Assembly: GCA_037951105.1 (NCBI GenBank)
Contig: JBAMJV010008075.1
Span: forward strand, 1 to 64,000
Length of the DNA stretch: 64,000 bases
Reading direction: 5' to 3'
Source of the DNA: Echinarachnius parma
Taxonomy: Eukaryota > Echinodermata > Echinoidea > Clypeasteroida > Echinarachniidae
Under the pieces are notes generated by a model, which was not told where the DNA came from, ran no database searches, and was given only the letters and a program-made list of their open reading frames with translations. Position numbers and translations under genes: made by a program. Within the stretch, counting starts at the first letter, position 1; each line of letters starts with the position of its first letter. Below are positions 1 to 64,000 of the stretch, in pieces.

Positions 1-17
1 CCCGGGTGGGGGGGGGG

Positions 18-655
18 GGGGGGGGGGAGGGTGTGGTTCAAATCCCCCTCAAAAAATATTCACGGACACCCACCCCCCTTACAAATTCTTCACCGACACT
101 CTCCCTCGAAAATTCTTCACCGACAGCCCCCCCCCCCTCCCCACTCGAAATACTTGACCGACACCCGACCCCTCAAAAATGTTGGTTGAGGAAATAACCA
201 CCCCCCCCCCCTCAAAAAATATTCACGGACACCCACTCCCCTCACAAATTCTTCAGCGACACCGAAAGAATCTTCACTAGTACCCCCTCACGAAAAAATC
301 TTCACTGACACCCCCCTCGAAAAATCCCCCACCCCCCTTCGAGATTCTTCACCAACATCCCTCCCCCCTTCGAAAGAGCCTTCACCGGTACCCCCTCTTG
401 AAAAAATTGTCATCGACACCCCCTCGAAAATTCTTCACCGCCCCCTCCCCCCCCTACGAAATATTTGACCGACACCACCCTCGAAAATTCTTCACCGACA
501 CCCCCCTCGAAATACTTGACCGACACCCCCTCGAATTACTTGACCGACACCCCCCTCGAAATACTTGGCCGACACCCAGCCCCTGGAAAATTTTGGTTGA
601 CGCAATAACCCCCCCCCCCTACCCCCCCCCCCCCTTGTAAAAACCCTAGGTATGC
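18..655. repeat. C-rich minisatellite
   Basis: Tandem array of an imperfect unit of about 20-25 bases built around ATTCTTCACCGACACCCC, alternating with runs of C and with variants such as TACTTGACCGACACC. The few-dozen-codon open frames inside it are repeat artefacts rich in Pro, Thr and Ser. No coding or structural role is apparent. Confidence 0.85.
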
Positions 656-692
656 TGCCAGCGATCACATGTCAAACAATAAACAGTATTAA

Positions 693-1242
693 AGTCATAC
701 CTGTAAAGTGTCCAAATCCACGAAAATTACTTGGAGCTTCCTCGTTTCTCTTCTACCGTGTTGTTTAGCTTATGGTAAGAGAAGAATAAAATAGGGTTTG
801 ATTTTTTCAAATGTCCCTTTAGTATGAAGATAATTATCATTGAAAATCATTATTTCTAAAGCGTTAATCAACGCAATTGAAAAAAAGTACAATTGTCTTT
901 ATAGCTGAGAACGTCCGTATGCAGCACCCGTGAGAACATTCAGGAGATTGAACTTTGAGCCGAGCGAGTTCAAATTCCATGAATTATGTACTACGTGTGT
1001 AAAAAATACACGGGTGCGAATATCTCAAACGGATCATTCATTACTGCGACAAAAGTATGGCAGACCATCAGTATTCGGTGATAAAATATGAACTCAATAT
1101 TCGTTTTTTTCACTAGGTAAACAGTGTTCGTTTTCTTTCAAACTTTCACAAATCTTTCAATTGTATTTTACAATGATATTGATATAGGATTGAAGTCTCA
1201 AATGTCATTTTGTGCAATATCTGACACTTTACAATTATCACT
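693..1242. mobile_element. TTAA-flanked MITE, family 1, copy 1
   Basis: A 550-base noncoding element flanked by TTAA at 689-692 and 1243-1246. Imperfect terminal inverted repeats (TIRs): left AGTCATACCTGTAAAGTGTC, right (reverse complement) AGTGATAATTGTAAAGTGTC, 16 of 20 identical. The body is closely similar to 51188-51729, which has the same TTAA flanks. TTAA target duplication is known for piggyBac and Kolobok elements; which family supplied the transposase cannot be told from this copy. Confidence 0.82.
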
Positions 1243-1924
1243 TTAATTAAATCGTTGTCAAGTAGATCAATAACCCTAATTCCTTGCTCTTCTTGTTTAC
1301 ACATTATTTACAAAAAGCACACATTTTTTATACTTGAGTACAACAAAGTATGCACTTCGAGTAAACATTTACAATTAGCCTTTATTCAGAAAATTAAACC
1401 AGTGACAGAGAGAAACCTATTTTGGTAGCCGTATACCCTGTTTTGCCAATTTTGCGAATATCGTGTTGAAAATGTGAACAAAAATCACCGATCAAATTCA
1501 GTCATGCATATACGGACATGTACAATCACACGAATGTGTGTACAATGTAGTAGATTGTGCGTTGACAATGCACAGATGCCGGACCTACAATATTCCGCTA
1601 CTCTGTATATAGTCTATGCAAATTCCCCTCCCGACGGTCGCTTTTGCTTTTGGAATGTAGTGTTACCGTAGATTGTCTGAGCATGTAAGACATCATTGAA
1701 AATAAAATTCCGCCACAGAACCTGGCTGTACCCAGCATGTCTGTACGCAGTACTATATACCAATGCAAAACCGATCCCGTCCCTCCCGTTTAGTGGACCA
1801 GCGAAATTTTCTGATATATCGCGAAATATAGTTTAAAAGGATATCGCACAGCTTGCGTACAAATGTCAGATCCATCGCCCAGCTAAAAATATACGCGAAA
1901 ACTACCGTGATGGACAGCAACACA

Positions 1925-2165
1925 CGGACACCAACCCCGTCCTCTTATTATAATATAGATAAATCACCTTTTTTATAACTCGTATTTCTATTTCATCATA
2001 CCCTGGACTTGTGTTATTCTTTATATTTTTCACAATTTCAATTAATTCATTGGTTAAAATAATATCAACAAAGGCAGATTGACCATTACATTCAATAAAT
2101 CTTCCAATATCGTTATTACTACAGTTATGGAACAGCTTCCGGGACCACATGTCACAGTATAAGGG
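1925..2165 (-). pseudogene. LINE reverse transcriptase fragment
   Basis: Minus-strand translation shows the linker that precedes the RT fingers in CR1/L2-like LINEs: a stretch like ELIEIVKNIKNNTSPGYDEI followed by IRVIKKVI, matching the EVIEIV..LKSKSSSGFD segment of the plus-strand LINE at about 24.2 kb. The fragment is short and lacks any catalytic motif, so it is a dead insert inside the inverted repeat. Confidence 0.6.
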
Positions 2166-2174
2166 ACAATCCGC

Positions 2175-2601
2175 CTGTTAATGCACACACTCAGAGCAGC
2201 TCTACAGGAAGAGAGGAACAATCTCCCCAAGCATGTATCAGAAACCTGGTGGACATCACGCGTAGGAGATGCACTGAATGATTCCAATCACATGGTGGAC
2301 ACACCCACTATTGTTGTCTGTGCTTGGGTAACTGACATTACCTTCATTTCAATTTGTTTTGACTTCCTCAGCTGCCTTAAACTCTGTTGCCGAAAATGTC
2401 CAGACTGTCACATGTGATGCAGCTGACGGTTCCATGCCAGTGCATTTTTCAGTTCTGTCAGTAAGGTAACCGTTTGGATATTGACATGTCATCGGAGTAG
2501 GGTATCTAAATAATCCCGTGTGTCATTTTGGTTAAATTTGATGGACAGATTTTCAAAATATGACCATGTGAAAAATTATAAGTTTCTTTTTGGGCCCAGT
2601 G
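2175..2601 (+). pseudogene. Tc1-like transposon 3' end (transposase C terminus and TIR)
   Basis: Two overlapping frames carry the end of a Tc1-family transposase: AALQEERNNLP in one frame, then after a one-base shift IRNLVDITRRRC and SHGGHTHY, which correspond to the family's typical EEW.N.P / RNL..S.RRR / GGHT.Y ending. About 290 bases of 3' sequence follow to a terminus whose outward reading begins CACTGGGCCCAAAAAGAAAC, bordered by TA at 2602-2603, as expected for Tc1 insertion at TA. The 5' two thirds and the catalytic DDE region are absent. It sits in the right arm of the inverted repeat and joins it at the TA. Confidence 0.75.
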
Positions 2602-3119
2602 TATATTTCGCGATATATCCGAACATATCGCTGGTCCACTTAACGGGAGGGTTGCGATCTGTTTTGCATTGGTATATAGTACTGCGTACATACATGCTGG
2701 GTACAGCCAGGTTATGTGCGCGGCATACATCGCATTGTTGTCTCTCTACGGTAACTGTACCGGTACATTCCAAAAGCAAACGCGATGACACGATCGTCGG
2801 GAGGGGAATTTGCATACACTATATACAAAGTAGCGATACAAAGTAGTATTATAGTCCGGCATCTGTGCATTGTCAACGCACAACCTACTACACACATTCG
2901 TGTATGATAATTGTATACGTATGAAGAGAATGCGGTTTTTCTTTTCGATGCCAATTCGTACCTGTATGGTTTAATTTTCTGAAGATATATTATCTATTCG
3001 AGAACGATTCGAGCCTATGAATTTGAAGAGATTCATCACCGGGTTCTGGGATAGGGGCAATAATTTTCTCTTTCATTGTACATGTATATTCAATAGGATT
3101 TTTGAGAATTTGCGTAGTG

Positions 3120-3240
3120 TAGATTGACTGACGTAAGGGGGGGGGGGGGGGTGGGGAAGGGGATATATACTAATACTCAGTGGCGGGGTTATTTCTTAAG
3201 AATAATTTCTGTCAGCGGTGGGGAGGGGGGGGGGGGGTAG
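3120..3240. repeat. Poly-G low-complexity tracts
   Basis: Runs of 10-18 G interrupted by short unique sequence. The same kind of tract recurs at about 3560-3580, 11394-11412, 12265-12283, 38750-38773, 40644-40668, 43452-43467, 55622-55651 and 63717-63737, usually inside small MITEs. Confidence 0.9.
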
Positions 3241-3280
3241 TCGTGGAAAATGTTTGAAGCCGAGACCGCAAATTATCAAC

Positions 3281-3891
3281 ATTTTCGAGACCAAGACCAG
3301 GTCCGGTCCAAAGTTTTCGAGGCCAAGACCAAGACCCAGTGGTTGAGAATCCTGTAAGTGGGGGGTGGTCGTAACATTTTTTCGCAGCCTAGACCAAACA
3401 TTATCGACATTTTCGACGCCGAGACCAGGGTTCTTCGCACTTTTAGATGCCAAGAACATCGATAATGCCGGTCCATTGCAGACCACTAAAATTTTGTCTC
3501 AAGACCAGTTCAAATTTGAAAAGGGGGAGGGGGTTCAAACCCCCAAAACAGTCATTTTGGGGTCAAGGGGGGGGGGGGGTGGAACCCTGTAGATTACATA
3601 TGAGTCGAAGACAATTTTCGCAGCCGCGAATTTTCGACATCTTCGAGACTGAGACCAGGTCCAGTCCCAAATTTTCGAGGCCGAGACTAAGACTCATTGG
3701 TTGAGAATCCTGTAAGCGGGGGAAGGGGAGGGAGGGGGAGTCGAAGACATTTTTTGTAGCTGAGACCGAGACATTTTCGAGACCAAGACCAGGTCCGGTC
3801 CAAAGTTTTCGAGGCCAAGACCAAGACCCAGTGGTTGAGAATCCTGTAAGTGGGGGGTGGTCGTAACATTTTTTCGCAGCCTAGACCAAAC
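3281..3891. repeat. 119-base direct repeat within a dispersed repeat
   Basis: Positions 3281-3399 and 3773-3891 are essentially identical over 119 bases (offset 492), both ending in GACCAAAC. The surrounding sequence is a degenerate GAGACCAAGACC-type repeat. The segment near 3524-3582 (flanked by poly-G) reappears inverted near 12293-12345. No ORF of substance. Confidence 0.8.
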
Positions 3892-4626
3892 GGTTACAGT
3901 CCGTTATTCCGAAGGTTCGTTATTCCGAAAGTTCAGTTATTCCGAAGGTTCGTTATTCCGAAGGTTCGCTAATATTCCTAAAATGAAATCGGGTTCGTTT
4001 ATCCGAAACAAAAATCGGGTTCGTTATTCCGAAGGTTCGTTATTCCGAAGGCTCGTTAGTCCGAAAATAAAATAGGGTTCGTTAATCCGAAAAATTAAAT
4101 CGGGTTTGTTATAATACTATAATTTGTGTTTTGTTTATTTAATTTACAGCCTGCGTTTAGCATACCTCTCCCCCTTTCCCTCCCTTGGCCAGACCAATCA
4201 AAAATTTAAGTTTATTTTATCTCTTTATATGAAATTATAGCATTATAACAAACCCAAATTCATTTTCGTATTAACGAACCCGATTTCATTTTAGGAATAG
4301 CGAACCTTCGGAATAACAAACCTTCGGAATAACGAACCTTCGGAATAACGAACCCGATTTTTTTTTCGGACTAACGAACCTTCGGAAAAACGAACCTGAT
4401 TTCATTTTAGGAATAGCGAACCTTCGGAATAACGAACCCTCGCAATAACGAACCTTCGGATTAACGAACCTTCAGAATAATGCAACAAATGTTCGGATTA
4501 ACGAACCCTATTTCATTTTAGGATTAACGAACACTCAGGTATACGAAATTTGCGTTTTCGGAATAACGAACCTTCGGAATAAAGAACCTTCGGTATAACG
4601 AACCTTCGGAATAACGAAGCGCACCC
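3892..4626. mobile_element. hAT-type MITE with internal TTCGTTATTCCGAAGG arrays, copy a
   Basis: A 735-base element with a perfect 8-base target duplication GACCAAAC at 3884-3891 and 4627-4634. The unoccupied sequence is visible in the neighbouring direct repeat at 3392-3410, where GACCAAAC runs straight into ATTATCGACATT. The left half carries tandem copies of TTCGTTATTCCGAAGG and the right half the reverse complement, around about 170 bases of unique sequence. The left end starts GGTTACAGTCCG and the right end finishes GAAGCGCACCC. The 8-base duplication is typical of hAT elements; no transposase is encoded. Confidence 0.88.
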
Positions 4627-4634
4627 GACCAAAC

Positions 4635-5000
4635 ATTATCGACATTTGCGAGGCCGAGACATGGTTCTTCTCACTTTTAGATGCCAAGACCATCGATAAT
4701 GACGGTCCATTGCAGACCACAACTGCCTGCATGCTGCCCATTGTTATCTGTACGTATGTTTAATGACTGGTGCTGAACTTGACGAAATGCTGACCAAATT
4801 GTTAATAGTACACTGATAAACTCCTATAACTTATTTAACTAACAATGTTTGAACGTAACAATAATGTTTTACATATTAATTATTATAACCATACAAACAG
4901 ATAATCCATTATGTTTTAAAATGTTTTTTTTTACACTCGGACATATACAAAATATATAGAGTTACAAAAATACAACATTTAACATATCTCACTCAAAGAT
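4635..5000. other. Continuation of the interrupted repeat, then unique AT-rich DNA
   Basis: 4635-4735 resumes the repeat of 3398-3487 (…CACTTTTAGATGCCAAGA…), confirming that the MITE split it. From about 4740 to 5000 the sequence is AT-rich with no gene, RNA or repeat that I recognise. Confidence 0.7.
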
Positions 5001-5003
5001 CTG

Positions 5004-5790
5004 GTGACGGGTAAATTGCTAGTTACTAATGATATTCAAACACTTATTATAACTTTCATCAGGGTTTTGTTTCAAAATATCCCAATCAATCCCCTGTATA
5101 ACCTGAATCAAATCCTGTATTTTATCATCAGTAATTTCACGATGTACTTTGAAGCTTTTATTTTTAGTACAATTTGCTTCTTGACTTGAAATACAAAATA
5201 TTGGAAAGTGATCACTAATATCATTCAATATAATTCCTGATGAAATATCACACAAATCATTTGTATATATATTATCAATTAAAGTTGCAGTATTTGGAGA
5301 AACGCGTGTAGGATTTTGTATTAATGGGTACATATTATGAGAAAATAAATTATCCACAAATTCATTCACATATTGCACATGTTTAAAAGGTTAATATTAA
5401 AATCACCCATTAAATATATTTTTTGTTTTCAGTTTGTACAATATATAACAAATTATTTATAAAACATAAAAACTCTTCAATCGATTGATTTAGAGGCCAT
5501 TATATTGTACCAACTAACACATTGTTATTATTAACACTCATCTCAATAAAAATACTCTCAACGGCATCATTATTTACATGTAAATCCGTTCGACGTTGAA
5601 ATGAAATATCTTCTTTTATATACAAACCCACACCACCGCCTCTCTTAGTTTTACGTCCATTACCAATAAAAACATAATGTTCAATATTATACAAATCATA
5701 CAAATTATTTTCATTTTACCACGTTTCACTAACACCTACAACATTAAAGGAAATTGACTGTAATCTAGCTATTGCAAAGGTATTTATGTG
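5004..5790 (-). pseudogene. LINE ORF2 endonuclease fragment
   Basis: Read on the minus strand, about 5790 to 5019: GVSETW, then KTKRGGGVGLYI, VESIFIEM, PTRVSPNTATLIDNI and ISDHFPIFCI. These are consecutive motifs of the APE-type endonuclease of CR1/L2-like LINEs, in the same order as the plus-strand LINE at 22.9-23.5 kb. A frameshift and stops separate the two larger open pieces (5703-5500 and 5378-5019). The catalytic GDYN segment falls in the broken interval, and the RT domain is absent. Confidence 0.82.
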
Positions 5791-5794
5791 GAAT

Positions 5795-6043
5795 ACGTGC
5801 TCATAGGAGAGTTCATGTACATGTACAGTCATGTAGGTAGTGCGCATATAAACACGTTGAATATCCTCAGTCGGAACACCGATTAATCAAGCAGCGTGAC
5901 GTAAGTATTACGAACTCTGATCAATTTATTTGTAAGATTACAAATAGGATGTAGAGATATTTTATCATATCATGATAATCAAAGTTTATGATTTTAATCA
6001 TTTCCAACTTTCATCTTAAAAGGCATCAAGTTTATATAATATA
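5795..6043. other. Intergenic sequence with no recognised feature
   Basis: AT-rich DNA between the LINE scrap and the mariner foldback element. I see no ORF, repeat or RNA signature. Confidence 0.6.
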
Positions 6044-6045
6044 TA

Positions 6046-6604
6046 CAGGGTGGCCCAGAAATAACGGAACGGGGTACTTGCCATTATAAAGAAACGTACA
6101 GACTAGGTTCACTGGATAGATAATTTTGTAAAGGAAATTTGATACCAAGAACAGTAATTTTGGTCGTGATTTTTTGTTTTAGGGCGTCTTAAGTGACACC
6201 ATGTCAGGGTCATAGTTTTGTCAATTTCTAGAAAGTCGGTGCCTGATAAATAGCCATTCATACCCGTCATAGCACCAATCAGCGATCAATACGAATACTT
6301 TTGTCCATGTGCATTCAGCTGTAAAACCGACGTCGACTTTGCAAAGGGGCATGAATGCACAAGGACTCCTTGATGCTATGACGGGCATGAATTGTTATTT
6401 TTCGGACACGGACTTTGTAGAAATTGACAAAAAGGTGACCCTGACATGGTGTCACTTAAGACGCCCTAAAACAAAAACTACTCGACCAAAATTACTGTTC
6501 TTGGTATTAAATTTCCTTTTAAAAGATTATCTATCCAGTGAACCTAGTTTGTATGTTTCTTTATAATGGCAAATACCCCGTTCCGTTATTTCTGGGCCAC
6601 CCTG
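6046..6604. mobile_element. Mariner-type foldback MITE
   Basis: A 559-base element flanked by TA (6044-6045 and 6605-6606). Both ends read inward as CAGGGTGGCCCAGAAATAAC. The inverted repeats extend about 240 bases into each arm with few mismatches, leaving a short central loop (about 6290-6360). CAGGGTGKCCCA-type ends and TA targets are typical of mariner-like elements. No transposase is encoded. As RNA or single-stranded DNA it would form one long hairpin. Confidence 0.85.
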
Positions 6605-6957
6605 TATAGAGGCAGAGTCGAAGAAGCGATTGCGACTGGATCCAAATCAACCAACAACCTACCATGGAAGCAAACATTTCCCTCCAACAAAGAGGAGAAG
6701 ATTCCTCCCCGCGTGGTACAAAAGCGCAGGACGAGTTCACGGAAAAGGGCTTTACTAATTGGAAGAAAGCCGTAGAGGTCTTCAAGAAATATGAATGTAG
6801 CGCAGCCCACCGACAATCCATTTATCAATTCCAATCGATGAAGGAGGGAACCGATGTTGTAGGGCAGCTCCTTTCGCACAAGGATAATGATATGAAATTG
6901 GCAAGTCGGTGTTTGATCAAGATCATTTCATTCATCCGTTACCTGACACGTCAAGGA

Positions 6958-7224
6958 ATCGGGTTCGTTATTCCGAAGGTTCGTTATTCCGAAGGTTCGT
7001 TATTCCGAAGGTTCGTTATTCCAAAGGTTCGTTGATCCGAAAATAACGAGCCTTCGGAATAACAAACCTTCAGAATAACGAACCTTCGGAATAACGAACC
7101 TTCGGAATAATGCAACAAATGTTCGGATTAACGAACCCTATTTCATTTTCGGATTAACGAACACTCAGGTATAGGAAATTTGCGTTTTCGGAATAACGAA
7201 CCTTCGGAATAACGAACCGCACCC
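6958..7224. mobile_element. hAT-type MITE with TTCGTTATTCCGAAGG arrays, copy b (left end lost)
   Basis: Same family as 3892-4626: forward then inverted TTCGTTATTCCGAAGG units, with right end GAACCGCACCC. The left terminal GGTTACAGTCCG is missing, the central unique part is deleted, and no 8-base duplication can be found, so it is an internally and 5'-deleted copy inside the transposase pseudogene. Confidence 0.75.
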
Positions 7225-7441
7225 GACGAAACAACGGACGTAACAGCTACTGAACAGATGACAATCTGTATTCGTACCGTGAACGGAAGCCTTGAGGTTG
7301 AAGAGCATTTCCTCGGCCTTTACAGTATGAATAAATGCGATGCAGAGAGCATATACGCGGCCATCACCGATGTACTCACCCAATCGGATCTAAGTCTGCG
7401 TAACTGTAGAAGCCAGACTTTCGATGGGGCCGCAACCTTCC

Positions 7442-8145
7442 GGTTACAGTCCGTTATTCCGAGGTTCGTTATTCCGAATGTTCAGTTATTCCGAAGGTTC
7501 GTTATTCCGAAGGTTCATTATTCCAAAGGGTCGTTATTCCGAAGGTTCGTTATTCCGAGGGTTCGTTATTCCGAATGTTCGCTATTCCTAAAACGAAATC
7601 GGGTTCGTTATTCCAAAGGTTTGTTTATCCGAAAGAAAAAAATCGGGTTCGTTATTCCGAAGGTTCAGTTATTCAGAAGGTTCGTTATTCCGAATGTTCG
7701 CTATTCCTAAAACGAAATCGGGTTCGTTATTCCGAAGGTTCGTTTATCCGAAGAAAAAAATCGGGTTCGTTATTCCGAAGGTTCGTTATTCCGAAGGTTC
7801 ATTAGTCCGAAAATAAAATAGGGTTCGATAATCCGAAAATTAGATCGGGATTGTTATAATACTATAATTTGTGTTTTGTTTATTTAATTTCCAGCCTGCA
7901 TTAAGCATAACCCTCCCCCTTTTCCTCCCTTGGCCAGACCAATCAAACATTTAAGTTTATTTTATCTCTTTAATAAGAAATTATAGCATTTTAACAAACC
8001 CAAATTCATTTTCGGATTAACGAACACGATTTCATTTTAGGATTAACGAACCCTTAGGTATACGAAATTTGCGTGTTCGGAATAACAAACCTTCGGAATA
8101 AAGAACCTTCGGAATAACGCACCTTCGGAGTAACGAAGCGCACCC
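7442..8145. mobile_element. hAT-type MITE with TTCGTTATTCCGAAGG arrays, copy c
   Basis: A 704-base copy with perfect 8-base target duplication AACCTTCC (7434-7441 and 8146-8153). Ends are GGTTACAGTCCG and GAAGCGCACCC, as in copy a. Removing it rejoins the transposase reading DGAATF…QGLVNG. The central unique segment (about 7830-8000) is very close to that of copy a. Confidence 0.88.
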
Positions 8146-9200
8146 AACCTTCCAAGGATTGGTGAATGGCGTAGCATCTAGAATTGCTCGCAAAGAACCG
8201 AGGGCCTTGCAAATCCACTGCCATATGCATTGTGTCAACCTGGCAGTAGGCCTATAGGATGTAGTATCTGCAGTCCCCATCATCAGGGACATACTACTAT
8301 TTATCCAGGAGCTCGCAACCTTCCTCCGGACATCTCCAAATCGCACAGCCACGATGAAGGTTGTAGCTGAAACACTGGAGTGTTCGCAGACCAGCATCCA
8401 ACCTCTCTGCCCAACCCGGTTCACTGTGAAATTCCTAGCACTTGATGGTATCTTGAAGCAGCCTGACGTGCTCCCCAAATTTTTCTATACCATCGCATCG
8501 TCGTCGGATACCAAGGTTGCTGCACAAATAGCTGGATTTCGTCGTCAACTAAACCACCTTCGATTTCTACCTCAGGCTCGTTGTTGCACATCGGCTGTTT
8601 GAAGTAACGGACCGACTAAGCAGGGTACTACAGCACGAGAGTATGTCGGTTAGAGAAGGACTGGAAATGGTACAATATGCAGTGAAAGAGCTCAAGTCTC
8701 TCCGGGATGACCGCCAATTCGCTACAATATTCAGCGAAGCCAAGCAGTTGGCCATCAAGTACAATGCCGACGAACCACGCCTTCCACGTTATTATAGAGC
8801 ACCACGTAGGTTAGAGAAAGCTGAGCCACACAGGTTTGAGACCCCCGGAAGACTACTTCCGTCAGGCATTCCTCATGGTGGTTGATGTCTCTGTCACCAG
8901 ACTGAATGATCGAATCGTAGACAAGGCATCACCAGTGATTCAGTCCATAGAACGGCTCGTCCTCTCTGGCTGGAAGGGTGGCGACATCCCGGATGTGGAC
9001 TTGACGAGGGTGACAGACGTCTATGGTGACGACCTTTCGAAGAAAAGATTGGAAGCACAACTAATGACCCTAGAAAACGCTCACGACGGACAACAGGACG
9101 TGTCATCGATCAGTGAAATCATCAATTACGTAAGGGAAAGTAATCTAAAGAAGATGGTACCCAAAGTTGTACAGCTTCTGAAACTCTTCCTTGTCATTCA

Positions 9201-10572
9201 GCCAACTTCATTCTTTTTCCCCATTTTTTGGGCCTAATGAACCATTTTAGACTAAAAATATTGATTTCATAATGTTTCAAACTACCGATGTACAATGAAT
9301 GGCTGCATGAATTTGCATAAATTAATTTAGCCTTTTGTTTTGAGCTTTGAAAGGCAGGACCTTTGATGATTGGCCCCTTTCCCCCTCCAAAGCGTATGTC
9401 CAACAGGTCATCGTTATTTTTTTATTTCTCAGAGTTGGCTGTACAATTTTCAACCAAAATTGACACAGAGGCTCTCTAGGCCATACTCCGTCCAACGCCA
9501 TTTGCTACAAGCCAAACGATGCTTGTGCTCCGAGACCTGGAAGGGGTGTCAACAAGCAATGTCCACTATTTCGTTGGAACATCGCAGGTTACGGTCTGTA
9601 AAATCATGAGGGTCAATTAAAGCCACGGGAATCTGTATGACATCCACGATTGACCACCAGGATAGATTACCAGACGTCTCTGGACTAGGGAGCCCAGACG
9701 ATTGCCGCCTGGACACTCGTGATATGCCATCTTAATGGGTAAGAGCCATACCACCGTTGGGCCGTCACAACCTCAAGTCGTTTTGTAAATGCAGAAATCT
9801 TGGAGCTTCTCGCCACGTACCCATTAAGATGACATATCAGTAGTGTCAAGGCGGCAATCTTCTGGGCTCCCTAGTTCAGGGACGTCCGGAAAATCTCGGT
9901 TGCATGGTTTTGAGTGGACACTTTAAAGTTTGTCTTGCTCGGTGACCATGTTAGCGCGATTTCTGATGTACAGTTTGGCAAAAGGCGTTGATTCCATGGT
10001 GTCTTCTTCACAGACGGCGAAGGCTCCTTTTTGGCATTTCCGGTTTCTACGGCACAAGTTAAGAAATTTGCGATCATTTATCCTGGTGGTCAATCGTGGA
10101 CGACCTAGAGATTCATGTAGCTTTAATTGACCCTCCTATCGATGACGTCTGAGTATTTTACAGACCGTGAAATGCGATGTTCCAACGAAATAGTGGACAT
10201 TGCTTGTTGACACCCCTTCCTGGCGTGTAGCTTGTGGCGTTGGACGGAGTATGGCCTAGAGAGCCTCTGTGCCAATTTTGGTTGAAAATTGTACAACCAA
10301 CTCTGAGTAATAACACATAATGATGAATTGTTGGACATACCCTTTGGAGAGGGAAAGGGGCCAATCATCAAAGGTCCTGCCTTTCAACGCTCAAAACAAA
10401 AGGCTAAATTAATTGATGCAAATTCATGCAACCATTTATTGTACATTGGTTCTTTGGAAAAATTATATAATCATTATTTTTAGTCTAAAATAATTATTTA
10501 GGCGCAAAAAACAGGAAAAAGAATGAAGTTGGATCTAAAAAAAGAAATATTCCAACTTTATGACCAACAGTG
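9201..10572. mobile_element. Tc1/mariner-like palindrome with transposase HTH remnant
   Basis: A large imperfect palindrome: 9201-9760 pairs with 9790-10535. The left arm lacks about 170 bases present in the right arm (around 9900-10075) and the outermost 45 bases. The right end reads outward-in as CACTGTTGGTCATAAAGTTG after TA (10573-10574), a mariner/Tc1-type terminus. On the minus strand, about 10210-9910, HFTVCKILRRHR, LGRPRLTT and NLCRRNRKCQ resemble the paired HTH region (GRPR-like hook) of a Tc1-family transposase. No DDE catalytic part exists. Probably an inverted duplication of one transposon end. Confidence 0.7.
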
Positions 10573-10574
10573 TA

Positions 10575-11033
10575 TTTGGATTGGGACATGACTGCTATAG
10601 TAAAGTGTCGAAAGTACATTGTAATGAAAACCAGATGGCAAGTAGTAGTATCAAGTTCATGACGGGAGCACCATTCAAACAAATTAATCAATTTAGTTTT
10701 GTGGCCGATGACAGTTAGTTCGCTTATTCGACGCATGTATGTTTTGCAAATAATAGTTAAACATCATATTTATACCAACAAATTATAAGCTTTTACCTGG
10801 AAACATGTCACATTTGTAGTTGCTATATTGTTGTTCATTGTTCTTTCTTATAGAGCAACGGAGTTACGGAGGTACAGGTGTACGGCCATATTTGTTGTAT
10901 TATGTTCTATTTACATTGTATCGCGAATGTCGATGATGCTGCAAAGAGGCAGGTTAATTTTTACTTTTGAAATGTATTGTTTCTGAAGGACCCAGGAAGG
11001 TATATGGCTTATATTCATTACGTGCTGAACTGC
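10575..11033. other. Gene-free interval
   Basis: AT-rich sequence between two transposons. No ORF, repeat or RNA gene recognised. Confidence 0.6.
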
Positions 11034-11035
11034 TA

Positions 11036-11972
11036 AAGGCCCAGTCCCATACTGACGATTTTCACGGCGAATCGCAACGATTTGACGAGAAAATCGCTTA
11101 GGTCGTGTTGCATCGTGTTACATCGTATCGGTTCTTCCCCCAAAACCGTTGCGCATCGTGAAGAAAATCGTGAAAGCGGAGCCAACATCGCCGTCTTCAA
11201 CTGTTCAAAACAATCGCCACGCCACGACGATTTTCACCAAAAATCATTGTATTTACCGTTGCATATTCGTGTCAAGTCGATCCACATCGTTGTAATTCGT
11301 TGCGACTCGTATCGCTTCGTTGTGAAGATCGCCGCTTTCCGTTTTTGAGCTGACCATGGGCGTAGAGACTTACGTAATACTTATTCATCACGAGGGGGGG
11401 GGGGGGGGGGGGTGAATGAATAGATCACCCCCCTGTTGAATGGTATCAATGCCAGATCTACGCCCGTGGAACTGACTCAAGCAAGTCCGATTGTTCATAT
11501 TGTGCACTGCCCCATTGTTCCATAAAAAGAATGTGAGGAAATCGTTGCGACATGGCGATAGTTTTGAACCGGTTCAAAACATTCGTTGTGCTAATACGAT
11601 TCATGGCGTTCTTCGCGATGCGCAACGATTCGAAGAACGAATAACAACGACTCGCAACGAACTATAACGACTCGCTACGACTCAAGCGATTTTCTCCACG
11701 AATGATAATTCGTTGCAAGTCGCCGTAAAAATCGCCACTATGGGACCACAACTTTTTTTCTGCCACGATTTTTCTTCCGCAATGGTTAAAGACAAAAGAA
11801 GGACGAACTGACTCGTCGAACAACGACGAAGAACGAATATTCGTCTTGAATCGCCATACAATTATTCCCAATTCGTTGTTAAACTGTATCTAAATCGAGT
11901 CGATTCGTTCTAGTAAATCGTTGCGAGTCGTTGCGAGTCGCCGTGAAAATCGTCAGTATGGGACTGGGCCTT
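11036..11972. mobile_element. TIR transposon relic rich in CG-TTGCGA motifs
   Basis: Ends are AAGGCCCAGTCCCATACTGA and its near-perfect inverse (GGACTGGGCCTT), flanked by TA at 11034-11035 and 11973-11974. The interior is an unusual field of short direct and inverted motifs such as CGATTCG, GTTGCGA and ACTCGCAACGA. No transposase domain is seen; the 88-codon open frame at 11082-11348 is a by-product of the repeats. The copy is split by a small MITE at 11355-11468. Confidence 0.7.
11355..11468. mobile_element. Poly-G/C hAT-type mini-MITE (CAYGGGCGTAG ends), copy 1
   Basis: Ends CATGGGCGTAG and CTACGCCCGTG are inverse of each other around a poly-G core and GTTGAATGGTATCAATG. The target duplication is GAGCTGAC (11347-11354) / GAACTGAC (11469-11476), 8 bases with one mismatch. 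Same family as 33151-33255 and 38693-38809. Confidence 0.82.
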
Positions 11973-11989
11973 TACTATCATTTGGTTTT

Positions 11990-12620
11990 ATATAACACAT
12001 GTACGTTAAACACGGTACCTAAATCGATACCAGCGATGTCATCAAAATATGTTTAGTCTGCTCAAGAAAGCAAAAAATAAACTCGTTTATGTGAAACGAA
12101 TTGATGTGTCTAATCATGTGTGTGATTCCGTTGATTCTTACATGAATGGTAAATCGAAAATTGTGAATTTCGCCCCCCCCCCAAAAAAAATCCTAAAAAT
12201 GGAACGACGCCCCTGTCCTAACTATACTGTTATACCAGTTACATACAAGCATATGCGTACCCATGAGGGGGGGGGGGGGGGGGTCGAGCCCCTATGACAA
12301 AAATGACTGTTTTGGGGGGTTTGAACCCCCCCCCCCTTTACAACTTCGGAGACTTTGGGGGGCGTTTTGGAAATTATTTTATTGAGAAAACGGCCCTCAA
12401 AGATCACTTTCGATTTTTACCGAGGTTGCAGGTGCAATCATTGATCCTTAAAGGATCGAGCGGGTTCGTTCTATTCACATCGGATGGAACAAAAGACCCC
12501 CAAAAGACCTAGTAACCATGACCATTCAGGCGTATAACGAGCGGGTTTGTTTTTGCGCGCGCGCATGACTTTACTAGGATCAGTTTTGTGTTAAAGTACT
12601 TTTGCTCAGTCGAGCCTTTT
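11990..12620. repeat. Gene-free interval with inverted GTTTGAACCCCC repeat
   Basis: 12170-12400 contains C and G homopolymers and ACTGTTTTGGGGGGTTTGAA, which matches 3524-3582 in inverse orientation, so it is another copy of that dispersed repeat. The rest of the interval holds no recognisable gene. Confidence 0.65.
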
Positions 12621-13025
12621 CACTTTTGCGAGCATGTTATTGACTTTCATCTTCACGACGTCGGCTCATAAAAAAAACTTTTGTAAGCAAGCAGACCTGT
12701 ACACGTGTACCCTATACTCGCCGAGCACTGGGCTCCCGGACGTGTCCGGGGAGTCAGAGCGGGCGCATCGATGTACTAATACTCCGTCATGCTTGGCTGA
12801 TCGAAGTAAGCGGTCTATTCATTCCCTTCCCTATTCATAGTTCCATATACATACTACCACGCCCGAGAACGAAATACAATAAGGCGCAGAACTTATACCC
12901 CCGATTATTGCGCATCCTGTATCCTGTGTTACCCCGATTTCTAAGAGCTTGTTTTTCTTAATGTTTAGTGCCTTAATGCACATAATACGGAGTGTTTTTA
13001 AACACTATTTCTTTCATGTTCACAC
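12621..13025. other. Gene-free interval
   Basis: Unique-looking sequence with only short open frames (longest 68 codons, no recognisable motif). Nothing else supported. Confidence 0.55.
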
Positions 13026-13031
13026 ATAAAA

Positions 13032-13250
13032 GTGTAGAAACAATCCTGCCAAGTTATTTTGCTCAAATTGTTTTGTGTTTTTGTAAAAAAAAAATGGTTG
13101 CGTTATTTTGATTATGGCTGGGGTACTTTAAGGCAAAACTGTCACTCTACGGGTCAATCTCAACGAGTGTGGGAATAATCCTGCCGAGTTATTTTGCTCA
13201 AACCTTTTCGTTAAAACGTTATGCTATTTTGATTAGGGGGAATTATCTTT
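13032..13250. repeat. Short tandem duplication
   Basis: Two diverged copies offset by about 125 bases share AATCCTGCCRAGTTATTTTG followed by CTCAAA and, later, TATTTTGATTA. No coding content. Confidence 0.65.
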
Positions 13251-13254
13251 TTTG

Positions 13255-14148
13255 GTTGGGTTTAGTAATGACAGTTCAACCTATTATACATCGTGGAACA
13301 GTATGAGCCTGGGTATTAATACAAAAAAAAATATTTGCGTACGCAAACGGTGGGACCCCCTCCCCCTCCCCCTGTACGCATACCGTACGCATCGGCGTGA
13401 ATGCGTATGTACTTTGTACATGGCCCCTAAGAACGCTTAGCTTGCGCCGTTAAATAGTGCTGTCACAACCATTTACACCGCTATACAAGTGTAAAAGCCA
13501 CGGTAAAAAGCCACACTAAATGTAACAGCCCATAATGATTGAGCATACAAGCGTGTCGATCGTCGGCGCAACTCGCATTCGAGGTGGTTGTTAAAGTAAC
13601 AATAGGACAATAGGTAGGCACTGCATATAGATGCTCGATGCAATGCCATAGAAAGTTTCACAGTCGATCAGTGTGACGATACACGTCACTACGCACGCAC
13701 GCACGGTACAGATGTATACAAACTGCCATGCATCATTGCATTGGAATAATTAGCTTTTAAAACTCCGCGTGTTACGCCTTGACAACGTAGTGTTGACATG
13801 CAGCACACGCAGTCCCAAACATGCCAATTAGCGTCAACCAATCAAAATCATTACCTCGTTGTTAGGGGGCGGAGTCAAATTTTGGCGCCTCGATCCCGAA
13901 CGAACTAAGAGCTCTATGTTTAAACTTTTGGTGAAAATGAAATGAACATGTCTTAGAAAAACGCTAATATTTCACTTATTATTGCACCAAATTCATAGCA
14001 AATTTCATGAAAATGTAGAGGAAACTTCATTTAATCAAAAACGCAAAACAAAAAAAAAATCATGATTTTTTAACAATTTTAACATTCAACTCATTTTCTC
14101 GGTTCGGACGCACGCGAGAAGTGGTCCCTTTTGATGTGTGTCGTCACA
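13255..14148. other. Gene-free interval
   Basis: No gene recognised. Short open frames (about 60 codons) on both strands lack motifs. 13680-13710 has a short CACG repeat. Confidence 0.55.
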
Positions 14149-14152
14149 TTTA

Positions 14153-14660
14153 AAGGTCGGGGGAAATCCAGGCTTTGATTCAGGTTTATAGCTTTGTATA
14201 TGTGCCTATATTGATATACCACATTCTTTTTTTCAAACAAATCTTTAAGTTGGGCAAAAAAGGAAAATTTCATGCAAATGTTTGGCTCTTTTTCGCATCC
14301 GCGTTCCATACTCCTAAAAAGTTATTTATAGCGGAGCGGAGCTCATCGAGTCATGTTGTCACATGCAGACCAAAAACACGGAAGTGCGAGAATTGTTTGC
14401 AACGTGGTTCAATGCAAAAACTTTGACTTGCTAGTAAAACAAACTCCTATTTGCTTGGAAATTGAGGATTAACTGAAAATGCCTCAGAAATGCATTGTAG
14501 CAGGATGTAGCAACACATTTAAGGAAGGGATAAGCCTACACCGTTTCCTAAGGATCCACGTATGAGGCGGATTTAGACCTCACAAGTTAAATTAACGAGG
14601 GCCGACTGGGAAGCACCAGCTAGCGTTGTGTGCAGCGAGCGCAGGTCTGCCACTGTTTCA
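14153..14660 (+). pseudogene. Kolobok-like transposon 5' end with broken THAP domain
   Basis: Starts after TTAA (14149-14152) with AGGTCGGGGGAAATCC. An ATG at 14479 opens MPQKCIVAGCSNTFKEGISL, HRF, and after a one-base frameshift PKDPRMRRI, a stop where THAP proteins have Trp, then RADWEAPASVVCSE. This is the N-terminal half of a THAP zinc finger (C-x4-C … HRFP … W … C-x2-H); the final His-Phe is lost. THAP domains combined with TTAA targets are a property of Kolobok transposons. The first 330 bases match 55020-55354 in inverse orientation, a deletion derivative of the same family. The catalytic transposase is absent. Confidence 0.75.
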
Positions 14661-15640
14661 GCGACCCTGCGCCTTGAGATACGCGTAGCGGACTAGCTAC
14701 CGCGCCGTGTTTTTACTATGAAAAAGTTCCGAAAAACAAGAAAAATGCAAGATTATTACGATCGCACCTATTCTAGACTATTTCTTAATTTACTTACATG
14801 TTTGCAAGGCTTTTGAAACAAATACGAGAACGAAAACCTGCAAAAACGGCACAAAAAATGCGCTGATAATTTCGGTAATCTCCCTCTGCTCACGCTCGCC
14901 AACGACTTGAGTTTCGGATTTGTGAACGGGAAAAGTAATATTTTGCTCAAAAGTGAAGTAATTCTGAATGTTCTGTAAATATATTTCCGTAAATATTGTT
15001 AAATAGATCCATCAAAGTGTAGGGTGCATCGTTGCAAGCATCGATGCTTGTCATTTTATTGCCACATAAAGAGATGAATTTGAGCACTAAACACCGCATT
15101 TTTGTACACCGCGTTTTGAGACGCGATCGGATGAAGCCGCCTACTAAGGGCTACTAGGGTTCATTGATATCGATGATAGGGTTAGGCTAGGCCTGTATGA
15201 CGGGCGGATGGAGTCATAAACCATCGATGGAAGAACAAATCGATCCATTTTTAGTAGGACATACATCGAAGAGGGTATAACTCCATGCATTTGTGAGTGT
15301 GTTGTTGTGTTTAGACATGCAGTGATATGAGCATCCATCGATCTCAAACATTTCATGTGTATTATGTGTGTATGTCGTGTGTATCTAGAACGACATGCAA
15401 TAACGCAGGCTAACGCACTGTGGTAGAACAACCTTCGTTTCTTCTTTATTGCCCAATGAGAGAGCTCGATTTCTGGTTGGATATGGTCTGACTGCGGGGG
15501 TACTAGTCTAGATTCTGGACTCTGTTTACACCTTTCCCCCATATATCCCGTAATACCACTCTGAAGTGTGAAGCTGTACGGACAGATTCACAAGATGTAT
15601 AAGATGTATACAGGTACAGAACCTAGACTCTTCTGGTGAT
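14661..15640. other. Gene-free interval
   Basis: No confident feature. Open frames of 60 to 132 codons occur, but codon content and sequence show no recognisable domain. A duplicated CAAGATGTATA near 15590-15612 may mark the tail of the LINE that follows. Confidence 0.5.
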
Positions 15641-15654
15641 TCTGCTCAGGAGCA

Positions 15655-16510
15655 GGTCCTTATCACCATCACACCTCTCTTCTCATGGCTCTTCTTTTAA
15701 AGTCTCCATATGGGCCATTCGTAACAGAATCCAGCATCATGATGCGTTTCCTTCCTCTTGATCTCTTTCCTGGTATTCTTCCTTCCAGTACCAGTCTGAG
15801 CAAATTGTTATGTCTGATGCTGTGTGCCACCCATTTCCTCTTTCTGTTCTGGATGATTCCAATTAGTTTCCGCTCTTCTCCGACTGTCTCCAACACTCTT
15901 TCGTTGTTGATTCTATCTGTCCATTTGATTTTCAGAATGCGTCTCCAGCACCACATCTCAAAGGCTTCCAATCTGTTGATGTCTGATTTCATGATGGTCC
16001 ATGCTTCAGATGCATAGAGAAGGATGCTCCATACCAGGGACTTCACTAATCTCTTTTTCAGATTGAGATTTATACTCCGTGTGAAAAGTTCCTTCCTCTT
16101 CATGAAAGCATTCTTTGCCATTCCAATTCTAGTTCTGATCTCTTTCGAGCATCTTCCACTTTCGCAAAGCACGCTTCCCAGATACTTGAACTCTGTAACC
16201 TGTTCTAATATTTGTCCATTAATACTGATTCTCAGGTTGGATGGCAGTTTTCCAATCTTCATCACCTTGGTTTTCTTGATGTTAATCTTCATTCCATATT
16301 GTTTGCTGGTGTTATTGAGTTGTGTTACCATTTCTTGTAGTCCTTCTTCAGTGCTTGTTATCATTGCCTGGTCATCTGCATACCGCACAGCTTGAAGAGA
16401 GCAGCCACCCACTGTAATGCAGTCTTCTACTGTTTCAAGTGCCTTATTGACCATTTCTTCTACATAGATGTTGAATAGTAGAGGTGAGAGTGGGCATCCT
16501 TGTCTCACGC
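15655..16510 (-). pseudogene. 5'-truncated LINE (RTE-like) reverse transcriptase
   Basis: A 279-codon open frame, 16508-15669, read on the minus strand: MRQGCPLSPLLFNIYVEEMV (RT palm), then RYADDQAM (the catalytic YADD), KINIKKTKVM, EFKYLGS, the thumb LVWSILLYASEAWT, and W..RI..IKWTDR. This is the C-terminal half of an endonuclease-reverse transcriptase of the RTE-like class often annotated beside craniofacial-development-protein-2-like sequences. The upstream endonuclease and RT fingers are missing, as expected from 5' truncation on insertion. The remaining frame has no internal stop, so the insertion is fairly young. A related but different copy lies at 33801-36895. Confidence 0.88.
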
Positions 16511-17050
16511 CTCGTCCAGACTAGTAATATCAAAGAGGTATACCTCCTTGGTACTACACACAACTTGCATGTCTTCGATGAAGTAGTGTGCAATACAAGA
16601 TACCTGGTATTGCAGAGTGGTTGGGGTGAAACAAACATAGAAAGAAAAAGACGGTCGATTGAAAGAATGCAAAACGCATATACAGAGAGGGAGCGGGGCG
16701 AAGTGGAGGACAAGGGACAGGACGAGTGACTCACAATAAAGGCACACATATTTGCATGTATATTTTGCCAAACTTTGATCGAGTTTATTAATGATATATT
16801 ACACGTGAGGGAATATAAATCGGGGAGGTTTTTACACATGGATCCGATAGTTCACTGAGTGGGATGTGTGAATTATTCGGTTTAATTCTCACTAAACAGC
16901 TTCCTATACTGTAAATCCATTACACAAATCTAAACCCGATTCCCACCCCCTCTATCCTCACCCCCTCTTTATATATCTCTCCCCCTCTCTCTCTTTCCTT
17001 TTTTCGCCGCGTCTCTCTGCAAAACCAGGGAGCTAGAATAGCTTTACTGT
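16511..17050. other. Gene-free interval
   Basis: Short pyrimidine-rich and purine-rich stretches (for example 16970-17010, CTCTCT-rich). Open frames of about 80-130 codons lack motifs. Confidence 0.5.
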
Positions 17051-17200
17051 GTCGTTCTACACCTAGAACATACGCAAATAATGCATGTGACATGTCTGAG
17101 ATCGATGGCAGCTTGCATTAATGTGTGTCGTTCTATACACAGGACTTACACAACTAATGCATGCGAAAGGTACGAGTTCGAAGGCTGCTCGTATTACTGC
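17051..17200. repeat. 75-base tandem duplication
   Basis: 17051-17120 and 17127-17200 are diverged copies sharing GTGTCGTTCTA, AATGCATG and CGA-GGC-GCT segments at constant spacing. Confidence 0.6.
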
Positions 17201-17687
17201 TGATACATACACACATACACACACGCACCACAACACATACAACGTGCGCTTCGAATAGATTTTGTAACTTACTTCGATCTATTTTTGGATCGATGATATA
17301 TGGCACTGTAGGCCCGTCATAGGCCTGCGCTAGCCGCAGCGCTCTTGCGTGCTGGTGACCGGGCGACCGGGCTGGGTACATGTATACGGTTGCTATGATC
17401 ATATCGGAGACTTCCTCGAAGCGATTTTAGCGTGAGGATGCGCCTTTTTTTGGCAATTATATTTGTTGTATTTGTGGAGACATATAAAGAAATAGAAATT
17501 ATGAAAGTGGTGTCTGCAAATATGGGGAAATTGTCATGAATTGCTCAGCCACAGGCTCAAATCTGTACGATTGCACCCCTATCACTGGCTATCACTGCCG
17601 CTGCATTTTGGCTGCCGACGCACATTAGGAATTTCATCTTCAGGATCTGTCATTTCAAAACTCGATTCTGACTCTGATACTTCGTCT

Positions 17688-20600
17688 AATTCAAATTCAA
17701 ATTCGTTTTATTTCATCTTTCTCAGAACATAATATAACAAAATATTGATTTACAATTCAGTATATACATAATATAATGGAACAAAATGAGCTTATACAGC
17801 AATATACTATATTATACAATAACGTAATCCATTTTAAGCAAACAAAATAAACAATCCTTTTTCTTCTTTTTTCTTTTTTTATATCATGGACTGAAAAAAA
17901 TGGAGGGATCCACTGGAAAGCATTGCTTGTAAATTGTGGACCCCTCAAAAAAAAATTAAAAATCAACCACAACTGGCAATTACAATAATACATATAGAAA
18001 AGAAAGCAAAAATGACATACACAAATGAGGTGCAAGCTCATTAAAAAAAGTAGTTTTATAAAAATTCTGTTATGGAAGCCTACGAAGAATCAGAACAAAG
18101 AAAAGACAACACACAAGACTACATAAACGACACACGCATACGTATACCACATGCTCTAACATAGAATACATAAATAGGAATAAGAGTGAAGAAAAGCAAA
18201 GAAGACAAATAAGGACAAATAGGACCGGGACTATGTAAGGCCAACTGTTATGCTGCTGGATGATTAGACTTGGCTACAAGGTAAAATAAAAAAAAAATAA
18301 AAAAAGAAAGAATATAAATGAATATTCCGAGTGCAAGGATGATGACTAATTCATTTGTAGCAAATGAATAAAGAAAAGTAAATAAAGAAAATTCAATACA
18401 TCAATTTACCTGCGTATTATAAGAATTTAAGAGAAACAATTTTAGTCTGCTTTTGAATGAGTTCAAAGATAATGCACTTTTAATATCATCATTTAAAGAA
18501 TTCCAAAATTGTGGACCATTGTACATTAAAGTGTTTTTGGCAAATAACGTGCGCAATAAAGGAAGATGAAACTCATTAGATCGCCGTGTAGGATAATTAT
18601 GAAAAGATTGATTTTTTGGAAACATATTATCAAAAATATGAGGCAGTGTATTGTTATTGTAATTGTACATAAATTGACCGAGCTGAAGTGAATAAAGGTC
18701 TTGTACTTTCAATATTTTATTTTCAAAGAATAAGGAATCTGTATGAGAACGTATGGCAGAGTTACATATAATGCGAAGTGACTTTTTTGGTAATAATAAT
18801 ATTCGGTGTAATAATGTTTGATGAGCATTGCCCCAAGCCAGAATGCCATAATTCAAATATGGTAAAATTAAAGATGAATAAATCATAAGCAGACTAGGTA
18901 ACGGAAGATAATGTTTTAATTTATTAATTATGCCTATATTGCGCGAAATAGTTATACATATATTATCTATGTGATGTTTCCAAGAAAACTTATTATCAAC
19001 TGTTAGAACAAGAAATTTAATTTGAGTAACATTTTCAAGAGGAATGCCATCAAAAATAATATGTATTGGTAGTGTATCTAGTGTGTTACTAAAAAGCATG
19101 TATTTTGTTTTCTGAAAGTTAAGAGATAATTTATTGGATCGTATCCATTGTGTTACTTTTCTAAGTTCAGAGTTTATTGTATGTACAAGAGTATGTGAAT
19201 CTTTATGTGAAAAAAATAAATTTGAGTCATCTGCGAAAAGAATAAATGTGAGGACATCAGATGATCTACAAAAATCGTTAATGTATACTAAAAACAAAAG
19301 TGGACCTAGAAGACTGCCCTGAGGTACACCACAACGGATGTCTTGCAAATTAGAATTATGATCATTCAAAAAAACATATTGTTTTCTATCGGTTAAGTAG
19401 TTCCTGAACCACTCCAAGGCCTTTCCTCGTATTCCATAATGAGATAATTTGTAAAGTAAAATGTCATGATTAACAGTATCGAAGGCCTTGGAATAGTCCA
19501 GGAAGATACCAACTAAATGAGAACAATTATCAATGGCATGTGCCACTTTATCTACAAACGTAAGCAAGGCATGAATAGTACTATGTTTTTCTCGAAACCC
19601 AAACTGGGAATTTGTAAAAATATGATGTAAAATTAAAAATTTGACTGTTCTAGTATAAATAATTTTTTCTAAAATTTTCGAAAAAGTAGTCAATAATGAA
19701 ATGGGTCGATAATTACTAGTATCAAGTTTATCTCCTTTTTTTATACAAGGGAATAACCTTTGCAATTTTCATGTGATCAGGAAATTGTCCACTTGTTAAG
19801 GACACATTAAAAACATGTACTAGAGGACCAACAATTGAGGGTATAACACCCTTTACAATTATATTATTAATCTCGTCATGACCTGAACTTGTTTTATTTT
19901 TTAGTACAGATACAATATCAATCACCTCCTCTCTAACTACTGGAACCAAAAATATGGAATTTGGATTACGCGGGCCCAAAAAGTCGGAAAAATGTTTATT
20001 TGCTGGAGGAATGTTTGCAGCTAGATTTTCTCCAATCAAGCAGAAATAATTATTAAAAATATCAGCTACATTATTAGGATCTTTTATAATTGTGTTATTT
20101 AATTTAATTTGTGTAATTTTGGGTTTATCATTCGATAGATTCATGGCCTGTTTAATAATATTCCATTTATTTTTAATATCATGCTTATATAGTGCAAGCT
20201 GGTTAGCATAATATTGTTTTTTTTCCAGGCGTAATATTCTCGTCAATGTATTTTTATAAGTAGTATACTTAATTTTAGAATGATCTGTCTTTTTCATCTT
20301 ATATTTATAATATAAATTATTTTTCCTATTAATGGAACGTAAAATGGATTTTGATATCCAAGGAAGTCTGGGGGTTGTTTTATACTTAGCATATTTATCT
20401 TTACGTTTAGGTATATTATCTTCTAACTGTTTATTAAATATGTTTATAAAATTATTATGCGAAACATTAACATCATCAGTTTCATACACAGAAGACCAAT
20501 CAACGGCATCTAAACTAGCTCCAAGTCTAGCAATATTTTCGGGTGTAGTTTTACGTTTAAAAGGGCGTGGAAGGCCGTTGTTAATTGAATGCTTCAAATC

Positions 20601-20987
20601 AAAGTGAGTCATAATAGGAAAATGGTCAGTTATATCAGAAAGCACAACAAGAGAATCTGGAGGAGGAGTAATATTACAAAAAAAGTTATCAATTAGGCTA
20701 GCGGATTGATTAGCGACACGAGTGGGTTTGGAGATGAGAGACAAAAAGGATTCCGACCAAAAGTTCCAAAAATTCTTGAGATGTATTACAATGATCATGT
20801 TTCAATAAATCTATATTATAATCTCCCATTATAAAAGAATCTTTATGGGCGAAAATAGGGTTACTAAGCAATTCTGCCATGTAAGTTAAAAAGTCATTAG
20901 TGTTAGAACTTGGCGGTCTATAAATGACACCTATGATTTATTTTTATTTCCCAGGAATTATAATTTCAATAAAGAGGGACTCAATTA
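17688..20987 (-). pseudogene. CR1/L2-like LINE ORF2, 3' part (interrupted host copy)
   Basis: Read on the minus strand: 20940-20790 gives VIYRPP and FIMGDYNIDLL (endonuclease), 20798-19728 gives PTRVANQSASLIDN, SDITDHFPI and the linker, and 19765-18401 gives the RT: DTSNYRPISLL, FGFREKHST, FLDYSKAFDTVNHD, GVPQGSLLGPLLF and LFADDSNLFF (FADD catalytic site). The C-terminal domain ends near NYPTRRSNEFHLPLLRT and YNGPQFWNSL. There are one-base frameshifts near 20770 and in the T run at about 19740. The 3' tail is (GAATTT)n near 17690. The 5' part continues at 26081-26615; between them sits a complete second LINE. Inactive. Confidence 0.88.
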
Positions 20988-21599
20988 TTCATTCATACAA
21001 CCTCTGTAGTGCATAGAGTGCCTGTTTTGTCCACTCAAGATTCCTGAGTTTTTGATTCAACTATGGACTAATAACTTATTTTTATGTGTGTATCTTGTGG
21101 AATATGTAACTATCCTGTGATTTTAACTGCAAACCAGAAACCAACATTTTTAATGTACTACAAGGTGACATTTTGAACTGAAGTTGAACTTGCATTTGAA
21201 TGGACATAAAGGGTGTGTCACTCTACAGCCCCACTTGCTTGTTTTCATGTTGGTAACTATTTACTTTTCTGCTATAATACTGTGGTTCAATTTGAAGCCC
21301 TGGACTTTGATTATCTCACTTGTGACTCAACTTGTTAATACTGCATACCTAATAATCACATTTTGATTGATTTATGAGCTGATTTTAACTACAAACTTGA
21401 ATTTGCTTACAATCAAATGGACTAAAAACATTGAATGACAATGTACAGCCCCACCTGCTTATTTTCCTGTTTGTGATTTGTTATACATTACAATCACTGC
21501 CTGCAGTATTTGAACTTCATTCATTTGATTTGAGTAAACTTACTTTATAGAAATCTTACACACACTGATCGTTTTTACAAAACACACGCACACCTATAA

Positions 21600-22469
21600 A
21601 TGAACATGAATATGGAAACCAGAGGAATTACGAAGCAGAAACAGAAATCTGAGAAGATTTCTGCATCCAGCTCTGCTGCATCCAGTTCTACAACATCCAG
21701 TTCTACATCATCCCTGCCAACACCATCTGATACCTCTGGTGATGCTGCCCTGCTAAATCACATTGAGAATGCTGTAGCCAAAGCTATGGAGAGGGAAAGG
21801 AAGAACTTTGACCAATATATGGAGAGGAGAGAAGAGCAGTTCAGGGACATCATCGACCAGAAGCTGTCCTCACTGCACGACCTGGAGGTGTCGATAGACA
21901 ACAAATTCCGTGACCTGCAACAATGCCAGGAGAAGCTCCAGTTGACATCAGGGAAGGTTGATGACCTTTCCTTCCGCCTGAACCTTCAGGAACAATACTC
22001 CCGACGGAACAACATCCGGATCCTGGGTGTTAAAGATTCGCCAAATTAAGTCACCGACGAAAAGGTGTGCGAAGTCGCATCAAGCATCGGGATCAAAATC
22101 ACCCCACTTGATATTGATAGGTCCCATCGAATTGGGCCTAGGAAGCAGCTACAAGAGCCTGGTTCCAGCTACGCCAATGCCGCTCAGAAGCATCCAAAAT
22201 CATCGCCATCCCCAATAATAGTGAAACTACTATCGTACAAGACGAAGCACCTATTCATGATAAACAGACGCAAACTAAAAGGAACAGGAGTTGTAGTTGT
22301 CGAAGACCTGACCAAACCAAACAGCGACCTCCTGTTCCAAACGTCAAGACACAGCAAGGTGAGCGCATCGTGGACCATAGATGGGAGAGTTTTCGCAGCT
22401 GTGAAAGCTACAAATGGCAAGGAAACAAGAAAACTGATAACAGCAATCGCAGATCTCAAATCCCTGTGA
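21600..22469 (+). pseudogene. LINE ORF1 protein (coiled coil plus RRM-like, frameshifted)
   Basis: ORF1 of the 20988-26075 LINE. The first frame (21600-22049) has a Ser/Thr-rich N terminus, then a charged coiled coil from MERERKNFDQYMERREEQ to KVDDLSFRL, and the conserved LQEQYSRRNNIRILGV that opens the Transposase_22/L1-ORF1 RRM-like domain. The second frame (22065-22469) continues VCEVASSIGIKITPLDIDRS, HRIG, and the C-terminal domain to IADLKSL. A one-base shift near 22040 separates them. In this class ORF1 is the RNA-binding chaperone of the retrotransposition particle. About 290 codons in total. Confidence 0.85.
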
Positions 22470-22706
22470 TATTCTGATCGTTGTGCTGAACAATAATGTG
22501 ATCACCTTTCCTTAATTTTAAACCTGTAGTTATGAGTAAAAAGTTTTTATCATGGTTTCTGGTTTCTTTGTCAAGTTTTGAACTTTCATCCTTTTTTGTT
22601 TGTATTTGTTAGTTAAATAATATAGAAGTAATAAGTGTATTTTAATTTGATTGTGTGTTGTGTTTGTGATTGTGTGTTGCTAACGTGCGAATGTGAAAAG
22701 TGAAAT

Positions 22707-25700
22707 ATGCCAAACAATATAGATCCCCAGCACAGTGTAAATGGGGTAGATGTCAATAGGTTCTCTGAATATTTGTCCTTTGATTTAAATGAAAATAATT
22801 GTGATGTTGATAAATCGTTGTACTTGCCAGAAGAATTGAATAATTCTATGAAACAATTAGATTTAAATGGTAATGATGTGAATAAATTATTCTCATGTGT
22901 ACACATGAATTGTAGGAGCATTGGAAAAAATATTGATTCAATTAATTCACTTTTAGATGTTTTAAATGTTAAATTTAGTGCAATAGGCGTCACTGAGACA
23001 TGGTTAAGACCCAATGATTCTCTGTGCAATATTGATGGATATAATTTTAAAGGTAATTGTCGTGAAGGAAAGCGAGGAGGTGGAGTTGGAATATTTATAC
23101 GTAATAATTTTGACTTTGTACATAGAGTAGATTTGGATGTAAATAATGATTTAATTGAAAGTATTTTTGTAGAAATTAATAATAATCATAAAAATATCAT
23201 TATTGGTGCAATATACAGGCCACCTGGGTGTTCTGTTCAGTCTTTTATTGAATCATTATATTTAATTTTACAAACTGTAACTACTGAAAATAAAGATCTA
23301 TTTTTGATGGGGGATTATAATATAGACTTGTTAAAAGCTTTTACATGCACATTTGTGAACGATTTTTTAGATATATTTATGGTAAATTGTATGTATCCTT
23401 TAATTCATTTCCCTACTCGCATTACAGAAAATACATGCTCTTTACTTGATAATATTTTTACTAATAATTTAGACAATATGTTAACAGGTGTCTTGGCTGC
23501 AGATGTAAGTGATCACTTACCTATTTTTTGTATTTGTTATAGATATTGTAATGACCAAAATAATAATCCAGAATGTACTTTTGAAAAGCGCGATTATAGT
23601 GAAACAAATATTATAAAGTTTATAAATAAAATACAACACATTATATGGGTAATAAATGAAGACCCCAATCACAGCTATGATTGTTTTTTACATCAATTTT
23701 TAAAATGTCATAATGATTCTTTTCCTGTCAAATTGGTGAAAAATAAAAATAAATGTAAAAATAAACCCTGGTATACAAATACTCTACGTAAAATGTGCAA
23801 TAAAAAATGGTTGTTGTATAGAAAATATTTAAAGAATCGGTCAGAGTATAGACATGATGTATATAAAAGGTATAGAAATTTAGTTGATAAAGAATTGAAA
23901 AAAGCTAAACATACGTATTTGAAAAGAAAATTTGATAGTGCCATGGGTGACATGAAACGTACTTGGAATATATTACAGGATCTATTGGGTACTCAAAAGA
24001 AAGGTAAAAAAAATATTAAAGAAATACTGTATGAGGGAAACATTGTTCAAGATAAAAATGTGATTGCTCAAATTTGTAATGATTACTTTGTAAGTATTGG
24101 TTGCAAATTACAGGATGATGTTCCGTGTTCAAATGTCCATTATATGACCTTTTAAAAAAATAATGAGAAAACTGCATTTTTTACTCCGGTGACACCCAAA
24201 GAAGTAATTGAAATTGTTTGTGATTTAAAAAGTAAATCTAGCTCTGGTTTTGATAATGTAGACATTTCTATTGTAAAGCGCGTTATTCATATTATTTGCG
24301 AGCCACTTTGTAAAATATTTAACTTATCTTTAGAAAAGGGTATATTTCCAGACAAAATGAAAGTGGCCAAAGTGATACCAGTTTTTAAGGGTGGAATGGA
24401 TAACGACGTTAGTAATTATAGACCCATATCAGTACTTCCTGTGTTTTCAAAAATTTTAGAAAAAGCATTTTATAATAGACTTTTATGTTTTTTGAATGAG
24501 TGCAATATTATATCAGATAATCAGTATGGCTTTAGGCCAGGACATTCCACTTCTTCAGCTTTATCTGAATTTATTTTTAAAGTTACTAATTGTTTTGATA
24601 AAAAAGAAGTTATGTTGGGATTATTTCTTGATCTCAGCAAGGCATTTGACACTTTGGATCACACAATTTTATTAAATAAACTTAAACATTATGGAATTAG
24701 GGGTGTTTTGCTGGATTGGTGTCAAAGTTATTTATCTGAGCGCAAACAATATGTTTTGGTTGGAAAATGTGAATCTCAAATGCAGGCTTTTAGTTGTGGA
24801 GTGCCCCAAGGCTCAATTTTAGGCCCTTTGCTTTTTTTAAATATATATGAACGATATTTACAATGTCTCTGATGATCTTCATTTTATTCAATTTGCAGAT
24901 GACACCAGTGTGTTCATGTCCGGTAAAGATCCTTGTACACTATATAATAAATTTAATTTTGAATTAGTAAATCTTTCTCAGTGGTTATTTGCTAACAAAT
25001 TAGTTTTAAATGTTAAGAAGATAAATTATATGATATTCACAAAGAGACATATAAATATAGATTGTGAAGTCAAATTGGGAAATGAAAGTATTAAATGTGT
25101 TTCATCTCTCAAATTTTTAGGGGTTATTATTGACAATAAATTATCGTGGCATGAACACATTGGTGTCGTCTGTAATAAGGTTTCTAAAGGTGTTGGAATA
25201 TTATATAGATTACGCCAATTACCTCATTATATATTACAAACTCTGTACAGTGCAATAATTCTTCCATACTTAAATTATTGCAATATAGCGTGGTGCAATG
25301 CTTCTGATACTTATGTAAATAGATTATTTTTATTGCAAAAGAAAGCCGTCCGGACAATGTCCAGCTCTGCTTATCTTGCCCACACAAAGCCTCTCTTTGC
25401 CAAAATGAAGATTTTAAATGTATTTGATTTGAATAATTATAATATTGCAATATTTATGTATTTATGTTCTAAAGACAAATTGCCTCGTTTAATATCTTCT
25501 TATTTCTATTTGAATCAAGATGTTCATGAATATAATACAAGGTCATCAACAAATTATCATCTTCCTCTGGTGAAATCCAATGTTTCAAAAGATTCCCTTT
25601 TCTATAAGGGACCAATTATTTGGAATCACATTGAAAATGAAATTAGAAACAGCCCCTCTGTGAACTCCTTTAAACGTAAATATAAATTAGTGCTTTTGGC

Positions 25701-25719
25701 AAATGCCGCTAACCAGTGA
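22707..25719 (+). pseudogene. LINE ORF2: APE endonuclease and reverse transcriptase
   Basis: Starts MPNNIDPQHSV. Endonuclease (about residues 65-285): HMNCRSIGKNID, GVTETWL, GGGVGIFI, IGAIYRPPG, MGDYNIDLL and DVSDHLPIFCI, including the catalytic ETW, GDYN and SDH segments. A TAA at 24153-24155 interrupts the frame before the RT; the same frame resumes (24189 on). RT: NYRPISVLPVFSKILE, YGFRPGHSTSSA, FLDLSKAFDTLDH, GVPQGSILGPLLF, and after a one-base shift near 24840, FIQFADDTSVFM with the FADD site. The C-terminal end is INSFKRKYK-like. The element makes cDNA by target-primed reverse transcription when intact; this copy cannot without repair. Confidence 0.9.
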
Positions 25720-25747
25720 ATATTAGTACGGTAACCTGGCATATATG

Positions 25748-25750
25748 TAT

Positions 25751-25783
<33 letters not shown>

Positions 25784-25825
25784 AGTGTGTGTGTGTGTGT
25801 GTGTGTGCGTCTGTCTGTGTGTGTT
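25748..25825. repeat. (GT)n microsatellite
   Basis: About 65 bases of TG repeats with a few interruptions in the 3' UTR of the plus-strand LINE. Confidence 0.95.
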
Positions 25826-26080
25826 TCTCTTTACTTTATGTGTCTACTCGAAACAGTATTCATTTTTGAATTTACATTGTAACTGATTAATTTGCATGTT
25901 TCTCTCGGGGGACAACCTCGATAAGCTTATTGTTTGCTTTTGTTGTCCCCACCACATAATTTACTATTATTTAGTTTGATGTATAACAAACTACCTGTAT
26001 TTTACTGTGAATGTACACATGAATTGTATTTTAAATTGTGGAAATAAAATGAACTGAACTGAACTGAACTGAACTAATTA

Positions 26081-26615
26081 CATCATGAACAATGAAATCC
26101 AAATTATTTAATACATAAAAAGCAACACCGCCTCCTGTTCTATTTTGTCTATTATTTACGACTAAATTATATCCACTTAAAGCCAAAGAATGTTTAGAAT
26201 TTGGGGATAGCCAAGTCTCTGTGAGGCCTATTACTGAGAAAGACTGATTAGACGAGTTAATTAAAAGCTGTTGTAATTCATCAAAATGTTTATTTAAACT
26301 TCTTATATTCAAGTGTATTAATGAGAAAGTGTGAGTTGCAAAGTCCTTTACAATGTTTTTTAGTTGGTTTTCTGTTATGTACTCGGACGAAGGAGTTCGA
26401 GCTAAATCATTATCGAATTCATACTCTAACTCTTCGGAAGATGCATTCAAATTGTTAGCAACAAAGTTATCATACGTAGTTGAAGGTGTTGACATATCTG
26501 GTGCCAAAGCTGTAGAAGAAGGTCTAAATAAATCGAAAAAATCATCATCCGGCATGGCGTTAAAAGCCGCATCTGTCAGACTAGACATGGGAAATGAAAA
26601 CAAGTGTGAACGTTA
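26081..26615 (-). pseudogene. CR1/L2-like LINE ORF2, 5' part (interrupted host copy)
   Basis: The open frame 26603-26031 on the minus strand begins MFSFPMSSLTDAAFNAMPDD, followed by the endonuclease start FSLIHLNIRSLNKHFDELQQ, SVIGLTETWL, TGGGVAFYVL and NNLDFIVHDV, where it meets the nested LINE. The continuation ESLFIEI is at about 20990 on the other side. This is the N terminus of the same ORF2 as 17688-20987. Confidence 0.87.
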
Positions 26616-26619
26616 ATAA

Positions 26620-27770
26620 TGATATTTGGAATTAAATAATTGAGAGCGGTAGCGGTGGCAATACAGAGTATAATCCCGGTGGGGAACATGTTGGGAGCAG
26701 CAAAACAGTACAAGTACAAGTACGAGCAAAAAAGACACACAGAGAGAGCACAAATGACATGAAAAAATGCATAGGAACTTATACCTAAAGAGTAGCAAAG
26801 GGTGAGCACGAGTATTGGATAAACAGAAACAGAAGTGAAAGGAAATAGAACGACGCGCACACACAGACTCGACATTAACATAACAAAGTTCTTCGTAGGC
26901 TTCAATGAGCAACCGCAGGTCAAACAACACAAGCCACTTGACATTCAAGAGACTGCGCCACCTGCGAGTTCCCAATAAACAGGTTGAATAAGGAGATTTA
27001 TTAATAATAAAAACGGGATATACGATAATAAACCAAACATATTAATTAAGAATATGGATGACGAATATAATTTGTTGAGTTTTTTCCTCTTTTCTTTTTT
27101 TTTAATACCTAGTGCTTAAGAGATATCAAGCAAATAACTGATATGGAGATTTTTTGAGTAAACTTTCAAAAGTCAGTCAAGTTTCAAATGTACATAAGAA
27201 TAACATTTAGACCTAATCAAAGGAAAAAGAAGAAAAAGAAAAAACCAACAGTAATAAATAAACAAGTAAATACGTATATACGATTAACCAAAAGCTTTTG
27301 AAATGCAGTATCAAGCATTACTTAGCATCTATAAATTAAGAGTATTATCAAAAACAATTATTAAAAGATGCATACAAAATTATATAATGCCATGAATATA
27401 ATTCAATGGCCACTAGAAAATTGAACACTCCTAACACTCTCCATAAAAAGAAGGAGAAAGAAAACAATATATATATATATATATATATTGTATTATAATT
27501 TTTTTATTTTATGGAGAGTCCCAAGAATACTCAACCCTACAACAGCCATCGAACTGCATTCATGGCAACACATCAATACTACCCAGTTCGTCCCGTGATG
27601 CAGGGTAATCAACGTTCATGCATGAACGATACAGGGAAACGCGTGAAGAGCGAAAACCCATAAAAAATTAACACAAAAACAGCTGTTCGACTACTAAGTA
27701 TTGAGACAAGTTTTCAATAAATGTGCAAGTAATTAAATAAAAAAAATAAAAAATAAATAAATAAATAAAT
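26620..27770. other. Gene-free AT-rich interval
   Basis: No recognisable gene. It lies upstream (minus-strand sense) of the interrupted LINE ORF2 and could be its leader. (TA)n occurs near 27468-27488. Confidence 0.5.
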
Positions 27771-27778
27771 TAAAAAAA

Positions 27779-28785
27779 ACGGTTATAAGGAGTTACAAAA
27801 TATAGGGCACAATTTATATATGATTCAAAATAATCAGTGTTCATGCATGACAAACAAAACTTTTGCTGCAGGGAACCGCATGGAATGCGGAACCGATCAA
27901 AAAATAAACAATTAAACAGTCACCACGGTAAGCATGTATGTATAATCTACTGCGGAGACATTGCTGAATTTTTTGTTAAATTTACAACAAGTAAGTATAA
28001 AAATATATATATATTGGTAATGATAAAATAAAGATCTGAATAAGTACGTGCAGTAGAGCAAAAACAATATAATTGTTTTTTTTAATTGTTTTTTAATAAA
28101 TAATTAAAGCAATACCAAAAAAAGAGACTCTAAAAAGTTGATGCAAAAAATGGCCTTTAGAAAATTTGCATATTAAGGGCTCTCAGTGTAGGAGATTACC
28201 CAACAGCACTAAATAAAAACGTATTATTATTATTATTTTGTTTAAATTTATTTATTTCTCCCTCCCTATTATCTAAACGATAAAAAGAAGAAAAAACAAA
28301 CAAAACAAACAAACAAAAACGGTTATGAAAAGAGACAAAATGTAAGGCACAATTTATGATTCAAAGTAATCAGTGTTCATGTATGAACAACAAAACTTTT
28401 GTTGCAGGTATCCGCATGGAGTGCGGAACCTGAAAAAAATAAACAATTGAACAGTCAACACCGTGAGCATATAATCTGCTGCTGTGACATTAAACAGTAT
28501 ACAAAAAATATATATATTAGTAATAATTATAGAATAGAGAGCTGGATAAATCCGTGCAGTGGAGAAAAAACAATATAATTGTTAATGCAATACCGAGAAT
28601 CCCCAGGCCTCCATTCTAAAAAAGATGATGCAAAAACAAATAAAAAGGAACACAAAAAAGAACAAAAACAATAACAATAAATAGCCTTGCTTATACAATT
28701 CAATGGCCCTTATACAAATTTGCATATTACTGGCCCTCAGTGTAAGAGATTACATAACATCATAGGATGTTATTATTTTTTTTTA
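27779..28785. repeat. Tandem duplication, two units of about 470-540 bases
   Basis: 27779-28245 and 28317-28785 are diverged direct copies. They share ACGGTTAT, GGCACAATTTAT, AATCAGTGTTCATG, CAAAACTTTTG, CGCATGGA-TGCGGAACC, ATAAACAATT and, near the end, CTCAGTGTA-GAGATTAC in the same order. A weaker third match may lie around 27590-27650. Noncoding. Position between LINE ORF1 (29914-31148) and ORF2 (26603) hints at LINE leader repeats, which is unproven. Confidence 0.7.
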
Positions 28786-28789
28786 AATT

Positions 28790-29110
28790 TATTATTATTA
28801 TCATTTATTTATTTTTTAAACTAAAAGTAAAGAGTATCATTCCGAGATGGGTAATGTAATATTTTCATGTATTGTCATCTGGAAGCAAACTATGATTACA
28901 TAGCATCCAAACTATACATATATAGGGTAACTAGTATCCATGTGCTAAATAATTGTGAATAATCTTGGGAGGCTAGAAGCCCATTCATGGTTGAAATTTA
29001 AATCATGTAATTGTACAAGACAAAATAAGCAAAATATACAATTAAAGTAATGACCGACCTTGATCATACATGGTCAAGGACAAGGTTACACTTTAATAGT
29101 AATCGAAACG
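28790..29110. other. Gene-free interval
   Basis: AT-rich DNA without recognisable genes; joins the tandem repeat to the duplicated segment carrying the TTAA MITE. Confidence 0.5.
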
Positions 29111-29114
29111 ACAT

Positions 29115-29950
29115 ATTAAAGAGTGGTTATAACTGGGGCAATTAAAACTTAAAGAGGTATCCAATTTAATTAGTTTACAGATAATATCTTGTTAAAGGGA
29201 AAGTTGAGTTTTGGTAGAGAGGGCGCTAGACTACTTAATTGGTTTGTGAGGTAATGAAAAACTGAGTGTAAAATTTGAAAGAGCATAATATTTAAACAAT
29301 AAAATCATCTTTGTTTGATCAAAATCGGTTCAGAAACGGCTGAAATATCCATAAATATAACAATTTGTAATAAACCCGGGGCCCCGGGTTTATTAGAGAA
29401 TTTTGAACCAGCCGTTAAAAATTCAAAAAAATGCTTCCTCTTTTCAAAAAGTTACAAAATAGGTATTTAAATAGTTGTTGGTTATTTCTCTATCTAATCA
29501 CTATTTCAACAAAGCATCACATGCACAATATTTTATTCAAAATGGTTAAAACCGATGAGTGTTTAGAGAGCGCCCTCTTACGTTTTAACGGCTCTTTTTG
29601 AATGATAACATGATCTTTACTACGTCATTTGTAATTTTGTGTTCCTTTCTAGTTATAAGTATTAGTTTGTAATGTAATGATGCAGGCTTTGGTTACTAAA
29701 ATTCAGTTTCACTAAAACTGTACTCTCATTACCAGAACTCAACTATCCCTTTAAGCAAGAAATTGAAGAAAAGATAATTACTCGTTCCATGTGGTCCAAC
29801 TGGATGGTGGCATATTAAAGAGAGGTTATACTGGGGCAATTAAAACTTAAAGAGGTATCCAATTTAATTAGTTTAAAGATAATATCTTGTTAAGCAAGAA
29901 ATTGAAACGATAGTTACTCATTCCATGAGGTCCAACTGGATGGTGGCGCT
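29115..29950. repeat. Tandem duplication of about 140 bases; first copy split by a MITE
   Basis: Copy 1 is 29115-29195 plus 29751-29813; copy 2 is 29814-29950. They share GGGGCAATTAAAACTTAAAG, GGTATCCAATTTAATTAGTT, GATAATATCTTGTTAAGCAA and GTCCAACTGGATGGTGG. In copy 2 the stretch TCTTGTTAAGCAAG is continuous (TTAA at 29890-29893), giving the empty target of the MITE. Confidence 0.88.
29196..29750. mobile_element. T2/Kolobok-like TTAA MITE, copy 1
   Basis: 555 bases flanked by TTAA (29192-29195, 29751-29754). TIRs: left AGGGAAAGTTGAGTTTTGGT, right inverse AGGGATAGTTGAGTTCTGGT. TTAAAGGRR-type ends are described for T2 MITEs of the Kolobok superfamily. The interior has a 26-base perfect palindrome centred on GGGGCCCC at 29369-29394 and the conserved GAGGGCGC / GCGCCCTC subterminal motifs. 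Other copies: 54101-54634 (full) and about 52349-52490 (truncated). Confidence 0.88.
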
Positions 29951-31148
29951 CCGTTGCTTGTAGGTTGACGCGTTTGGAGATAAATTTTAGTTCCATTCAT
30001 CCTGATTCGAGTGGAGACTTTTTTTTCTTGACGAAGTTTGTAGGCGAGAGCTGCAAGTCTGCCTCGTTCTCTCTTCATCGATGGCGGGATGTCACTCCTG
30101 ACTGTAACGCGCGCGAAGCTGGGGTCCGCTGGACGATCACCAGATTGCTGTGCGTCGGGAGGTGGGCGTGGTCCAGGCTGATCGGCGGGTGGTGTCCTTT
30201 GATTCGGGTGTTGTCGCTGAGGTCGGGGTCGGGGCTGCTCGTAGGCTTGGATGAGCCGATCTCGATCGGCCATTCTGCCGAATCTCAAAATGATCGGGCG
30301 AGGGCTGGATGGCTTGGGACCGCGTTGTGGGTGTGGAAGTCGGTGGGCGTTAACGATTGGTATTGTTGCTGCATCCTCAGGGGTGATGAGTAGAAAGTGG
30401 CAGAAAACGTTGCGTACCACTCTATAAATGTTCTCTTCTCTGCTCTCACTGACTCCATAAATCAATAAATTCTGCTTTCTCTGATGCAGTTCAAGAAGTA
30501 GCATTTTTTCTTCCAATTCACGATTTTTTTTCTGGCAAATGTGTCCTCCATTTTGGGTAAGGTTTCCTTCTCAATCGCCATAATTTTATCTCCGTTAAAA
30601 GTAACACTGGTTTCAAGTTCTTCCATGTTACGCTTGGTTTCCAATAAGGCGTGTTTAAACGAATTCATTTCCGCTTTGACAACATCAAATTTAGAATTTA
30701 TGTCCTGTGATAAGTTTTGAAACATGGCCCTCATTTCCTCCATGATGGCTGGTAGAGAATCGCTCTGAACATTAGGGCTGGCGCTATTACCGAGGGGCTG
30801 TGAAGCCACACGATCAAGAGGGCAATTGGCGGGCTGCAGGGTCACATGAGATTCGGAGCTAGTACAGGCGAGTATGGCTGTCACGTGATCCCCCGGGCTA
30901 TCTTCGCGCCCTGCTGTCACGTGATCCTCCGGGTTTAGAAGGGGCTGAGACGTTACGTAATTCTCACTGGATGTAACCGGGCTCGGCCGGGGGATGAGAC
31001 GGGTGGGTTGGGTATAGTCAGTGCTCGCCCTCCGTGACAAAGATTTATCAGATTGTGAGGCCATTTTTGTCGAATTACTCACTTTTTGGGATGAAGAAAC
31101 AGACGTAGATGAGCGAAGGTTATAAACTTTCTTCCCAGCAACAGACAT
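29914..31148 (-). pseudogene. LINE ORF1 protein, minus strand, one frameshift
   Basis: The first frame (31148-30462) begins MSVAGKKVYNLRSSTSVSSS, is Ser/Pro-rich with repeated HVT segments, then has a coiled coil SQDINSKFDVVKAEMN and ETLPKMEDTFARKK. After a one-base shift near 30510-30530 the second frame (30516-29914) gives QRKQNLLIYGVSE, IPIVNAHRLP, RPIILRFGRMADRDRLIQAY and KKVSTRIRMNGTKIYLQTRQ, the RRM-like and C-terminal domains of ORF1 proteins of invertebrate LINEs. It may be the ORF1 of the interrupted minus-strand LINE whose ORF2 starts at 26603, but 3.3 kb of noncoding sequence separates them, so this is uncertain. Confidence 0.8.
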
Positions 31149-31249
31149 GGTTGTTCACATAGTAAAGCGTTGATTTTTTTGAGTGTATATCTCACATTTT
31201 CTTTAGGGAACTCGCATACACGTCCGTTCGCTACGCTGTCTAATTAACG

Positions 31250-31616
31250 CTCACTGTTAGAATCAGATGAATCTGAGTGTGGATCCTCCATAATTATAAA
31301 CTCAAACAAATGTATATAGATATTGAAACAAATCTAAATAATATCTCTCTGTCAACGTGATTAGATGCGCTCAGCGTGTACGTCTATGACAATTCGAGTA
31401 TCGGGGATCCTGCGATTGTCTGCATGTGATGACGTCATTTTTCTTCTCCCGGACTCAATTTTTTTGGAGGGCATTATCAAAGTAAATTTTCAGGTCCTCA
31501 TATCATTTACAAATAATTTTCCAAATGCAAAACGGTTGTTTTATTCGAAATCTACATGAAAGTGGCTTTCTGAAGGGCTAAAATACCATTTTCAGCTGAT
31601 TTTCTTGTCACCATAG
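31250..31616 (+). mobile_element. Kolobok-like transposon 3' end
   Basis: Matches 54639-54990 in inverse orientation: TCTGAGTGTGGATC, AATATCTCTCTGTCAACGTGA, TGATGACGTCATTTTTCTTC, CCGGACTCAATTTTTTT and ACTTTT-like end GATTTTCTTGTCACC, finishing at TTAA (about 31617-31620). A short acidic reading ESDESECGSSII followed by a stop could be the C terminus of a transposon protein. Together with 14153-14660 (5' end with THAP) it gives the two ends of one family. Confidence 0.65.
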
Positions 31617-31620
31617 ATTT

Positions 31621-32138
31621 AAGGAGTCTCGACCATCATTACCGGTGGTCTCGGCCACGAAACTTGAGAAGAACCATGGTCTCGGCTACGAAAATGTTGA
31701 AAATTCTCGGTCTCGGCTTCAAAAATGTTCAACAAATATTCTAATAACAAGAGAAATAATGCAAATGGTATGGTTGTACATTTACTAAATGACATAACTG
31801 CCAAATTATTATCGCCTCAGAATCATGCACATACATATAATAAACATAATGATTGAAATGATTTGATAAGGGGTTTCGGCATTTTCGTCGACATTTGTAA
31901 ACCTTTTTGTGCATGTATGTCTAGTCTTAGTAACAAGCGCTTGCAATTTCGAAAATCTTGATTAAACACTCACGTCACGTTTTGGTAAACGCGACAATTC
32001 GTGTTTTACCGGCGTGGAAAACAACATATGGTAGGCCCTACACTTCGTAAATTAGAGTCACCTTTTTTACGAAATAGCGCAAAACGTGAACGTTATACGT
32101 GATACGTGAAACGTGACTGTTCGTTGCAAGCCGAGTAG
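31621..32138. other. Gene-free interval
   Basis: A GGTCTCGGC(T/C)ACGAAA-type repeat at 31640-31740 resembles the dispersed repeat at about 3.3 kb. 32080-32115 has short ACGTGA repeats. No gene recognised. Confidence 0.5.
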
Positions 32139-33800
32139 GACGGATTAGATATCACTCAGAAACAGGACGTTATTGAAATTGAATCATGTCTTATTTGTGC
32201 ATGCTTAGCGAAGCTCCTCCCTCCCCTAAATTATAGCCTGAGAGGTATTGAAATTTAAATAACTAGTTTCTGTTTCTAATTGCTCTATTCTCAGTATAGA
32301 TACCAGTTAGTGAAAAATATCCGCATACAAGTAAGCGTACAATAAACCAAAATGTGTTCAGATTCATGAGTGCATAGCAATACTTTCACATAGTACTGGA
32401 TAGAGCATGAATACCCGTGGTACAATGTCAGTTTAGTTAAGTTCTAACAACACATGGGCGATACAGCAATATTCTCGGTAGAGACTTTGTTTTTAATGTT
32501 GTTGTAATTAAAGTCATCATTACAAAAAAAATGGATCCAGCTGAAACAAAATTAGAATTTGCTATTTCTAATACCATTTTGTGCTTATTAAATTACTCCA
32601 GGGTTCTTTCAACATACCAGTGATAGCTGGTCGAAAAGTGCCATTGACGTGTCATCTGCCAAACAGTTCTGATGACGTGACTTGGAGCTATCCAGAGGAC
32701 GGCATTGACGTAATAATTGCAACCTGCAATCTTAACAAAGAAGCATGTAAAGGCCACTTTGAATATACTGATGACTATTCTGCTACAGCAAATTTTAGTG
32801 CATCTGTATTAGTGATCAATGTCAGTGAAAAAACCGCACAGCGAAAACACAAGTGTAAATTGGGAGACGATCAAGTGTTAGAGACTTTCAATTTGATTAC
32901 AAGAAACATCCATCTGCCACAATGCAATATTGAACCTGTGATGGAATCAGAAAACTACGACTTAACAAAGATTGAACTGCTCTGTGAATAAGAAGTTCCT
33001 GGAGGCATCAACTCGCGAATGGAGAAAAACGTTAACGAAATACACCATGTAACGAAAAAAGGCTTACATCCAAACCCTACAGAACTGCAATGCTTCTTGT
33101 CAGTTGTCATTTCACAACTCCATTGTAAGTCAGAATTGTTCTTTCCCATCCATGGTCGTAGCGACTTACGTAATACCTATTCAACTGGGGGGATGAATGA
33201 ATAGATAGTCCCCCTAGTTGAATGGGTATCAATGACGGACATGTCTACGCCCATGGAGTGGTGAATCAAATGTAATTGAATGGAGGCTCCTGGATCCACG
33301 TTCTGGCAATGTCGACATCCAAACCCGATCATGGATCCGAGATGGTGGGAGGTTGTTGTTGCTGGAAGACATCGGTAATTATGACATCGGAAGGGTAGTT
33401 GAGTGTCGAATTTACCCATCTGGTAACAATATATTGTCTAGCGTGAAGTCAATCGGTTGTGCCGAAATTAGAGGACACTTTCACAATATAGCTAGTTCTC
33501 CGAGCTCCTCCGTGTCAAGAGCAAAGTCTGAGGGCACTATTCCTGATGGCCTTGGGGTATTATTTATGAAGTCTTGATCATTGTCCCGAGACTTTGTTTC
33601 GCAGTAGCTACGTGTTTCGTGTTCTCTTGTGTTTACACAATATACACATATATAAAATAAAGCCCCCTCTTAAGGATTCGCCCCCGCCAATCAAATTGGG
33701 TAAAACTTGTGCTATTTCAAACAATAGTCAAACAATTTCTTTGAGAAATCAAGCTGGGCCAAAGGAATATGATCAGATAGCAATTGTTTAATGCCAGCAC
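32139..33800 (+). pseudogene. IgSF receptor pseudogene B (A/C mosaic)
   Basis: The 5' flank from 32139 and the start MDPAETKLEFAIS (32531) are nearly identical to receptor A (44133). A deletion and frameshift near 32600 break the signal peptide; the Ig V-like domain remains open (32581-32991) with VPLTCHLPNSSDDVTW and QRKHKCKLGDDQV, then a TAA replaces Ser in LLCES. The cysteine-rich middle is mostly deleted and a poly-C MITE sits at 33151-33255. The membrane-proximal Ig reading resumes out of frame (WRLLDPRSG-type at 33280). From about 33555 the sequence follows receptor C rather than A: VLIIVPRLCFAVATC, with the transmembrane Arg, then a stop a few codons later. The tail relic (ISEAN-type) continues after the LINE insertion at 36898-36950. 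Dead as a protein-coding gene. Confidence 0.88.
33151..33255. mobile_element. Poly-G/C hAT-type mini-MITE in pseudogene B, copy 2
   Basis: Ends CATGGTCGTAG and CTACGCCCATG, core CAACTGGGGGGATGAATGAA, TATCAATGACG. It replaces about 100 bases present in receptor A between CTTTCCCATCC and GAGTGGTGAA, so its insertion was accompanied or followed by deletion and no target duplication remains. Confidence 0.8.
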
Positions 33801-36800
33801 CACCGGCAAGAAAAGCACCACTACAAAAAAACAAAAAACAGATAGGAATCGGGACATGGAATGTACGCACGCTGCTTCAACCAGGAAGCCTATATATTCT
33901 GCTACACCAGCTGAAAGGATTTACCTGGGAAGTCATCGGGATCGCAAAAACCCACTGGACAGACATCCATGATGGTCACAGAATTCTATGCTCGGGCAAA
34001 GATAACATTCATAGAGAAGGAGTTGCATTGGTTCTTAGCAAAACGGCCAAAATGCTCTTCTTGGTTACAACCCTATCTCACCAAGAATGAGTTCAGAAAT
34101 ATTCGAAGTACAGACAGGATCAATAACCTTACTCCAGGTCTACGCTCCAAACACAGCCAATATCGAAGAGGAAATTGAGGAATTATATAACCTATTGCAA
34201 GGAACAGAGAAAACCCCAAGGAAGATCATTCTTGTGGTGACTTGAACGCAAAAGTAGGATCTGACTTCAAGCAAAGGAATCAGGTTATAGGTCAACACGG
34301 ACTCGGGAAGCCAATCCAAGAGGGGAAAAGCTTAATTTTTGCGCAGCAAACGACCTAATCATCACCAATACTCTATACAAACAAAGTTTTAAAAAACTGA
34401 CAGTGGACATGGGAATCACCAGTTCAAAAAACTCATAAGATTGATTTGATTATGATCAACAAAAAGTGGAAAAACTCGATCAGTAACTCAAGAAGCTTTC
34501 CCATTGCCGATGTAGGATCGAACCACCAGCTAGTTATGACTAACTTACGTCTAAAACGTAAAGCGAAGCCAAGACCACAGTATAGTACCTGAAGAGGTAT
34601 GATGTCTTTAGACTTAAAGCCACTAACATTCAAGCAGACTATGAAATTACAATAGGTGGAAGGTTTGGCCCTCTATTAGACGAAGATGACACAGACGTTG
34701 AGGGTCTATGGAAAGAAGTCAAAACAGCTTTTAACGAAACATCACAGGAAATACTGGGATATAAAAAGTCCAAGCAACAAGAACCCTGGATAAGCGAGGA
34801 AGTTCTCCAGCTGAGTGACGAGAGAAAGAAAGCTAAACAAGAAAAACAAAGAGACCCAAACAAGAGATCAAGATATAACTTACTTAACAGAGAAATTCGA
34901 AGGAAAACAAAAGGCTGCAAGGACAAGTGGATACAAGATCTATGCAATAAAGTGGAAACTTCACACCAGGCCACCATCTCCAAAGAAGTCTACGCTACAA
35001 TTAAACAAATCACCAAGAAATCTAATATCAGAATGCAGGCAGTGAAAAGCAAAGATGGAGAAATTCTCACCGAGATAGAAGACGTTAAAGAAAGATGGAA
35101 AGAAAGTTTTGAAGAATTGTACAATAATCATAACCTAACAAATAAAGAAGCTACCAACATACCACAGATGACCAGCCTCGATCCAGTCCCAGACATTCTG
35201 CGAGAAGAAGTTGAAAGGGCTGTTCGAAAACTCACAGAAGGGAAATGGATTCGACTGTATTACAGGAGAGTAACTTAAAGCTGCTGGGTCAACAGACATT
35301 GAAATACTCCACACTAATTGCAAAAGAAACCTTCCCAGCTGACTGGGAAAAGGGCATAATAACCCCAATTTACAAGAAAGAAAAAAACTCAATTGCGGAA
35401 ACTACCGGGGTATTAGCTTGCTCAGTCATGCAAGCAAAGTGTTCAGCATTATTCTCCAGCAAAGGATCATGAAGAAAATCGAAGAAGTGCTGTCCGAAGC
35501 ACAAGCTGGATTCCGCCCAGGACGATCCACAATGGACCAGTTGTTCACACTGAGACAAATGATGGAACAGCGCCTTGAAAAGAACCAGAGTCTTCTCTGC
35601 TGCTTCATCGATTTTGAAAAGGCATTTGGCAGGAAGGTCTATGGAAAGCAATGAAATTCTTTGGCTACTCATTTAAATAAATAAACATACTGCGAGCACT
35701 CTACCAACAATCTAACAGCGCAGTCAGCGTAAATGGTGAACTTACCGACTGGTTTAGAACCACAGTTGGTGAACATCAAGGTTGTGTCCTGTCCCCCAAC
35801 TATTCAACATCTTACTTGAAGTTGTGATGCTGTATGCTACACATGATGACACCATGTTTGGCGTACAGGTACATGCAGGGACACCTTATCAACAACCTAC
35901 GTTTTGATGACGACATTGCCCTAATAGCAGACAACGAAAAAGACCTGCAAACAATAGTCGACCAAGTACATGAGAGCAGTTCAAACTTTGGACTGAAAAT
36001 TAACATTTCCAAAACAGAAGTACAAGCCATAAGCAAACAACCTCAAAGACTGAGCATAAACATTGATGGAGAACAACTCAAACTGTGGAAAAGTACACAT
36101 ACCTGGGAGAAACAATAAGCCATACAGGATCATGCTCAGAGGAGGTACAACACCGAATTGGGAAGACCGCATTGGGGAGCATTCCAAGCTCTCGACAAAA
36201 TCTGGGCTTCTAAAGATGTACGCTGCTCAACAAAGGCAGAACTCTACAAAGTCCTGGGCCCCGTTGCAGAAAGAGATACAATCGATTGTAAGTTACGATT
36301 GATCGTAAGTCAGAAAATTTACGCGTCTCAACCAATCAGATTTGCGCATCTAGAACACGTGATCTGACTTACGATTAGTTGCAACTTACAATCGATTGTA
36401 TCTCTTTCTGCAACAGGGCCCTGGTGTTATAGATTCTGCTATACGGGGCAGAAACATGGACATTAAACAAGATCGATGAAAATAGACTCCACACCTTTGA
36501 GATGGCATGCCTCAGACGAATCATGGGCGTGACCAGACTTGACAGGATACGAAATACACATATACGAGCACAATTGCACATGGAAGAGACCATCATCGAC
36601 AGAGTTGCCACAAAAAGACTTCGATATGATTTTGGACATATCAACAGAATGAACCCCAAAAGATACCCCCACATTCTACTCAATGGAAATATACATGGTA
36701 AACGCCCAAGGGGGAGACCAGCAAAGAGGTGGATTGGCTGTATAAAGGCAGACTGCAACAACAGACACATTGACTCCCTGGCCAAGGCCAAAAGACTGAC

Positions 36801-36895
36801 AGAGGACAGGAAGGCGTGGCAAGCCGTTGTGAAACGGAAGCCATCACACATCCCAGCGATGGTGTGGACGGCTTAAGTAAGCACATGTAAGTAAG
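33801..36895 (+). pseudogene. RTE-like LINE inserted in pseudogene B
   Basis: Flanked by the 12-base duplication TAATGCCAGCAC (33789-33800, 36896-36907), splitting the tail relic of receptor B. The 5' part has the endonuclease start IGIGTWNVRTLLQPGSLY, IGIAKTHWTD and later GDLNAKVGSDF-like readings. The middle has RT motifs AQAGFRPGRSTMDQLFTLRQ, CFIDFEKAF, then FDDDIALIADNEKDLQ (FDDD in place of YADD) and LYGAETWTLNK; the end has MACLRRIMGVTRLDRIRN and RPRGRPAKRW. The 3' tail is (GTAA)n. Many frameshifts and stops; no frame longer than about 124 codons survives. Same broad class as 15655-16510. Confidence 0.88.
36256..36421. mobile_element. 166-base palindromic MITE inside the LINE
   Basis: Almost entirely inverted repeat: the left GTTGCAGAAAGAGATACAAT continues to CGATTGTAAGTT, and the right end is its inverse, both bounded by GGGCCC. 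Removing it restores the LINE reading K-V-L…LYGAETW. The target duplication is short (3-4 bases, CCTG-like) and ambiguous. Confidence 0.78.
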
Positions 36896-37442
36896 TAATG
36901 CCAGCACACCAATCTCAGAAGCAAACCACGTTTGCCATTCACAAGATGTTTACCCGAAATTAACCAACCAGAAGTTACCGTGTACTTCAGTCAACCTATA
37001 CATGCAGGCCTACTAAATATACCAAACAGTTCCTAGCTGTAATGATTGGACTTAAGAAGTGCGCCATCTCAGGTGAATTACTATACAGGCATGAATATGT
37101 AATATCGACATGCAGTCAAGGAACCAGGCAGTGTATTAGCTGGGCAATCGATCTACAAGCAGTTAATAAAGTAAGCTTCCAACTAATACTTGTGTCGTGT
37201 GTCTACTTGTATTATATCACAACATGATGTCAGGAGTGAAAGTGACTGTATATGTCTGATTCGATTCGCCATGAACTGTGTTGTAAAATTGCTAATTTGA
37301 ATCCGTTTTTGGAGGAGAGCTCCACGGTTGAAATGTGACCAGATATACCAGCCAGAAAAAGCTTCATATAGAACTGTACGGTTCAGTGATCGACAGTGCC
37401 TAGCTAGTATAAGGCCGACGAGAGCAGTTTGCAATTAGCGGA

Positions 37443-38330
37443 ATGGATCAACTGAAACCACCAAACCCACTGGACCTTGATGCTAGGAATCTTCCTCAGG
37501 CTTGGAAACTTTGGAGAGAAGAATTTGAGCTGTATGTTGATCTTGCTGGGTTGAGTGATGAGGCCAAGAAGGTCAAGCTCTTCGTGTATTTGGAGGGGGC
37601 GAGGGGCAGAGAACTGTATAAGACCCTGGAGATTAATGCAGCCGCAGCCGAAGATGACGTGTCTGGCTGAGATGAGCATGCGACAGTGGCGTTGGCAGTG
37701 GTATTATAGGCATATGACAAATATTGTAACCCTCAAAAGAATGAAACAGTTGATCGGTACCAATTTTTCACAAGACAGCAGCAGGCTGGTGAGACTCTGG
37801 AACAGTACAACATGGAGCTGAATGTGCTAGCATCCAGTTGTAACTTTCAGCATCTACAAGACTCACTGATTCGGGACAGAATAATAGATGGCATTCGGGA
37901 TGATGGTCTCCGTGCCAGATTATTGAGGGAGTCGTCAGATTTATCCCTCGACAAGTGTTTGAAGATCTACCACGCGCCAGAGTTGTCCAAGGAGAGGATG
38001 ATAGTCTTCGTTGACAACTTTGACAAGACTCAGGCAGACATTCATGCAGTACAGAAGTCATGGAAAAGGGACCAGTCCCGAAATCAACAGCGATGCAAAT
38101 ACTGTGGTGGTCGGCATGTGATGGACAAAGACTAGTGTCCGGCATATGGAAAAACCTGCAATAAATGTCACAGGCAAAACCACTTTGCGAAAGTGTGCCA
38201 AGCAAAAGTGGTTGGACCACGTGGGAATGCTACGCCTGCCCTGCATCAGATGGATGAAGAGAGTGACTATGAAGACTTCTTTGTTGATGCCATTGAGTCG
38301 AATGATCGAGGAGACTGGATGGTGGACCTC
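37443..38330 (+). pseudogene. Ty3/gypsy gag with two zinc knuckles
   Basis: The first frame (37443-37670) starts MDQLKPPNPLDLDARNLPQA with the capsid-like WKLWREEFELYVD. A frameshift near 37670 leads to the continuation QQQAGETLEQYNMELNVLAS (37780-38135) and RDRIIDGIRDDGLRARLL. A nucleocapsid with two zinc knuckles follows, CKYCGGRHVMDKD, a stop, CPAYGKTCNKCHRQNHFAKVC. Gag would form the particle and bind RNA; this copy has at least one frameshift and one stop. Confidence 0.85.
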
Positions 38331-38692
38331 AAGGTACGTACACAACAGGACGGTAAGATACAAGCTCGACACTGGCGCCAGTGTAATGTTGTCCCTCTTG
38401 GAGTACAAAAGCATCTTGATTCGACAATGGTGAAATCATCAGCAAGACTGGTAATGTACTCGGGCCACCAGATACATCATGTTGAAAAGTCAATATTCAG
38501 CTGTGAGTACAAGGGAAGATTTCACAATCTCCAGTTCCAGGTCATCGATTATCATGCACAGCCGATGTTGGGCCTGCAGACGTGCCAGCAACAAGGCTTA
38601 ATCAAGCGCGTCAACACGGTTCATCATGAAACAGCAGATGTGAAAGACAGATATGCTGATCTGTTTGACGTACTGGGCTGCATGCCAGGTAC
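38330..38692 (+). pseudogene. Ty3/gypsy protease
   Basis: Aspartic protease active-site motif LDTGASVMLS near 38366-38395, followed after a frame change by the flap region and QPMLGLQTCQQQGLI before the RT linker. Interrupted at 38693 by a mini-MITE. Confidence 0.78.
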
Positions 38693-38809
38693 CACGGGCG
38701 TAGACATGACATTGATACCCATTCAACTGGGGGGATGATCGATTCATTCACCCCCCCCCCCCCCCCCCCCCCCAGTTGAATAGGTATTACGTTAGTCGCT
38801 ACGCCCGTG
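38693..38809. mobile_element. Poly-G/C hAT-type mini-MITE, copy 3
   Basis: 117 bases with perfect 8-base duplication CCAGGTAC (38685-38692, 38810-38817). Ends CACGGGCGTAGAC and CTACGCCCGTG are inverse; core has CATTCAACTGGGGGGATGAT and a C tract of about 24. This is the best-preserved copy of the family. Confidence 0.92.
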
Positions 38810-38817
38810 CCAGGTAC

Positions 38818-40371
38818 ACATCATATTAAAGTAAGAGAAGATGCGGTTCCCAAAGTGCATCCTCCCAGAAAAGTACCCGTTGCCCTGAGAGGCAAAATCA
38901 AGACAGAATTGAAATGAATGAAAGATCTGAAGGGGATCAAAAGAGTGACAGAACCAACTGCATGGGTACATAGCATGGTCATAGTAGCCAAAAAGAACAG
39001 TGACAGGATGCGCATATGTCTTGATCCTAAAGAGCTGAATGAAGCAATCGAGAGAGAGAACATTTTCCGATGAAAACCATTGAGGAGGTTGTGTCTCACA
39101 TCCCCAACGCAAAGAAGTTCAACACACTTGATGCAAACTGCGGGTATTGACAGTTGAAACTTGATGAGGAGAGTGCAGAGTTGTGCACATTCAACACACC
39201 GTTCGGGCGGTACAAGTACTGCAGGATGCCCTTCGCTATCAAGTCCGCTCCTGAAATCTTCCAACGCACAATGTCTCACATGCTTGAGGAGTTGGAAGGC
39301 GTTGAAGTGGTGATGGACGACATTCTGATATGGGGAGAGATAACCGAACAGCATGATCGTCGGGTTGAAGCATGTCTTCAAGAGGACAACGTGAAGCTGA
39401 ACAGCAGCAAGTGCAAGATGGGAGTTGATGAAGTTGCCTGCATTGGCCATGTCCTTACAGCTGAAGGACTGAAATCGGACCATACCAAAGTAGAAGCTGT
39501 GCGCAACATGAAGCAACCTACAAACAAGAAGGAATTGCAGAGATATCTTGGAATGGTGAACTACTTTATGGGAAAGTTTTTGCCCAACTTGTCTGAAGTC
39601 ACAGCACCGCTGCGGATGCTGCTTTTTGGTGAAAATGACTGGCAGTGACTGGACGAGCAGCAGTCTGCGTTCGAGAAATTACAGGCGTTGGTCACGAATG
39701 CACCTGTCCTACAGTACTATGATGTGGATCTGCCAGTAATAGTAAGTGTAGATGCCTCTCAAGATGGAGTCGGGGCTGTGTTGCTTCAAAATGAGAAACC
39801 AGTGGCTTTTGCATCGAAAGCATTCACAGAGTATGAACAGCGATATGCACAGATTGAGAAGGAACTAGCTGCAGTCGTATACGGTGTAGAGAAGTTTCAC
39901 CAGTATGTCTTCATGCGGAGTTTTTTGGTAGAGTCGGATCATAAGCCCTTGGAAGCTATCATGAAGAAACCCCTAGCAGCAACTCCTCCTCGCCTCCAAC
40001 GCATGTTGCTGAAGCTGCAGAAGTATGACATCCAAATAACATACACAAAATGCACTCTCATGCACGTAGCAGATGCGCTTAGCAGAGACTACATCCACCA
40101 GAGTGAAGCCAATGATGACAGTCAGGATGTAGCAGTGTGCATGGTTGATTGCCTGCCAATATCGCCGGCCAGGCTAGATGAGTTGCAAGCCGAAACACAA
40201 GCTGATCATGTACTTCAAATACTCATGGTTACAGTGCGTGAAGACTGGCCTGAGAACAGGATGAATGTTGATGCAGAAATTCGCCTCTACTGGGACTACA
40301 GAGATGAACTCACAACCGAATGTGATCTTCTCTTTCGCAATAACAAAGTCATCGTTCCAAAGTCAATGTGA
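38818..40371 (+). pseudogene. Ty3/gypsy reverse transcriptase and RNase H
   Basis: RT begins with VREDAVPKVHPPRKVPVALR and VTEPTAWVHSMVIVAKK, RICLDPKELNEAI; stops occur near 38920 and 39150. The 39154-39648 frame has FNTPFGRYKYCRMPFAIKSA, VVMDDILIWG (catalytic DD), LNSSKCKMG and LQRYLGMVNY. After a stop near 39648 the RNase H domain (39688-40371) has VSVDASQDGVGAVLLQ, FASKAFTEYEQRYAQIEKEL and ESDHKPLEAIMKK. Catalytic residues of both domains remain, but the polyprotein is broken. Confidence 0.88.
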
Positions 40372-40374
40372 AAA

Positions 40375-41483
40375 ATGATGCTGAAGAAGCTGCATCATGG
40401 ACACCAAGGAATAGAGAAAACCAAGAGGCTGGCACGTGATGTGATGTTCTGGCCTGGGGTGAACGGTGACATCATAGACATGATACAACGATGTGATGCT
40501 TGCAGCACTCACGGAAACAGCAACATCAAAGAACCATTACACCGTCTTGACATTCCACAGAGACCATGGCAGAAAGTTGGCACTGATTTGTTGGCGCATC
40601 ATGGTGCTAACCGGCGCTATTTGTATTGTGAACAATGCTCTACCCCCCCCCCCCACCCCCCCCCCCCAAATGCATTGTGTTTTCGGATGGAATCGTTGCG
40701 CCTGATGGTGCTGTGTACATGGTTCTGGTTGACTACTATTCCAACTTCTTTGAGATTACCAAGTTGTCAACCACAAACAGCAACGCAGTGATTGCCGTGT
40801 GCAAACAGCAGTTTGTGCGACATGGAATACCAGCAGAGGTTGTCTCGGATAACGGGCCACAGTATGCCAGTGCTGAGTTCCGTTGCTTCAGTGAAGAGTA
40901 TGGTTTCCGACATACAACTTCATCCCCATTGTACCCCCAGTCGAACGGGAAGGCTTAAAGGGCAGTGCAGACAGCGAAGAATCTTCTCAAGAAAACAGCT
41001 CATGAAGGTGGAGATGTCTATCTTGCTCTGCTGACACTGCAGAACACCCCAGGTGACTGGCTTCCATCACCGGCACAAATGCTCATGGGGAGGAGGATCA
41101 ACACTTCGCTGCCCACGACTAACAAGCTCCTGCAACCTCACACAGTTAGTAGCACACTCGCTCAACACAGAAAGCAGGAGCTCCAGAAGAGGCAGAAGCG
41201 ATACTATGACCAGGGTGCCAGGTCGCTGCCGGTGTTGAAGTCTGAAGAGCGTGTATACTACAAAGTATCGTACCATATCAAGAGTGAGAAAGGTGGGCGG
41301 TATCGCAGGAACAGAAATCATCTAAGGAAGCGTCTGGCACCTGAAGGTAACATCCATGTTCCAGCAGACGAGGAAACGGAGGTATCAGAAGCGTGCTGGA
41401 GTGAAGCGAAGCCGCCCTCGCAAGAACGTGACTGGCACTACCCACTTCGACGTCGCAGACCCCCGGATATATTAGATTTGTGA
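40375..41483 (+). pseudogene. Ty3/gypsy integrase, active-site Glu lost to a stop
   Basis: H2C2-type zinc region HHGHQGIEKTKRLARDVMFW … CDACSTHG (40393-40515), first catalytic Asp in WQKVGTDLL (40575-40600), a 96-base insertion at 40609-40704, then [12 protein letters not shown] and the second Asp in [11 protein letters not shown] (about 40840-40870). The third catalytic residue, expected as Glu after QSNGKA, is a TAA stop (40955-40960 region). The C-terminal part continues in frame, RAVQTAKNLLKK, TPGDWLPSPAQMLMGRRI, to a GPY-like region ending 41483. Confidence 0.85.
40609..40704. mobile_element. 96-base poly-C insertion in the integrase
   Basis: Flanked by the perfect 8-base repeat ATGGTGCT (40601-40608, 40705-40712). 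Contains two C tracts. The ends AACCGGCGC and (inverse) CAGGCGC share only GGCGC, so the TIRs are weak; hAT-like by duplication length. Confidence 0.72.
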
Positions 41484-42068
41484 TAGAGATGAATACCATT
41501 TGGGGCAGAATAATCCCTTGGTATCATTTAGGTGTCAGGTAGTCCACCCTGACACTTGCACGTGTAAGCATTTTGCATTAAGGTTAATGTAGGTCTTACA
41601 TAGCGGATGGTAACTGTAGGAAAGGGGCAGAATAATCCCCTGGTTCCATCTTCCGGGTGTCAGGTAGTCTACCCTGACACGCATGTTTGTAATTTACCAG
41701 TATTTTGGTATTTGTTATTGTTATGCCAGAGTTACCCATGGCATTTTGAAGCTGTTGATAGTTATTGTTGCTAGTTTTAGTTATTTATTGAAGTTATTAA
41801 CATTCATTCAGTTAGGTGTGAAATGAAACAGGAATAATAACTTGGACACGGACTCATGAAGTAAATAAATTAGACACAAAGATTGAGAAATATTGAATGC
41901 ATGCATGCATTTATGAAAGGTACAATCAATTGTACATTATGTTATCTCACATAGTTTTAGATAATAAGTTTGGTGAGGTATACATTATTTTTAATCTGTC
42001 ATTGTTAATGAAAAGGGAGATGTCATGAGTGGACTTAAGAAGTACGCCATCTCAGGTGAATTACTATA

Positions 42069-42848
42069 GGGCAATTCCACGGTAACGGAAGGACATTCAG
42101 ACGCAATTTGTGAAATGTAATCAAATAATTCCAGGATCCTGCTTATGATTCATCATTGTAAATAACATTTCTGAGACTCTTGGTGGGACACCTTTGATTT
42201 CCTATTTTTTTTTTGTTTGGTTACATTACGTTTATTAGATATGGACACTAATGAGGCTGGTAACGGAAGGACGGCAAAATGGACATGGATTTTCAAGTTC
42301 TTTAGTTAGGATCCAATCTCTGTGAAGTTTCAAATGCTATCATGTTATATTGGCTCATAGTCCATTCCCTAATGTTCAAAGAGTATTACAACATTTATTT
42401 GAAAAAAATATGTCTATTGGTATATTAATTACAAGAAGTTAATTGCTTCACTGTTCGGTAACGGAAGGACAGTAACGGAAGGAGAGAGTTTTTGATTCAT
42501 TAAAAATATACTTTAGGGCTCTCAAAAAAATGAAATTTTAATGTGAACACATATTGTGATATCCAATCATCAAATTTGGTACCTTAAAACAGAAAACTAA
42601 TAGAAAGGAATGCAAAAAATGAAGAAAATCTAGAAATAGGCACTGTGTAGTCCCATGTGTATGGGTTCATGTATGGTGTCTGTTTCTCCTATCAGGAGAT
42701 GCCCAATATTTTTTTTTAATCATGTAAACTGAAAGGTATCATTATGTGATCATGATTTATGAAAAAATAATCCAGAAAAAATAAACAAGATCAGAAATAA
42801 TCCTCATTTGATTTTTCCACTTTTGGCTCATTTGGCGTGGAATTGCCC
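42069..42848. mobile_element. TA-target MITE inside the 3' LTR
   Basis: 780 bases with TIRs GGGCAATTCCACG / CGTGGAATTGCCC, flanked by TATA (TA duplication). The 5' LTR has the continuous ATTACTATACAGGCATG. The interior repeats GGTAACGGAAGGAC at least four times (42080, 42258, 42455, 42470). No coding content. Confidence 0.88.
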
Positions 42849-42980
42849 TATACAGGCATGAATATGATATCGGCAGTCAAGGAACCATGCAGTGTATGAG
42901 CTGGCCCATCGATCTACAAGCAGTTAATAAAATAAGCTTCCAACTAATCCTCGTGTGTCTACTTGTATTATATTACAACA

Positions 42981-43221
42981 CTTACTTAAATCAAGCAGAC
43001 GCACTTGGAGATCATGAACAAGAGAGAGAACTGTCGAGCAAGAGGCGGAAACACCATCTGGACCAACCTTAGATGAACTCCAGATAGTGTTCACAAAGTC
43101 ATCTTTTCCATAAATTATATCGACTATTCTAAGTATAGGCTTGATGAGTAAAAGTAAGAGGGAGTAAAAACGTGAATAAGAGTGATGATAAGATTAGTAG
43201 GCCTAGGACGGACTAGATATC
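42981..43221. other. Gene-free flank
   Basis: Sequence between the 3' LTR and the LINE fragment, with an open reading of about 60 codons spanning the LTR end that has no motif. Nothing recognised. Confidence 0.5.
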
Positions 43222-43690
43222 ACTCATTCATTCATTCATTAATTTATTTCTCGTAAAAGATACAATATACACATGGTAAAATTGACTGGAAATCACAAAG
43301 TAAGCCAATGGCTTGAGCGGGAAATGATTCCCTATAATAAACATGATAAAACAACATGATATAACATAACACACTTTATACAAAAACATAACGAGAAACT
43401 AATTACGTTATATACAAATCTACGCTTAACAAAACAACAATCAGACAAACACCCCCCCCCCCCCCCCGATGGATATATAATTGAGCATGGTAAGTAATAA
43501 GCATTGACAATACGTTTTTTTAACTTAGACCTAAAAGCACTTGTCAAGTTGACCTGTTTAAGAGTGGAATCGAGCTCATTCCAGAGTTTGCTTCCTTTAT
43601 AAATTACAGAGTTATTTTGTTTCAATGCTTAACGACAAAATTATTTCTGTTTCTTGGAAACTGGTGGATAGCGTGATTTCTTTTAAAACA
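43222..43690 (-). pseudogene. 5'-truncated CR1/L2-like LINE 3' end upstream of receptor A
   Basis: Minus-strand reading NNSVIYKGSKLWNELDSTLK and SAFRSKLKKRIVNAYY is the C-terminal end of CR1/L2-like ORF2 proteins (compare DSLFYKGPIIWNHIENEIRN at 25.6 kb). The (ATTC)n tail at 43225-43242 marks its 3' end. It interrupts the upstream flank shared by receptors A and B: the B flank reads GATATCACTCAGAAACAGGA without the insert. Confidence 0.82.
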
Positions 43691-44132
43691 GGATGTTATT
43701 GAAAATGAATCATTTCTTATTTGTGCATGCTTTGCGAAGCTCCTCCCTCCCCTAAATTATAGCCTGAGAGGTATTGAAATTTAAATAACTAGTTTCTGTT
43801 TATAATTACTCTATTCCCATACATATATGGATACCAGTGTGGAATATATAGCCACATCTAGGTTAGATAACAATAAACCAAACTTTGTTCAGCTTCATGA
43901 GTGCATAGCAGTAATTATTCATAGTAAGCAAATAACCATCGACTAGGAGGGTGATGAAAAAACTATACGTGCCGATGTGATCTGCGAAGGTACTGTCATG
44001 CCGAGGCGTATGCCGGATATAAGTGCATGCATATCAACGATAACTTTAGTTCAATCAACACATGTTGGATATTCTCGGTAGAGACCTTGTTTTTAATGTT
44101 GTTGTATTTAAAGTCATCATTAACAGAAAAAA
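43691..44132 (+). promoter_or_regulatory. 5' flank of receptor A, conserved with pseudogene B
   Basis: About 440 bases matching 32160-32530, including AGCTCCTCCCTCCCCTAAAT, TATAGCCTGAGAGGTATTGA, AAACCAAACTTTGTTCAGCTT-like and the leader ATTCTCGGTAGAGACCTTG just before the ATG. A TATTTAAAG at about 44105 lies too near the ATG to be a normal TATA box. The segment probably holds the promoter and 5' UTR, inferred from position and duplication only; about 110 bases at 43920-44040 are absent from B. Confidence 0.5.
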
Positions 44133-45869
44133 ATGGATCCAGCTGAAACAAAATTAGAATTTGCTATTTCTATTACCATACTGTGCTTATTGAATCATAT
44201 ATACTGTGTCCAGAGTTCTTTCAACATACCAGTGATAGCTGGTCGAAAAGTGCCATTGACGTGTCATCTGCCAAACAGTTCTGATGACGTGACTTGGACC
44301 TATCTAGAGGACGGAATTGACGTAACAATTGCAAACTGCAATCTTAACAAACGAGCATGTAAAGGCCTCTTTGAATATACTGATGACTATTCTGCTACAG
44401 CAAATTTTAGTTCATCTGTATTAGTGATCAATGTCAGTGAACAAATCGCACAGCGAAAACACAAGTGTAAATTGGGAGACGAAGTGTTAGAAACTTTCAA
44501 TTTGATTACAAGAAACATCCACCCGCCGCAATGCAATATTGAACCTGTGATAGAATCAGAAAAATACGACTCAACAAAGATTGAACTGCTCTGTGAATCA
44601 GAAGTTCCTGGAGGCATCAACTCGCGAATGGAGATAGATGATTGTGGAAGCCCAATGTCAACAAATGACACCATGATAGGGAAACGTGCGGATCTCCAGA
44701 CCCTGAAGGACTGTAATATCTCTTGTCATTTATCATTTCCAAATATCCAGCTGGAAACTCAGAACTGTTCTTTCCCATCCCTGGTCGACATTCATATTGC
44801 TCAAAGACAGAAGGGGATCGTGATTAAGTGCGACGTTGCATCATCGAGTGGTGAACCAAATATTAAATGGAGGCTCCTGGATCCACGTTCTGGCGAAGTC
44901 GACATCCAGACCCGATCATGGACACGAGTTGGTGGGAAGTTGTTGCTGGAGGACATCGATGGCGATGATATCGGCAGACTGGTCGAGTGTCGGGTTTACT
45001 CAACAAGCAGCAATATTATGCCTAGCGTAATGTCAATCGGTTATGTGGAAGTTACAGGACAATATTACATTACAACTGATTCACCTAGCTCCTTCGAGTC
45101 AAGAACAACTTCTGATGGCACTGCTCTTGATGGTACGGATTCGTACATAGTCGGAATCATAGTCATGAGTTTTTGCTTCGCAGTAGCTATGTGCTTCATG
45201 ACCACTTGGATATACACCTTGTATAAAGGGAAGTCACTTCTTAACGTTTTGCTCTGGCCAAGAAATGTGTGTTACACTAGTAGTAACTCAAACAATATTC
45301 AAACCATTTCTTTGGAAAACCTCCATTCAGGTGCAAGGGAATGTATTCGGAAGGAGCAAACAGGTAATACCAGCAGACCAATCTCAGAAGCAAACAGCGT
45401 TTGTCGTTCACAAGGTGGTGGATATGATGATCTAATCGTGCAAGGATTGCAGCCCGAAGCTGACCAACCCGAAGACAGCATCTACTTCTGCGTCGAAAAC
45501 TCGTCTCCAGAGTCTTGTCGATCTCAGAAGATGACGATGATGACACCAGAGACGCAGAATGAGCATGACTTCCATATGTCTTCGCGTCCCGAGTTACATC
45601 AAGACTCTACGACTACCGAAGAGGAGGAGGATGGAAGCAAGTACAAGGGTTATACATACGACTCCAACATCTATGCAGATATTGACGAAACCTACAAGAA
45701 ATCGCGACGATCTCAGATGATCGCGAAGACGATGCCAACGACGTCAAAAAGCCAGAACGATGATCATATGACTTCTTCTCTGGAAGCATATGAGTCCATG
45801 AATGTGGATGAGGGGAAGGATGACAAGGGCTGTGGAGCCGCCGCAGATATGTACGCAGAAATCAACTAA
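44133..45869 (+). CDS. IgSF type I receptor A with long tyrosine-motif tail
   Basis: An uninterrupted 578-codon frame. Residues 1-28: signal peptide (hydrophobic FAISITILCLL). Residues about 30-127: V-like Ig domain with C44, W55 and C112 (KHKCKLG), an extra pair C69/C76, and no FGxG J-like motif. Residues 130-225: cysteine-rich middle (C134, C154, C171, C194, C198, C212). Residues 226-310: membrane-proximal Ig domain with C233, W246, DDIGRLVEC (C286). TM helix about 338-361 (GIIVMSFCFAVAMCF), uncharged. The 217-residue tail holds SIYFCV (Y451, ITIM-like), YDDL (Y431), IYADI (Y514), YESM (Y553, PI3K-site-like) and MYAEI (Y574), which look like SH2-binding sites. Several N-glycosylation sequons (N48, N91, N195, N211). 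No intron is needed. The ATG matches pseudogene B. The family is not one I can name; ligand and function unknown, signalling role inferred. Confidence 0.9.
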   Translation: MDPAETKLEFAISITILCLLNHIYCVQSSFNIPVIAGRKVPLTCHLPNSSDDVTWTYLEDGIDVTIANCNLNKRACKGLFEYTDDYSATANFSSSVLVINVSEQIAQRKHKCKLGDEVLETFNLITRNIHPPQCNIEPVIESEKYDSTKIELLCESEVPGGINSRMEIDDCGSPMSTNDTMIGKRADLQTLKDCNISCHLSFPNIQLETQNCSFPSLVDIHIAQRQKGIVIKCDVASSSGEPNIKWRLLDPRSGEVDIQTRSWTRVGGKLLLEDIDGDDIGRLVECRVYSTSSNIMPSVMSIGYVEVTGQYYITTDSPSSFESRTTSDGTALDGTDSYIVGIIVMSFCFAVAMCFMTTWIYTLYKGKSLLNVLLWPRNVCYTSSNSNNIQTISLENLHSGARECIRKEQTGNTSRPISEANSVCRSQGGGYDDLIVQGLQPEADQPEDSIYFCVENSSPESCRSQKMTMMTPETQNEHDFHMSSRPELHQDSTTTEEEEDGSKYKGYTYDSNIYADIDETYKKSRRSQMIAKTMPTTSKSQNDDHMTSSLEAYESMNVDEGKDDKGCGAAADMYAEIN

Positions 45870-46118
45870 AGCCCAGTGCACCCTTGGCCAGAGCAGAATC
45901 AACACGACTCGACTCGATCCGACTGGTTTGCAGTCAGACCAGAGCGAGTTAATAGAGATGAGACAGACTAGAGTCAGACCTGATTAGTTGGGGCCGATTC
46001 AACATATTGAATCGGCCCCAACTAGCTCCCGAATGGCAAATTAGGAAATCATCACTCACTGAGCCGATCCATCTGATCCAGTCGGATCGGGTCCAGTCGG
46101 CTCTGTGTGCTTTGGGCT
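45870..46118. mobile_element. PIF/Harbinger-like MITE at the stop codon of receptor A
   Basis: 249 bases starting AGCCCAGTGCACC and ending GTGCTTTGGGCT, flanked by TAA at 45867-45869 and 46119-46121. TAA/TTA three-base duplications are typical of PIF/Harbinger elements. The left TAA is the stop codon of receptor A. The interior has GACTCGACTCGATCCGACTGG with an inverse counterpart and a hairpin (next entry). Confidence 0.72.
45985..46024. repeat. Perfect 18-base hairpin
   Basis: TAGTTGGGGCCGATTCAA and its exact inverse are separated by CATA (46003-46006). It lies in the MITE and therefore in the likely 3' UTR of receptor A, where it would form a stable RNA stem. Confidence 0.9.
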
Positions 46119-47339
46119 TAAACCAACTAGGAGCACTATAAGAATTATTGCCTTTCCCAATCTTCGGAATGTTGCTTTATATACAAATCTATAGTTTTTA
46201 TCAGTATAACATCATTAAGTTGTAATGCTTTTGAAGAATAATTATAGTTCTCTGATAGTGGTCATATACATATACAACGTGACAAGAAATTATATGATCA
46301 GTCACCTTCCTCATAAATTAATGTGCTTATTAACATTGTCAATGAAATATTGAAGTAATAATGTAAAAACGAGAAAACACAATTCGGTATTGTTGTTTAT
46401 TCCAGGCTTTCGACATTGTTTTGAATGATAGCAATAATGAGAAGCAGCAAATCAATACGATTCCTTGTCCTATATTCTAAAAAGTGTCTAATAAGAGGAA
46501 CACAGTGAGACATGATAGAACCACTGGATTTGCAAGTGAGTTTGCAGGGTTCAGACAGTTACTTGATCAATATATAAGTACCACTTGTAAGAACTTCTAG
46601 TATGTGAACATTTAAAAAGAAAAATGTACGTTTATCAACTAGACATTGTGTTAGACTTAGATCACATCTCTCTCCCTCCCCTTCTCTCACTTTGCCCCTT
46701 TCTGTATCAAGTAGTCGTCTCCATCTTTAAACAGTTATCTCTCCTCATTCCTCCTCCCCCTCTCTCTGTACCTATCTTTCATCCAGAAATCATGTTGTTC
46801 TTTGCCTGGTGGTCCCCTTTATACGCTTTAGGTCCTCTCAATATTTGATAAGTAGGCCTACTCTAATGACACGTTTCTTTTTAAATTGGTGACTGTTATG
46901 CATCTCGACATTTAATTTAGCATTCTGTGTATCATTATTTTTGCTAAATGTAAAAATACATATCTTTACGCATGTCAACTCTACTTCTTATGTGCTACTA
47001 GTATTGGAAATATTGTTAAAAATGAAAATAACAAAACTTGAACTCTATAATATATAATTGCACTGATACACTATAAATTAAACAAAATCACTAGATTAAA
47101 TTAAATGCATTAAAATGTAATCTTGTATTAGTTCCTCTAAATATTTTATGACAAGCACGCATATATACTCTCACGTTATGTATCTCTTCTTTTTTAATCC
47201 AATTGGTTATATATCATAATTTTATGTATTTTAGTACAATTTTTGTTGTTGATATACTGTAAACTATTATGCTAGAATTTCAGCTACAACTAACCCGTTT
47301 CGGAAAAATGTGTTTTTGGCTTACCGTGTATTTTACAGT
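46119..47339. other. 3' flank of receptor A, start of duplicated noncoding block
   Basis: No gene. 46866-46990 (ATGCATCTCGACATTTAATT, CTGTGTATCATTATTTTTGC) matches 59298-59420 and 61420-61540. 46616-46800 (CCATCTTTCATCCAGAAATC) is a diverged copy of 47690-47910. Confidence 0.65.
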
Positions 47340-48477
47340 CTAAGAGTTAACGCAATAATTCTTGTCAGCCTCTATGGTACAACAATTACATTCAGGTGAA
47401 TAACGTGTGTGTCTTTTATAGGTCTTGGTACGAAAAGGGCAGTATTAATGATTTGTTAGATGAAGACGGTACATTTTTGTCACGCAATAAATTTAAATTG
47501 AAATATCATTTTTTTTTTTGCAATAATTTGGACTATATGAAGCAATACAATCTGGTTGCAATAACCATAGTAGTATTTTTTTTGATGGAGCAGCCTTTAA
47601 GATTGCGAGGGGCGTTCAATACGTTCATAGCCGGACGTGCTATATAAGCACCATGTGTAAATACTTCTAGTACATGTATATGACAATTAAAAAGAAAAAT
47701 GTATGTTTATCAGCTGTATATAATATTGTATATTATGTATAAGATTAATAATCAATTGATGTATTATGCTAGATCACATCTCTCCCTCTCTCCCTCTTTC
47801 CTTCACCCCCTTTGCTCCTGTCTCAAAGCATATTTCCCTCTCTTTATATATGTATCTCTCCTCAGTCCCCCTCCCCCTCTCTCTGTACCCATCTTTCATC
47901 CAGAAATCATGTTCCCTCGCAATTTTCATCTTCCCGTTTTAGTCATAATGTCTCTTTTTGTTAATTGCACTTTTATAAGACAAAGATTTTGACAGAAATG
48001 CTTATTATATTACCTTATGTTTACAAGTGTTATCATTGTTTTGTACAAATGATATACATTTTTATAAATGCAAAAATGAAATCGAAACTATATATTTATG
48101 TAATTGCACTGATACACTATAAATAGAAAATAAATCAATTTGAAAATGGATACTCTCCGAAATTAATCACTAAATTAAATTAGATTTATTCCAATGTAAT
48201 TCCGTATTACTTCCTCTATATATATGAACATGTGCTCTCATGATATGTATCTTTTTATAAATCATATTTAATTGTGCATTATATGCATTTTTGTGTTCAT
48301 TTGTTTGGTGTTTATATACTGTATCTGGCTGTCATGTAAAAATGTTGTATTACCAAAAAAATGCAGGGTAACAGAAGTACATGCATATACTTGTACTCTT
48401 ATAGTTCTTAGATATATTTTCATAGAGCATTTATGAAATAATGTTCATAATCGCAGTGTTATTGTAGTTTATTTTAC

Positions 48478-48660
48478 CATAATAATAATAATAATAATAT
48501 AGCTTCTTATCTAGCGCTAAATACATAAATGTTTCATAGCGCTTTACACTATTATTACCCCGGTCATAGGATACAATGCAAACCATCACACATTGTGTGC
48601 ACCATCTCCACTCCCTGGGGAGCATTCCTTCCAAGCGTCATAATAACCACTGTAACCATG
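48478..48660 (-). mobile_element. SINE-like short dispersed repeat
   Basis: Begins with (TAA)n at 48479-48500, then AGCTTCTTATCTAGCGCTAA, ATAGCGCTTTACACTATTAT and GCACCATCTCCACTCCCTGG. The AGCGC…GCGCTTTACA pattern with a simple-repeat tail is common in short retroposons of marine invertebrates. Absent from the matching site in the second block (near 62000), so it is an insertion. Confidence 0.5.
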
Positions 48661-48799
48661 GATAAAACTAGAAGTATCCATGCTGTAACTAATGTATATG
48701 TGATGTAAAAGTACTGGTAAGAAGAAATTTATTTACTATTGAATTAAAAGTATAGTAGAGATTGTGCTCACTGCACATACAAAAAGAGAAAAGTTCCAT

Positions 48800-49060
48800 G
48801 GCCGAGATTCTACTTTTAAGTTAGTCCAGCCTAAAGTGCTAACTAAGTGTTGACTAACCCCCAACAAAGTTGATAACTTTAGTCCGGACTAAAATGTCGT
48901 ATAATTCTGGTAGGCCTGTTGATGACTTTAAGCCAGTTTGCAGGTTAAACTAATCTCAGATGTGGACTAAAGTGTGGAATAGTTATTCCAAGGTTATGAA
49001 CTTAGTCCAGCCTAAGGTGATAAATTTAGTAGAATACCACCCCATGTGTTTTTTGCCTGT
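48800..49060. repeat. TAGTCC-rich short repeat
   Basis: Direct and inverted occurrences of TTAGTCCAGCCTAA and AGTCCGGACTAAA between 48820 and 49020, with ATTCTACT near the left and TAGTAGAAT near the right edge; probably a small MITE. Boundaries are unclear. Confidence 0.45.
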
Positions 49061-49587
49061 TATCACCAAACATTAAACAAATAAACTTGCACTTACTTGC
49101 ACTTACAAGTTATTTTATGTGTCATAATTTGATGCATGTACATGTTACATATAAACACATTATTCCTTGCAAGTATCTCATACTCATGCATTTTGCCTGT
49201 TATTATGACTTGAATTGTGTAAATTGTGTAATTTCTATCTTATTTATATGTAACCATTTTATCTTTCAATATTATTGCAATATGATTTTTGTTTTGACTT
49301 ATTACCAATCATTGTTTTGATTACATTTGTAATCACATAATTTTTTATTCTACTGAAATGACGTGTTCTCGTTTGTCATGTTTCTTGCTGTTAGTGAATA
49401 TGTAAAAATCTTGTTACTTTAAGTTTATTTTATGCTAATTGCTGATTATATATTTTTCTGTGTTTATGTTCTCTCGTATGATTTCTGTTTTAATTATTTA
49501 ATTTGTTTTACCGTTTTGGCTGTCGTGTGTAAAAAAAATTTAAAAATGTATACTTGATGCAGGAATTATACATGTATACTTAATGTC

Positions 49588-49703
49588 CAAGCATTGGAGG
49601 TCCATATAATAAAATAAGATGGCTACTAATGCATTTTCTCCAACTGGTTTAGGTGGTTTGACTTGTTTATACCAGTTGAAGAAAATGTATAATTGACCTC
49701 CCT
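49588..49703. repeat. 116-base inverted-repeat element
   Basis: Outer GGAGGTC / GACCTCC and inner CATTTTCTCCAACTGGT / ACCAGTTGAAGAAAATG pair around a 22-base loop. Noncoding. Confidence 0.65.
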
Positions 49704-51187
49704 ATTTGATTGTACGTGTATTTAAGATGCTCTTATGAGTCGTTGCATATATTGTAATAATGTCTTAATCTCCATTATCTTAGTAATCTTGTTTATTTTA
49801 TCACCGTGATAATACATTAAAAGCGTACATGTATGACAAAATTGATTTACTATTGAAATAAAAGTTTAGTAGAGATTGCGCTGCACATCAAAAAGGTAGA
49901 ATTTCCATGTGTTTTTTGTTTTGCCTGTCAACACCCCAAAATTACTCACATTTAGGCAAAACTAAACTTGCACTTACAAGTTGTATTATGTGTAAAACAA
50001 CTTGTGCATAAGTTGATGCATGTACATTTACACTACACACATCATCCCTTGCAAGTATCTCATACACATGCAAACATACAAAACTCTCAACACAATTGTG
50101 TTTACATGTTCATAAAAGGGGAGCCAATACTGGCATTTTTGCTTAATGTTACTAATTAGTTCATAATTCCTATCGATTTTAGTCTTATTCCCTTTTGGGT
50201 ATCACTAATACTGGAAATACAATCAGTGTTTTTTGTAACCACTATAATCTGTTTTGACTGAACAGTGGAGGCTGATATGTTTTCAAATGGTACCTCATGA
50301 AACGTCATTTGATTTGCACTAACAAAAGCTGGTTATAACCACTGATATAGCAGCAGATTCAACAACATCAGTTACATCCCTTCTTTTGTTAGTACACGCT
50401 TAGATGCGTTTATATGACGTTCCATGCGGTACGGTTGGAAAACATGGCAGCTTCCAGTGGCCAGTCGAACCAATTGATAGTGGTTTCAAAAACATTGATT
50501 TATTTCCATTATTAGTGATACCCAATACAAATCAAACGACTAGACGTGACAGGAATTATGCACTTATCAGTAACAGTAAGCAAATATTCCAGCATTTTGC
50601 TTCCCTTTAAACTCCCCCAAAACAAAAAACAAAACACACACAACAAACACAATAAGCTAGATTCAAAAGGAGTGCTCTTTTTATTTTACATAAAACTTGT
50701 AAAATACACTCATTCCCCTATTCAAACCATTCCTTTGTATTTCATGGGACATTAATAATAAAAACATAATTTGTAACTAGGGTGTTCATATTATTTGTAT
50801 TCAAAATATCCATTACCTTAATCATACAATTGACCTTTAAGAAAGTACATATTTGTTCATGTAATGAAATGCACCTTATTACATTAGGGCCCATATTCAT
50901 AACACGATAAAACCATACTAGCGTGGTTCTATTATAAGTCAATTTAGATCATTGTAGACTAAATATGAAACATGATTTAGACTAAGTATGCAACAAGAAA
51001 TCCTGTTAGTTGCTGACTATATAGGGTTAACTTAGTTGATACAAATGTTTACCCATATGAACACTTTGTGTCGCTTACTTAGCCTGATCATCTAAAATAA
51101 ATTGCGAATGGAACTAAGCTAGCACATCAAAAGATAAAAAGACAAAGAGAAACAAAATTAGGTTAGAGAGTGTTCATTTTTGTTTAA

Positions 51188-51729
51188 AGTGATCCAGGTA
51201 AAGTGTCTAACTCCACGAAAAATACTTGGAGCTTCCTCGTTTCTCTTCTGCCGTGTTGTTTAGCTTATGGTAAGAGAACAATAAAATAGGGTTCGATTTT
51301 TTCAAATGCCCCTTTAGTATGAAGATAATTATCATTGAAAATCATTATTTCAAAAGCGTTAGCAACGGTTTTGATAAAAAATACAATTGTCGTCGCTGAA
51401 TACGTCCGGCCAGCACGCGTGGGAAATTTTCCCGACCCACTGAACTTTGAGCCGACCGTGCGCAAATTCCATGAATTCCGTTCAGTCTGTAAACATACAC
51501 GGGTGCGGATATCGTCAACGGATGATTATTACTGCGACAAATGTACGGCAGGCCATCAGTATTCGGTGATAAAATATGAACTCAATATTCGTTTTTTCCC
51601 GAGGTAAACAGGGTTCGTTTTTCTTCAAACTTTCACACATCTTTTAATTGTATATTACAATAATATTGACATAGGATTGAAGTCTCAAATGTCTCTTTCG
51701 GCAGAATTTTACACTTTACATGCATGCCT
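51188..51729. mobile_element. TTAA-flanked MITE, family 1, copy 2
   Basis: 542 bases, TTAA at 51184-51187 and 51730-51733. TIRs: left AGTGATCCAGGTAAAGTGTC, right inverse AGGCATGCATGTAAAGTGTA. Body matches 693-1242. The duplicated block downstream of receptor C has the empty site TTTTTGTTAATAACA at about 63374-63388, with a single TTAA (63379-63382). Confidence 0.92.
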
Positions 51730-51849
51730 TTAATAACACATAAAACTAATAAGATGCACTAGTAGTGTAAACACTCCTTCATTCAACAAATGTTCACATC
51801 ATAAACTCGTAGAATATTACTCAAAATTGCAATGTTTTTCAACTTATTA

Positions 51850-52348
51850 TCTTATTTTGTACTTGTATTTACATGTATTTACACCAACCAGGCTTTCAAG
51901 ATACATATATATAGGGAGTAGTTTCGGATGAGCGGTAAAGGAGAAAGGAAATGGGGAGTGGAAAGAGAGAGGGGTCGGGGTAAATCCCGGGTAAATATGG
52001 GGGAGGGAGAGGGGAGAGATATAATGATGTATATGGAGAGAAAGGGGAATGACTGATATGCGGATATTCACTTTGTTCAGGGGTGAATGATTCGATCACT
52101 CCCCTGAGCAGATGAATAAGCTTGCAATCGCCCGCTGTGACGGGTGTGACGGTGGGAGATGGGATGTCAGCCTCCATAAAAGATAGATTAATTAGATAAT
52201 ATATCAATGATTAAGTTAAAAGAGAGATGAATTATCACCGTCCTTCGATTGATAGCGTGACACTATTGTTTCGGTTGATCACTTTTCTGATTGAGCTTTC
52301 AAAACCAATCAATGATCTCACACTTACCCCAAAATAATTCAAACCATG
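51850..52348. other. Purine-rich low complexity and repeat flank
   Basis: 51905-52060 is GGGAGAGA-type purine-rich DNA. 52240-52348 (TTCAAAACCAATCAATGATC, CCCCAAAATAATTCAAACCA) recurs at 54040-54096 and 63884-63936. No gene. Confidence 0.65.
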
Positions 52349-52490
52349 TTTAAAGAAAGTGATAGTTCAGTTTTGGTATAGAGGGCGCGACACAAAATAA
52401 TGTTTTTGTGAAATAATAAAAACAAAACTGAGTGTCAAATTTGAAAGAACATACAATTTTAATGACAGAATAAACAGAAATTTTTAACAC
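52349..52490. mobile_element. T2/Kolobok-like TTAA MITE, truncated copy
   Basis: Follows TTAA with AGAAAGTGATAGTTCAGTTT and GGTATAGAGGGCGC, tracking 54101-54232, then diverges at GAATAAACAGAAATT. The palindrome and the right half are missing. Confidence 0.75.
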
Positions 52491-52499
52491 AACTTTGAA

Positions 52500-52860
52500 C
52501 ACCACAAACAAAAGGATCAAAAATAAGAAATAGAAAAAGTGGCCCCCAAGTGGAAGGAGAGAGGGGGACACAGAGAGGGGGTGTTCAGGGTGTGAATGGA
52601 TATTCACAAAATAAATAGTTTTCATTTGCGCCGTCAGCGGGGAATGGGTGTGGGGGATGAAATAATTAGCTGAAATAAATAAATGCTGTAACAGACAAAT
52701 TAAACATGTATAGAAAGACAAAGCGGGTGTCAGCCCCCACAAAAAAAAAGATTAATTAAGGCACCGTGCATCGATTGATAGCGTGCATGACACGATAGGA
52801 TATAGTTTGTGTTGCCTGTGTAATTGCTCTTCTCATTACCACTATATAAGTGCAGGGGTT
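52500..52860. other. Gene-free interval
   Basis: GGGGGA-rich patch (52555-52660) and the flank TGACACGATAGG … CTATATAAGTGCAGG (52790-52860), which matches 63758-63830. No gene. Confidence 0.55.
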
Positions 52861-52867
52861 GAAATAT

Positions 52868-53985
52868 AGGTTTTCCCGGGCAATTTCGCTATTTTCTCAT
52901 GCAATTTCATATCAGCAGCATTCAATTTCACCAAATCCGCGTTTGGGTCGACACATCGTAATTCAAATTCGTTTTTAGTCATTCATATTGAGTTACGGAG
53001 CAACCAATTTCACACTTGCGTCATTCCAATGTAAGCGATGGGCGCTCGTTTTCGTTAATGGTCATTCAAATTCATCTCTAGCAGTCTCCGGTCTCATTGC
53101 GGTCATTCAAATTCGCGCATGGGCAAACAAGTTCATTATAATTTCATTCAAATTAAACATGTACAGTGGAAATGTACTGGATATGTAACATCATGGTATA
53201 TGGTACAGTCATTTCGTGCATGGGCAATCAATAAACAAAACACGATGGAAATATAGATACAGATTATGAACAAAATAATGATAAATTAAGATCAGATGAT
53301 GACAAAAAAGAAAATGTGATGAAAATAAAGATCAAAATGATGATATCGCATGATGATAAAGTAAAGACATGATGAACGAATAGAGGTAACACAAAAAGAA
53401 AGCAAAATGTGAAATGAATATGAAATTATTGAACATTGAAAAACAAATCTAAACAAAATGTGACTGATGAATATCGAAAAGTGAAGATTAAATGTTGAAA
53501 GTATATCTGAAAAGGGAAAGACGATGAAATGGTCGAGACTATGTAAGGAAAAATAAACCAAAGTCATCGTATGTCATGTATGTGTGTGTTTGTATAGTGT
53601 GTGTGCGTATATATATTGTACATGCATGTAAATATGTTTATGTGTGAGTACGTATTGATGTTGTTTGAGTATCTTAAATCAAATGAACATTTCTGGAAAT
53701 TGGTCACCCATTAACGAAATTGAATGACCAAACGAGCGATTGTCAAGCTTGCCATATTAAATTGAATGCCCATTTGTTGAAAATAGCGCCCAATGATGAA
53801 ATCGAATGCCCATTTGCGAATTTGAAGTTCGCGATTTGACATTTGAGTGTCCATATACGAATATGCATGCTCGGAATATGAATTTGAATGACCAAAGCGA
53901 CTCCTCCACGGCAATTGAACGAAATTGAATGCACATAAACGAATTTGGGCGCGTAATGTTAGAAATTGGCCGGAAAAACCTATAA
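52868..53985. mobile_element. TIR element with ATTCAAATTCG motifs
   Basis: The ends read inward as AGGTTTTCCCGGGCAATTTC and AGGTTTTTCCGGCCAATTTC, with AT/TA flanks. Both ends carry many copies of TTCAAATTCG-like motifs (left forward, right inverted: CGAATTTGAA). The second duplicated block has continuous sequence here (AAGTGCAGTGATTGCAATAA, about 63812). No transposase is recognised in the centre (53180-53690). Confidence 0.72.
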
Positions 53986-54100
53986 TAGCGACAATTATTT
54001 AGGTTTGCTTGTTTCGATCTATCACTTTTCTCATTGAGCTTTCAAAACCAATCAATGATTGATCTGACACTTACCCCAAAATAATTCAAACCATGTTTAA

Positions 54101-54634
54101 AGAAAGTGATAGTTGAGTTTTGGTATAGAGGGCGCTACACAAAATAATGTTTTTGTGAGATAATAAAAAAAAACTGAGTGTCAAATTTGAAAGAACATAC
54201 AATTTTAATGACAGAATAAACTCAGTTCGGAAATGGCTGAAATATCCATAAACATAACCATTTGTAATAATTGTGGGGCCCCACAATTATTCGATAATTT
54301 AAAAAGATGCTTCTTCTTTAAAAAAATGTACAATAGAGGTTTTTAAATAGTTGTTGATTATCTCACGATCTAATCACTATTTCCACAAAACATTACTGCA
54401 CAATATTTTATTTTAAATGTTTGAAACCAATGAGATTTTAGAGAGCGCCCTCTTGAGTGTTAACGGCTCTTTTTGAATGATAACAGGCTTTTTACTTTGT
54501 CATTTGTAATGTTCCATTCCTTTCGAGCATGGTAGAGTTATAATTATTATTTTGTAATGTAATATAATGGTGCAGGTTACTTAAATTCAGTTTGACCAAG
54601 ACTGTTCTCTCTTTACCAAGACTCAACTATCCCT
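54101..54634. mobile_element. T2/Kolobok-like TTAA MITE, copy 2
   Basis: 534 bases, TTAA at 54097-54100 and 54635-54638. Left end AGAAAGTGATAGTTGAGTTT, right inverse AGGGATAGTTGAGTCTTGGT. It carries the 26-base palindrome at 54266-54291 with the same GGGGCCCC centre as copy 1 but different arms. Its right TTAA is shared with the next element. Confidence 0.88.
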
Positions 54635-54638
54635 TTAA

Positions 54639-55354
54639 AGGTTGGCTGACAAGAAAACTACTTAAAAATTGTGTTTTACTGTATCTAAGGTAGATTTTCA
54701 TGAAGATTACTAATAAAAACATATTTTCCGCGTCGGAAAACACAGTAAAATAAAAAAAATCAACTTTTAAATTCACTTTAGTAATCCCCGTAAAAAAATT
54801 GAGTCCGGGCGAAGAAAAATGACGTCATCTTTGTGACGTCACATGCAGGCAATCGCAGTATAGCTCGGTCATAGACGTACACGCTGAGTGCAATACTCAC
54901 GTTGACAGAGAGATATTATTTCGATTTTTTTCAATTATTTGCAAACATTTGTTAAAGTTTATATCATGGACGATCTACACTCAGATGTGTTGCTGCAAGC
55001 TGCTATAATTCATTTCTTAGGAATTTTCAGTTAAGCCTCAATTTACAAGCAAAAACGAGTTTGTTTTACTAGCAAGTCATAGGCTCTGCATGTAAACCAT
55101 GCACGTTCCTCCGTGTTGCGGTCATGCTTGTGATGTCATGATCCAGGTTGCACGTGCGCACATTCCCGCTACGCTATAAATAACTTTTTTAGCAGCATGG
55201 AACGCCGATGCGTATAAACAAGCAAAAAGGTTGCATGAAATTTACCTTTTTTGCCCAACTTAAGGATTTCTTTGAAAAGAAGAGTGTGGTATATCAATAT
55301 AGGCACATATTTAAAGCTATAAACCTGAATGAAAGCCGGGATTTCACCATACCT
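54639..55354 (-). mobile_element. Internally deleted Kolobok-like element
   Basis: 716 bases between TTAA at 54635-54638 and 55355-55358. Read on the minus strand: 5' end AGGTATGGTGAAATCC, a segment matching 14153-14500 up to the start of the THAP reading (ATG mutated to ATT; KCIVAGC-like reads IIAACSNT), then directly the 3' segment matching 31250-31616, ending AGGTTGGCTGACAAGAAAAC inverse. The transposase body is deleted. Links the THAP 5' end and the acidic 3' end into one family. Confidence 0.75.
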
Positions 55355-55358
55355 TTAA

Positions 55359-55690
55359 TAGACTGTACGTATAATTATTACCGGTACGTTACTTATGGTA
55401 CACATTTGAGCATCTGTGGTTGGCCCACACTCTGGGAAGGAGGTTGCATGGGGTCGGAAATGATTCACATTAGGGCAGACTGCATCAAAATCGTGTGCAT
55501 GTATTAGTAGTTTGGTCTTTTATTTCTCATAGAGCTTATACTATTTATAAATTATCGACCTCACACGTCTCATATACGTAATATATCTGTTGTATGTGTT
55601 TGTTTTTTTGTGTTTTTGTTTGGGGGGGGGGGGGGGAGGGGGGGGGGGGGTAGCCAACAGAGGGTGTGGCTATGCATCAGACTAGAAGAT
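55359..55690. other. Gene-free interval with poly-G
   Basis: Contains a 30-base G-rich tract (55622-55651). No gene recognised. Confidence 0.6.
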
Positions 55691-55699
55691 GATGCAACT

Positions 55700-56640
55700 A
55701 AAAGGACTTTTATTCATGATGGTGAATATTCCTGACACCATGGATGGTGTAGGCCCATTTGACATACTTTCTCTTGTTAGTGACATGAAGAACTTGTAAT
55801 TGTTGTGGATTGAACTGCATCAGCCAGCCTTTTCACACGTCAGTATTGCGTCAATGTCTTGTAGCAGCAGTCTTGAGTCAGCTTCTGTGTATATTTTGCC
55901 GTAGCGAGCATGCATTCATCTGCAAACATGCGTACAGAGCAGCCTTGTGACACATATTCCGGCAGATCGTTGATGACTATGATGAAGAGTAGGGGACCAA
56001 TCACGCTTCCCTGCGGTACACCAGATGTGACAAAAGCACTACCTGATGAAGGTCCGTCTAGAACAACTATTTGGCTCCGATTTTTGATGAAGTCTGCGAT
56101 ACATCGATGGGTAATTCCACAGATCCAATAGTGCTGAAATTTGTGCGGTACTTTGTCAAAAGTTTAAAAGAAGTCAAGGAGGATGACATCATGTTGCTCT
56201 CTTTTGTCTATCCCCTTGGCAAGGTCTTGGATTGCTGAGATGATTTGTGTCTTACAGGAGCGTCGTTTACGGAATCCATGTTGACTGTCTGACAGGATGT
56301 TCTAGGTCTCAATGTGTTTCATGATGGCACTACTGACAATATAAGAGTTTACAAGCAAAATATGTGAGTGATATTGGGCGATAGTTTTCTGGGCTGCTTT
56401 TTATCCTCTTTCTTAAAGATGGGTGTCACATCTGCTCTGCGCCAGTCGTCCGGAATTACTCCTTGGTTGAGAGAGGATTAGAAGAGTAGCGTAAAGACAG
56501 GAGTGAGTTCCAAGGCCAATTCCTTCATAAGTCGAGCAGGTAGTTTGACAGGTCCGGTGGCTTTATGTGGTTTGGCTGTCAGTGTGTAAAATGTCATCCG
56601 TTCCCTTTAGTGGAAACACTCCAGGTTAGTCTGTCTGCTC
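55700..56640 (-). pseudogene. LINE reverse transcriptase relic
   Basis: Minus-strand readings in several frames: [74 protein letters not shown] and FADEC in place of FADD. This is the RT of a jockey/CR1-type LINE with many frameshifts and stops; no frame exceeds about 70 codons. Old and inactive. Confidence 0.8.
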
Positions 56641-56644
56641 CATA

Positions 56645-57225
56645 ATCGTTTTGGATTTCATGTAGAGTCTGGGCTGACTATGTTGGTAAGATAGTCATCG
56701 TGAGCATGATTTCAGGCTGACCTTGTATTTTTCTTCAGTTCCTGATATCTAGCGAAATCAGCTGGTAACTAGGTTCTCTTAGCTTTTGTAAAAGGCCTCT
56801 TCTTTTGACGGGTGAGACGCTTCAGAGGAGTGGTGATCCATGCTTGATGGAAACGCGTCGATGACATCTTTAATGGGACAAGACAGTCTTGCAGTCACAC
56901 ATTTGCTCACTCTCCTTGACAGGGTAACAAAATAATATACGTTTGGTTTCATATCCGGGTTATATCTCACTTATAAGCTTTCGATACCACCAAGTAATGT
57001 GTTTTCCGGCGTCTATGTCACATACCCAATAACACTATAGTTTGATTAATACATACTTGTACTTCGTGACTACAAATGTATAGGCCTACAAGCGATACAA
57101 ACATTAGTTTAGTTTAGATCCAACACATACATGGGCCACACAACCAAGGAGAGCCTTTAATTTCCTACTTTGTTAAATCGCTCTGAAAAATCTTATCCTT
57201 TTAACATTTGAATAACAGTTAGAAG
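56645..57225 (+). promoter_or_regulatory. 5' flank of receptor C
   Basis: Gene-free. 57060-57225 directly precedes the ATG and contains CCAACACATACATGGGCCACA, similar in style but not clearly alignable with the A and B leaders. Any promoter here is inferred from position only. Confidence 0.35.
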
Positions 57226-58389
57226 ATGGATCAAGTTGGCAGAAATATGGGATTTTCCGTTTCTAATACAATTCTCTGTCTACTGGTTCTGCCACGTTTG
57301 TGTGTGCATGGTTCTGTCAATAAATCAGCGTTAGATGGTCAACAAGTTTCTCTGGCGTGTAGTCTACCAGACGATTTTTCTGATGTGACTTGGGTCTTTC
57401 TAAAACAAGGAAGATTTGAAACGCAGATTACTATATGTGAACGTAAGAATCCTCCTGCAGTATGCTATGTAGATGAAGAGTATTCTGATGACTATTCTGC
57501 TTCGGCAAATATTAGCACATTTGTGTTAGTGATCAACGTCACGGGGGCACACACACAACAAGAATATAGGTGTAAATTGGGAAACGAAGTGTTGGAAACT
57601 TACAACTTGATTGTAATCGACCCAGGAGATATTCACCCACCCACATGCAACGTTGCCCCTGTGATAGAATCAGATATGTTCGACTTAACCCATATTGAAC
57701 TTCAGTGTGAATCAAGAGTTCTTGAAGACATCAAGACACGACTGGAGATTAATGCATGTGGAAACAAAAACAAAACAGAAGCCTCATCCTTAGCGAAGCT
57801 TGTTGACTGTCAAACTCTACAGGTCTGCAATGTATCTTGTCAGATGTCATTTCATAACATCATTAAAAGACAGAATTGTTCTTTCCCATCCCTGATCGAC
57901 ATTCGCATTACTCAGAGACAACAAGGGGTCGTGATCGAGTGCAACGTTGAATCATCTAGTGGTGAATCAAATGTTATTGAATGGAGACTCCTGGATCCGC
58001 GTTCTGGTGAGCAAGTTGAGGTCGACATCCAGACCCGGTCATGGATCCGAGATGGTGGGAGGTCATTGTTGCTGGAAGACATTGGTGATGATGACATCCG
58101 TAGGGTGGTCGAATGTCGAGTTTACTCATCCAGCAGCAACTGGTCTGGCGTGCAGGCAATCGGTTATGCGGTCATTAAAAGACAATACCACAAACTGACC
58201 GATTCGTCTACCTTCTTAAAATCTAGAACAATGTCTGTGAGCAATATTCCTGGTAGCAAAGTTTATAATATTTCTGACGTCTTGATCATTGTCCAGAGAC
58301 TTTGCTTCGCAGTAGCTACGTGCTTAATGTTCACTTGTGTTTACGCGATATATAAAAGAAAGACCCCCTCGAGGATTCGCCCTCGTTAA
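57226..58389 (+). CDS. IgSF type I receptor C, short tail, Arg in TM helix
   Basis: A 387-codon uninterrupted frame. Signal peptide 1-29 (NTILCLLVLPRLCVHG). V-like Ig domain with C45, W56, extra C71/C80 and C116 (YRCKLGNEVLE). Cysteine-rich middle. Membrane-proximal Ig domain with VVIECNVESSSG, EWRLLDPRSG, VDIQTRSW and DDDIRRVVECRVYS, very close to receptor A. TM helix about 352-374, VLIIVQRLCFAVATC, with Arg358 inside the segment where A has MSF. The tail is about 13 residues, KRKTPSRIRPR, without tyrosine motifs. The N-terminal domain is the most different part from A. Short tail plus basic TM residue is the known design of activating receptors that pair with ITAM adaptors; this role is inference. 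Downstream DNA retains a decayed long tail. Confidence 0.88.
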   Translation: MDQVGRNMGFSVSNTILCLLVLPRLCVHGSVNKSALDGQQVSLACSLPDDFSDVTWVFLKQGRFETQITICERKNPPAVCYVDEEYSDDYSASANISTFVLVINVTGAHTQQEYRCKLGNEVLETYNLIVIDPGDIHPPTCNVAPVIESDMFDLTHIELQCESRVLEDIKTRLEINACGNKNKTEASSLAKLVDCQTLQVCNVSCQMSFHNIIKRQNCSFPSLIDIRITQRQQGVVIECNVESSSGESNVIEWRLLDPRSGEQVEVDIQTRSWIRDGGRSLLLEDIGDDDIRRVVECRVYSSSSNWSGVQAIGYAVIKRQYHKLTDSSTFLKSRTMSVSNIPGSKVYNISDVLIIVQRLCFAVATCLMFTCVYAIYKRKTPSRIRPR

Positions 58390-59205
58390 ATACAATTGGG
58401 TAACACTAGTAATGTTTCAAACGATAGTCGAAATATTTCTTTGAGAAATCTAGCTGGTGCAAATGAATGTGATCAGATAACAAACGTTTAATGCCAGCAG
58501 TATACAAATCTAAGAAGCAAGCAAAGTTTGCCGTTCACAGGATGGTGGTGATAGGGTGAAGTTCAAGCATCCGAACAACTGTGCCCAGCAATGATCATGC
58601 ATTACAACCCGAAGCTGACCAACCAAAATAGAGCTTCTGCGTCTGAGTCGAAAAGTCGTTTCCCATGCATTGCCGATTTCATACACAGAAATACAATACT
58701 AGAAAGCAAAATTTCAGAAGACAACCACAACGACGACGTTAAAGAATAGTGAGATGGGCATGATTAATATAAATGTGGGTCTTCGTGGCCCGAGTTACAC
58801 CGAAAGTCTTTGTATACCTAATAATTGATGAAGGATGTAGGCGACATTAATGTACATACAGATATTGACAAATCTGTCAAAGAGTCATCTCTCAAATATT
58901 GGCGATCTAAGCAGATTACGGAGACGAATCAGACGATGACAACGACGTCAACGACAGAGCGACGGAACGGTGGTCATACGTCTTCCCGTCCCGAGATATA
59001 TGAGGGGCTATGGATGAAGGTGGGGGAGAGAATAGCCGATATACACGAGTACTGTCTACGATTAACTGTTACTGCATATGGACCAAATGATGGGATAAAT
59101 CTCCAGCATGTGAACTTTAAAACAATAGATTCTACAAAACAATTATTGCACCATTATAATTTTCATAAGTTCACATATCCGTTAACAAGTTCAATGCATA
59201 TTTAA
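58390..59205 (+). pseudogene. Decayed long cytoplasmic tail of receptor C
   Basis: DNA after the stop still aligns with the tail of receptor A. 58400-58560 matches 45270-45420 (GTAACACTAG…, TTTCTTTGAGAAA, ATGCCAGCAG…GCCGTTCACA), then LQPEADQP-type and SFCV readings near 58605-58640 with stops. The open piece 58825-59205 reads NVHTDIDKSVKESS where A has NIYADIDETYKKS, HTSSRPEIYEG where A has HMTSSLEAYES, and ADIHEY where A has ADMYAEI. So the two YxxI tyrosines became His. Multiple stops and shifts intervene. Not translated unless spliced in some way. Confidence 0.75.
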
Positions 59206-59950
59206 AGTTAATTAATGTAAAAATTGTAGCATATTGACACATTTTGAGAGTTACCTATAGCTTTGCTCTGAATTGGGAATAAATATACGTTATCTAATGA
59301 CACGTCTCTTTGTAAATTGGTAATTGTTATGCATCTCGACATTTAATTTTGCATTCTGTGTATCATTATTTTTGCAAAATGTAAAAATACATATCCTCAC
59401 GCATGTCAACTCTACTTCTTATGTACAATTGGAAATATTGTTGAAAATGATAATAACTTGAAACTAAAATTGAAACTATATAATATATATAATTGTACTA
59501 ATACACTATAGATAAAAAATTATCACTAGATTAAATTAAGTGCATTCAAATGTAATATTGTATTAGTTCCTCTAATTTTGTTTGTGTTAATATCCAATTG
59601 GTTATATATCATAATTTTATGTATTTGAGTACAATTGTTGTTGTTGATATACTGTAAACTACTATGCTAGAATTTCCGCTACAACTAACCCGCTTTGGGA
59701 AAAATGTATTACATTCAGGTGAATAACGTGTGTGTCTTGTATAGGTCTTGGTACGAAAAGGGCAATATTTGTATTAATGATTTGTTTTATGAAGACGGTA
59801 CATTTATGTCACGCAATAAATTAAAATTAAAATATTTTTGCAATAATTTGGACTATGTGAAGCAATACAAATCTGTTTGCAATAACCATAGTAGTATTTG
59901 TTTGTGTTAAATGGAGCAGACTTTAAGATTACGAGGGCCTTCAATAAGTT
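59206..59950. other. 3' flank of receptor C, duplicated noncoding sequence
   Basis: 59298-59420 matches 46866-46990; 59695-59910 matches 47390-47600, including GGTCTTGGTACGAAAAGGGC and CAATAATTTGGACTAT. No gene. Confidence 0.65.
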
Positions 59951-60614
59951 CATGGGTTAATTAATGCTGTGTATGCAATGTTGCATCCTTTACATGGTCA
60001 GGGATGCAAAGCCAGGGGGTGTATTCTGAAAACGAATGTATTGTATCTACGTCATATCTACGTCACAAACATATATTTTAGCAAATCACTATTCCGTAAG
60101 TACAGTTGAATATTTTAGTGACGTAGATATGACGTAGATACAATACAGTTTAATCTAAAATCGTTTTCAAAATTCACACCCTGATTAAAGGGTTTTCTCA
60201 ATATTTCTTGTCAGCCTCTATGGTACAATAATTACATTCAGGTGAATAACGTGTGTGTCTTTTATAGGTCTTGGTTTTTGGTTATAGGTCATGGGTTAAT
60301 TAATGCTGTGTATGCAATGTTGCATCCTTTACATGGTCAGGGATGCAAAGCCAGGGGGTGTATTCTGAAAACGAATGTATTGTATCTACGTCATATCTAC
60401 GTCACAAACATATATTTTAGCAAATCACTATTCCGTAAGTACAGTTGAATATTTTAGTGACGTAGATATGACGTAGATACAATACAGTTTAATCTAAAAT
60501 CGTTTTCAAAATTCACACCCTGATTAAAGGGTTTTCTCAATATTTCTTGTCAGCCTCTATGGTACAATAATTACATTCAGGTGAATAACGTGTGTGTCTT
60601 TTATAGGTCTTGGT
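59951..60614. repeat. 339-base tandem duplication, apparently near-identical
   Basis: Unit 1 is 59951-60289 and unit 2 60290-60614; I see no differences over the roughly 320 shared bases compared by eye. Both start CATGGGTTAATTAATGCTGT and contain the whole MITE described next. Confidence 0.9.
60013..60184. mobile_element. 172-base palindromic MITE (two copies by tandem duplication)
   Basis: Starts CAGGGGGTGTATTCTGAAAA and ends as the inverse of CAGGGTGTGAATTTTGAAAA; inner arms TGTATTGTATCTACGTCATA / its inverse TATGACGTAGATACAATACA. The second copy is 60352-60523. No clear target duplication. Confidence 0.82.
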
Positions 60615-63500
60615 ACGAAAAGGGCAGTATTAATGATTAATTTAGATATACTGAAGATGGTACATTTTTGTCAGGCAATATATTTCAATTGAAATATCAT
60701 TTGTTTGCAATAATTTGGACTATGTGAAGCAATACAATCTGGTTGCAATAATCATAGTGGCATTTTTGTTTAATGGAGCAGCATTTAAGATTACGAGGGG
60801 CGTTCAATAAGTTCATAGCATGACGTGCTATACATGTATAAGCACCATGTGTAAGTACATGTATGTGACAATTAAAAATAAAAATGTATGTTTATCAACT
60901 GTATATAATCTTGTATAATATGTATTAGATTAATAATCAATTGATGTATTGTGCTAGACCACATCTCTCCCTCTCTCCCTCTTTCCTTCACCCCCTTTGC
61001 CCCTGTCTCAAAGCATATTTCCCTCTCTTTATATAGTTATCTCTCCTCAGTCCCCCTCCCCCTCTCTCTGTACCCATCTTTCATCCAGAAATCATGTTCC
61101 CTCGCAACTTTCATCTTCCCGTTTTAGTCATAATGTCTCTTTTTGTTAATTGCACTTTTATAAGACAAAAATTTTGACAAAAATGTTTATTATATTACCT
61201 CATGTTTGATCATTGTTTTGTACAAATGATATACATTTTTATAAATTCAAAAATGAAACCGAACACCGATACTTGTGTAATTGCAGTGATGTGCAATACA
61301 TAGAAAATAATCACTTGAAGACAGACACTCCTCAAAATTAATGACTAGACATTCAAGATGTTCTATTAAAGTCTCTTTTAGTAATACGCTTTGGGTCCTC
61401 TCAATATTTGGTAAGTACTCGAATGACATATTTCTTTTTAACTTGGTAACTGTTATGCATCTCGTCGTTAAATTTTGCATAATGTGTACTATAATTTTTG
61501 CAAAATGTAAAAATATATATCTTAACGCATGTCAACTCTACTTCTTTTGTTCAATTGGAAATATTGTTCGAAAAAGAAAAGAAACTGAAACTAAAATAGA
61601 AACTATATAATATATATACTTGCACCGATACGCTATAAATAGAAAATAAATCAATTTGAAGATGGATACTCTCCAGGTATAACTAATTGCTAGATTAAAT
61701 TAAATGTAATCAAACGTACTCTAAATATTTCATGACAAGCACATGTACTCTCATGATATGTATCTCTTGTTATATCCAATTGATATATATCATAATTGTA
61801 TGTATTTGTGTACAATTTGTTGTTGTTGATATACTGTAAACTATACTAGACTTTTTAGCCATCTGGCCGTAATGTGTAAACGTTGTATACAATAAGATTT
61901 ATATGCATAAGCAGTATACTTATACTCTTATGAACTGTTAAGATATATTTGTATTGATCATTTATGATATAATACACCATTGCAGTGTTGTAGTTTATTT
62001 CATCATCATAATTACATATACATTAAAAGCCTACTGATGTAATGTCAACCAACATATATGACAATATTGATATACTATTGAATTAAAAGTATGTAGAGAT
62101 TGTGCTGCACATCAAAAAAGAGAGAATTTCCATGTGTTTTTTGTTTTGCCTGATATCACCCCAAAATTACTCATATTTAGGTACAAACTTGCACTTACAA
62201 GTTATTTTATGTGTACAAACTACTCGTGTCATAATTTGATGCATGTACATTTACACATAAACACATCCCTTAAACATCCCATAAACATGCATACATACAA
62301 AACTCTCAACACTAGTTTTGTGATTACATGTTCATTAAAGGAGAGCCAAACGCTGGCATTTTCTACTGTTACTGATAAGTTCATAATTCCTGTCACTTTT
62401 AGTCATATTCCCTTTTGGGTATCACTAATACTGGAAATACAAGAAATGTTTTTGTAACTACTATCATCTGTTTTGACTGAACAGTGGAGGCTTATATGTT
62501 TTCAAATGGTACCTCATGAAACGTCATTTGATTTGCACTAATAAAAGCTGGTTACATAACAGCAGATTCAACAGCTTGTGTTAGTGCACGCTTAGATGCG
62601 CTCAGTGACGTTCCATGCGGTACGGTTTGAAAACATGGCAGCTTCCAGTGGTCAGTCAAACCAATTGATAGTGGTTTCAAAAACATTGATTTATTTACAT
62701 TATTAGTGATACCCAATACAAATTAAACGACTAGACGTGACAGGAATTATGCACTTATCAGTAACAGTAAGCAAATAGCAAAACAGTTTTGCTTCCCCTC
62801 AAAACAAAAAAACAAAACACACACAACAAACACAATAAGCTAGATTAAAAAGGAGTGCTCTTTTTATTTTACATAAAACTTGTAAAATACACTCATTCCC
62901 CTATTCAAACCATTCCTTTGTATTTCATGGTACATTAATAATAAAGACATAATTTGTAACTATGGGTGTTCATATTATTATGTATTCAAAATATCCAATA
63001 TCTTAATCATACAATTGACCTTTAAGAAAGTACATTTTTGTTCATGTAATGAAAAGCACCTTATTACATCAGGGCCCATATTCATAACACCATAAAACCA
63101 TACTAGCTTAGTTCTATTATAAGTCAATTTAGATCATTGTAGACTAAATATGAAACATGATTTAGACTATAAGTATGCAACAAGAATCCTTTTAGTTGCT
63201 GACTATATAGGGTTAACTTAGTTGATACAAATGCTTACCCATAGTGACTATGAAAACTTTGTGTCGCTTACTTAGCCTGATCATCTAACATAAATTTGGA
63301 ATGGAACTAAGCTAGCACATCAAAAGATAAAAAGACAAACAGAAAAACAAAACTAGGTTAGAGAGTGTTCACTTTTTGTTAATAACAAATAAAACTAACA
63401 AGATGCACTAGTCGTGTAAACACTCCTTCATTCAGCATATGTTCACATCATAAACTCGTAGAAGATTACTCAAAAGTGCAATATGGTTTTTAACTTATTA
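60540..63500. repeat. Segmental duplication, copy next to receptor C
   Basis: Matches 47340-51850 in order: CT-rich stretch at 60965, GCATGTCAACTCTACTTCTT at 61523, CCCTTTTGGGTATCACTAAT at 62410, GTTCCATGCGGTACGGTT at 62610, TTGACCTTTAAGAAAGTACA at 63015. Lacks the SINE-like insert and the TTAA MITE, giving their empty sites. No gene in this interval. Confidence 0.85.
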
Positions 63501-64000
63501 TTTTATTTTGAACTTAAAATGTAAATCAATGAAGCCGCGAGCTATCGAATCTGGCAGATTATTCTTCAGACGTATACATGACAGCTAACTATATACTAAA
63601 CATAGAATTATATACATACACAGGTAGGTGGAAGGTGCGACCAGCAACAAGCTGGAGTGAACAAGAACAGAATGATGGGGAAACACCTTGTGAGGTGGGG
63701 GGATGCATACCCTGCACCCCCCCCCCCCCCCCCCCCCGTTGTCTACGCCCCTGGCGTGACACGATATGATATTTCTGTTTCATGTGTTGCTCTTCTCATA
63801 ACCCTGTATAAGTGCAGTGATTGCAATAACATAATGACAATTCACATTTGATTGTTTCGGTCTACCACTTTTCTCATTGAGATTTCAAAACCAATCAATT
63901 ATTGATCTCACACTTACCCCAAAATAATTCAAACCATGTTTAGATTAATATACTGTTAATTATCACTATAATTATGGTACACATTGGAGCAACCGTGGTC
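63501..64000. repeat. Continuation of duplicated flank, with a poly-C mini-element
   Basis: 63690-63752 has a poly-C core and CTACGCCCCTGG, resembling the mini-MITE family but with only one clear end. 63758-63945 matches 52790-52860 and 53990-54096 without the two transposons found there. The window ends inside this repeat. Confidence 0.65.

Follow-up and report, generated by a model that had tools for sequence, protein, structure and literature searches.

In vertebrates, inhibitory and activating receptors occur as partners in the KIR, SIRP, PIR, and FcR-like families, where the activating member binds an ITAM adaptor through a basic residue in its transmembrane (TM) helix. In the cattle KIR cluster, according to the part of PMC4258407 used here, all short tails stem from one origin, recombination replaced the long tail in each activating KIR, and five of the six activating KIR are nonfunctional; human KIR and mouse Ly49 are said there, with reference to other work, to behave in the same way. 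An Arg near the outer membrane face characterizes the FcR-gamma group of activating receptors (excerpts of PMC4258407 and PMC2413239). Hydractinia, Botryllus, and oysters already provide invertebrate examples of receptors with Tyr motifs (PMC12065747, PMC11999971). As described in the excerpted text of PMC12065747, Botryllus FcoR proteins combine a V-type Ig domain, a sushi domain, two C2 Ig domains, a TM helix, and a long tail with an ITIM, a hemITAM, or YxxI/L/V sites, and fester-family proteins without signaling motifs are thought to pair with neighboring tailed FcoRs.

We analyzed a 64,000-nt stretch of Echinarachnius parma DNA (contig JBAMJV010008075.1; the whole stretch is referred to as the window) for which an inhibitory/activating pair of Ig-superfamily (IgSF) receptors, A and C, had been proposed. 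The original prediction correctly located A, with its uncharged TM helix and a long tail carrying SIYFCV and several other Tyr motifs, as well as C, which lies 11.4 kb downstream on the same strand, keeps the same framework, and reads QRL (residues 357 to 359) where A reads MSF (345 to 347). It counted only these two copies; self-comparison of the window revealed a third, B, at 32469–33799, which had been overlooked. The features of the locus are listed in the table below.

Table. Features of the three-copy receptor locus (window positions; all on the + strand where a strand is given).
Feature	Position	Strand	Remarks
Copy B, pseudogene	32531..33799	+	Front resembles A as far as about 33063, diverged beyond; TM (VPRLCFAVA) and juxtamembrane part like those of C
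TAA of B, 46 codons past TM	33789..33791	+	Local frame starting at 33651
LINE in tail of B	33801..36895	+	12-bp duplication TAATGCCAGCAC at 33789-33800 and 36896-36907
A-type tail of B resumed past LINE	36896..36988	+	87% over 54 nt to A tail, E 4.7e-13, plus weaker pieces
Receptor A, open 578-aa frame without introns	44133..45869	+	Signal peptide, three Ig-like domains, stalk, TM, 214-residue tail
Ig-like domains of A			Residues: D1 about 28-126, D2 127-213, D3 214-310; borders read by eye from Cys/Trp pattern (Cys-Trp-Cys spacing)
TM helix of A, about residues 339-360	45147..45212	+	Zero charged residues
S346 of A (AGT)	45168-45170	+	Aligned counterpart of R358 of C
Cytoplasmic tail of A	45225..45869	+	10 Tyr, 5 in YxxI/L/V/M; one ITIM-like SIYFCV (449-454)
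Receptor C, open 387-aa frame	57226..58389	+	Ectodomain plan as in A, Arg TM; stop about 12 residues past TM
TM helix of C, about residues 352-375	58279..58350	+	Contains R358
R358 of C (AGA)	58297-58299	+	Outer third of TM, seven residues into helix from outside
Decayed A-type tail remnant behind stop of C	58390..59028	+	blastn and frameshift-aware alignment

A and C are undoubtedly homologous (tblastn E 1e-107 or better), and the aligned proteins are 53% identical. Assignment to a known domain family was less definite: in Pfam searches, A gave an Ig_3 match that was weak and below cut-off (E 0.0097), the front of B gave a weak V-set match (E 0.076), and at E up to 1 neither any domain in C nor a sushi domain was matched. 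D3 was modeled (pLDDT 60.3) as a beta sandwich compatible to about the same degree with Ig, FN3, and C2 folds, and Foldseek returned no match to it at E ≤ 0.001. A search of PDB chains gave no significant match, the best being that of C to a copper ATPase (E 0.026). Neither Rfam families nor tRNA were found in the window, and no relative turned up in the sequence collections covered.

Both A and C possess an N-terminal hydrophobic signal-like stretch and one other strong hydrophobic segment, the TM helix. R358 of C falls within the best hydrophobic segment, as had been predicted, and one base separates its codon, AGA in C and also in B, from the AGT of S346 in A. A simplified membrane-insertion score, which is a rough home-made measure and not a published predictor, was −3.2 for A, −2.0 for C, and −1.7 for a C helix starting at R358. 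Since the latter helix scores nearly as well, R358 may instead sit at the outer membrane border.

The tail of A looks like a phosphotyrosine tail. Besides SIYFCV, it contains YDDL, YADI, YESM, and YAEI, so that five YxxI/L/V/M sites are observed versus 1.6 expected (p 0.011 for one of four patterns tested, uncorrected). The strict ITIM pattern [S/I/V/L]xYxx[I/V/L] is found once versus 0.29 expected, and at least one such match arose in 26% of 20,000 tail shuffles; the label "inhibitory" thus hangs on a single motif that is not above chance. A motif scan of the 214 residues found no ITAM.

The open tail of C reads YKRKTPSRIRPR, followed by a stop, and contains no Tyr motifs. Its description as essentially empty is therefore right for the open frame, but the DNA past the stop is a decayed A tail. 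By blastn, this DNA is 66.9% identical to the A tail over 290 nt (E 1.4e-19), and in a frameshift-aware alignment the A tail protein scored 220 there, compared to at most 81 in 25 shuffles. Because decaying A-type tail DNA follows the stop, the short tail of C is a truncation of a long one; a tail that is short by design is ruled out by the same alignment. Between 58387 and 59028, the strict-penalty alignment contains seven stops and four frameshifts in 642 nt, and only 1 of the 10 Tyr of the A tail (Y553) is still aligned with a Tyr. Lesion counts vary with penalties: the strict scheme gives these 4 frameshifts and 7 stops with 0 and 0 in the control, a lenient scheme gives 7 frameshifts and 4 stops (matched columns) in the tail plus 5 spurious frameshifts in the intact open reading frame (ORF), and a harsher run of that lenient scheme gives 3 and 3 in the remnant.

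The frame of C itself has remained intact. Over 57226–58356 (1131 nt), strict frameshift-aware alignment to A revealed 0 frameshifts and 0 stops. Had C been a pseudogene ever since the loss of its tail, ~19 lesions would be expected there, and that history is ruled out; the expectation is arithmetic from 11 lesions per 642 nt (16 to 23 if 9 to 13 lesions are assumed), supposes equal exposure time for both stretches, and is silent on a recent death of C. In simulations, a frame of this length took a median of 17 random substitutions to acquire a stop (95% did so within 73), and some 40% of synonymous sites differ between A and C. Therefore, selection must have been holding the frame of C open during most of the time since the A-C divergence, a recent death being possible.

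The pairwise A-C dN/dS is 0.55 (0.40 to 0.80) for the ectodomain and 0.74, 0.50, and 0.35 for D1, D2, and D3, respectively; the outermost domain changes fastest (D1 > D2 > D3), although the intervals overlap. A common ligand for A and C is not assured, since the proteins are only 53% identical and D1 is the most divergent Ig domain. For the decayed tail, dN/dS is 0.59 (bootstrap 0.37 to 0.87) versus 0.57 (0.43 to 0.76) for the frame of C, which by itself gives no sign of relaxed constraint on the tail; this tail alignment was picked for similarity, and its dN/dS tends to come out low. Downstream, the flanks of A and C run colinearly with 87% identity across 2918 aligned nt, while the genes are about 70% identical, below their flanks. 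The flanks may be repeats of younger age; alternatively, the genes underwent exchange or diversification after duplication.

Copy B, with four frameshifts and six stops, is dead. It is also a mosaic: among sites at which B sides with A or C but not both, A is favored at 162 of 170 up to 33063 and at 50 of 128 thereafter (maximum chi-square 112; none of 2000 permutations reached this value, the largest being 20). The front half is recent and A-like: comparison of residues 28 to 167 with A finds 4 of 92 synonymous sites (pS 0.043) and 15 of 313 nonsynonymous sites (pN 0.048) changed. The middle is equally distant from A and C, and in the TM and juxtamembrane part B agrees with C at 33 sites and with A at 10. 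The TM Arg is found in B as well, within VPRLCFAVA. The TAA of B, in a local frame reached over an 8-nt insertion at about 33647, sits exactly at the TAA of C at 58489–58491 (in the own frame of C, behind its first stop at 58387), a position at which A reads open. With the local frame ending at this TAA, B as a copy that combines the Arg with a long tail is ruled out. The LINE in the tail of B contains a reverse transcriptase domain (RVT_1, 35343–35651, E 5.4e-12). A-type tail DNA persists beyond the LINE despite the earlier TAA.

The TM Arg and a cut tail thus occur together in both non-A copies; the three copies in the window show no independent variation of the two, which would have spoken against the original prediction. 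The truncation in B and C probably goes back to a single event, and the association therefore counts once, not twice. The mosaic structure of B shows that an A-type head was joined to a C-type Arg-TM/cut-tail module. B fits, as would be expected, a short-tail module handed between receptors, and this history parallels that published for cattle KIR.

The likeness to KIR is one of organization. As in the KIR of cattle and humans and in mouse Ly49, long- and short-tailed copies and dead members lie in one cluster, and one short-tail module is common to copies with different heads; an Arg near the outer membrane face is shared with the short-tailed KIR of cattle (PMC4258407, in part). Unlike in cattle, where the ITIM Tyr was lost by substitution (same source), here a frameshift and stops cut the tail. 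No sequence relation to KIR was detected among the PDB chains searched, and A and C are open frames without introns. Botryllus FcoR/fester genes resemble the locus in size, Ig-like head, TM, and long tail with an ITIM or YxxI/L/V sites, and in having tail-less neighbors within birth-and-death clusters; FcoR transcripts undergo alternative splicing of the exons that lie between TM and Ig/sushi region, unlike the single open frames of A and C, and the excerpted account mentions no charged-TM feature, the likeness to C being one of description only (PMC12065747). Xenopus FcR-like TM1 and TM2 recall C and A in placing an Arg-containing or an uncharged TM under similar heads, with YxxV/L/I tails; TM1 has an NxxR motif that C lacks (PMC2413239, in part), and no sequence relation was detected among PDB chains. 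Oyster CgIgIT2, like A, is an invertebrate IgSF receptor with a Tyr signaling motif in its own tail; it differs in having five Ig domains and an ITAM, which the A tail lacks (PMC11999971, in part).

We tentatively propose a paired-receptor system, with C dependent on an adaptor, within a small birth-and-death cluster of IgSF-like genes; we hold this reading with less than even confidence. A would signal via phosphotyrosine sites of its own tail, inhibition being likelier than activation. C descends from a receptor with a long tail that a frameshift cut off, and it keeps the ectodomain as well as an Arg in the outer third of the TM; any signaling by C would pass through a separate ITAM-bearing subunit whose TM has an acidic residue. 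B is a dead hybrid that once united the head of A with the Arg TM and truncated tail of the C type. The sequence directly shows the three copies with their reading frames and TM residues, the ruined tail, and the mosaic, whereas ligand binding, inhibition by A, and adaptor use by C are what we infer. C has features of an adaptor-dependent receptor, namely, a basic residue in the TM (predicted placement) and a short tail free of Tyr motifs. Pairing is supported by the contrast between long tail with neutral TM and short tail with outer-third Arg, by the absence of lesions in the frame of C beside the 11 in its former tail, by the D1-to-D3 dN/dS gradient, and by the union in B of a head close to A (pS 0.04) with a TM and juxtamembrane part resembling those of C. 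The selection that kept the frame of C open, the history of the cattle KIR, and the outer position of the Arg, as in the FcR-gamma group, speak for it as well. Against it stand the chance-level ITIM, the single truncation behind the TM/tail link, the tail dN/dS that is not above that of the frame, the nearly equal score of a topology with R358 outside, and the missing NxxR context (residues 355 to 358, at the TM start of C, read IVQR). None of 716 ORFs of at least 40 aa in the window encodes an acidic-TM ITAM adaptor, in a scan that would miss spliced genes. The predicted inhibitory/activating pair is confirmed in its sequence features and partly supported in its interpretation, which gains an evolutionary argument that the original prediction did not contain.

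Nearly as likely as the paired-receptor reading is that C does not signal and is a tail-less decoy or a dying or newly dead gene, its Arg being a single-base change tolerated at the outer edge of the helix. Loss of the tail by frameshift and stops without rebuilding, the death of the sibling B, and the possible placement of R358 at the helix border are all consistent with this, but it has to account for the 0 lesions in 1131 aligned nt despite ~40% synonymous divergence from A and for an Arg that is also present in B, hence not private to C. That A and C are instead partners in one complex, with short C beside a tailed co-receptor as in Botryllus fester with FcoR, seems unlikely. FcoRs are type I proteins of 520 to 610 aa, each adjoining a fester gene (PMC12065747, in part), and A, at 578 aa, has a similar plan; the TM of A, however, offers no acidic residue to meet the Arg of C, Pfam detects no sushi domain, and fester/FcoR are likened by description only. 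Slightly less probable still are adhesion or growth receptors outside immunity, whose YxxM/YxxI sites would feed PI3K or endocytosis and whose Arg would have no partner. YxxM is present, the ITIM is at chance level, and invertebrates have many IgSF receptors of the adhesion and neuronal kinds (PMC11999971, in part); the tandem copies, mosaic, dead member, and fast outer domain nevertheless resemble immune or self-recognition receptors.

In vertebrates, the hallmark of adaptor-borne activation is a tail-less partner with a basic TM that derives from a tailed receptor, and the locus appears to resemble the way mammals breed activating from inhibitory immune receptors. It is conceivable, though doubtful, that outside vertebrates, too, tailed receptors give rise to Arg-TM tail-cut forms, which recombination then grafts onto new heads as in mammalian KIR, with A as the source, B as a dead graft, and C as the surviving short form; pairing with an adaptor through TM charge would then be convergent or older than vertebrates. 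If C is merely decaying, the locus would still record how such partners begin. If the hallmark does hold for C in an invertebrate, the question of whether paired-receptor logic is old or convergent would become testable in one species.

Downstream of the long-tailed Ig-like receptor gene A and its short-tailed relative C, the flanks are colinear and share 87% identity across 2918 nt, far above the identity of the two genes themselves. The flank of C also carries a near-perfect direct duplication (99.7% across 329 nt).

Coordinates of the features compared or identified in the window
Feature	Positions
Flank downstream of A	46862-52352
Flank downstream of C	59293-63942
Direct duplication	59947-60275; 60286-60614
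D1 comparison, B	32531-33063
D1 comparison, A	44133-44689
Insertion in B	33151-33256
Segment similar to insertion	38692-38809
Retroelements	18401-25719; 33801-36895; 37710-41483; 55840-56970
Short-repeat array	6957-8149

Between A and the pseudogene copy B, the outermost Ig-like domain (D1) shows 11 nonsynonymous changes and 2 synonymous ones (pN 0.050, pS 0.030), numbers too low to support a test of positive selection. The third Ig-like domain (D3) of B is interrupted by an insertion, perhaps a small mobile element, with 75% similarity to a second segment.

A dense array of short repeats encodes (RYSEGSLFRRFVIPKV)-like peptides in several frames. Retroelements are numerous, and their stretches encode reverse transcriptases, endonuclease, RNase H, and integrase. 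By our own reading, some of these reverse transcriptases and the endonuclease are of the LINE class, and the element combining reverse transcriptase, RNase H, and integrase is Ty3/gypsy-like.
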